DNA of 32,745 nt from a virus: positions 1 to 32,745 of the IMG/VR virus record IMGVR_UViG_3300042472_000278; one strand, 5' to 3'. Under the pieces are notes generated by a model, which saw only the letters and a program-made list of their open reading frames with translations, had not been told where the DNA came from and searched no databases. Each line of letters starts with the position of its first letter. The first letter of the stretch is position 1. A program made the translations under genes and the position numbers. Positions 1 through 32,745 of this stretch are shown here, piece after piece.

Positions 1-1418
1 GCTATTGTGTTTAACGTGTCTAACGTTCCTTGTATTTGGTTTGCTCTTAATTGTTTTTTTGCTTCTTCTTTTTCTTTTTCAATTCTTAATTCTTCTTCAG
101 CTTTTAATCTCGCTTCCTCTAAATCTTTTTCGTTTTGTAATTTAACATAATCTCTAAAATCACTAATTGCCTTTCGTTTAATGTTGTCGGCTTCTATGTA
201 ATTTTGTCTAATTGTATCATTAAAGTTTTTATCTCTATCCTTTGCACTCAACAAAAACGCTTCTTCATTCTTTGCATCTTCTTCGTCTTGCTTTTTCTTT
301 TCTTCTGCTGCAATTTTTGCTGCTTCTTTAGCTTCTGCAATTCTTTTATCTCTTCTTTCTTTAGCTCGTTTGTTTGCTTCTTGTTGTTTTTGTTTTGCTT
401 CCTCTAAATCTTTTTTATCTTCTTCGTCTTGCTTTTGTTTTTGTTGTGTTTTAAAGCTTATGTTTTCAATTCTTAATTTATCATTAAGTTCTTGTTTTAA
501 ACGCCATAACTCATTGTACTTCATTTGTGTCTGATAAAGTTCAGCTTGAGTTGCTTTAATTAATTCGTCGTCGTCGTCGTCGTATGCTTTTTTTAATATT
601 AATTTCTTTTCATTTAATTTTTGCTCAATAAATTTTATATTATTTTGCCTTGCTTTTTCTTCGTTTTGTATATTTTTTATTGATTGGTCATGCAATTGTT
701 TTTCACTCGCCCCTTGTGCTTGTAATACTTTTAACCTAGTTTCCCCTGACTTTATTAGACTTGAATTACTAACATTTAACGCATCTTCTTGTCTTTGTAA
801 CGACTCGTTTAATCTATCATTTGCAGCCGTTGCCGTTTCTGTTGAACTTGTAAAGTAAGCGAATGCCCCCACTAAAGCAGTAATCCCACCTACAATTAAA
901 AGAATAGGATTAGCTTTCATTACAGTATTAAGAACTCGCATAGTTGCAGCCCCAGCCACTTGAGCAGCAGTTAACAACTTTTGACCTAATGCAGTTTTTC
1001 CAATTACGGCGGCTAAATTAGTAAAGGAATCCTTTGCAGCAAGTACACTATTGATACCTTGACTTAATGCCATTGCACTTTGCACCTTTAACAATGTCGC
1101 TTCGACTGCTGAAGACTCAACACCAATTAAACCCATTGCACCTTGCACCGCACTAAACCCACCCGCAACACCTTGTAAAGCCGTTCCAAAAGCGTTAAAT
1201 TTAGCGTCAGGATTAAAGGCATCCGTTAAGGCTTTAGCATCCCCTATTTGGTCTTTTAATTCAGCTGCTTTCTTTGCTGCGTTTGTCGCTTGTTCAGACG
1301 TTGCACCGAACTTGGCTGCCAATGCTTCGACTTCCCTTTGTGCTTCCTTTAGTTGTTGTTTAAGTGTGCCTACGCTATCTACTTTAACTTCTAACTCAAT
1401 CTCTTTTTTAATAGCCAT
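1..1418 (-). CDS. Tail tape measure protein, N-terminal part (runs off window start)
   Basis: The tape measure protein sets tail length and helps DNA ejection. The ATG at 1418 opens a frame that stays open to base 1. The protein starts MAIKKEIELEVKVDSVG with a short coiled coil. A hydrophobic Gly/Ala-rich stretch follows (AGAATMRVLNTVMKANPILL, roughly residues 155-175), continuing into ILLIVGGITALVGAFAYF. After that come long Lys/Glu/Gln-rich coiled coils, including a run of five Asp coded by a (CGT)6 microsatellite at 566-583. This layout is typical of siphovirus tape measure proteins. The start overlaps the preceding 52-residue gene by 11 bases. Bases 364-490 are repeated exactly at the window end, so 363-1 code one of two versions of the protein's later part. 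The version shown here ends RANQIQGTLDTLNTIA and is incomplete. Family call is strong; which 3' half belongs to the main genome is inference. Confidence 0.85.
   Translation of the reverse strand, partial: MAIKKEIELEVKVDSVGTLKQQLKEAQREVEALAAKFGATSEQATNAAKKAAELKDQIGDAKALTDAFNPDAKFNAFGTALQGVAGGFSAVQGAMGLIGVESSAVEATLLKVQSAMALSQGINSVLAAKDSFTNLAAVIGKTALGQKLLTAAQVAGAATMRVLNTVMKANPILLIVGGITALVGAFAYFTSSTETATAANDRLNESLQRQEDALNVSNSSLIKSGETRLKVLQAQGASEKQLHDQSIKNIQNEEKARQNNIKFIEQKLNEKKLILKKAYDDDDDELIKATQAELYQTQMKYNELWRLKQELNDKLRIENISFKTQQKQKQDEEDKKDLEEAKQKQQEANKRAKERRDKRIAEAKEAAKIAAEEKKKQDEEDAKNEEAFLLSAKDRDKNFNDTIRQNYIEADNIKRKAISDFRDYVKLQNEKDLEEARLKAEEELRIEKEKEEAKKQLRANQIQGTLDTLNTI
364..490. repeat. 127-base exact repeat, copy 1 (circular assembly overlap)
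   Basis: These bases are identical to 32619-32745, the very end of the window. The preceding base differs (A at 363, T at 32618). The repeat lies inside the tape measure coiled coil and keeps the same frame in both copies. A length of 127 equals a k-mer size commonly used by short-read assemblers, so this is most likely a shared graph node. It indicates a circular or circularly permuted genome rather than true terminal repeats. Confidence 0.9.
566..583. repeat. (CGT)6 trinucleotide microsatellite
   Basis: Six CGT units read on the minus strand as a run of five Asp codons flanked by Tyr and Glu, in the tape measure coiled coil. It keeps frame whatever the copy number, so length variation would be tolerated. 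Confidence 0.8.
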
Positions 1419-1566
1419 TTCTTATCGCTTTTATCTTTCTAACTCCTTGCTTATAACTTCCTATAATAGTAGTTTCAATTTTAAACTTTCCTTTTGCTAT
1501 ATCAATGAATTCACTTTGTCCGTAAAAATCTGATATTTGTAATAGTTGAATTAGTTGTGCTATCAT
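1408..1566 (-). CDS. Small protein of the tail operon, 52 residues
   Basis: An ATG at 1566 overlaps the stop of the 788-residue gene (ATGA). The frame runs to a TAA at 1408, 11 bases inside the tape measure gene. The protein begins MIAQLIQLLQISDFYGQSEF and ends in a basic stretch rich in Lys, Arg and Ile. I recognise no family. The overlaps on both sides suggest coupled translation with the hub and tape measure genes, so a minor tail role or a role in tape measure folding is possible, but this is inference. Confidence 0.65.
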   Translation of the reverse strand: MIAQLIQLLQISDFYGQSEFIDIAKGKFKIETTIIGSYKQGVRKIKAIRNGY

Positions 1567-3929
1567 TGTTCTTGTATTATATAATTATTATAAGTTTCAA
1601 TTGTACCGTCTTCAAATGTGTACTCTATTTCTAAATCAATAACTTTGTTGTCTCCACCCTCTGTTATTCTATTTGAAAACGTTTCGGTTACTCGTATGTT
1701 ACCGTCTTCAGTTATTCTGCCGTAGTAAACATTTGTATCAGTTGGAACGGTTACCGCTATACGTTGTTCACTTGTTATTGTACTTGGCGAAATAGTTACG
1801 CCACCCGTTGTTGTTGTTATTAAAGCACTCTTAACATAGTTAGGAAATAATACTTCAACATCCACTACGCTTGTAGGTTTCTTTGCTCTAAAGTTTGAAA
1901 TAGGTTTAACTGGTCTAAAGTCGTTTATCAATTCTAAACTAACCTCGCCATTAGTTAACTTACTATTCATTTGGTTAATGATATAGCGTTTATCTCTAAT
2001 CACTAACCTATCGTTAAGTTTAAGCGTTGTAAGTATGCTTAATGGTAATATAGTTTTAACGTTTGTAATCCTATTCTTTTTATTAAATAGGTTAGATAAA
2101 TAACCATAATAATAAGTTGCAAATTTACCTTGTGTAATTGGCACGTTCAAAAGACTTGAATTATCAGACCCCCAATTTAAAGAATAGTTAACCGTACTTT
2201 TCTTCATGTCTTGTCCGAAAGGCATATAAGTTGTAAGCGTGTTTGTTGTGGTCCCGTTATAGAACTTTATAGACGTACTTTGCTGCTCATACATATAAAG
2301 CAAAATAGGTTTAGGTATGTAAGGTTTAAAGTCAGGCTTTTTAGTTAAGCAAAAACCTACTTGTGTCATTGTTCCTGTAAACTCCGTATGTAATAAGTTT
2401 TCAAAAGGTACTTTAATTTGATAGTCTGCCCCGTCGTAATTGTAAGTATTATTTAAGTCGCCATATTCCTTACCAAATAAATCGAAAAACTCTCTATTCA
2501 TGAACGATTGACTTTGCTCATGCTCAAATTTAATTGTCTTATAAAGTGGAACTCGTGAAACGCTTATTTCTTCAGTCGTTGTGTGTTTAGTTATGTCTAT
2601 AATTCGTCCCTTATTATACCAATCCTCTAAAGGTTCAATTTGAAATATAGACGAAGTTTTTGCGTAGCACGTTAGATTAAAGTTTTTGAATATACCCGAA
2701 AGGAAATCATAAACAGTCATGTCAGGCATTAAAGACGAAAGGTCTAAATCTGAAAAGTTTTGAACCTGATTTGCATTAACACTTGGAATTACATATGTAA
2801 ATTGTGCCGTAGTTATATCGTCTTGATACCATGATTCATACTTTACAATATTATATTTACTATCAAAATTTAACGCTCTATTACTTCTTACAAAACAATA
2901 GTAATCACGGCTTAATCCTATCGTGTTAGTAGTATCCATTGTCGCAATTTGATACGTGTTGTCGCCGTTGCCTGTTATTGTATTTATTAATGTTCCATTT
3001 TCATAAACATCTATGTAATATATAGCGTAAATATCTGACGTATTATATATTGCTAGTTCAATAGTTATATTTGCTTCTATTATTCCATTTGCTATATTTG
3101 AATCTTTTATTGTTATAGTGTTATTAGTTGTGTTATAAGGTATGTACCCCAAATTAGAATCTAAAAAAGTGTTATAACTTGTTATGTCTATTTGTTCGGA
3201 TATTGTAAATTGTTCAAATAATTCTTTATTCTTACAATACAAAAAACAATTAGTAAATCTTTTATCAGTCAAAAACAAACCCTGAAAGTCTATACTAAAC
3301 TTATTCTCAATTGCTTCAAAGATTTTAGATATTTTTAAAGCAGGGAATAATTCAGTGTAATTTATTTTGCCCCCAGGAATACTTATATCTGTACTTGTTG
3401 TGTCGCCGTATGTCCAACGTCTTTGTGAACTAATCAAAGGAAAACGCATATCGTAATCCGTAGTGTCTGTAATTCTCGATTGAACATCACTACCCGAATA
3501 TGTAGTGGTTACAAATGAATAATCTAAATCTTTTAATTTAGCATCCCCAAACTTATCTTTTAATGAAAGTGTTTCCCCGTAGAAAGTAATCGAATAGTTT
3601 TCGTTTTGGTTATTCTTAACCATTGCTTTTTCCAATTGAATTTTGCCCGTTCTAAATGGCATATAATCAATCTCAATGTAAGCATTTCTACGTAGGTTAT
3701 GGTCAAGTAAAGTATCTACATCGTTATTGTAAAAGTGTTCAAATATTTTATTATTAACAACACTAGACGGTACTGTAAAAGACTGTGAATAGTCTGTGAA
3801 TATTTTACTAATATCGTTAACGTTTTGAATCGAACTAGATACCGTTATTTCTTCATTATTAAACAATTCTATTTTAGAGTAGTTTCCACTATTCTCAACC
3901 GTTTCAATATATAAGTCGACCTTTCTCAT
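1563..3929 (-). CDS. Large tail/baseplate hub-type structural protein
   Basis: This 788-residue protein is the largest in the window and lies just upstream of the tape measure gene. It opens MRKVDLYIETVENSGNYSKI, has many Asn, Thr and Tyr, and no signal peptide or membrane segment. The N-terminal region resembles minor structural proteins of Bacteroidota siphophages, in which a beta-rich start (residues about 1-200) precedes a hub-like middle. The C-terminal 120 residues (after the KPTSVV stretch) are Thr/Val-rich and look like a small immunoglobulin-like or carbohydrate-contact module. No catalytic motif is seen. The start overlaps the stop of the upstream gene by one base (TAATG). By size and place it is likely a tail hub, distal tail or baseplate component. 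The exact role is not resolved. Confidence 0.6.
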   Translation of the reverse strand: MRKVDLYIETVENSGNYSKIELFNNEEITVSSSIQNVNDISKIFTDYSQSFTVPSSVVNNKIFEHFYNNDVDTLLDHNLRRNAYIEIDYMPFRTGKIQLEKAMVKNNQNENYSITFYGETLSLKDKFGDAKLKDLDYSFVTTTYSGSDVQSRITDTTDYDMRFPLISSQRRWTYGDTTSTDISIPGGKINYTELFPALKISKIFEAIENKFSIDFQGLFLTDKRFTNCFLYCKNKELFEQFTISEQIDITSYNTFLDSNLGYIPYNTTNNTITIKDSNIANGIIEANITIELAIYNTSDIYAIYYIDVYENGTLINTITGNGDNTYQIATMDTTNTIGLSRDYYCFVRSNRALNFDSKYNIVKYESWYQDDITTAQFTYVIPSVNANQVQNFSDLDLSSLMPDMTVYDFLSGIFKNFNLTCYAKTSSIFQIEPLEDWYNKGRIIDITKHTTTEEISVSRVPLYKTIKFEHEQSQSFMNREFFDLFGKEYGDLNNTYNYDGADYQIKVPFENLLHTEFTGTMTQVGFCLTKKPDFKPYIPKPILLYMYEQQSTSIKFYNGTTTNTLTTYMPFGQDMKKSTVNYSLNWGSDNSSLLNVPITQGKFATYYYGYLSNLFNKKNRITNVKTILPLSILTTLKLNDRLVIRDKRYIINQMNSKLTNGEVSLELINDFRPVKPISNFRAKKPTSVVDVEVLFPNYVKSALITTTTGGVTISPSTITSEQRIAVTVPTDTNVYYGRITEDGNIRVTETFSNRITEGGDNKVIDLEIEYTFEDGTIETYNNYIIQEQ

Positions 3930-4984
3930 TATAATACGTTGTTTAAAGTGTTGTAGTTGTAATCAAATTCTAAAGTATAATTGATAGTTTTTGAATTAAT
4001 AGATTTAAACTTCTCAATGTTTTTAGTTCTACATCTTACAGGTAAGTCATTTAATAATATCTTTTCACTCAACATTATCTCTTGAATAGTTGCTTTAAAG
4101 TTTTCATTTACCCACCCTGTATTAACTCTTATATTTTCTTTTGCGTTCGTGTTAAATGTTTTTGTTTGTCCCTCTCTATATGAATAACTAGGCAAAACAT
4201 TAGGCATTAAATTATATTCAGTGTTTTGAATTTCGATATTATCATAACTCGCTTTAAAAAACCATTCTCTTTGCCATGCTCCAAACTTATTAATAAAGTC
4301 AATCGGTAAAGGTGTATACTTGCACTCTTCAATCGGTTTAAAATAGTATGTTCTTAATACATTGTTTGAAGCGTCTGTAATCTCTAACTTGTTACCGTCA
4401 GCCCAATATGTTCCACTAACTCTATGAACTGTTTTCAATCCACTAGAGTTGAATGTTCCCGTTGTAGTTGCTCCACTTACTAGATTAGTAAACTTTGCTT
4501 TCCAACCATTTGTAACCTCTAAAGTAATATCCCCAGCTTTAGTAACGTCATATGTCGAAGCTGAATTATAGTAATAGTAATAAGTACCCTCATCTAATAA
4601 GTATTGACCTCTATCGTAGTTATAACCTTGCACGTATTCTGAATAACCGTCAAACCCATAATAAGTTGTTGTGTCTAATAAAGTACTTGTGTTCTTATAT
4701 CGTTTAATTTGAACGTTGCAATAAGATTGGTTAAACAAAGCAGTACCAACCGAATTATAGTTTAAAGACGGATTAATAAACTTAATGTACTCACGAATTA
4801 AAGGACTTACATTGTATAACGTTTGTAAATTCGTTGTACTTGGTATAGCTTTAGAAAGTGTGTATTGTGGCGAACTTGGAACACTTCCCGAATTCCACAA
4901 AAACACCTCTATTTTACTACTCGTTTGTAATGCTTCGTTTACCTCAATTATAAAAGGCGACCTTGCAAATATTCTATTACTCAT
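3929..4984 (-). CDS. Probable distal tail / baseplate structural protein
   Basis: This 351-residue protein sits between the gp10-like tail completion gene and the 788-residue protein, overlapping both by one to four bases. It begins MSNRIFARSPFIIEVNEALQ and is rich in Tyr, Asn, Ser and Thr. A middle segment (about residues 130-230) has beta-strand patterns with Gly and Thr turns. No enzyme motif, signal peptide or membrane helix is visible. Its place in the tail block and its beta-rich composition suggest a distal tail or baseplate protein. I do not recognise a named family, so this is a context-based call. Confidence 0.5.
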   Translation of the reverse strand: MSNRIFARSPFIIEVNEALQTSSKIEVFLWNSGSVPSSPQYTLSKAIPSTTNLQTLYNVSPLIREYIKFINPSLNYNSVGTALFNQSYCNVQIKRYKNTSTLLDTTTYYGFDGYSEYVQGYNYDRGQYLLDEGTYYYYYNSASTYDVTKAGDITLEVTNGWKAKFTNLVSGATTTGTFNSSGLKTVHRVSGTYWADGNKLEITDASNNVLRTYYFKPIEECKYTPLPIDFINKFGAWQREWFFKASYDNIEIQNTEYNLMPNVLPSYSYREGQTKTFNTNAKENIRVNTGWVNENFKATIQEIMLSEKILLNDLPVRCRTKNIEKFKSINSKTINYTLEFDYNYNTLNNVL

Positions 4985-5493
4985 TTCTTTGGATTTTGTA
5001 TTGTGTATTTAAATAAGTCTAAAACTTCTAAACCGAACTTTTCAACTAATTCGTCGGGTAAAGTTTTAAATGCTGCTTCAAATGGTTTAGTCAAAAATAA
5101 ACTTGGTTTAATTCCATTGTTAAATATGCTTCGTGCAATTAAAAACTGTAAAGACTTACGACTGATAAAGTTTCCTTTCTTATCTCTTGGAGCTATACCT
5201 TTCCTAACTATCCATTTATCTAATTTGCTTGGTGGAGGCATCTTTGATTTATATGAATAAGGTGTGTTGTATTTTACTTTTTTACCACTTACCCCCTTAT
5301 CTTGAAAGTGTCCGTACTCCTCCATTTCAATAGACATTTCAAAAGAGTTAGTAGATACTTTCACATTACCTTTTAAGCTATCATATAAAGTCTTTGTGCT
5401 ATTCTTTTTTAGACGTGTTAAGTTTGTACGTGCTTCTTTAACTACGTAGTCTGTAAATCGTTTTAACTCCTTTTGAATCGCATCGTTTAACAT
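4981..5493 (-). CDS. HK97 gp10-like tail completion protein
   Basis: This 170-residue basic protein begins MLNDAIQKELKRFTDYVVKE, with the alpha-helical start and Lys/Arg-rich middle common to the HK97 gp10 / minor tail completion family. Around residues 55-70 it has the EYGHFQDKGVSGKK segment, matching the conserved 'Y(A/G)xxxExG' type region of that family. The C-terminal half contains a PSLFLTKPFEAAF segment, the helix usually found near the end. In other phages the family acts at the head-tail interface, completing the tail or joining it to the connector. It overlaps the genes on both sides by a few bases. Confidence 0.65.
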   Translation of the reverse strand: MLNDAIQKELKRFTDYVVKEARTNLTRLKKNSTKTLYDSLKGNVKVSTNSFEMSIEMEEYGHFQDKGVSGKKVKYNTPYSYKSKMPPPSKLDKWIVRKGIAPRDKKGNFISRKSLQFLIARSIFNNGIKPSLFLTKPFEAAFKTLPDELVEKFGLEVLDLFKYTIQNPKK

Positions 5494-5942
5494 ACTGTCA
5501 TATCAGGAAAAAAGTTAATATCTAAAGTCATTGTGCAACCAGCGATATAATTCTCAAAGCGTTCCTCAAATGGTTCAACTGTTGGCGTACCGTCTACAAT
5601 ATAACCGCTATCAACTAAACTACCATGTCTTAATTGTTGGTATAATCTATTTAAAGTTAGTAAAGCAGTATTAATAACATATTGCTTATTATCGTTACCT
5701 TTAAATACATCCGTAACTTCTTTCTTTGACAAGTCGACAACATCCATTGCAAGTATAGAAAGGTTACACTTAATTACATTGTCAACAAATTGGAATGAGT
5801 TAACTATAATATGCGACAAAGGGAACATAGTTACTTTAGCTAAATCAATATCGAATAAACTTCCCTCTGTTACCGTATTAACAAATTCATCAGCTTCTAA
5901 CTGTGTACGAATTGCGTCTATTATTTGTAAGTGTCCTTTCAT
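5487..5942 (-). CDS. Probable tail terminator/completion protein
   Basis: This 151-residue protein begins MKGHLQIIDAIRTQLEADEF. It lies between the tail assembly chaperone and the gp10-like protein. The overall pattern (N-terminal helix, then strands, with GSLFDIDLAKVTMFPLSHI around residues 27-45) resembles tail terminator proteins that cap the tail tube. The ATG overlaps the stop of the frameshifted chaperone reading (ATGA), which links its translation to the frameshift product. The function is inferred from position and length, since the sequence alone is not diagnostic. Confidence 0.5.
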   Translation of the reverse strand: MKGHLQIIDAIRTQLEADEFVNTVTEGSLFDIDLAKVTMFPLSHIIVNSFQFVDNVIKCNLSILAMDVVDLSKKEVTDVFKGNDNKQYVINTALLTLNRLYQQLRHGSLVDSGYIVDGTPTVEPFEERFENYIAGCTMTLDINFFPDMTVC

Positions 5943-6193
5943 TCCTTAAATATTTCTTGTCTTTGTTTCTTATAAGTTAACCAGGTTAAGCATTGATGAA
6001 TGGAAAGTTTTGTGACTTCATCGAATCTTCTAACATCCCCTTGAGCGAGTTCATATATGCTTGTATACCATCCCCATTGCTTTGCAAATTGAGTTGTTCC
6101 ACTAAAGTCGCCTGTTGTTTCTTGCTCATCTTCTTCATTTCCGTTTCCAAAAAGGTAGGAATAGCTTTCAACAATTGTTGACCTAAACTCCAA
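5939..6193 (-). CDS. Frameshift extension (gpT-like) of the tail assembly chaperone
   Basis: This 84-codon frame overlaps the chaperone gene in the -1 frame and has no ATG at its head. Its first codon would be TTG. Its sequence contains AKQWGWYTSIYELAQGDVRR and SIHQCLTWLTYKKQRQEIF, the pattern usual for the T part of such chaperones. It is therefore most likely made only by a -1 slip on the T9 run, giving 163 residues of the chaperone start plus about 84 of this frame (about 247 in all). Its stop overlaps the ATG of the next gene (ATGA), whereas the unshifted frame stops 43 bases earlier. This fits real translation to the end. It should not be annotated as an independent gene. Confidence 0.75.
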   Translation of the reverse strand: MEFRSTIVESYSYLFGNGNEEDEQETTGDFSGTTQFAKQWGWYTSIYELAQGDVRRFDEVTKLSIHQCLTWLTYKKQRQEIFKE

Positions 6194-6681
6194 AAAAAAA
6201 CCTGTGCCGCAAGTACAATTGAAAGTGGTGCATATTGCATTACTTCGGAATAGTTTAAAGCACTTTGATAAGGTTCTATTTCGTACTTGTCGCCTTTCTC
6301 TTTAACGATTGGTCTGTACATAACCGCCATAGCTTTGTGTAACGTGTTAACGTCTTGAAGATACTTCTCTAAATCGATATACTCGCCACTTGTAATATTC
6401 TCTAAATCGGTTATAAATCCAAACTCAACATTCTGAATTTTGAATCTAGTTTTAAATTTATTCTTTGCTTTGAATAAAGTGTTAAAATGATTTGTAAGGT
6501 TTAAAATATCCTTTTGCTTTATCTTAACTATCTCTTTTAATTCAATGCCACAAAACCTTTCGACTAATCTTTGCCCTATATAATCTTCATCTTCACTTCC
6601 TTTCACATCGTCAACGAATTGCTGATAATGTAACAAAGGAACTTCATTCAAACTTTCGGGAATAATTAACTCTAATTTCAT
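5986..6681 (-). CDS. Tail assembly chaperone, short (gpG-like) form
   Basis: This 231-residue protein begins MKLELIIPESLNEVPLLHYQ. It is mostly helical, with the segment HKAMAVMYRPIVKEKGDKYE near residues 115-135 that recurs in Bacteroidota phage proteins of this position. It has no membrane signal or enzyme motif. A second reading frame overlaps its last 208 bases and continues past its stop. At 6192-6200 there is a run of nine T, read GTT TTT TTT TGG in this frame. That arrangement matches the G/GT tail assembly chaperones of lambda-like siphophages, where a fraction of ribosomes shift by -1 to make a longer form. Both forms bind the tape measure protein during tail assembly. It lies directly after the large terminase gene. 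Confidence 0.7.
   Translation of the reverse strand: MKLELIIPESLNEVPLLHYQQFVDDVKGSEDEDYIGQRLVERFCGIELKEIVKIKQKDILNLTNHFNTLFKAKNKFKTRFKIQNVEFGFITDLENITSGEYIDLEKYLQDVNTLHKAMAVMYRPIVKEKGDKYEIEPYQSALNYSEVMQYAPLSIVLAAQVFFWSLGQQLLKAIPTFLETEMKKMSKKQQATLVEQLNLQSNGDGIQAYMNSLKGMLEDSMKSQNFPFINA
6193..6199 (-). promoter_or_regulatory. Programmed -1 ribosomal frameshift slippery heptamer
   Basis: Read on the minus strand, the chaperone frame is GTT TTT TTT TGG, which contains the classic heptamer T TTT TTT in the correct phase. A slip of one base back leads into TTG GAG TTT, the start of the overlapping T frame. Codon starts of the two frames differ by -1 (6192 against 6193). I did not find a clear stimulatory stem-loop by eye. 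Confidence 0.7.
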
Positions 6682-6712
6682 ATTATTTAAACGTTTAATT
6701 TTATTATTTGTA

Positions 6713-7921
6713 TTATCGTATAAAAGGTAAGCTATTTTGGTTTTCGTTTATTTGATAAGTTACCGCATAACGTAAAGCATCTAAAGCGTGGTTATATTTA
6801 TCAATAGGCGTTTCACTCTTTTTTTCTAACCAGCAATAGTTGTTTAACTCTTTAATTAAGTCTATACTACTTTCGTCTATTACTAAATCGTAATCTTGAA
6901 TTAATGCAATACCGAATCTAACTGAATCAGCACCTTTAACAGCAGGTTCAATATTAAGTCCCCTATCTTGTAACTCGTTTATTAATCTAGGTTCTGCACA
7001 ATCAGCAATTATCAATGAATCGTTAGCAAATGTTTTGTTAAGTTCATACACTTGTGAAGTGGTTAAGTGTGTTTGATAAATATGTAACCTTACATAGATT
7101 ACTTTTTTATCCGTATCTATTGACGTTTCAATTAATGTTGTCGGGTCATTACTAAACCCAAAATCCTGGCCAAATATACTTGGATTAACTTCTATAAACT
7201 CGCCTACTTTCCAATTGGTAAATATTACACCCTCTGCTTTATCTAACCAACCCCCTAAAATAGTATGCTTATACTTTTCAGGTCTGCGTTTCTTTACGTC
7301 TTTTATTTGATTTAAGAAACTTTCAGAAAGGTTTTCGATATTGTCTTCGTATGTTGTATGAATAAACGTTGTGTCGCCCTTTTCAATATTGCTTCCCGCT
7401 TCAACTCCTTTTGCTTCAAAGAACTTTTGATAAATAAAATGCTCTTTCGTTGCAGGATTTAAGACTAATATAACTCTATTCTGTTTTAGTTGACTACGAA
7501 TAGATAAATCAATCTTATCAAATACGTCCTCGTCTGTTAACTCCTCTGCTTCATCTAGTACCCACGTCGTTACACCTGACAATGATTTAAGGTTAGCCGT
7601 TTGATTACCACTAGAAGTCTTTAAACCTCTAAACAATATCTTTGAACCCGTCTTTAAATTTACTATTTCATCCTTTGTTATATAGAAATCGTTTTGCAAT
7701 CCAGCCAATTCAATCTTCTCAATGAACTCTGGAATAATTGAAACGTGAGCAGATGTTAAAGTATATCTAGTAAATAGTATAACGTGTCCGACTTCGTAAG
7801 TTAGAAGCTCTAAAAATACTGTTAAACCAAATGATTTACCACTACCACGACCACCCGTAATTACATAGTAACGTGAATCACTTGCAAATAATGGAATATA
7901 CTTTTTATTTAAACTTAACAA
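6713..7921 (-). CDS. terL: Terminase large subunit
   Basis: TerL is the ATPase-nuclease motor that packages DNA into the prohead and cuts it. This 402-residue protein has Walker A GGRGSGKS at residues 23-30 and Walker B plus catalytic Glu in VLDEAEE at 121-127. The C-terminal RNase H-like nuclease has LIIADCAEPR in the middle of the domain and NHALDALRYAV at 377-387. Length is normal for the family. The frame has no ATG before the Walker A motif. The most likely start is the TTG at 7921, which overlaps the small terminase end by 17 bases and suggests coupled translation. Confidence 0.95.
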   Translation of the reverse strand: MLSLNKKYIPLFASDSRYYVITGGRGSGKSFGLTVFLELLTYEVGHVILFTRYTLTSAHVSIIPEFIEKIELAGLQNDFYITKDEIVNLKTGSKILFRGLKTSSGNQTANLKSLSGVTTWVLDEAEELTDEDVFDKIDLSIRSQLKQNRVILVLNPATKEHFIYQKFFEAKGVEAGSNIEKGDTTFIHTTYEDNIENLSESFLNQIKDVKKRRPEKYKHTILGGWLDKAEGVIFTNWKVGEFIEVNPSIFGQDFGFSNDPTTLIETSIDTDKKVIYVRLHIYQTHLTTSQVYELNKTFANDSLIIADCAEPRLINELQDRGLNIEPAVKGADSVRFGIALIQDYDLVIDESSIDLIKELNNYCWLEKKSETPIDKYNHALDALRYAVTYQINENQNSLPFIR

Positions 7922-8171
7922 GTTCCTTAATATTGATGTCGTTTATAGTAATATTATTATCTACTGTTTCTTTTGGTTTGCCACAACCGTATTCAATTAG
8001 AATCTTTGCACTTGCTATTCTATCTGTTGGTCTTTTAGTTTCGTCTATCATTATTTCTGCAATAACTCTAAACGCATCTTGTACGTGTGGTTGTGCTAAA
8101 GTGAAACCTTTTATTTCATCTGACAAACCTTTGCGACCTGAACCCTCTCTTTTACCTCCGTGTGTACTCAT
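7905..8171 (-). CDS. Probable terminase small subunit
   Basis: This 88-residue protein begins MSTHGGKREGSGRKGLSDEI. The GGKREGSGRK stretch is common at the N-terminus of small DNA-binding phage proteins encoded just before large terminases. A helical region follows (IAEIMIDETKRPTDRIASAK) consistent with an HTH or oligomerisation core. It is short for a small terminase. It overlaps the TTG start of terL. The role, recognising phage DNA and loading TerL, is inferred from place and from the N-terminal motif. Confidence 0.65.
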   Translation of the reverse strand: MSTHGGKREGSGRKGLSDEIKGFTLAQPHVQDAFRVIAEIMIDETKRPTDRIASAKILIEYGCGKPKETVDNNITINDINIKELVKFK

Positions 8172-8195
8172 TTTGAAATCTCTTGATTAGTCAAG

Positions 8196-8432
8196 TTAAT
8201 TAACAACTTGTGCCTCTGGTATATCTTCTGTAAACATTCTTACAAAGTCATCCTTTGAAATTATTGTAACTTCATCTCGTTCACTTTCCACATTGAACAC
8301 CTTGTAACCTTTGTAGTGTTCTTTATTGTAGAATGCTAAACCAAAGCAAAGCAAATAAAACTCTTTTTTCTTTTGCTCTTGTGGAATCTTTTTAATTAGC
8401 TTCTTAAATGTTCTTTCTATTTCTAAACTCAT
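8196..8432 (-). CDS. Unrecognised small protein, 78 residues
   Basis: The protein starts MSLEIERTFKKLIKKIPQEQ and ends in IPEAQVVN. The middle holds YLLCFGLAFYNKEHYKGYKV, which is mildly hydrophobic but not a convincing membrane helix. Its ATG overlaps the stop of the preceding gene (ATGA). I recognise no family. It is part of the short gene string between the sigma-like gene and the terminases and is probably co-transcribed with them. Confidence 0.7.
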   Translation of the reverse strand: MSLEIERTFKKLIKKIPQEQKKKEFYLLCFGLAFYNKEHYKGYKVFNVESERDEVTIISKDDFVRMFTEDIPEAQVVN

Positions 8433-8683
8433 TTAATTATTTGTTTTAACATTTTCTTTAAAATTAAGTATTCTCTTTTACTTAATATTTTTTCTGGAAT
8501 CATTGTATAACTATTTTCGTTATGCTTATGTATCCTTATAATTAAATCTTCTTTTAGTGCTTCTAATTCACTTCTAAGTATTCCATTTTCATATTTAAGC
8601 GTAGAAAGTTCTATTTCTGTTTTATTAAACATTATAACAAAATCATTAAAACCAATGTCTTTTACTTTAGTTTTCATATTCAT
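8429..8683 (-). CDS. Small coiled-coil protein, 84 residues
   Basis: The protein begins MNMKTKVKDIGFNDFVIMFN. Residues about 20-50 have a heptad-like pattern (NKTEIELSTLKYENGILRSE) pointing to a coiled coil, and the end is basic (KKMLKQIIK). A second ATG two codons in (8677) is an equally possible start. It overlaps the genes on both sides. I recognise no family. Function is unknown. Confidence 0.65.
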   Translation of the reverse strand: MNMKTKVKDIGFNDFVIMFNKTEIELSTLKYENGILRSELEALKEDLIIRIHKHNENSYTMIPEKILSKREYLILKKMLKQIIK

Positions 8684-9056
8684 TATATATTTTTTGCATA
8701 TTACCTATGAATTCTCTCCAGCATGAACCACATTGAGTAGGCTCTTCTTTAACTCCAAACACTCTATTGTATATCGTTAAGAATTTAATTTGTTCACTTG
8801 GATTAATTGCCTCTCTATGTTTAACCTCAAAGAAGTTTGTTAAAAAGTTGTATTCATCCTCAACTAAACAAGATAATTTTTTGTAAGGGAATAATTTATT
8901 TAGTTTCTCTTTACGTTCATCACATTTACAGTCATCACCTGCAATAAACTTTACTAATGCTTTTATTCCTGTTGCAGTAGTTATCTTTTCAATAGTATCC
9001 CCTAATCCTTTAGACGCTTCTATTTGTTCTTTTGTTCTTCTTACTCTCTTTGCCAT
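8667..9056 (-). CDS. Cys-containing protein found near terminases in Bacteroidota phages
   Basis: This 129-residue protein begins with a basic stretch MAKRVRRTKEQIEASKGLGD. It contains two cysteine groups: CKCDERKEKLN near residues 43-53 and CGSCW near 112-116. The pairs CxC and CxxC could bind one metal ion. I recall similar proteins beside terminase genes in other Bacteroidota phages, always without an assigned role. A part in packaging or late regulation is possible, as it is encoded immediately after the sigma-like gene and before the terminases. Confidence 0.65.
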   Translation of the reverse strand: MAKRVRRTKEQIEASKGLGDTIEKITTATGIKALVKFIAGDDCKCDERKEKLNKLFPYKKLSCLVEDEYNFLTNFFEVKHREAINPSEQIKFLTIYNRVFGVKEEPTQCGSCWREFIGNMQKIYNEYEN

Positions 9057-9061
9057 TTTAC

Positions 9062-9601
9062 TTATATTAATTCGTAATCCTTATTCAAATAATCTTCATA
9101 GCTTTCGCCTACATTCTCTCTTAACTTTTGCTTACACCTCTTTAACGTTGTAAATATAGTCATGTAATGAATATTAGACTTTTCAGCTATTTTCCTTATA
9201 CTTAACTTTCTCTCGGTATAAATATCAAACGTTAATTTGTCGAAAGGGTGCCAATTTAAAGTTTCTTCGTTTATCTTTAACTTTATATTCTCGTAGGCTT
9301 CTTGTTCATCTAAAGTGCTTTCTTCATCTGTTAAGAATCTACATTCGTCAATCGGTAACTTCTTTTTAATTAAAACCTTTTTGTACCTATCAAAGTCGCC
9401 ATGTAACGTTCTTAACATCATGTAAACATATGAACGGTTAACTTTACCATTGTTAACGCATTTATCGATATGGTTACATCTAATTACTTTCATGTACATT
9501 TCTTGCACTATGTCTTCGCTGAATGTATGCTCTCCAAACTTTTCAACTATTGCTACCCATTGTTTATGTTGAGCAGCTAGTATGTTAATTTGATTTACCA
9601 A
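9062..9601 (-). CDS. Phage RNA polymerase sigma factor-like protein
   Basis: This 179-residue protein resembles small ECF-type sigma factors. An N-terminal region carries EDIVQEMYMKVIRCNHIDKC (region 2-like, residues about 29-48). A C-terminal helix-turn-helix carries LSIRKIAEKSNIHYMTIFTT (region 4-like, about residues 133-152). A sigma factor would direct host RNA polymerase to chosen promoters. The gene stands directly before the packaging and structural genes, so late-gene activation is the natural guess. No ATG occurs before the conserved part. The best start is TTG at 9601, which overlaps the stop of the upstream 37-residue gene (TTGGTAA). Confidence 0.7.
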   Translation of the reverse strand: MVNQINILAAQHKQWVAIVEKFGEHTFSEDIVQEMYMKVIRCNHIDKCVNNGKVNRSYVYMMLRTLHGDFDRYKKVLIKKKLPIDECRFLTDEESTLDEQEAYENIKLKINEETLNWHPFDKLTFDIYTERKLSIRKIAEKSNIHYMTIFTTLKRCKQKLRENVGESYEDYLNKDYELI

Positions 9602-9708
9602 AACAGACGTAAAAATTGTTCAAACATCATTACTTTATTAGCACCTTTTAAGTACATTCCGTAAACTATCTTTCGAGCTTTCTTTGGTAGTTGCTTACTT
9701 CGTTTCAT
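9595..9708 (-). CDS. Small basic protein, 37 residues
   Basis: The ATG at 9708 overlaps the stop of the upstream gene (ATGA), and the TAA at 9595 overlaps the TTG start of the sigma-like gene. The protein begins MKRSKQLPKKARKIVYGMYL and ends in FEQFLRLFW. It is rich in Lys and Arg. No family is recognised. The tight overlaps on both sides make it likely to be translated and to couple translation into the sigma-like gene. Confidence 0.6.
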   Translation of the reverse strand: MKRSKQLPKKARKIVYGMYLKGANKVMMFEQFLRLFW

Positions 9709-9890
9709 TTCTTTGTTTTAAAATCTTTGTAGAACTTCAAAATGTGTAAGTACATCTGTTGCATTTGTTCACTCTCATCATACCAAAGCATACAAGTTTT
9801 GTGAACATCCTGAAACGTACCGTAGTCTGTTATTATCCAACGTCTTAACGGTAGCTGTAAAATTTGTTTAAGAAGCTCTCTGTTTTCCAT
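9705..9890 (-). CDS. Small protein, 61 residues, behind a probable leaderless promoter
   Basis: The protein begins MENRELLKQILQLPLRRWII and ends KDFKTKK. It is helical and mildly basic, with no recognised family. A TATATTTG element ends only four bases before its ATG, so transcription should begin at or very near the start codon. It is the first gene of a unit that continues through the sigma-like gene towards the terminases, and may act early in the switch to late expression. This last point is inference. Confidence 0.65.
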   Translation of the reverse strand: MENRELLKQILQLPLRRWIITDYGTFQDVHKTCMLWYDESEQMQQMYLHILKFYKDFKTKK

Positions 9891-9894
9891 GAAG

Positions 9895-9902
9895 CAAATA
9901 TA
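9895..9902 (-). promoter_or_regulatory. Bacteroidota promoter -7 element (TATATTTG), leaderless
   Basis: TATATTTG on the minus strand matches the Bacteroidota consensus TAnnTTTG. It is followed by CTTC and then the ATG at 9890, leaving no room for a 5' leader. No clear TTG -33 element is seen at the usual distance. Confidence 0.55.
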
Positions 9903-9912
9903 ATAATCTTTT

Positions 9913-10047
9913 TTAATTTGAATCTATTTCTTTGTTTTTTTCTTCAATGTATATCTCAAGCATCTGCTCAATACTTGCACCTAAATACTTTTCGCCATTT
10001 TCTCTAAACCACATAAAGAAGTTTTTTAATGTTTCAAATTCGTTCAT
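9913..10047 (-). CDS. Small acidic protein, 44 residues
   Basis: The frame starts with ATG at 10047, overlaps the end of the upstream gene by 14 bases, and stops with TAA at 9913. The protein begins MNEFETLKNFFMWFRENGEK and ends in EEKNKEIDSN. It is probably the last gene of the unit that starts at 15294, as the next promoter follows at 9902. No family is recognised. Confidence 0.6.
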   Translation of the reverse strand: MNEFETLKNFFMWFRENGEKYLGASIEQMLEIYIEEKNKEIDSN

Positions 10048-10273
10048 TTTCTATAAATTTTATTACTTGTTCTTTTGTTTCAAATTTAACTATCTCATAC
10101 TTATTAATTTCAAAGTTAAAATAAATTACTGATAAATCTTTAATTGACTGCTCTAGGAAGCATTGTTTACAACTTATACATCTACCTTTGTCTGCTTTAA
10201 CTTGGTACTTTCTATTATTTATTTGATAGGCTTCTAATGGTTTTTCAATCTTACAGTAAAAACATTTCTTCAT
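10034..10273 (-). CDS. Small zinc-finger-like protein, 79 residues
   Basis: The protein has two Cys pairs: CFYC at residues 4-7 and CISCKQC at about 32-38. The spacing (CxxC, about 24 residues, CxxCxxC) suggests a single zinc-binding knuckle of the HNH-adjacent type often seen beside phage endonucleases. The C-terminal half (FNFEINKYEIVKFETKEQVI) has no recognised motif. It follows ninG. Nucleic acid binding is plausible, not shown. Confidence 0.65.
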   Translation of the reverse strand: MKKCFYCKIEKPLEAYQINNRKYQVKADKGRCISCKQCFLEQSIKDLSVIYFNFEINKYEIVKFETKEQVIKFIENERI

Positions 10274-10309
10274 GTTAAATTTTTTTAATTTTCTTTACAC
10301 GTTTTAATT

Positions 10310-10828
10310 TCATGTAAAGTCTTTTATCTTTTGTTTATACGTTTCTATTAATTGTTTTAGTTCATCTACTGTAAACTTTCTTGTTAATTGTGAATCTACA
10401 GTTAATTTTTCAAATGCTTCATAACCTATTTTTTTAACTAGATTTTCACGATACTTTAAAAGATTACCATGTAAGAAAGTGTTGCAGTATTCACATTGTA
10501 AATTTACGTTGTTTTCGTCAAATCTAACGTTAAAATGTCCACCAGCTGAATACATATGACCAGCATTTTCTTTTAATGCTTTCTTATCACAACTTATACA
10601 ATTTTTTCCTTTATCCCTTAAACGAATATATTTATTAAATACTTGTTGAGCTAGTTTTAAATAGTCTTGAACGGTTAATAAATCTTCTTTTGCTTTCTTT
10701 TTCTTTTCGTTCCATGCTTTCAACTTTGTTTGTTCTGCAAAGTGTTTTATACATTCATCGTTTACCATGCAGTATTTTTGATTAAACCATTTAGGCTCAA
10801 ACTTTTGTTTACATTGTTTACATCTCAT
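10310..10828 (-). CDS. ninG: NinG/Rap-type recombination endonuclease
   Basis: NinG (Rap) is a Holliday junction/branched-DNA nuclease of lambdoid phages. This protein starts MRCKQCKQKFEPKWFNQKYC with an N-terminal zinc finger, followed by a basic helix. A C-terminal HNH-like core follows, with CISCDKK, then AGHMYSAGGHFNVRFDENNV, then LQCEYCNTFLHGN, the pattern of the family. I choose the ATG at 10828, which overlaps the methyltransferase stop (ATGA). An ATG five codons upstream (10843) is possible. It is a common replication-associated gene in Bacteroidota phages and acts in recombination or replication fork processing. Confidence 0.85.
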   Translation of the reverse strand: MRCKQCKQKFEPKWFNQKYCMVNDECIKHFAEQTKLKAWNEKKKKAKEDLLTVQDYLKLAQQVFNKYIRLRDKGKNCISCDKKALKENAGHMYSAGGHFNVRFDENNVNLQCEYCNTFLHGNLLKYRENLVKKIGYEAFEKLTVDSQLTRKFTVDELKQLIETYKQKIKDFT

Positions 10829-11871
10829 AACTTTGATAACCATTGTTTGTAAATCTGTTCTGCTATTTTACCAGTCATTAAAGGAGGGACTGACATTCCG
10901 ATTAAATATTCAGGTTTTAATTTTAAAAAATTATAATCCATAGGATAGCTTCCAATTAAACAATATTCATATTTATTTAATGGCCTACAAACTTCTGAAT
11001 GATAAGTATAGTTAGTTTGTGCTGGAATAGTATTTGCAACTTTTTCATTTGATAATCTAATCCAATTAAAAAAACTACCATTAGCAACTGTTGAAAAACT
11101 TTGTCCAGGTTTTGTTAAATGCCAATATTTTAAAGCTGTTGCAGTTGTATTAGCATCTTGAATATTATCTGTTTGTTCATCTATTTCTTTAAATGGTATT
11201 TCTTTTTCATTAAAATTTAATTCAAGTTTCGGCAATTGTATAAACATATCTACAGCTTCCATAAATTTAGGTGCTAAATCTTTGCGTAAAGCAATAAAAA
11301 ACACTCTTTCTCTACGTTGTGGCACTCCCATTTTAGAGGCATTCAATAGAAAGTGTTGACACGTATAACCTGCTTCATCAAATGCTTTGTAAATTTCAAT
11401 TACATATTTTTTCGCTTCTCCTAATAGCAAACCTTTTACATTTTCAGCAACTACTACTTTAGGCTGCAATTCTTTTGCAAGGTCTATAAAGTCAAAAAAT
11501 AGAGTATCTAAAACTTGCAACTCCTGACCTTCACGAAACTTTTTTTCTTTTCCCCAATCCTTTTCACGATTACCAGCCATACTAAACGAGCTACAAGGTG
11601 GCGAACCATCTAATATATCCAATTCATACAATTCTTTAGGTAAATCTTTACGCTTTGAAAAGGTTGTAATGCTTTCTAAATAGCTAAATTTCGGATTATG
11701 ATTTTCTTTGTAAACCTCTACCATTTTTGGGTCAATATCATTGTGACCTATTACATCAAATCCAGCTAATTTGTAACCCATTGTTGAACCACCACCACAA
11801 GCAAAACAACTAAATACTTTCCCTTTATCTTTTGTGAAGTTTGCCTCACTTAATTTCCAATTATAATACAT
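10825..11871 (-). CDS. DNA cytosine-5 methyltransferase
   Basis: This 348-residue enzyme adds a methyl group from S-adenosylmethionine to C5 of cytosine. Motif I is FSCFACGGGSTMGYKLAGF from residue 20. Motif IV is DGSPPCSSFSMAG with catalytic Cys93. Motif VI is AENVKGLL (142-149). Motif VIII is QRRERVFF (185-192). Motif X lies near the end in PPLMTGKIAEQIY. All key residues are present, so it should be active. There is no cognate restriction gene of known type next to it. It probably protects phage DNA from host restriction. It overlaps ninG and is co-transcribed with the replication genes. Target sequence cannot be told from sequence alone. Confidence 0.95.
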   Translation of the reverse strand: MYYNWKLSEANFTKDKGKVFSCFACGGGSTMGYKLAGFDVIGHNDIDPKMVEVYKENHNPKFSYLESITTFSKRKDLPKELYELDILDGSPPCSSFSMAGNREKDWGKEKKFREGQELQVLDTLFFDFIDLAKELQPKVVVAENVKGLLLGEAKKYVIEIYKAFDEAGYTCQHFLLNASKMGVPQRRERVFFIALRKDLAPKFMEAVDMFIQLPKLELNFNEKEIPFKEIDEQTDNIQDANTTATALKYWHLTKPGQSFSTVANGSFFNWIRLSNEKVANTIPAQTNYTYHSEVCRPLNKYEYCLIGSYPMDYNFLKLKPEYLIGMSVPPLMTGKIAEQIYKQWLSKL

Positions 11872-11882
11872 ATTATTTTTTT

Positions 11883-12149
11883 TTAAAGTTCTCTAATAAA
11901 ATCGCAATCGTTATCTAAAAAATTCAAGTGTATTCCTATTTCATCCCCAAAAGCAAAACTCCAAACTATTAACTCGTTTAATTCGTCTGATGTCATATCT
12001 AAAGTTGAAACATTAGGATTAAAACCAGCATACTCTTTTAAAAATCTATCTACTTCTTTAATAGTTTTTGAATCTCTTAACTCTATTAATCTTGTGTGTA
12101 TCTTTTCAAGGCAAATACCTTTGTAGAATTTAATTAATCTTTTGTTCAT
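11883..12149 (-). CDS. Unrecognised protein, 88 residues
   Basis: The protein begins MNKRLIKFYKGICLEKIHTR and ends acidic (DNDCDFIREL). It looks helical and soluble, with charged faces and no signal peptide. I recognise no family. It lies between two replication-unit genes, 11 bases before the methyltransferase and one base after the 95-residue protein, so it belongs to the same operon. Confidence 0.7.
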   Translation of the reverse strand: MNKRLIKFYKGICLEKIHTRLIELRDSKTIKEVDRFLKEYAGFNPNVSTLDMTSDELNELIVWSFAFGDEIGIHLNFLDNDCDFIREL

Positions 12150-12150
12150 C

Positions 12151-12438
12151 TTATTTGCTTATTGTGGCTCTTACTTCTTCGCCTAGTTGTTTTCTTAATT
12201 TATATTTATAACCTCTTAAAGTTTCGTTTTCCTCTTGTAAGCGTTGGCGACATCTTCTTATCGTTTCTGGACTTGTTAACTCTCCATTTATTAACATATC
12301 TAAAAAGTCTTTTTTATCTTCTATATTGCATGAATCTTCAGACCATATAATTGATATTAATAATCTATCACAATCTTTAGCATCTTTGTTTACTTCTAAA
12401 ATACTTTTTACTCTTTGTTTTACTTCGTTGTTAATCAT
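12151..12438 (-). CDS. Conserved small phage protein, 95 residues
   Basis: The protein begins MINNEVKQRVKSILEVNKDA and contains the pattern SPETIRRCRQRLQEENETLR followed by GYKYKLRKQLGEE. I recall this pattern from proteins encoded beside primase-helicase genes in many Bacteroidota phages, but none has an assigned function. The RR.R..LQEE segment suggests a nucleic-acid-binding or helicase-contact helix. This is inference. Confidence 0.7.
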   Translation of the reverse strand: MINNEVKQRVKSILEVNKDAKDCDRLLISIIWSEDSCNIEDKKDFLDMLINGELTSPETIRRCRQRLQEENETLRGYKYKLRKQLGEEVRATISK

Positions 12439-12608
12439 TTCTCTATTTGTTTTAATTCGTCAATAGTACTAATTATTTTGTAAGGTTGTGCTACTATAAA
12501 GCCACAAAAACTTTTTTCTAATCTTATCCAACCTTTAATAAAGTAAATATTATTACCTATTACTTCTTTGTGAAATCCGTTTTCTTTTAAATATTTTTCT
12601 GTTAACAT
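12435..12608 (-). CDS. Small protein, 57 residues, after the primase-helicase
   Basis: I choose the ATG at 12608, giving MLTEKYLKENGFHKEVIGNN, ten bases after the primase-helicase stop. An upstream TTG/ATG pair at 12635-12630 would add nine residues inside that gene and looks less likely. The pattern 'KYLKENGF…FIKGWIRL' is one I associate with short proteins of unknown function in Bacteroidota phages and prophages. The end overlaps the next ATG (ATGA). Confidence 0.65.
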   Translation of the reverse strand: MLTEKYLKENGFHKEVIGNNIYFIKGWIRLEKSFCGFIVAQPYKIISTIDELKQIEK

Positions 12609-12618
12609 ATCTTTATTT

Positions 12619-14388
12619 TTAAAATGGTGCATCAAATTCTGTATTCGGTTTTATTGAATCAAATACTTCATATTCATCTATTACTTTTGATTTCTTTTTA
12701 ATCAAAGATTGATTAGTATTTAAACAACCGTCAACATAAAATCTTCTATTATCATTATTCCAATTGAACTTTGTTGAACTTGTTATTTTACCTTGAAAAT
12801 CATATTTCGTTTTTAAATTAATAACCATTGTGCAACCTGGTTCAATATCGTTTCCAAATTCTCTATAAACACACAAACCGTTATGTGTTTGATTTCTAAA
12901 ATCTGATGAACCACTTACAGAATATAAATCAGGAATATCATATTTACCCGTCTTTTCGTGTTTCTTCATCTTTGTAGGGTGTGCAACTAAAAATACATGA
13001 ACATTGTACTGAATACAAAATGAAGTTAATCTAGTTAATATTTGGTCAATTCCATCTTTACCCTGAAATCCTTTAGGCATTAACACTTTATTCCATGCGT
13101 CAATTATAAACATATTAATACCGAATGTAAACATTTGCTCTTTAAACTTTTCAAGTAACCAATCCCAATCAGGTGTTATGCTTTCTTCTGATGTTGTAAA
13201 ATATAGTTTCTCTTTACTCCATTCTGTATATTGATAAAGTTCGTTTTCAGTCATTTTATTTTTACCAAAGAAAGGTTTACCAACTGTTAAAGAAGCATAT
13301 TTTGAATTATATAAACCTAATGGATTATGTTCGGGGCTGAATATTGATAATTTATAGTCGTAATCATTTGCAATATTTAAAGCGTACCAATCTACAAAAC
13401 TACTTTTACCATGTGATGGAATACCTGTTACAACTGTTAATTGTCCCATCATTATACTAAAGTCTTTTTCAAAACCTCTAAACATTTCATTCTTTGGAAA
13501 TATTGTTTTTGGCATTCCCTCGTTATAAAGTCTTAAAGTTTCATCTAATAAGTCTAAAGTATTGAATGTTCCACCAATTGGAAAACGTTTTTTGTTGTTT
13601 ATAGAATCTTTGATTTTGGACGTTTTTAAATCATCGTTGGCATCTTTACCTATCCACTCAATAAAAGTGCATCTAAAACGACCTAAACGGTGTGAAATCT
13701 TATTTCTAACGTCAATACCTTTCTCATCATTATCTACTGCAATAATAAAATGCTCTATTTCTTTTAAATACTTTTCTGAATTAATCCAATAGTCATCATT
13801 ATCATTTGCTCCGTTAGGTAAAGAAATAACATTTTTAAATCCTGCTTCGTACATTGCTAAAACATCAAATTCTCCCTCAACAATGTAAACTTCTTTTTGA
13901 CCAATAATTGAATTTATATTATAAAATATTGGTTTACCTCCAGTATGTTGTGTGAATTTCTTATCTGATGAACGGTATTTTTTGTTAACTACTATTTCGC
14001 CCTCAAAATAATTAAATGTAATTGCGTTTTGTTTCTTCTGAACTTGTGGAAAATATATTTCTTCTTCTGATATTCCAAAATAATTTAAAGTTGTTTGACT
14101 AATCATCCTTTCACTCCAACACCATTTAACCAATTTATCAGATAATTGAGTATAATTTTTCCATTCTTGGGTTGGGTAAGTATATTTAGTTTGAATCTTA
14201 TCTAAATTACTTTCTCTAAATGTTAATGCTTCACAATAAAAACATTTTCCAATTCCAGAGTTGTGGTCTATTTTTAATGATTTATCTCTCTTATCTGTTC
14301 TAACCTCATCGCATTTAGGACATCTTATTGATTCTTTACCACTTAATTTTTTTAAGTCTAAAGTATTCCATTCTATAAAGTTGCTCAT
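12619..14388 (-). CDS. Replicative primase-helicase (T7 gp4-like)
   Basis: This 589-residue protein joins priming and DNA unwinding. A zinc finger comes first (Cys23, Cys26, Cys49, Cys52, with 22 residues between the pairs). A Toprim domain follows, with EGEFD at 171-175 and the DxD-type metal site VDNDEKG at 218-224. A RecA/DnaB-like helicase domain follows, with Walker A TGIPSHGKSS at 321-330 and a Walker B-like MFIIDAW about 100 residues later. The order and length match phage gp4-like bifunctional enzymes. It overlaps the helicase loader stop by one base (TAATG), consistent with joint action at the fork. All key motifs are intact. Confidence 0.93.
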   Translation of the reverse strand: MSNFIEWNTLDLKKLSGKESIRCPKCDEVRTDKRDKSLKIDHNSGIGKCFYCEALTFRESNLDKIQTKYTYPTQEWKNYTQLSDKLVKWCWSERMISQTTLNYFGISEEEIYFPQVQKKQNAITFNYFEGEIVVNKKYRSSDKKFTQHTGGKPIFYNINSIIGQKEVYIVEGEFDVLAMYEAGFKNVISLPNGANDNDDYWINSEKYLKEIEHFIIAVDNDEKGIDVRNKISHRLGRFRCTFIEWIGKDANDDLKTSKIKDSINNKKRFPIGGTFNTLDLLDETLRLYNEGMPKTIFPKNEMFRGFEKDFSIMMGQLTVVTGIPSHGKSSFVDWYALNIANDYDYKLSIFSPEHNPLGLYNSKYASLTVGKPFFGKNKMTENELYQYTEWSKEKLYFTTSEESITPDWDWLLEKFKEQMFTFGINMFIIDAWNKVLMPKGFQGKDGIDQILTRLTSFCIQYNVHVFLVAHPTKMKKHEKTGKYDIPDLYSVSGSSDFRNQTHNGLCVYREFGNDIEPGCTMVINLKTKYDFQGKITSSTKFNWNNDNRRFYVDGCLNTNQSLIKKKSKVIDEYEVFDSIKPNTEFDAPF

Positions 14389-15062
14389 TATATTGAAAGT
14401 TTACTTAATAAATACTGCATATCTGACATATTATCTTCTGGTTTAGTTTCTGCTGGTTCATCATTCCAACACTCTCCATTTAACCAAGTTTTTGGTAATT
14501 TTCTATATTTAATATCAGGAGTTGATTTAATATAATTTGGTAAAACTACTTTAATTTTTTCTTTTACCTCATATGAAAGTTTATTAAATTTATCTTCACA
14601 TATTTTACGGTCATTTTTTTTATCATAAGTTTGCCAAAACCAATCAAAAGATATTGTTTCTTGTTTTATTGTTATATTGTTAATAGGTTTATCTATACAT
14701 ACAATGTCGTGGACTTGCTTTTGATTATGCTTTTGCAATGCTTTGTCTAGTGCTTTTGTATTTGCTTTTGTATTTTTTGCAATAGCAATTATGTTGCTTG
14801 AATATTGATTTTTTGATTTTTGTATTAATTTAATAAAACCCCAATCAATTAAATCATTTAATGTATTTGAAAATGTTCTATAATTTTTTATTCCAATAGC
14901 ATCTTTTGTCATTTCCATAGGTAACCCAAATTTTTCTTTCCACCCTAAACGATTACAATGTTCTATTATAAAAAAATACATTGCACTATGATTTGGATTT
15001 ATTTTTTCTGGATTCTCAAAACACCAATCGAACCAAGTTCGTGAAAGTTCGTAACTATTCAT
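14388..15062 (-). CDS. Replication initiator / helicase loader-like protein
   Basis: This 224-residue protein starts MNSYELSRTWFDWCFENPEK. The N-terminal 100 residues form a winged-helix-type segment (MTKDAIGIKNYRTFSNTLND, then LIDWGFIKLIQKSKN) common to replisome organisers. A variable linker follows. The C-terminus has FDWFWQTYDKKNDRKICEDK and LPNYIKSTPDIKYRKLPKTW, the usual end of DnaD/DnaT-like loaders. It lies next to the primase-helicase, which it would load at the origin. The start overlaps the stop of the preceding gene. Confidence 0.75.
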   Translation of the reverse strand: MNSYELSRTWFDWCFENPEKINPNHSAMYFFIIEHCNRLGWKEKFGLPMEMTKDAIGIKNYRTFSNTLNDLIDWGFIKLIQKSKNQYSSNIIAIAKNTKANTKALDKALQKHNQKQVHDIVCIDKPINNITIKQETISFDWFWQTYDKKNDRKICEDKFNKLSYEVKEKIKVVLPNYIKSTPDIKYRKLPKTWLNGECWNDEPAETKPEDNMSDMQYLLSKLSI

Positions 15063-15294
15063 ATGTATTTATTCTTTCATTTATAAAATCTAAAAAATCA
15101 CTTTTACTTTTAGTAAGAAATATATCTTTCATTTGACTATATAAATAAATCCTACCTAATAATATTTTACCTAATTCATCTTTTAATTCTATTGGTAATT
15201 CAAATTGCTCTAATACTAAAACAATGTAAGTAGATGGTAAATCTTTTAATTTTACTCCCTTATATTTACCAAAAGGGAAAACTTCGTAATACAT
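15055..15294 (-). CDS. DUF3820-like small protein
   Basis: The protein has PFGKYKGVKLKDLPSTYI at residues 7-24, the signature of the DUF3820 family (FGKYKG..L.dlP..Y), here in a 79-residue protein. Members are often encoded near phage exonuclease or replication genes and have no firm function. It is the first gene after the structured RNA at 15308-15404. Its ATG is about 15 bases past the terminator's U-run, so its expression probably depends on read-through or on that RNA. Confidence 0.75.
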   Translation of the reverse strand: MYYEVFPFGKYKGVKLKDLPSTYIVLVLEQFELPIELKDELGKILLGRIYLYSQMKDIFLTKSKSDFLDFINERINTYE

Positions 15295-15307
15295 AATAAT
15301 TAATTTT

Positions 15308-15404
15308 TAATAAAAAAGCCAAGCTAATAGGTGCGTGAGATAACCTATTAAGCCTGACTTATTTGTTGTTGTTATAAAATTTCTTTGGAAGTTCTCACGC
15401 TTCG
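15308..15404 (-). ncRNA. Structured small RNA or attenuator leader with complementary hairpin loops
   Basis: A consensus promoter (TTG, 17 bases, TATATTTG) ends at 15410, so a transcript should begin near 15404. It carries no plausible reading frame. Its 5' end folds GAAG(CGTGAGAA)CTTC (15389-15404). The middle is unpaired and A-rich. The 3' end is a long hairpin (15316-15360) with a 10-base loop TATCTCACGC followed by a T-run. The two loops are complementary over seven to eight bases (GCGTGAGA with TCTCACGC), which is GC-rich for such AT-rich DNA. It could be a stand-alone regulatory RNA or a leader that attenuates the replication genes. The family is not recognised. Confidence 0.65.
15311..15360 (-). 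terminator. Strong intrinsic terminator at the end of the structured RNA
   Basis: Arms 15343-15360 and 15316-15332 pair over 17 base pairs with two G-U pairs and one bulged base. The loop is 15333-15342. Six T on the minus strand follow. It would stop transcription just before the DUF3820-like gene at 15294. Confidence 0.85.
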
Positions 15405-15409
15405 TTATG

Positions 15410-15439
15410 CAAATATAATAAACTTTTTTAAATACAATA
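15410..15439 (-). promoter_or_regulatory. Bacteroidota promoter (TTG-N17-TATATTTG)
   Basis: The minus strand carries TTG, 17 bases, then TATATTTG at 15417-15410. Both the -33 and -7 elements match the Flavobacterium/Bacteroides vegetative consensus and spacing. It is the best promoter in the window. It drives the structured RNA. Confidence 0.75.
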
Positions 15440-15505
15440 CTTTTTTATTATTTTTTTTAAAATGTTATATAAATAATACTTTTACGTATAATAATAGATT
15501 AAATG

Positions 15506-15721
15506 TTATAAAAACAATTCATTTTCGTAAAGTAGTTCATGTAGTTTAGTTCTTACTTTTTCAGCTAATTCAATTTCGTTTCCATTTTCTGAATGCTTAT
15601 ACATATTACGGTAATAGTTATCTAATTCGACAACTAGCATTCTCCATTTAAAACCGTTCATGCAGTCTTTTATTTCGTCTGCATCTTCAAAACTATCGAA
15701 CTCTAATATTACTTTACTCAT
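15506..15721 (-). CDS. Unrecognised small acidic protein, 71 residues
   Basis: The protein begins MSKVILEFDSFEDADEIKDC and ends HELLYENELFL. The segment MNGFKWRMLVVELDNYYRNM is followed by a charged helix. I recall similar proteins in other Bacteroidota phages without function. It overlaps the upstream gene by 8 bases. It ends about 70 bases before the promoter of the structured RNA, with no clear terminator in between. Confidence 0.7.
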   Translation of the reverse strand: MSKVILEFDSFEDADEIKDCMNGFKWRMLVVELDNYYRNMYKHSENGNEIELAEKVRTKLHELLYENELFL

Positions 15722-15914
15722 GTTCTATTTCTATTTCTACTTCATAACCTAATTTATTCAATGTGAATTTCAAAGCATCTTCAACGTTATCCCCTGAATA
15801 TTCATTTTCGCATTTTTCTCCATTTACTTCAATGCTTACACCATAATCATAGCAACAACCATCGCCACAAGTATAGTCCCAATTTCTTAATATTATTTTT
15901 ACTTTTTTACTCAT
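15714..15914 (-). CDS. Small Cys-containing protein, 66 residues
   Basis: The protein begins MSKKVKIILRNWDYTCGDGC, with three cysteines in CGDGCC near residues 16-21. This may bind a metal. The rest is acidic (VEIEIEHE at the end). No named family is recognised, though the pattern recurs in phage genomes. It is preceded by the 21-base direct repeat at 15917-15969. Confidence 0.7.
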   Translation of the reverse strand: MSKKVKIILRNWDYTCGDGCCYDYGVSIEVNGEKCENEYSGDNVEDALKFTLNKLGYEVEIEIEHE

Positions 15915-15916
15915 TT

Positions 15917-15969
15917 TTTTAAGGTTATATGTTTAAATTTTATTTTTATTTTAAGGTTATATGCTTAAA
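15917..15969. repeat. Direct repeat of 21 bases, two copies 32 bases apart
   Basis: TTTTAAGGTTATATG(T/C)TTAAA occurs at 15917-15937 and 15949-15969 (20 of 21 bases identical). One copy contains the stop codon of the metallophosphoesterase gene, the other lies just before the ATG at 15914. Minus-strand copies read CATATAACC. Confidence 0.8.
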
Positions 15970-17083
15970 AAAGTGTCGTTAATCGTGCCACTTGTCCAAA
16001 TTCTTTATGAAAAATGAACCCCTCAATAGCTAAAGGCGAATGTTGGTATCCTGATTTATGATGCCAACTATCTGCTGGACTTGGACTTCTTAAAGACTCT
16101 ATTTGAACGCTCATAATGTCTTTACTTGTTTTGTGGTGTATATGGTTTGTAAACCAATAACGGTGTTTACATTTATGCCAAAATTCACTTGCTTCATGAC
16201 ACATAAGCAAAGGTAAATCATTTTGCTTTGCACCGTCCCCGTGTGTTGTACCGATAATATTTTGACCGTAGATTGAATATTTTCTATGACTTGGCGACCT
16301 ATTAAATTCAATATTTGGGTGGTTATTATACCATGAATATAAACTATCCATTAAGAAAAAACCTGACATTTCATCATGATTAGATACGTTGTAAACAACT
16401 TCTAAATCTGCAATAGATACAAGTGTTTGAATTATATCAATATACAATTGTTTAGCCATTAAGAACGCTGAAAACCATTTTTCGTGAGAATCTTGCTGCG
16501 TTCCTTTCGTTGTTTGTCCTTTGGTGTTGTCGGTGTTTAGTATATCGTTACCAACTATTAATATAATTTTATCAATGTTGAATCCCTCCGATTTTTTTAT
16601 TATACTCGCAACTGCATCTCTAACTCTTTGTACTGCAATTTGTGAGTTGTACTCTTGACCTGTTTCAAAAGCATCACATAACTTATTTATATGTACATCA
16701 CTAGGCGAAATAAATAAACAATGTGAATCCTCATCTGATTTATTTCTTATTATTTGAATATGGTTAGGTCTTAAATCTTTTACGCTACCTATAAAATCTT
16801 CTTTAAAATCTTCGTAGTTAAATATATTGTTTTCCCCTTTAACATTGATTGAGTAGTTTTTTCCTTTATACCAATAATGTTTTACTTTTTCGGGGTCTAT
16901 TCCTACTTTATCGCATTCGTCTAATATACCTTTGTCAACTCTAGTGCTGATTAATTTAGATATACTTCTTCGTTTATTATCATTAAATTCAATATTTAAT
17001 TCTTTGCACATTAAACGAGCAGTTTCCCGCTTTGAGTTGTTGGAACTGTATAATTCCATTATTCTGTCGATATTCTCAACCAT
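15965..17083 (-). CDS. Calcineurin-like metallophosphoesterase
   Basis: This 372-residue protein has the five motifs of the calcineurin-like fold: DVH at 129-131, GND at 178-180, NHDE at 235-238, HGD at 281-283 and NHIHH at 313-317. Such enzymes use two metal ions to cleave phosphoesters, and in phages are often DNA nucleases related to SbcD/Mre11 or act on nucleotides. Two motifs deviate slightly: SNHD instead of GNHD and NHxH instead of GHxH. About 120 residues precede the catalytic fold and include a possible HTH (RETARLMCKELNIEFNDNKR), which suggests DNA binding. It follows a terminator, so it needs its own promoter, not identified here. Substrate unknown. Confidence 0.85.
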   Translation of the reverse strand: MVENIDRIMELYSSNNSKRETARLMCKELNIEFNDNKRRSISKLISTRVDKGILDECDKVGIDPEKVKHYWYKGKNYSINVKGENNIFNYEDFKEDFIGSVKDLRPNHIQIIRNKSDEDSHCLFISPSDVHINKLCDAFETGQEYNSQIAVQRVRDAVASIIKKSEGFNIDKIILIVGNDILNTDNTKGQTTKGTQQDSHEKWFSAFLMAKQLYIDIIQTLVSIADLEVVYNVSNHDEMSGFFLMDSLYSWYNNHPNIEFNRSPSHRKYSIYGQNIIGTTHGDGAKQNDLPLLMCHEASEFWHKCKHRYWFTNHIHHKTSKDIMSVQIESLRSPSPADSWHHKSGYQHSPLAIEGFIFHKEFGQVARLTTLF

Positions 17084-17102
17084 AAACTAATTAATTAATA
17101 CA

Positions 17103-17136
17103 TAAAAAAAGCAACGCTAACTTAATAACGTTGCTA
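17103..17136 (-). terminator. Intrinsic terminator after the early small-gene operon
   Basis: The minus strand folds GCAACG (17134-17129) with CGTTGC (17116-17111) over a 12-base loop, followed by seven T. It lies after the 35-residue gene and before the metallophosphoesterase. Confidence 0.75.
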
Positions 17137-17159
17137 AATTAAATATTTTTATTAACTAA

Positions 17160-17267
17160 TTACTTTTTAATTAATTCTTTTATCTTTTTATCTATTTCTT
17201 TTTTCTTTTTATCACTTACATATAATTTGCAAGTTTCTAAAGTTTTAATTAAATATTCAAATTTCAT
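17160..17267 (-). CDS. Small Lys-rich protein, 35 residues
   Basis: The ATG at 17267 overlaps the end of the preceding gene by 11 bases, and a TAA lies at 17160. The protein begins MKFEYLIKTLETCKLYVSDK and then is almost entirely Lys, Glu and Ile. It is the last reading frame before the terminator at 17103. No family is recognised. It may be genuine given the overlap, but low-complexity AT-rich DNA can produce such frames by chance. Confidence 0.5.
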   Translation of the reverse strand: MKFEYLIKTLETCKLYVSDKKKKEIDKKIKELIKK

Positions 17268-17649
17268 GTTCTTTCAAGTATAAATCAATTAAAAATTTTG
17301 TTTTTTCTAAATCTTCTTTAAAGTTTCCTTTCTTACGACATCTTATCACTCGCTTAATAATATCAAATTCATATGAATTAAGCTGTTTTTCTTCGCTAAA
17401 CTTATAAAGTGAACCTTTGCTATTATCGTAGTGTTTAGGTGTCTTTAAATCGATTGTTTCTACTTCTGTTTTATATCCGTAATCTCCAGGTTCAGAATAA
17501 AACGAATATTGTGAACTATCAAAACTAGTTCCGTAATAATTAATCGGATAGATTATACTATCACTTTCTATTACTGTACCCGTAAATTTGTCTTTGTTAA
17601 GTCTAGTTACTTTAACTTTAAACTTTAATTCTTTGTGTATTCCAATCAT
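17257..17649 (-). CDS. Unrecognised protein, 130 residues
   Basis: The protein begins MIGIHKELKFKVKVTRLNKD. The first 60 residues have beta-strand character (TGTVIESDSIIYPINYYGTS) and the last 40 are helical and basic (RRKKGNFKEDLEK type; the sequence shows IIKRVIRCRKKGNFKEDLEK). The C-terminus resembles helices seen in short phage early proteins. The ATG overlaps the stop of the 94-residue gene (ATGA). Function unknown. Confidence 0.65.
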   Translation of the reverse strand: MIGIHKELKFKVKVTRLNKDKFTGTVIESDSIIYPINYYGTSFDSSQYSFYSEPGDYGYKTEVETIDLKTPKHYDNSKGSLYKFSEEKQLNSYEFDIIKRVIRCRKKGNFKEDLEKTKFLIDLYLKEHEI

Positions 17650-17930
17650 TTGTCTTCTGTTATTATTAAATTATCAATAAAAAATTGTTTTAGTAAAATG
17701 TATATTTCGCTTTGTTGGTCAATAGCTTCTAAACTTGCTGAACCTATTAAAACGTTGTCGGTATTTCTAAATTTCTTCATTAATGTTCTAGCATTGTTAA
17801 CCATATGCTTATCAAAAATATCACGTCTAATAGTTGTATTATCAATTAAATCCTCTAAAATATCAGAAATAAAAGGTAATAATATTGACGTTGCAACTAG
17901 TTTTTGGTTTATTGTTAAATTCTTAATCAT
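17646..17930 (-). CDS. Unrecognised helical protein, 94 residues
   Basis: The protein starts MIKNLTINQKLVATSILLPF, with a weakly hydrophobic N-terminal helix not long enough to call a membrane anchor. It continues as charged helices and ends FFIDNLIITEDK. It overlaps the genes on both sides. I recognise no family. It belongs to the early small-gene operon. Confidence 0.65.
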   Translation of the reverse strand: MIKNLTINQKLVATSILLPFISDILEDLIDNTTIRRDIFDKHMVNNARTLMKKFRNTDNVLIGSASLEAIDQQSEIYILLKQFFIDNLIITEDK

Positions 17931-18069
17931 TTTCTTCGTTATTTACGTACCAACCACAACACTTTTTACTTACTGCAAACGCTTTAAAATCCTTTCTAAA
18001 GAACCTTTGCTTTCTTATCATGGCTCTTGACCATTCTTTAATTATTATTCTTTTACTTTTTTTATTCAT
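17923..18069 (-). CDS. Small basic protein, 48 residues
   Basis: I take the ATG at 18069, giving MNKKSKRIIIKEWSRAMIRK, because the ATG at 18114 lies 53 bases inside the upstream gene and adds an unlikely stretch. The protein is strongly basic, with two neighbouring Cys (KKCCGWYV) near the C-terminus. It overlaps the upstream stop and the downstream start. No family is recognised. The basic charge suggests nucleic acid binding. Confidence 0.55.
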   Translation of the reverse strand: MNKKSKRIIIKEWSRAMIRKQRFFRKDFKAFAVSKKCCGWYVNNEEND

Positions 18070-18346
18070 AATATAAATCATTATCGTAATTATCAATGTA
18101 GTTGCATACATCATTACCTTGTTTCATGCCTTTTGAATATAATGGATTATGAGAATATACTCCTCTAGTTATTTTAAAATTATTATCATATGATAAATAA
18201 AATTTTAATCTTATACATGAATTTCTATTTATATAACGTGAAACACTAACTAGATTTAATTCTCTTCCAGCTTCTCTTGTAGACTCGAAAGTATTTATTA
18301 GTTTACCCTCTAAATCAAATTGATATACTATTTTTTTACTTTTCAT
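18062..18346 (-). CDS. NUMOD1-like DNA-binding protein
   Basis: The protein has VYQFDLEGKLINTFESTREA followed by GRELNLVSVSRYINRN, the pattern of NUMOD1 repeats (a modular HTH found with homing endonucleases: 'v.qfd..G..i..f.S..eAar.lg...s.I...'). Here it stands alone in a 94-residue protein without a GIY-YIG or HNH nuclease domain. It is therefore a DNA-binding remnant or a regulator. The C-terminal part (PLYSKGMKQGNDVCNYIDNY) is not recognised. It overlaps both neighbours. Confidence 0.7.
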   Translation of the reverse strand: MKSKKIVYQFDLEGKLINTFESTREAGRELNLVSVSRYINRNSCIRLKFYLSYDNNFKITRGVYSHNPLYSKGMKQGNDVCNYIDNYDNDLYYE

Positions 18347-18581
18347 TTTCTTTATTTTTATTTAAATAATTAAAATAACGCTCTTCTAATTCTAAATCAT
18401 CAAACATTTCTTTAATATCCATTTTAGGATTAATAAAACTATCGTTTCTAGGTTTTAAATAATCATCTGTTAACTGTTCTAGTTCCTGACGTTGCTCAAT
18501 ACTTGCCAAAACTATCCAAATAAATATAACTATCAGTCCAAATAATGCAGTTAATAAAGCTGCTGTATACATTACTTTCAT
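18336..18581 (-). CDS. Small membrane-anchored protein, 81 residues
   Basis: Residues 5-27 (YTAALLTALFGLIVIFIWIV) form a clear membrane helix near the N-terminus. An acidic soluble part follows (IEQRQELEQLTDDYLKPRND). The C-terminal tail is charged. This is a single-pass inner membrane protein with most of the chain probably in the cytoplasm. It may alter host functions early in infection. No family is recognised. Overlaps on both sides show it belongs to the early operon. Confidence 0.65.
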   Translation of the reverse strand: MKVMYTAALLTALFGLIVIFIWIVLASIEQRQELEQLTDDYLKPRNDSFINPKMDIKEMFDDLELEERYFNYLNKNKENEK

Positions 18582-18811
18582 TTTATTTCGTTTAAATATT
18601 TATCAATCTTTTTTAAATTCAATTCTGTAAAGTTTACACGATAATTTAACCATAAACTTAAACTTGTTTTGCACATACCTAAATCAATTAATTCTTTATG
18701 TACAATTGATTTACCTTGCTCTCCATTCTTATAATAACTAGAAATAATATTAAATACTTCTTCACGTTTTAAATCGTTTCTTTGCTTTAATTCTTCGCTT
18801 ATTCTACCCAT
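18578..18811 (-). CDS. Small HTH-type protein, 77 residues
   Basis: The second half, LIDLGMCKTSLSLWLNYRVN followed by FTELNLKKIDKYLNE, has the spacing of a Cro/CI-type helix-turn-helix in which 'S.S.WLN' is the recognition helix. The N-terminal half (KREEVFNIISSYYKNGEQGK) is a charged helix. It could be a transcriptional regulator of the early genes. It is too short to call a lysogeny repressor, and no integrase accompanies it. Its ATG overlaps the upstream stop by one base. Confidence 0.55.
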   Translation of the reverse strand: MGRISEELKQRNDLKREEVFNIISSYYKNGEQGKSIVHKELIDLGMCKTSLSLWLNYRVNFTELNLKKIDKYLNEIK

Positions 18812-19032
18812 TACTTAAATTTTTTGTTGTAATAATCTTCGCCACTAAACCAATATTCATAATTAGTTACTCCTGATGATTTTTTTAACTTATCTCCATG
18901 AGCTTCAATAATCTGTTGTTTTTCTTGTTCTAGTTTATAGTTCAATAGTTCTATTATTTGCTCTCTAGTGAATGTTGACTGCATCCTATCAATTTCAAAT
19001 GAATGTATCAACTGTTGTATTGTTGTTCTCAT
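18811..19032 (-). CDS. Unrecognised small protein, 73 residues
   Basis: The protein begins MRTTIQQLIHSFEIDRMQST, continues with a charged helix (IIELLNYKLEQEKQQIIEAH) and ends GEDYYNKKFK. It looks like a short coiled coil with an aromatic tail. It overlaps the 50-residue gene upstream by ATGA and the HTH gene downstream by one base. No family is recognised. It is a member of the early operon. Confidence 0.65.
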   Translation of the reverse strand: MRTTIQQLIHSFEIDRMQSTFTREQIIELLNYKLEQEKQQIIEAHGDKLKKSSGVTNYEYWFSGEDYYNKKFK

Positions 19033-19181
19033 TTACCGTATTTTATTTTGTTGTTTAAATTGTGAATGTAGTTTATCCAATCGTTAAATGTGTTTAAAGG
19101 ATTGTTTGGAACTACTGTATTTTGAATGTTTTTCTTTTTTGGATTGTATGTGTTTAAATCCCATGTTATATTTGTTTTCAT
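19029..19181 (-). CDS. Small Asn-rich protein, 50 residues
   Basis: The ATG at 19181 follows the stop of the DnaA-like gene by one base, and the TGA at 19029 overlaps the next ATG (ATGA). The protein begins MKTNITWDLNTYNPKKKNIQ and ends NNKIKYGK. It fills a stretch that would otherwise be empty. No family is recognised. Confidence 0.65.
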   Translation of the reverse strand: MKTNITWDLNTYNPKKKNIQNTVVPNNPLNTFNDWINYIHNLNNKIKYGK

Positions 19182-19182
19182 C

Positions 19183-19542
19183 TTAAAATGCTTTAGTTGT
19201 AAATATTGCTCTTAACTCTGTGTTTATTTCGTCTACTGTTTCCTTAAATACTTTGTCATTATATTCTAAATAATTATCTACTGTTTTAACTCCATGTAGT
19301 ACCGTAGCGTGGTCTTTTTTACCACATATTAAACCAATTCTTTTAAGGTTTAGATTAGTGTTATTTCGTAGATACCACATTAACAACTGCCTTTTAAAAA
19401 CTAAATCTCTACTTCTACAGACTAAACTAATTTTATGCTTTTGGATAATTGTTTTAACTCTAAATATATGTTCAGTTTTTTTAAGTTCAGAACCGCATAT
19501 TCTCATTATACGGTACTGATATGGTAATTCAAATTTATACAT
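19183..19542 (-). CDS. DnaA domain IV-like DNA-binding protein
   Basis: This 119-residue protein matches the C-terminal DNA-binding domain of the bacterial initiator DnaA. SRSRDLVFKRQLLMWYLRNN at 44-63 is the first helix pair and GKKDHATVLH at 74-83 is the DnaA signature that contacts the DnaA box. The ATPase (AAA+) domain is absent. A protein of this kind could bind DnaA boxes in the phage origin or the host chromosome, either to start phage replication or to compete with host DnaA. The ATG overlaps the preceding stop. It is the second gene after the promoter at 19969. Confidence 0.85.
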   Translation of the reverse strand: MYKFELPYQYRIMRICGSELKKTEHIFRVKTIIQKHKISLVCRSRDLVFKRQLLMWYLRNNTNLNLKRIGLICGKKDHATVLHGVKTVDNYLEYNDKVFKETVDEINTELRAIFTTKAF

Positions 19543-19936
19543 TGTAAGTAAGATTATAATTAATAGATTCTACTTCTTTTTCAAATTGGTTAATGAACTC
19601 TTTTGATAGGCTCATTTCATCAATTGACTTTCCACCTAATGAAATATTAGTTAATGATTTCAAATAACCTAAACCATCTTCATCATGAGAACCACCACCA
19701 AACTCATGACTATCTGTATCGATATCATAATTAAATTCAATGTTGTTATCAGTATTTGAATAAATGATTAGTTTATCATCTTCTAATAACAATTCGAACT
19801 CATCTTGTTCGTCTAAAATACTTTCTTCAATATGGTAAAGTAAACCAGTTTTAACACCGTTTAAATTAGCTAAATCTTCATTAACATAGCTTCTAAAATA
19901 CTTTCCGTTTACGAATAATAAATAAATTGTTTGCAT
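19535..19936 (-). CDS. Unrecognised acidic protein, 133 residues
   Basis: The protein begins MQTIYLLFVNGKYFRSYVNE. It is rich in Asp and Glu (ESILDEQDEFELLLEDDKLI and a HEFGGGSHDEDGLGY segment near residues 77-92). It is the first gene behind the TATATTTG promoter at 19969. The acidity could mean a DNA mimic or inhibitor of a host nucleic acid enzyme, as is common for first early genes, but this is speculation. No family is recognised. Confidence 0.65.
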   Translation of the reverse strand: MQTIYLLFVNGKYFRSYVNEDLANLNGVKTGLLYHIEESILDEQDEFELLLEDDKLIIYSNTDNNIEFNYDIDTDSHEFGGGSHDEDGLGYLKSLTNISLGGKSIDEMSLSKEFINQFEKEVESINYNLTYNV

Positions 19937-19968
19937 AATTTCTATTTGTTTAATTGTTAACTCTGAAG

Positions 19969-19976
19969 CAAATATA
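19969..19976 (-). promoter_or_regulatory. Bacteroidota promoter -7 element (TATATTTG)
   Basis: TATATTTG on the minus strand, about 33 bases before the ATG at 19936 and about 60 bases after the terminator at 20038-20063. A TTTG lies 26 bases upstream, a bit further than usual for a -33 element. Confidence 0.6.
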
Positions 19977-20035
19977 CATATTCTTTTTTAATTATTAATC
20001 AAATTTAATAATAAATATTTAAGTTTATTTCATAA

Positions 20036-20063
20036 AAAAACCTAACTCATTACAAGCTAGGTT
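20036..20063 (-). terminator. Intrinsic terminator after the recombination/SSB unit
   Basis: On the minus strand AACCTA (around 20063) pairs with TAGGTT (around 20040), followed by seven T. It ends the unit that starts at 22522. Confidence 0.75.
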
Positions 20064-20086
20064 ATTAAAGGTTAAATTATTTTTTG

Positions 20087-20374
20087 TTAAAAGGGTAAAC
20101 TATCGTCTTTTTTAGGTTCATTAACCACGTTTTCAGCTTCCTTTTCAGCTACTTTGATATTTCCATCTGTAAAAACTACTCTACCGTTTGCGATGTATTG
20201 TTTTTGAACTTTACTTTCACGTTCTTCTTTACTTTGGCTATATGCCATTGATACGTTGTTTCCGTATCGTGTGTCATCATTCACAAAGATTTGAGTATTT
20301 AAATACTTCCCGTCTACTAATTTGCTTTTATCTACTTTAGATAAATCGATACTTAAATTTAAAATTGTTGCCAT
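20087..20374 (-). CDS. Single-stranded DNA-binding protein-like
   Basis: The protein has a beta-rich body (LNLSIDLSKVDKSKLVDGKY, then NTQIFVNDDTRYGNNVSM) and ends KKDDSLPF. An acidic linker plus D-x-LPF tip is the hallmark of bacterial and phage SSB proteins, through which they recruit partner enzymes. At 95 residues it is shorter than classical SSB (about 150 or more), and no OB-fold motif is certain by eye. It stands in the same unit as the candidate annealing protein, which supports a role on single-stranded DNA during replication or recombination. Confidence 0.65.
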   Translation of the reverse strand: MATILNLSIDLSKVDKSKLVDGKYLNTQIFVNDDTRYGNNVSMAYSQSKEERESKVQKQYIANGRVVFTDGNIKVAEKEAENVVNEPKKDDSLPF

Positions 20375-20400
20375 ACTTATTATTTATTTATTATTGGTTA

Positions 20401-20661
20401 TTATTTAATTAATTCTTTTATTGCTGACAATGTAACTATAAACATATACGGGTCATTTAATGTTTCTTTTTCTTTAATAGCTTTATTAATAATATCAATT
20501 ACATCATCAATTAACATTATAGCGTTATGATTATTTTTATTAAATACTAAATGCCTAATATAATCCGACATATTCATATAGTTAGCAGCAGCTATGTCAA
20601 TTAAATTACTTTTTTCTTCTTCACTTAATCTCACATTAAGATTTACTAATTTACTTTCCAT
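20401..20661 (-). CDS. Ribbon-helix-helix-type DNA-binding protein
   Basis: The N-terminal part, LVNLNVRLSEEEKSNLIDIA followed by NMSDYIRHLVF, fits a ribbon-helix-helix domain (beta strand, then two helices), similar to MobC-like and antitoxin-type regulators. The rest is helical. At 86 residues it is a small dimeric DNA-binding protein in likelihood. It could control the promoter at 22522 or the early genes. No toxin partner is encoded beside it. Confidence 0.65.
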   Translation of the reverse strand: MESKLVNLNVRLSEEEKSNLIDIAAANYMNMSDYIRHLVFNKNNHNAIMLIDDVIDIINKAIKEKETLNDPYMFIVTLSAIKELIK

Positions 20662-20662
20662 T

Positions 20663-21139
20663 TTATTTATTTTTAACTGATAAACTACTTTTACTAAACG
20701 TTACTATTGGCACTTCCAAAACCTCTCCCGTTTGTTCATTAAGCGAAGATATATTATTCTTTTGGTTTTCGTAAACAGATTTATATTTATTTTCAATTTG
20801 AACTAGGTTTTCTTTTGCGACTTTCCACTCATCAATATTTTTAAAATCGAATTGTTTTCTACCCTCAACACGTGTGAATTGATACGTACCTATTTTAAAC
20901 GTTTTGTCATACTTTTCTGATTCGTTATAAGCTAATTCATCTATTTGCTTTTTCGCTTCGTTAAAACGCTTCTCTAACTCTTTAAAGACTGCGAATGCTT
21001 CTAATGAGTTTGTAAATCCTAAATCAACGTTTCTTATTACTAAATCAATTTGATTTTGAATAACATTAATTGAATCAGTTGTTAAACTAACACCATTGTA
21101 GTTTTCTTCCATGTACTGTTGTTCTTCTCTATTTTGCAT
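20663..21139 (-). CDS. Coiled-coil early protein, 158 residues
   Basis: The protein begins MQNREEQQYMEENYNGVSLT. A long charged helix (LEAFAVFKELEKRFNEAKKQ) runs through residues 45-80. A second helical region follows (DEWKVAKENLVQIENKYKSV), and the tail is Ser-rich. Its arrangement is similar to Gam-like or other helical phage proteins encoded beside recombination genes, but it is not a clear match. It ends one base before the RHH gene. Function is unknown. Confidence 0.65.
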   Translation of the reverse strand: MQNREEQQYMEENYNGVSLTTDSINVIQNQIDLVIRNVDLGFTNSLEAFAVFKELEKRFNEAKKQIDELAYNESEKYDKTFKIGTYQFTRVEGRKQFDFKNIDEWKVAKENLVQIENKYKSVYENQKNNISSLNEQTGEVLEVPIVTFSKSSLSVKNK

Positions 21140-21183
21140 AATTCTATTTTTTTTTTGTAAATATATTAATTTTTGTTGTATTT

Positions 21184-21199
21184 GCGTAATTAGTTACGC
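21184..21199. repeat. Perfect short palindrome (GCGTAA, 4-base loop, TTACGC)
   Basis: GCGTAA and TTACGC flank TTAG. It lies 12 bases past the stop of the 80-residue gene, in a gap of about 70 bases. No T-run follows, so it is not a typical terminator. It forms the downstream border of the small-gene insert. Confidence 0.7.
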
Positions 21200-21210
21200 C
21201 TATCAGCTAG

Positions 21211-21453
21211 TTAGCAGCCATTTAAAACAAAGAACTTTTCAGCCTTATCTCTGAACTTACCAACTCCAAATATCCTTACCATAAAGTCATCACCTATGGC
21301 TTCAATAAACTCACCTTCTTTTAAGTGTGGTTCATCTCCAATCACACTTTCATAAATCGGATAGAATAAACGGCTGCTAACAGCAGGTATATTCAATGTC
21401 GAGCATCGAGTGTAATCAGAGTTTAGTTTTTCAATCAAATCTTGTGTTGTCAT
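21211..21453 (-). CDS. Unrecognised protein, 80 residues (possible cassette gene)
   Basis: The protein begins MTTQDLIEKLNSDYTRCSTL and ends AEKFFVLNGC. The centre (EGEFIEAIGDDFMVRIFGVG) is beta-rich. I recognise no family. It is bounded by a half-site resembling part of the 21866-21928 palindrome upstream and by a perfect palindrome downstream. The flanking spacer DNA is longer than elsewhere in the operon, which suggests it was added as a unit. Confidence 0.65.
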   Translation of the reverse strand: MTTQDLIEKLNSDYTRCSTLNIPAVSSRLFYPIYESVIGDEPHLKEGEFIEAIGDDFMVRIFGVGKFRDKAEKFFVLNGC

Positions 21454-21489
21454 ATAGTTTAATTTTTCAAATTCGGCACTAAATATACC

Positions 21490-21505
21490 TGCAAAACGTT
21501 ATATG
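21490..21505. repeat. Half-site resembling the larger palindrome
   Basis: TGCAAAACGTTATATG at 21490-21505 matches TGCAATGCGTTATACG at 21915-21930 in 13 of 16 bases. Both sit three to five bases beyond a stop codon (of genes 21509 and 21934). Confidence 0.6.
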
Positions 21506-21508
21506 TAA

Positions 21509-21835
21509 TTAACGTGAAACTATAACCATTCCATATTTAGGATGGTATTGAACAGCACATTTATATTCTTCTGCTAACTTATAAAATTTCTCTATAAATT
21601 CATTATGCTTTTCATTTGTTGTGTTTTTCCTTAATTCAATTCTTTGCCCATCTAAACTTGCATATCTTAAACCTATTTCAATACCATGTTTTATACCTTT
21701 ATTCCAAGTTTCTCTCATTTCTTGCTTAGAATATTTATTAGCACCAAAAAGCAAACTTAATCCGCTTTCTTTTTCTTGAAAAGATTTATCACCTTGCATA
21801 CTTTCATTAAAAATATGCTCAATTCTTACATCCAT
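21509..21835 (-). CDS. Unrecognised protein, 108 residues (possible cassette gene)
   Basis: The protein begins MDVRIEHIFNESMQGDKSFQ. A helical middle (MRETWNKGIKHGIEIGLRYA) is followed by a charged helix (NEKHNEFIEKFYKLAEEYKC) and a short strand end (YGMVIVSR). I recognise no family. It follows the 62-base palindrome at 21866-21928. Its stop is immediately followed by a half-site of similar sequence, so it may be a mobile small-gene cassette. Confidence 0.65.
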   Translation of the reverse strand: MDVRIEHIFNESMQGDKSFQEKESGLSLLFGANKYSKQEMRETWNKGIKHGIEIGLRYASLDGQRIELRKNTTNEKHNEFIEKFYKLAEEYKCAVQYHPKYGMVIVSR

Positions 21836-21865
21836 TTTACTTAAATTTAATTATTAAAAACTACA

Positions 21866-21928
21866 TATAACAGCAATTTGGCGAAAAAACGTACACATCC
21901 AAGGTTCGCCAAGTTGCAATGCGTTATA
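21866..21928. repeat. Large imperfect palindrome, attC-like or operator
   Basis: Arm 21866-21885 pairs with arm 21905-21928 over the outer six bases (TATAAC/GTTATA), an inner GCAA/TTGC and an inner eight (TTGGCGAA/TTCGCCAA), with a four-base bulge and a 19-base loop. It lies five bases past the stop of the 21934 gene. No T-run follows. It could be a recombination site, an operator, or an origin structure. Confidence 0.75.
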
Positions 21929-21933
21929 CGACA

Positions 21934-22500
21934 TTACAATAGCATCAATGATTTATTCTGTAATTCAGTTAATTCAAAAGTTGCTTTAAGTTTCTCAACT
22001 GTGTAACTTCCGTCTTTGATTTTTTCTAATGCTTTCTCGAAACGTACGTTATCAATAGTTTCTTTTGGTGTAAATTCTTTAGTAACTTCATCCAAGTATC
22101 TTTGGTCATCAAATTTACCTAGAAAAATATCTGCATTAAAACCAAGTTTAGAAATTGCTTTTGTCAATGAATCTGTTTCTACTTTTTTAGCAAAATTATC
22201 ATCTATTTTAGTTTTTGCGTTATCCATAAATAAACTAATAGCGTTTACAATTGGAAATTCTCCTTTAGGAAAAAAGAATACTGCTTTGAAAATAACTAAA
22301 CCATGACTAACAGAAAGCGTATAATCTAAATTAATTTCTTTAAAACCCCATTTCTCTCCATAAACTCCGAACTGCTCTGTAACATTCATTATTTGAAACT
22401 GTGGTGCAATTGAAGTAATATTATTACCTCTTACGTTTGCTTTCTTTGTGTACTTTGGATTAGTCTTTTCGACTTTGTGCCATAATTCTAAATTGTTCAT
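21934..22500 (-). CDS. Candidate single-strand annealing recombinase-like protein
   Basis: I choose the ATG at 22500 (MNNLELWHKVEKTNPKYTKK), because the TTG at 22524 overlaps the promoter. This gives 188 residues. Two segments resemble proteins of Rad52/Erf-type annealing families of Bacteroidota phages: WGFKEINLDYTLSVSHGLVI and KKVETDSLTKAISKLGFNAD, the latter followed by IFLGKFDD. The pattern 'TD..TKA.SKLGF.ADvflG.FDD' is one I associate with such recombinases. They pair complementary single strands during replication or recombination. The gene is the first of its unit and shares it with the SSB-like gene. The family assignment needs confirmation by profile search. Confidence 0.6.
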   Translation of the reverse strand: MNNLELWHKVEKTNPKYTKKANVRGNNITSIAPQFQIMNVTEQFGVYGEKWGFKEINLDYTLSVSHGLVIFKAVFFFPKGEFPIVNAISLFMDNAKTKIDDNFAKKVETDSLTKAISKLGFNADIFLGKFDDQRYLDEVTKEFTPKETIDNVRFEKALEKIKDGSYTVEKLKATFELTELQNKSLMLL

Positions 22501-22521
22501 ATTTCTTATTATTAGTTTATG

Positions 22522-22529
22522 CAAATATA
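22522..22529 (-). promoter_or_regulatory. Bacteroidota promoter -7 element (TATATTTG)
   Basis: TATATTTG on the minus strand, 21 bases before the ATG at 22500 and just after a terminator. It starts the recombination/SSB unit. No TTG -33 element is seen. Confidence 0.6.
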
Positions 22530-22564
22530 ATTAATTTTATTTAATAATAAACTATATTTAATAA

Positions 22565-22592
22565 AAAAAGTGTAAATTTCTCTACACTTCTT
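22565..22592 (-). terminator. Intrinsic terminator after the lysis genes
   Basis: On the minus strand AAGTGTA pairs with TACACTT around a short AT-rich loop, followed by seven T. It lies between the endolysin gene and the next promoter. Confidence 0.75.
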
Positions 22593-22632
22593 AAAACTAA
22601 AATAGAAAATATGCGCTGTAAAGATAGTTATT

Positions 22633-23043
22633 TTATTTAATAATTAAGCATTGTTTTTTTAAATTCTTTGGGTCATAAGAAACGTGAATCCATTGAAACC
22701 CGAATTCATTAATTAATTGTGTAAATTCAAGGTTATCTTTTATCCAATCATGAATCTTTTTATTTTCTGCAATACTTCCAGCATCAATATCAATAGCTTC
22801 GCCTTTACAATGTTGGCTTGTTAAACTACCTTTAACTGCTTTATTAAGGTCTTTACCTCTGTAGAAACTGTTTATTCTCAATGGTTTACCGTACCATTCT
22901 CGTAAAGGTTCAAAGCATTTTTCAGCTACTGTAATCATGGCTTTTAAATGCTCTAAAGTAGGTTGATTTTTAATACCTAATCTTTGAGCAGTTGCACTAA
23001 ATGTAGCTTCTTTAAATGTTATATGTTTACTGATTCTCTCCAT
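22633..23043 (-). CDS. Endolysin, peptidase M15 (L,D/D,D-carboxypeptidase fold)
   Basis: This 136-residue enzyme cleaves the peptide cross-links of peptidoglycan to burst the host. The zinc site of the M15 family is visible: SQHCKGEAIDID with His78 and Asp85, and the third ligand His120 in QWIHVSYD. RINSFYRGKDLN at 56-67 is the family's substrate-binding segment. Length fits single-domain M15A-type enzymes. There is no signal peptide, so it needs a holin to reach the wall. Candidate holins are encoded just upstream. A terminator follows. Confidence 0.9.
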   Translation of the reverse strand: MERISKHITFKEATFSATAQRLGIKNQPTLEHLKAMITVAEKCFEPLREWYGKPLRINSFYRGKDLNKAVKGSLTSQHCKGEAIDIDAGSIAENKKIHDWIKDNLEFTQLINEFGFQWIHVSYDPKNLKKQCLIIK

Positions 23044-23107
23044 TATCTTTATTTTTAAGTATCATAGCAGTAGTTAAAATCAAAAATACTGCAACTAGTT
23101 CAATCAT
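23027..23107 (-). CDS. Tiny membrane protein between holin candidate and endolysin, 26 residues
   Basis: The ATG at 23107 overlaps the stop of the upstream gene (TAATG) and the frame ends 17 bases inside the endolysin gene. The protein is MIELVAVFLILTTAMILKN followed by KDNGENQ, a single membrane helix with a short charged tail. A holin modulator or antiholin is one guess. It fits the coupled layout of the lysis genes, but a chance frame cannot be excluded. Confidence 0.5.
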   Translation of the reverse strand: MIELVAVFLILTTAMILKNKDNGENQ

Positions 23108-23313
23108 TATCTTAAAGTTTTTTGAGCGTGAAATAATGCTTGTGTTCCAAATATACCTGACAACGCTTGTAAACCTACTTTAATTAATGGTCTATTGTCA
23201 ACTATTCCACTTTCTGCAATTGTTAAACTCGCCACCGATAAAGCAGTTACAATTTTACCAGCAATCTTATGTTTTCTAGGCGTAGGCTTCTTAATATTGT
23301 CAATTAATTTCAT
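23107..23313 (-). CDS. Candidate holin, 68 residues
   Basis: The protein has a basic N-terminus (MKLIDNIKKPTPRKHKIAGK), a hydrophobic helix (IVTALSVASLTIAESGIV) and a second weaker one (IKVGLQALSGIFGTQALF). It is followed by a short basic tail. Size and layout fit a small holin that opens the inner membrane. It lies two bases after the 118-residue membrane protein and just before the endolysin. The alternative is a structural membrane protein of the virion. Confidence 0.55.
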   Translation of the reverse strand: MKLIDNIKKPTPRKHKIAGKIVTALSVASLTIAESGIVDNRPLIKVGLQALSGIFGTQALFHAQKTLR

Positions 23314-23315
23314 AG

Positions 23316-23672
23316 TTATAGATTTATATTATTTTTTTTTAATTCTTTAAGTAGATCAACAAAAGCAGTCGCATTCATGTTAATAGTTCTTTCAGCGTGT
23401 CGAACTGCACTTTTTAACTCCTCAATGTTTTGATTTTGTTGAGTAAACTTTAAATCGATTATCTTTTCTAGGTTATCAAATTTAGTGTCGTGGGCTTGTT
23501 CTAATGCAGTAACTTTGCTTTTTAATACCGTAACCGTATCATGAAACTTTGAGCTTTTAGAATCGACGTTAATCTCTAGGTCTTTTAACTGTTTAATTAA
23601 GTCCTTAACAAAGTAACCAATTATAGCTACAACTAAACCGATAAATAGTTTTATATAATCTTCTGCATTCAT
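23316..23672 (-). CDS. Membrane-anchored coiled-coil protein of the lysis cluster
   Basis: This 118-residue protein starts MNAEDYIKLFIGLVVAIIGY, with one membrane helix (residues about 7-24). A long charged coiled coil follows (LIKQLKDLEINVDSKSSKFH to LKELKKNNINL). Such an anchor-plus-coil plan fits a spanin-type or holin-associated protein that links membranes during lysis. No lipobox is seen, so an outer-membrane spanin subunit is not evident. Confidence 0.55.
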   Translation of the reverse strand: MNAEDYIKLFIGLVVAIIGYFVKDLIKQLKDLEINVDSKSSKFHDTVTVLKSKVTALEQAHDTKFDNLEKIIDLKFTQQNQNIEELKSAVRHAERTINMNATAFVDLLKELKKNNINL

Positions 23673-23893
23673 TAGATAAAAGGATTTTCAATAATTGGTG
23701 GCACGTATTCAAATTCAGTTAATAAAAGTAAATAACTAAATTCAGTATTAACTAATTCCGTTTTGTCGCTTTCACTTAAAAATAAAAACCAATCATTATT
23801 AATGTCTTGAACACAATTGAAAAAACAATTCTCGTTGTAAAATTGTCCTTGTATAGCGTTTTTTTGTTCAGTTGTTAATTTATAGCCTATCAT
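23672..23893 (-). CDS. Small conserved protein next to tail-appendage genes, 73 residues
   Basis: The protein begins MIGYKLTTEQKNAIQGQFYN and contains CVQDINNDWFLFLSESDK, a pattern I recall as common next to receptor-binding or appendage genes in Bacteroidota phages. The end is EYVPPIIENPFI. No function is known. It could be a chaperone of the tail appendage or a structural piece. It overlaps both neighbours by one to four bases. Confidence 0.65.
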   Translation of the reverse strand: MIGYKLTTEQKNAIQGQFYNENCFFNCVQDINNDWFLFLSESDKTELVNTEFSYLLLLTEFEYVPPIIENPFI

Positions 23894-24687
23894 ACGTTTA
23901 TCCCTAAAGTTGTCATTAATGCCTGTGTTATAGTGTAGTTAGTATTTAATTCCGAACTAGTTAAACCATCAGCAACATATGTCAATGTGAATCTTCTATC
24001 TTCATATTGGTCTAATCCATTTGCTTTCCCTTTGTGAAATACGGCATTTGGTAAAGAAGTATAAGTATCTGTGTGAGTTGTTACGCTATTAGACTTGTGC
24101 TTTCGTAAAGACTGTGTCGTATTGTGTCTTGAAACTTGCTGAAAGCCGTTATTATCTGCACCCGAAGACGTATTTAAACCAATCTCGCCACCGTTCCAAT
24201 ATGTAAAGTTAGACGTAGCACTTGAACGATATAAACAGTTATAACCAGAAATAAAAATACCATTTGCAGAACTTGCTTTAGTTGGTGCAGTACCAAAATA
24301 AAAACCTGCACTAACAGAATTAGCACTCATTACAGTAGATATGTTTAATCCACTTTGACAATATGCACTTGTACCGTTTGGAGTTGCTCCACTTGAGGAA
24401 AAAGTCCATCCACTTGAAAAAACATTCGTAAAAGTAGACGGGTTTTTAACGTTGTAACTATTCTTTGTTGAATCTCCTAAAAAGTAAAAATGAATTTCTT
24501 TAAATTTTGACCAAAGTGAATTGCTTTTTAAGTCTAAAATATAAGTGTTAATTGCATTCTTTTGAGCCACATCAGTAACACCCGAAGCAGCAAAGAAAGC
24601 AGAAGCATCAACATCATAAGCAGCACCCCCACCACTTAAAATAGTAGTTGCACCCGCTGAACCATATCCAAATCCTACTCCGTACAT
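23890..24687 (-). CDS. Tail appendage / receptor-binding-type protein
   Basis: This 265-residue protein begins MYGVGFGYGSAGATTILSGG and holds a concanavalin A/LamG-like region. The segment IHFYFLGDSTKNSYNVKNPS is followed by SGATPNGTSAYCQSG, a pattern I recall in tail-associated proteins of Bacteroidota phages. Gly, Ser and Thr are abundant and no enzyme motif is seen. It likely forms a carbohydrate-contacting part of the tail tip. It lies between the 89-residue and 73-residue genes, all overlapping. This receptor-facing region is expected to be the most variable between related phages. Confidence 0.6.
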   Translation of the reverse strand: MYGVGFGYGSAGATTILSGGGAAYDVDASAFFAASGVTDVAQKNAINTYILDLKSNSLWSKFKEIHFYFLGDSTKNSYNVKNPSTFTNVFSSGWTFSSSGATPNGTSAYCQSGLNISTVMSANSVSAGFYFGTAPTKASSANGIFISGYNCLYRSSATSNFTYWNGGEIGLNTSSGADNNGFQQVSRHNTTQSLRKHKSNSVTTHTDTYTSLPNAVFHKGKANGLDQYEDRRFTLTYVADGLTSSELNTNYTITQALMTTLGINV

Positions 24688-24956
24688 TATCCTATAACTA
24701 AAGCAACTGAACCACTCGTTAACGTTACACCGCTAAACAATACACCTAAACCTGTAATAAACGCCCCAGCTTTTACTGCCGTTGCAGGAGTTGAAATATA
24801 ACTAGATTTAACGTCTGTTCCTGCTACACGAATAGCACTGAAAACCGTATCTTCTAATACTAAAATTCCTGCGATTGTTTTAGTTACTGCTGTTGTATCG
24901 TTGCAAATGTAAACTCCTTTACTTGCTACTAATTTGTCTATGTTTGGTAAACTCAT
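24687..24956 (-). CDS. Small beta-rich structural protein, 89 residues
   Basis: The protein begins MSLPNIDKLVASKGVYICND. It is rich in Ala, Val, Thr and Gly (TPATAVKAGAFITGLGVLFS and GVTLTSGSVALVIG at the end), typical of short tail fibre, decoration or cement proteins. Charged residues are few. No family is named with confidence. It overlaps the appendage gene by one base. Confidence 0.6.
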   Translation of the reverse strand: MSLPNIDKLVASKGVYICNDTTAVTKTIAGILVLEDTVFSAIRVAGTDVKSSYISTPATAVKAGAFITGLGVLFSGVTLTSGSVALVIG

Positions 24957-24969
24957 TTTATTTTATATT

Positions 24970-25413
24970 TTATTGGTAAACTCTAATTTCTAAACTTGCT
25001 GCTGCTAAAATGGTATCTACTCCGATACCTAATGCGTTTAACGTTGTTATATTAAACTCGTTTGCTGACAATCGACCACAATAAACGGTATAATCGTCCC
25101 CTATATAGTTAAGCGTTAAAAAGCCAACCGTTTTATCTAAAGTAAAAGCACCTGTCAACGTTCCTTTGTAGCTTCCTGCTGAAGTTCTAGTCCAAACAAT
25201 TGCTCCTATTGTATTCTCCAAAACCGTTGCAGTAGGTGCAGCCGTTCCGATTTGTGCCATTAAAGCAGTATAGACTTTATAAGGTTTTAAGTATTCAGAA
25301 TTAACCTTTCTGCTATCGTATGTCGCACCGTTGTAAACTGAAACCTCTACGAAATCAGTCGCCTTAATTGGAACGCTACTTGTTGTTAATTCACTTATCC
25401 TTTGATTGCTCAT
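24970..25413 (-). CDS. Tail fibre/appendage-type protein, 147 residues
   Basis: The N-terminus, MSNQRISELTTSSVPIKATD, resembles the start of many tail fibre or tail spike proteins (the 'ISELTTLG..A.DF..V' type), where it anchors the fibre to the virion. The remainder is beta-rich (TSAGSYKGTLTGAFTLDKTV and NALGIGVDTILAAASLEIRV). The protein is short, so it may be one subunit of a larger appendage made with the next genes. It starts 23 bases inside the 29-residue upstream frame. Confidence 0.6.
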   Translation of the reverse strand: MSNQRISELTTSSVPIKATDFVEVSVYNGATYDSRKVNSEYLKPYKVYTALMAQIGTAAPTATVLENTIGAIVWTRTSAGSYKGTLTGAFTLDKTVGFLTLNYIGDDYTVYCGRLSANEFNITTLNALGIGVDTILAAASLEIRVYQ

Positions 25414-25480
25414 TCTTTTCTAACTTCTTTAATAATAACGTTAACTTTTTTAGGTTGTTATTTTTAGCTTCTTTTTTCAT
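25391..25480 (-). CDS. Tiny Lys-rich frame, 29 residues
   Basis: The ATG at 25480 overlaps the stop of the connector gene (ATGA), and the frame ends 23 bases inside the next gene. The protein begins MKKEAKNNNLKKLTLLLKKL and ends in EKNEQSKDK. It is simple in composition and could be a chance frame, but the stop/start overlap matches other genuine gene junctions here. Confidence 0.4.
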   Translation of the reverse strand: MKKEAKNNNLKKLTLLLKKLEKNEQSKDK

Positions 25481-25977
25481 ATTAACCAACTTGTGAAATT
25501 TGTGTCATGGTCTGGAAAAGTGTCATCATTTGAATTACTATTATATTCAGGAAATGAAGTTTGATTAAAACTCATGTATCTAACAAAGCGTTCAGTATAG
25601 TGTTGAGCCAAACTAGTTTCTTTGTCAATTAAAAAGTCTATTTCGTTTTTATCGACGTTACTAGCGTTTTCCGAACTATGCTTAAATATACCTTTTCCAT
25701 TAATAGTATAACTCGCAAACGGTAACCACTCGACCATTGCCCAATGAATAAGCATCGGTTTAACATAAGTAGTTAATAAAGTCAAATAATTACCGCTTAA
25801 AGTATTTGCTACAATATCAGCTTTTAACTTGTTGAACAAATCAGTACCCAAATAATTGGCAATGTGAATTTCTTGTGCGATTTTCACATACTGAATGAAA
25901 GTATCAGTGTCTATGTTTCCGTTTAAGCTAGTGTGCTTAACTAAATCCGTTCTATTTATAAGTAATGCTTCTGCCAT
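25477..25977 (-). CDS. Head-tail connector-type protein (DUF6712-like)
   Basis: This 166-residue protein begins MAEALLINRTDLVKHTSLNG. It has the pattern FIQYVKIAQEIHIANYLGTD, then LFNKLKADI, then a helical segment (YVKPMLIHWAMVEWLPFASY). I associate these with the short helical proteins encoded right after the portal gene in Bacteroidota phages, which I recall as connector or adaptor-like. It would sit below the portal ring and join the head to the tail. It is encoded two bases after the portal gene. Confidence 0.6.
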   Translation of the reverse strand: MAEALLINRTDLVKHTSLNGNIDTDTFIQYVKIAQEIHIANYLGTDLFNKLKADIVANTLSGNYLTLLTTYVKPMLIHWAMVEWLPFASYTINGKGIFKHSSENASNVDKNEIDFLIDKETSLAQHYTERFVRYMSFNQTSFPEYNSNSNDDTFPDHDTNFTSWLI

Positions 25978-25979
25978 GT

Positions 25980-27749
25980 CTATTTAACGTCTGAAGGTAA
26001 ATTTTTATTTCTAGGACTGAATCCTTTTAAAGGTAAATTCTTTGGGTAAATGCTTACTTCATATGGATTGGTTACTTTAAAACCTTTTATTTCTGCTGCT
26101 CTAGTTCCAATTTCTTCGTAACCGTTTTCCATTTTGTTTAAATCTAACATCATAGTAACACGCTGCCATTTATGAGAACATCGTGGACCGCCGTGGAATC
26201 TAAAAATATCGTATTTATCTGCTCCAAATTCTCCAAAACCAGGATTAACTTTTTTAGTTGACATTAAATCAATATCCTCTTTACGATAAAGTTTATTTGC
26301 ACTCATCATTGCTTTGCAAAAATCACGTTCAGGACTTGGATTTCCCGTATATTTATATCTTACTTTAAAGTATTTCTCTTTAACTAGTTTGTCTTGTTCA
26401 CTCTTTTGTGTTGGGTTAGCAGAACCTGTTGAAACTAAATTAATAGCCTTTTGCATAAGCGATAATTTAACTTCTTGTAACTTGCTTTCAACTTCTTGCA
26501 AATGTGTATTTAATACATATTCATCTTCTTCATTAACATCTCTCTCATCAATAACAATCCAACCGTCTTGGTCTGCATCTTCTGCTAAATCAATAATTTC
26601 TTGAAGTTCGCTTTTTTGTTCACTTAACGTTGTATCTTGTACAATTGCTTCTTCTTTTTTAGCGTACATATCCTCAAAAGGATTTAAACCCTCAAAATAT
26701 AGTTTTAAACTAATACCGTTAACTGCTAAAATCTTATCGATTGCATCCGTAATTAAGTTTTGAAACGGTTTAATTACCAAATTATCAAATATCAATAAAG
26801 AGTTCTTTAATTCGTCTGCATTAGAAGAAAATCCCGTTGTCGTTGCAATACCAAATAAAAGTGGCGAAGTAACATTATGTGAAAGTAATATTTTACGCAT
26901 ACACTCATCACTTAAATACTGATAATGTGCAGGTGCATCGTTTAAAGGAATTGATTCAATCGTAGTTGCGTTATCCTTATTTTTATTGAATGAATAAACT
27001 ATCTTTTTACCTTTTGAACCCGTTAACTTTTTATTAGCTTGTGATTCAATTTGTCTTCTTTGCTCCTCTGTTCCCGTACCTCCAACAAAGTTAACCACCA
27101 TTGTAGGACTAAAACCGTTTTGAACATCATTAATTAAATATTCAGCAATTTCCTCCTCCATTATAGTGTAAGGTAAACCACCCGTATATGTAACGTTAGA
27201 GTAATACTTCATGCCTACTGAATAAGGTTTAACATAAAGTATTTCAATTTCTGATTTACCAAAACCAAAAGCGTCTAATCTTTTCGGTTTATATTTTTTA
27301 ACATCTTCCCAATTATCAGAATAGTAGTAACCTGTTATTTCGCCCTCTTCATTACACTTTTCAGCACGTAATAATTGAACGGGTATATGATACGCTTTTA
27401 ATATCTTTGTACGTTTCTTATCGTAGTGAACTTGAATAGCACATTGACCTAACAAATACGCTTCAACACTGATTTTTCGTAAATCATCCGAACTAATCAA
27501 AGTAATTAATTGAGCGAACTCATTAGGCTTTTTACTAGCATCTAAAGCAGTCAATCCTTTACCGTAAATAAGTCTAGTAATATTGTTAATTACTGCGTTA
27601 TTTGTAGCACTATTTATGTGCCTATCAATTAAGAATTGGAAATAGTTGTTGTCCTCGCCATATTCGACCCAATCCTCACGAGTGCTTTCGTTAATTATCG
27701 GTGCTTTATATTCAGCTAAATTGATTACTTGTATTTTTTCGTTATCCAT
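25980..27749 (-). CDS. Portal protein with C-terminal MuF-like domain
   Basis: This 589-residue protein forms the DNA entry ring. Portal signatures are seen in VISSITRLIYGKG-type sequence (here NNAVINNITRLIYGKGLTAL, around residues 50-70), in LGQCAIQVHYDKKR and in SPLLFGIATTTGFSSNADEL, followed by helices of the crown. The last 115 residues (from RDFCKAMM at 475) have Cys and His in HGGPRCSHKW and resemble MuF/capsid-morphogenesis proteins that elsewhere are separate genes. This suggests a portal-MuF fusion. The start overlaps the 110-residue gene by one base. It is placed after, not before, the major capsid gene. Confidence 0.85.
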   Translation of the reverse strand: MDNEKIQVINLAEYKAPIINESTREDWVEYGEDNNYFQFLIDRHINSATNNAVINNITRLIYGKGLTALDASKKPNEFAQLITLISSDDLRKISVEAYLLGQCAIQVHYDKKRTKILKAYHIPVQLLRAEKCNEEGEITGYYYSDNWEDVKKYKPKRLDAFGFGKSEIEILYVKPYSVGMKYYSNVTYTGGLPYTIMEEEIAEYLINDVQNGFSPTMVVNFVGGTGTEEQRRQIESQANKKLTGSKGKKIVYSFNKNKDNATTIESIPLNDAPAHYQYLSDECMRKILLSHNVTSPLLFGIATTTGFSSNADELKNSLLIFDNLVIKPFQNLITDAIDKILAVNGISLKLYFEGLNPFEDMYAKKEEAIVQDTTLSEQKSELQEIIDLAEDADQDGWIVIDERDVNEEDEYVLNTHLQEVESKLQEVKLSLMQKAINLVSTGSANPTQKSEQDKLVKEKYFKVRYKYTGNPSPERDFCKAMMSANKLYRKEDIDLMSTKKVNPGFGEFGADKYDIFRFHGGPRCSHKWQRVTMMLDLNKMENGYEEIGTRAAEIKGFKVTNPYEVSIYPKNLPLKGFSPRNKNLPSDVK

Positions 27750-28081
27750 TAATCTAAAATTATGAAGTCGTTTGATGTTGTTGTACTTGTGTACGTATCT
27801 TTATTTATTGTGTAGTCTGAAATAGTCTGATTTGTACAGTAGATTTTATCTATATAAATGGGTGTCGTTGAGTTTAAAACCTCTAACCTATATGTATGCT
27901 CCTCTTTAAGCGAGAAAGTCGCTGTAATCGTATGGTAATAAGTTACGTTTGTAGAACTTTGAATGCTTACCGTAGTCGTTACATTCGTTTGTTCATCCGT
28001 TATAGTCATAGTTGTATAAGTATCACTTCTAGGAATGAAACTAAACGTTTGAGCCGTACCGATTTCTTTTAAAACTATCAT
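27749..28081 (-). CDS. Probable small virion/tail protein, 110 residues
   Basis: The protein begins MIVLKEIGTAQTFSFIPRSD. It is Thr-rich and beta-strand-like (MTITDEQTNVTTTVSIQSST), with a typical 'Y.LEV' segment (HTYRLEVLNSTTPIYIDKIY). It is similar in style to small tail or capsid accessory proteins encoded around portal genes in Bacteroidota phages. It is the first gene past a strong terminator, so it needs its own promoter or read-through. It overlaps the portal gene by one base. Confidence 0.6.
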   Translation of the reverse strand: MIVLKEIGTAQTFSFIPRSDTYTTMTITDEQTNVTTTVSIQSSTNVTYYHTITATFSLKEEHTYRLEVLNSTTPIYIDKIYCTNQTISDYTINKDTYTSTTTSNDFIILD

Positions 28082-28119
28082 AATCTTAAAACGTTGAAAT
28101 TATTAATTTGTTAAAATAA

Positions 28120-28149
28120 AAAAGGCTACCTAATTATAGGCAGCCTTTT
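28120..28149 (-). terminator. Strong intrinsic terminator after the tail tube-like gene
   Basis: Thirteen base pairs (AAAAGGCTGCCTA with TAGGTAGCCTTTT, one G-U pair) and a short loop are followed by six T on the minus strand. It stands between the 182- and 110-residue genes. Confidence 0.85.
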
Positions 28150-28169
28150 AAAGTAGTAATAGTTTAATA

Positions 28170-28718
28170 CTATGCAGTTACAATAGTTGTAGTGCTAAAT
28201 AATGTAATTAAACCAGCTTCAGTTGAACAATTCAAATGATTTGCAGGAATTCTCTCCATTCCCGTAAAAGTTAATTTATAACCATTGAAATCTCCCATTT
28301 GAGTTCCATTGTCAATAGTTGCTTCTGTTACATCCATTCCGAACTCCAAACCAGCTAAAAAGTATTGGCCTTGACGATTACGTACTACTACGTGTGGCCT
28401 GCCATAGCTCAAAAGTTTAATCATTTTGGTCGTTGCAACATCTTGTTTTTTCAAGTCAATAGTTAATGTTTGTTCAAAGAACGTTGTTCCGTTCTCTCTC
28501 GAAGATGTACCCTTTTGTACAAATGAATTATTCCCTTTTAAAGAAAATTTGTAAAGGTTACTAATATTGTTTACATCAGTAATCATATCCGTAGACGTAG
28601 CGTCATACGTTAAATCACTCTGCATTGTTGGGTTGAAATTTGCTATGTAGATAATGTCAATACCACCTACTGCATCTTTACAACTTTCCGCTCTACCGTT
28701 TGCTAAATCACAAGCCAT
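28170..28718 (-). CDS. Candidate tail tube / major tail protein
   Basis: This 182-residue protein begins MACDLANGRAESCKDAVGGI and has Cys3 and Cys13 near its start. It is beta-rich with repeated Thr/Gly turns (FSLKGNNSFVQKGTSSRENG; FEQTLTIDLKKQDVATTKMI). It has its own terminator and follows the capsid gene behind another terminator, as expected for a highly expressed structural gene. Length and layout fit a tail tube protein; an alternative is a capsid-associated protein. No name can be given from motifs alone. Confidence 0.55.
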   Translation of the reverse strand: MACDLANGRAESCKDAVGGIDIIYIANFNPTMQSDLTYDATSTDMITDVNNISNLYKFSLKGNNSFVQKGTSSRENGTTFFEQTLTIDLKKQDVATTKMIKLLSYGRPHVVVRNRQGQYFLAGLEFGMDVTEATIDNGTQMGDFNGYKLTFTGMERIPANHLNCSTEAGLITLFSTTTIVTA

Positions 28719-28746
28719 AATTTTTTTATTTTTTAATGTTAATAAA

Positions 28747-28775
28747 AAAGGGTGGCGTTTATTGCACCACCCTTT
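28747..28775 (-). terminator. Strong intrinsic terminator after the major capsid gene
   Basis: AAAGGGTGG pairs with CCACCCTTT around a short loop, followed by six T on the minus strand. The GC-rich stem stands out in AT-rich DNA. It separates capsid mRNA from the downstream gene. Confidence 0.85.
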
Positions 28776-28793
28776 AATTAATTTTTGCTAATA

Positions 28794-29747
28794 TTAGTTA
28801 GCAGCGTTAGTAATTCCGTAAGTTACGATGTCTCCAACTGTATGGTAACCAACCGCAGCAGTCGCTCTCATAACGAATCTTACATTTTCCGAGCCGTCTA
28901 AATCTGCCATGTCTAAAACTTTAACCAAGTTTGAATCATTCAATAAACCAGTTGCGAAAAACAAGTTGTCTACTGTTGTAGCCATTGCAGTGTTAGAAGC
29001 TAAACCATTTGCGCAAAATACTTTGATTCCGTCGAAAGTTAAGTCTTGACCGTTAAACCATTGTGTCCCGTTATTTCCTACACCATTGTTAGAAGTTGCA
29101 GCAACTGAAAACCCTCCTAATGCCTGAATATATGCACGATAAATGTTTTGTGATACAAAGATATGTAAGTCATCACGACCAAACAATGTCGCTGGAATAG
29201 CCGTAGAAATTTTACGAAGCTCCTCGATAACATTTGCAGCAGTAACCGAAGTCGAAGCTATTTCATTCGCAGTTGGTAAAGCAGCGTCAACAGTTAATTG
29301 TGTCATAAAACCATCAATTGAACCTGATGTACCTGTTGCACCTCTCCAAATAGCAACCTCAACTTGAGCAGAAACTTTCTCTAAAACGTAAGCTATTAAG
29401 AAATCAGCGAAAGATTTTGGTAAAACATCATGTGCAGACATTCCCATTTCTTCAGATTGGTATGTTGAAATAAAGTCTTTTTTACATAATTGTAAATTTA
29501 CTTGTAACTCTTTTGGAGTTAACACTTTCTCGTTTAAAGTTACTGTAGAAGTAGCAGTAAAATCACATGAAGCGTCTTTCAATAAATCGTCTGTAAGTAA
29601 ACGATGTAAAACTGTTTTGTATTTTACATTTGGTAAAATTGTAATTTTTCCACTAGATAAAGTGTTCCCACTTAATAAAGCAGCTTTAACATATTTCCCT
29701 GAAGATTCTCCAGAATATGTAGATGTAATTGAAGTTGTTGTAGCCAT
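28794..29747 (-). CDS. Major capsid protein (HK97 fold expected)
   Basis: This 317-residue protein begins MATTTSITSTYSGESSGKYV. It is rich in Ala, Thr and Val. It has the run LHIFVSQNIYRAYIQALGGF in the middle and FDGIKVFCANGLASNTAMAT later, as in capsid proteins of Bacteroidota siphophages (a helical spine, then a loop with 'G..v...p.'). Position is diagnostic: it follows the protease and candidate scaffold genes and precedes a strong terminator. It makes the icosahedral shell. An upstream cleavage site for the protease is possible near the N-terminus but not certain. Confidence 0.85.
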   Translation of the reverse strand: MATTTSITSTYSGESSGKYVKAALLSGNTLSSGKITILPNVKYKTVLHRLLTDDLLKDASCDFTATSTVTLNEKVLTPKELQVNLQLCKKDFISTYQSEEMGMSAHDVLPKSFADFLIAYVLEKVSAQVEVAIWRGATGTSGSIDGFMTQLTVDAALPTANEIASTSVTAANVIEELRKISTAIPATLFGRDDLHIFVSQNIYRAYIQALGGFSVAATSNNGVGNNGTQWFNGQDLTFDGIKVFCANGLASNTAMATTVDNLFFATGLLNDSNLVKVLDMADLDGSENVRFVMRATAAVGYHTVGDIVTYGITNAAN

Positions 29748-29759
29748 TTGTTATTTATT

Positions 29760-30365
29760 TTATTTGTTGTTGTAAATAGTGTTTAAAATTCTATCTCTTG
29801 AAGATAGTGTTTGATTAGAAGCTAATTTAATGTGCTTAACTTCGTTTTTATTTTCAGGATTGAAAGTAATAGGTTTTGGAGTTTCCTCTAAAACTACTTC
29901 TTTAACCTCCTCTTTTAGTTTTAACTGTTCTTTAAGTTCAGTAATTTCTCTCTTTAATTCTTCCATGTCCGAGAAATACGTTTCTTTAGATACTGTTTCA
30001 ACTGTTTTCTTTGCCGTTTGTGGTGCTTCAACTGATGCTTCAACGGGAACTTCTTCCGTTGGCTGCTCCATTGGTGCTTCTTCTTCTTTTGCTTCAGGCG
30101 TTTTAATCTCTCCAATGATACCATCTTCGTAGATTTCTAACATATTACCGTCTTCTAATTCATATTCGCCAATAGGTAAAGGAACGTTTCCATTTTCAGA
30201 AACAATAAATATTTCTTTTCCAACCTCTAATGAATCGAATTCTAAAACAGTAACACCGTCAGCAAGTTTCATTTGTGCCAATTTAATTTCCATTTCTTCT
30301 AACTTTAATTTAACGCTGAATTTTTGCTCTAAAAACTCTCTAACGCTTTTTAATTTATCTTTCAT
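29760..30365 (-). CDS. Candidate capsid scaffold protein
   Basis: This 201-residue protein begins MKDKLKSVREFLEQKFSVKL. A helical N-terminus is followed by an acidic, Pro/Ala/Glu-rich linker (EAKEEEAPMEQPTEEVPVEA). A coiled coil comes next (SDMEELKREITELKEQLKLK), and the end is basic (SRDRILNTIYNNK). The acidic coiled coil with a basic C-terminal tip, placed just before the capsid gene and after the protease, is typical of scaffold proteins that bind capsid subunits inside the prohead. No motif names it directly. Confidence 0.7.
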   Translation of the reverse strand: MKDKLKSVREFLEQKFSVKLKLEEMEIKLAQMKLADGVTVLEFDSLEVGKEIFIVSENGNVPLPIGEYELEDGNMLEIYEDGIIGEIKTPEAKEEEAPMEQPTEEVPVEASVEAPQTAKKTVETVSKETYFSDMEELKREITELKEQLKLKEEVKEVVLEETPKPITFNPENKNEVKHIKLASNQTLSSRDRILNTIYNNK

Positions 30366-30405
30366 TATTCTTTAAACGTTTAGTTAATTACTCTGTTATA
30401 TATAC

Positions 30406-30606
30406 TTAACCTCTAGCTACGGTTATTGTACGTTCTACATTCGTGTTTGTAACGTTTGAAATTGTATGTTGTTGTAATGCTCCAATTCCTTGTGCTTGTA
30501 AAGTTCCATCACAACATTCTTTTGAATATGTGCCATCCTCACAAATGCAACCTCTATTGCCACCTTGTGGACTTGTAAGGCTTTCTGTTTTCTTTTTTCT
30601 TCCCAT
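30406..30606 (-). CDS. Small Cys-rich protein, 66 residues
   Basis: The protein begins MGRKKKTESLTSPQGGNRGC, with four cysteines in GCICEDGTYSKECCDG. A polar C-terminus follows (NVTNTNVERTITVARG). The Cys group could bind a metal or form cross-links. I recall similar short proteins of unknown function in head clusters of Bacteroidota phages. It lies between the 176-residue gene, which it overlaps by one base, and the scaffold. Confidence 0.65.
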   Translation of the reverse strand: MGRKKKTESLTSPQGGNRGCICEDGTYSKECCDGTLQAQGIGALQQHTISNVTNTNVERTITVARG

Positions 30607-31136
30607 TATATTTCTGTTATTATAAAATTTAAATGTACTAATGTTATATTGTTTAAACTTTGATTTTTAACCCATACCTCTATGTAATCGTTTTGTGCCA
30701 ATTCAACAATTGCTTGAATGGTTACAGTCGTAGCCTTTCCACTACTTGAACAAGTTGCATCCATTTCACTAGAATCTACTATTACACCATTTTTAAAGAA
30801 TGCAAAGTTTAAGACATTATTGTTTCCACTTGTAACCGATATAGAACTCTCTATTTTACAGTTTCTAATTGTGTTTAAGTTTGTAACTCTATTATTAGTA
30901 TGCTGAAAATTATCGTTGTAAATACCTAATGTTGTAGTAGTTCCTAACTTATAAAAGTTAGTTGTTGTAATAGTTGTTACGCTTGTCCCTAAATGGTCAT
31001 AATAATTTAAAAACGAATTAAATTTACTTCTTAATATTCGTTTAAGTTCATCGCTCCCATCGTCAAAATAAATATAATCTGTACTCTCTATGTGAGTAGT
31101 ATCCTTATACCTTATATAATGTGGATACTTACTCAT
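30606..31136 (-). CDS. Unrecognised head-cluster protein, 176 residues
   Basis: The protein begins MSKYPHYIRYKDTTHIESTD. The N-terminal third is polar with DDGSDELKR. The remainder is beta-rich (VTTITTTNFYKLGTTTTLGI, then a VTSGNNNVLNFAFFKNGVIV stretch), similar to jelly-roll trimeric decoration or TNF-like domains of small capsid accessory proteins. A decoration protein on the capsid surface is a possible role, placed between the protease and capsid genes. It is not a clear family match. Confidence 0.6.
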   Translation of the reverse strand: MSKYPHYIRYKDTTHIESTDYIYFDDGSDELKRILRSKFNSFLNYYDHLGTSVTTITTTNFYKLGTTTTLGIYNDNFQHTNNRVTNLNTIRNCKIESSISVTSGNNNVLNFAFFKNGVIVDSSEMDATCSSSGKATTVTIQAIVELAQNDYIEVWVKNQSLNNITLVHLNFIITEI

Positions 31137-31704
31137 TAATTAAGTTTTCTATTTCTTTGATTAATTCGTCTACTTGTTCACTCGCTTTAACATCAGCTTC
31201 TTTATATTTACCCTCAATTGAGAAACCTTTGTACTCTCCATTCTTAACTCGTACCCACTCGCTATCGTTGTAAACTTTCATTTTTACAATCCAACTTCCT
31301 ACGGGTGCGTTAAGTTTATAAATATTTGATTTGTCTTGTTTAGAATCTTCTACAATCCAACTTTCAATAACGCTAACTCCTTCAACGTCTCTTTCGTGTT
31401 GTGACGTAATTTTATTTAGGTTAAGATTCTTCATGAAAAGTTCATTTGTCTTTTCAATAGTTTGAGCCGTGAAATAAATGTTAAACTCCTCTCCGTCTAC
31501 GTTTCTATAAATCTTTTTGTCAGGAACTAAAGCAATACCGACAACCTCTCTCTTTTCTTCGTTGGTTACCTTTAACTCAATCTCATGACTAGACAAATAA
31601 ATAAAGTCCTCTTGAATTGCAGGTTTATCTACTAATGAAATCGCAAACACTCCGTCTACGTTTTCATCTTTAATTATCATTTCAATATCTTCTAACTTTT
31701 TCAT
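31129..31704 (-). CDS. Prohead protease, XkdF-like (peptidase S78_2 type)
   Basis: This 191-residue enzyme trims head proteins during maturation. It has the pattern of XkdF-type serine proteases: an N-terminal 'I..E.v.GVFAISLVD.PAI' segment (DGVFAISLVDKPAI at 17-30). The catalytic region follows, with ITSQHERDVEGVSVIESWIV, in which His103 and Ser115 are the expected catalytic pair. SWIVKMKVYND comes next, and FSIEGKYKE sits near the end. I choose ATG 31704, 5 bases past the tape measure stop. ATG 31722 (six residues longer) is possible. It is encoded ahead of the candidate scaffold and capsid, the usual order for head maturation genes. Confidence 0.8.
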   Translation of the reverse strand: MKKLEDIEMIIKDENVDGVFAISLVDKPAIQEDFIYLSSHEIELKVTNEEKREVVGIALVPDKKIYRNVDGEEFNIYFTAQTIEKTNELFMKNLNLNKITSQHERDVEGVSVIESWIVEDSKQDKSNIYKLNAPVGSWIVKMKVYNDSEWVRVKNGEYKGFSIEGKYKEADVKASEQVDELIKEIENLINE

Positions 31705-31708
31705 AACT

Positions 31709-32745
31709 CTAAAACGTTGCATTTCTTAATCTGTTTCTATCTAATTGTTGTTGACTTGTCATGTCGCTACTTACAACATACGCCTGAATAGGCGACCCTA
31801 ATTGACCTAATTGGTTTTGCCCGTTATTACCTACTATATTAAAGTTTGGTGTTATTACTCCTTGTGTCATGTTGTTGTTTGGGGTGCTTGGATTATTACC
31901 GCCACCGCCTGATTTACCCGTGTCAAAACCTCCGAACTGTGTACCTGCAATTTTAGCAATTGAAACGGCACCACTCGCTGCAGCCATACCAGCTTCAATA
32001 AAACGTCCAAAAGGCAAAGGATTTTTAGTTGCTAACGCTGCCGTAATAGCTTGAGCCGTATTTACAACCGCTGAACTTAATGATAAAGCCTTGTTAATTT
32101 TAAATTGTCTACGTGCGTCCTTTTCGTTATTAGCAGTAAATAATGTCATAGCGTCCTGAAGTATTCCAATAGCATTAGACGCCATCTCTACTCGTTGACG
32201 TTGGTTTGTTTTTGCTTTCTCTAATTCGTCTGCATCTAACTGTTCTTTTTCCTTTCTGTACTTCGCTTCAATTGCCGCTATTTCGCCCTCTGTAAGTTCT
32301 TTATTTTGTAGTAGTATATATCTTTCAAGTTCTAAAGAATCTTTTTTAGCTTGTAGGTTGTTTGCATCCTCAATTAATTTAGCTTCAATAAAACCTTTTG
32401 CATTGTCGTAGATGTCTTGTTCTGCTTTGGCTGCTGCTTCCTTTCTATCCGCTTGTTCTTTGTTTCGTCTCTCTCTTGCCGCTTCACCTATTCTAGTAAT
32501 TTCATCATCTAACTCTTCTTGAGCCTTTTTTACTGCATCGTTGTACTCTTTTTCTTGTCTTATTCTCTCCTCTTTTGCTTCTTTAGCTGCTGCTATTCTT
32601 TTTTGTTTTGCTTCTTGTGCTCGTTTGTTTGCTTCTTGTTGTTTTTGTTTTGCTTCCTCTAAATCTTTTTTATCTTCTTCGTCTTGCTTTTGTTTTTGTT
32701 GTGTTTTAAAGCTTATGTTTTCAATTCTTAATTTATCATTAAGTT
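31709..32745 (-). CDS. Tail tape measure protein, C-terminal part (runs off window end)
   Basis: This frame is open from 32745 down to a TAG at 31709. It begins inside the 127-base stretch shared with 364-490, in the same reading frame as the N-terminal part. Joined there, 1418-364 plus 32618-31709 gives 1965 bases, that is 654 residues. The first half is Lys/Glu/Ala/Arg coiled coil. The second half holds short hydrophobic helices (SLSSAVVNTAQAITAALATK) and a Gly-rich linker (GKSGGGGNN). The tail, ending RLRNATF, is Gln/Asn-rich. The internal ATG at 32185 is not the start because the coiled coil upstream is continuous. The stop lies 4 bases before the ATG of the prohead protease gene. At about 1.5 angstrom per residue the joined protein predicts a tail near 100 nm. 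Confidence 0.85.
   Translation of the reverse strand, partial: LNDKLRIENISFKTQQKQKQDEEDKKDLEEAKQKQQEANKRAQEAKQKRIAAAKEAKEERIRQEKEYNDAVKKAQEELDDEITRIGEAARERRNKEQADRKEAAAKAEQDIYDNAKGFIEAKLIEDANNLQAKKDSLELERYILLQNKELTEGEIAAIEAKYRKEKEQLDADELEKAKTNQRQRVEMASNAIGILQDAMTLFTANNEKDARRQFKINKALSLSSAVVNTAQAITAALATKNPLPFGRFIEAGMAAASGAVSIAKIAGTQFGGFDTGKSGGGGNNPSTPNNNMTQGVITPNFNIVGNNGQNQLGQLGSPIQAYVVSSDMTSQQQLDRNRLRNATF
32619..32745. repeat. 127-base exact repeat, copy 2 (window end)
   Basis: This is the second copy of 364-490. Because the matching copy is internal and not at base 1, the window is one full circle plus a 363-base side branch (1-363). Confidence 0.9.

Follow-up and report, generated by a model that had tools for sequence, protein, structure and literature searches.

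A kissing-loop leader RNA in front of replication genes of Bacteroidota phages, with a putative role in gene control

The window analysed here is the whole 32,745-nt stretch of IMG/VR virus record IMGVR_UViG_3300042472_000278. It carries a putative leader on the minus strand, with every part read inside 15308-15439, in front of replication genes. The features are:

15410..15438 (-): Bacteroidota-type promoter, exact match to TATATTTGC (sequence reading)
15438-15435 (-): promoter -33-like ATTG, followed by a 17-nt spacer
15417-15410 (-): promoter box TATATTTG (sequence reading)
15388..15403 (-): 5' hairpin, GAAG - loop CGTGAGAA - CTTC (MFE fold; retained in relatives with a different loop)
15393..15400 (-): kissing strand 1, GCGTGAGA (8-mer search and covariation in relatives)
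15361..15387 (-): single-stranded A-rich linker CAAAGAAATTTTATAACAACAACAAAT (unpaired in the MFE fold)
within 15361..15387 (-): conserved linker core AAAGAAATT (kept in relatives)
15316..15360 (-): terminator hairpin, 17 pairs, 10-nt apical loop TATCTCACGC (MFE fold; equivalent and T-rich tail in relatives)
15333..15340 (-): kissing strand 2, TCTCACGC (8-mer search and covariation in relatives)
15312..15317 (-): T-run of the intrinsic terminator, six T (sequence reading)
15055..15294 (-): first gene after the leader, 79 aa, weak QSregVF_b / DUF3820-like match
14388..15062 (-): replication initiation / helicase-loader protein (phrog_270)
12619..14388 (-): DNA primase/helicase (phrog_239, Toprim)

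CATAAC sits between the TATATTTG box and the 5' hairpin, and the ATG of the 79-aa gene lies 17 nt past the T-run. The order of promoter, leader, GC-containing hairpin with T-run and start codon fits the layout of an intrinsic-terminator leader (attenuator), transcription being inferred. The leader RNA is likewise inferred to be ~95 nt long and to end in this terminator; neither its transcription nor its termination has been observed.

Between window positions 1408 and 32185 all large ORFs lie on the minus strand, and the GC skew is unidirectional over the whole contig, so the window resembles a single long block of phage genes transcribed in one direction. The remaining TATATTTGC promoters in the window (9902 and 22529) have no comparable leader. 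A search of the minus strand from the leader down to window position 1 turned up no significant intrinsic terminators. A clean intrinsic terminator (17110-17135, minus strand; 10-pair stem and T-run) lies upstream of the gene at 15965-17083 and is the strongest in window 1-18000 apart from that of the leader. The idea that the element is an origin of replication was rejected, as the GC-skew extremes lie elsewhere.

The predicted fold of the minus-strand RNA had an energy of -22.0 kcal/mol (z = -3.8; 0 of 200 shuffles were as stable), and the MFE structure consisted of exactly both hairpins together. The terminator arms are AAGTCAGGCT.AATAGGT and ACCTATT.AGCTTGGCTT around the apical loop, with one bulged base. 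Complementarity between the loops extends over 8 nt, stem-closing G included, and stops short of the terminator stem (by inspection only; alternative folds were not searched systematically). In the 32.7-kb window the GCGTGAGA 8-mer is confined to the two loops (expected 0.14; 0 of 100 shuffles had two). Covariance models of Rfam 15 gave no match in the window at gathering score and only chance-level matches at a relaxed threshold. An initial annotation, made without database searches, had described a promoter, two hairpins and complementary loops at 15308-15439, which held, on the minus strand. Its 17-pair terminator stem with two G-U pairs and its view that no known RNA family is present also held, as did the sequence features of its transcript of ~97 bases, with transcription itself not observed. 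Its claim that a loop match of 7-8 bases is unlikely by chance was supported both by the 8-mer search and by the probability (~0.0009) that loops of 8 and 10 nt with the window's composition share 7 or more complementary nt.

The first relatives were IMG/VR neighbours of the window's primase. In two of them (L004 and L005) the RNA is near-identical to that of the window, and seven others (L006, L016, L017, L007, L009, L015 and L081) have the same layout with other loop pairs. The pairs in these primase-neighbour relatives were CTTGGAC/GTCCAAG, CTGGAC/GTCCAG, GCATCGGAA/TTCCGATGC, GGTCTCAC/GTGAGACC and GAGTCTCA/TGAGACTC. Scans of the collection with loop-independent patterns (promoter, linker or T-run only) added, for example, CATCCTAC, GTCGCAG, GCTTCTCAC, GTAGCAG, GTCGAAG and GGTGGTGCGT. 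The element is now represented by ~45 distinct copies with ~36 different loop sequences, each having its own partner over 7-10 nt. They come from IMG/VR contigs and from isolated phages of Cellulophaga (phi19:1, phi10:1 and phi18:3), Tenacibaculum (JQ and Gundel_1) and Flavobacterium (11b, snusmum6-1, hattifnatt9-1 and elemoA). Snusmum and hattifnatt each have three leaders with differing loops; Gundel_1, L081, L121, L120 and L145 have two each. At the same locus, that of the second leader, snusmum has GTGGAACG/CGTTCCAC and hattifnatt GTGAGACG/CGTCTCAC, amounting to two compensated substitutions. Between L006 and L016 (GCTTGGAC versus GCTGGAC), a one-base change in length is paired in both loops. 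We regard both differences as recent paired changes.

So far the element has been found in Bacteroidota phages, plus one small contig of a genome in the Flavobacterium-family search. A pattern scan of 84,980 bacterial genomes gave 48 matches and no convincing element. When 397 family-level and 395 phylum-level genomes were searched with a covariance model (R2), one match was obtained, in a small-contig MAG. These R2 searches scored just 10 candidates per genome, so that absence from genomes is weak evidence and copies in prophages or hosts are not excluded.

A promoter-based scan with loose loop criteria found as many matches in real as in reversed sequence, and a stricter descriptor was therefore needed. 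The descriptor (TAnnTTTG, 5' hairpin, terminator stem, T-rich tail and a loop match of at least 7) matched 70 times in 2.5 Mb versus 7 times in the reversed sequence. The matches represent 44 distinct elements, among which 36 different kissing sequences occur. The GC content of the kissing strands averages 58% and that of their contigs 30%. A BLAST match at 11906 of FCL-2 was rejected for want of a kissing pair; unlike it, site 37483 of FCL-2 satisfies the descriptor. Because the descriptor itself demands complementarity, a loop-blind version was also run. Here, 28 of 37 distinct candidates had at least 6 complementary loop nt, a level reached by 5% of swapped and 4% of shuffled loops. The other nine look like chance structures, except L006, in which the wrong hairpin was picked. 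A loop-blind scan with the linker variant AACTTAAANANATT returned mostly unrelated DNA whose loops lack complementarity, which makes it useful as a negative control.

We aligned 15 elements by a single geometric rule, setting the first 8 nt of loop 1 against the last 8 nt of loop 2. Standard pairs filled 99.5% of the cells, and changes on both sides were seen in 24 of 25 pairs and in 8 of 8 kissing pairs. Slid controls paired at 36-43%, and shuffles were also far lower. As a caveat, the elements for alignments A4 and A5 were hand-cut to equal block lengths, with 11-nt loops trimmed to 10 and the linker of L015 shortened by a few bases; A4 omits two of 12 candidates because they would have required padding. 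Independent support came from model R2, which was built without kissing pairs and recovered kissing members outside its training set, namely phi19:1, L121, the second L145 copy, snusmum 13655, L246, the second Gundel_1 copy, L274 and L332. We conclude that the loop-loop pairing is real, because a change in one hairpin tip is matched in the other as viruses differ. Prediction and covariation show that the element comprises two hairpins and a kissing helix with compensatory changes. The initial annotation would have been refuted by a lack of conservation or covariation of the loops; that test was run, and covariation across the ~45 elements speaks strongly against refutation.

The window meets the family criterion of a 5' hairpin loop complementary (at least 6 nt) to the terminator loop. 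In the relatives, the TAnnTTTG box ends 0-8 nt upstream of the 5' hairpin (15 in one case) and the 5' stem has 4-6 bp. The linker is AACUAAAGAAAUU or one of the variants AACUUAAAAAUAUU and UUAAAAACAUUA; a strict pattern finds the A-rich linker (AAAGAAATT-like) after the 5' hairpin in 36 of 46 elements, the window included. Terminator stems are mostly 10-12 bp long. All 43 listed elements have a T-rich tail, some of them poor as terminators (TTTCTTG in Gundel_1, TTTTAATTT in phi19:1). The window's element is of type A, with a GAAG/CTTC stem and without a tandem G-A loop. In type B the 5' stem is usually GTTNN/NNAAC, and the terminator stem continues into a 4x4 internal loop of tandem G-A and then 4-5 further bp, which are capped by a 10-nt loop. 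The internal loop occurs as UGAU/UGAU, UGAA/GGAU or GGAU/UGAA; examples are L015 5025, L009 1765 and L027 4909. Tandem G-A is present on both sides in 16 of 46 elements and on at least one side in 34 of 46. Since it is missing in the window's type A, it is a sub-type feature and not family-wide; within type B it is probably a recognition feature.

Of 44 distinct elements, 42 have an ATG on the same strand 4-53 nt past the stem. The T-run and the position in cis before a start codon, without room for another promoter, are shown; the only routes into the gene are through the terminator or from a point further upstream. Most downstream genes encode replication initiators or DnaD-like proteins, helicases, primase, a small beta-type protein (phrog_33177; 60-95 aa), which heads the primase operon, or HNH endonucleases; one further class is an antirepressor. 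Because some members are followed by genes for HNH endonucleases or an antirepressor, the regulon extends beyond replication. In the isolated phages, replication genes lie downstream of the leader, which bears out the link to replication genes proposed initially. The gene order of phi10:1 and phi19:1 is that of the window (leader, small gene, 250-290-aa gene, primase/helicase), with an HNH gene after the 250-290-aa gene in phi19:1.

Two observations concern the genes behind the leaders. Free-standing NUMOD4/HNH-type endonuclease genes have their own kissing leader in L120 759 (minus strand), L238 13657, L029 9207 and L332 2803, with the ATG 8-11 nt past the stem in L120, L238 and L029, as if, possibly, a mobile gene had joined the regulon. 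A second motif, GGT(A/T)ATCT(T/A)AAAACC, which could form a small hairpin, was seen at L025 4523, L236 10470, L241 (minus strand, ~3050), L006 5088, L113 and L245 14463. Among the loci examined it is restricted to the interval between the leader T-run and a phrog_33177-like ATG, and it might be a translational operator.

The kissing-loop leader is likely to be an undescribed gene switch, a function that we infer without transcription data. On balance we favour a leader that acts in cis, as an attenuator or antitermination site, and is held together by the kissing helix, with transcription and termination inferred and the direction of control undetermined. In this model, the 5' leader of the replication operon would fold co-transcriptionally over ~95 nt and terminate in the intrinsic terminator. 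The loop of the hairpin at the extreme 5' end pairs over 7-10 bp with the terminator's apical loop. The 5' stem, the kissing helix and the upper part of the terminator stem would then stack coaxially into a single rod, which the conserved A-rich linker would tie together. RNA polymerase would either halt after the leader, freeing a short RNA, or continue into the replication genes. The ratio of stop to read-through may be set by the kissing interaction together with a hypothetical factor reading the conserved linker and, in most relatives, also the tandem G-A internal loop. A single factor or state of the phage could act on more than one operon: snusmum and hattifnatt each have three leaders with different loops, and the loop letters would be free to drift while staying self-complementary.

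Several points count against an attenuator. A terminator and a kissing hairpin could equally give a stable trans-acting RNA, the regulon extends beyond replication, some tails are poor terminators and no trans factor has been identified. The initial annotation had left control of the terminator, a sensor or pairing in trans as possibilities; the evidence favours control of the downstream gene in cis, and which way the kissing acts is unsettled.

In the literature searched we found no description of a kissing-loop leader. The nearest lead was HMP_4078 (PMC8040213), a 109-bp candidate RNA of Bacteroidetes that lies close to phage D5-type primase domains and is reported to be palindromic and to lack a predicted terminator. 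It resembles the leader in being a Bacteroidetes RNA near a phage primase; identity is neither supported nor excluded. Like attenuators and terminator-type riboswitch leaders, the element is a 5' leader whose intrinsic terminator lies a few nt upstream of the first gene. Unlike them, it has no alternative antiterminator pairing (by eye) and no recognised ligand pocket, and the terminator's partner is a loop-loop contact whose sequence covaries and is not conserved. ColE1 RNAI/RNAII and CopA/CopT are kissing antisense pairs with fully complementary hairpin loops of ~7-8 nt. In contrast, the two loops of the leader share one transcript, and no antisense transcript is implied.

A put-like processive antiterminator is a possible alternative. 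The nascent two-hairpin RNA would stay on host RNA polymerase, which would ignore pauses and terminators down the operon, the T-run site being merely the first terminator overridden. HK022 putL is a nascent, cis-acting RNA of two stem-loops just 3' of an early phage promoter (PMC9378689). The leader is similar in size (~70-95 nt) and has two stem-loops directly after a promoter, its early timing being inferred; several copies per phage each head a transcription unit. However, it has no sequence or Rfam link to put, and it has kissing loops, a conserved A-rich linker and a terminator as the second stem, any activity being inferred only. The relevant passages of PMC9378689 describe neither a T-run after the second stem nor a kissing loop in HK022 put. 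There is also nothing obvious to override, as no significant minus-strand terminators were seen downstream as far as window position 1. A bolder version, which we consider no more than possible, is that Bacteroidota phages encode an antitermination device in RNA that needs no protein. The nascent kissing two-hairpin leader might then contact Bacteroidota RNA polymerase and license read-through into the replication operon; if true, such a device would parallel put RNA but be differently organised and contain a terminator of its own.

Constitutive termination releasing a stable trans-acting small RNA or decoy is unlikely. End hairpins and kiss would protect such an RNA, and the A-rich linker would bind a target or protein. 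The promoter 0-8 nt upstream and the complete hairpin-to-terminator unit are consistent with this, and Bacteroidota have known sRNAs, bound by an RRM protein (PMC11697453). However, the near-constant place right before a start codon, without promoter room, is something a free sRNA gene does not need, and unrelated phages share the short, conserved linker. Still less probable is a leader acting only on mRNA stability or translation, in which a structured 5' end would block decay and the terminator-like hairpin would mostly fail. The 5' hairpin does lie within a few nt of the start site, and several tails are weak as terminators, but the T-rich tail right after a ~11-bp stem is a constant feature and a stabiliser has no need of loop-loop pairing into the terminator loop. 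A DNA-level reading, with the 8-mers as operator half-sites of a phage repressor, is very unlikely: they are inverted repeats ~60 nt apart beside a promoter, but they fall exactly in the apical loops of hairpins whose stems covary too, and they vary freely between close relatives yet remain complementary.

The kissing-loop leader represents a structured RNA family absent from Rfam and backed by covariation in an intramolecular kissing helix; it occurs in Bacteroidota phages, cultured ones among them. Little is known about the timing of replication in Bacteroidota phages. That one phage can have the leader in front of several operons suggests a regulon, whose trigger is directly testable in existing phage-host pairs. 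The drifting yet self-complementary loops also offer structural biologists a naturally varied set of kissing pairs, with duplex energies across members of -8 to -16 kcal/mol. Two members detected by the model without kissing pairs, L252 (Gundel_1 16777) and L246, have 9- and 10-nt loop pairs (GTAGGATTC and AGCCTTCGAC).
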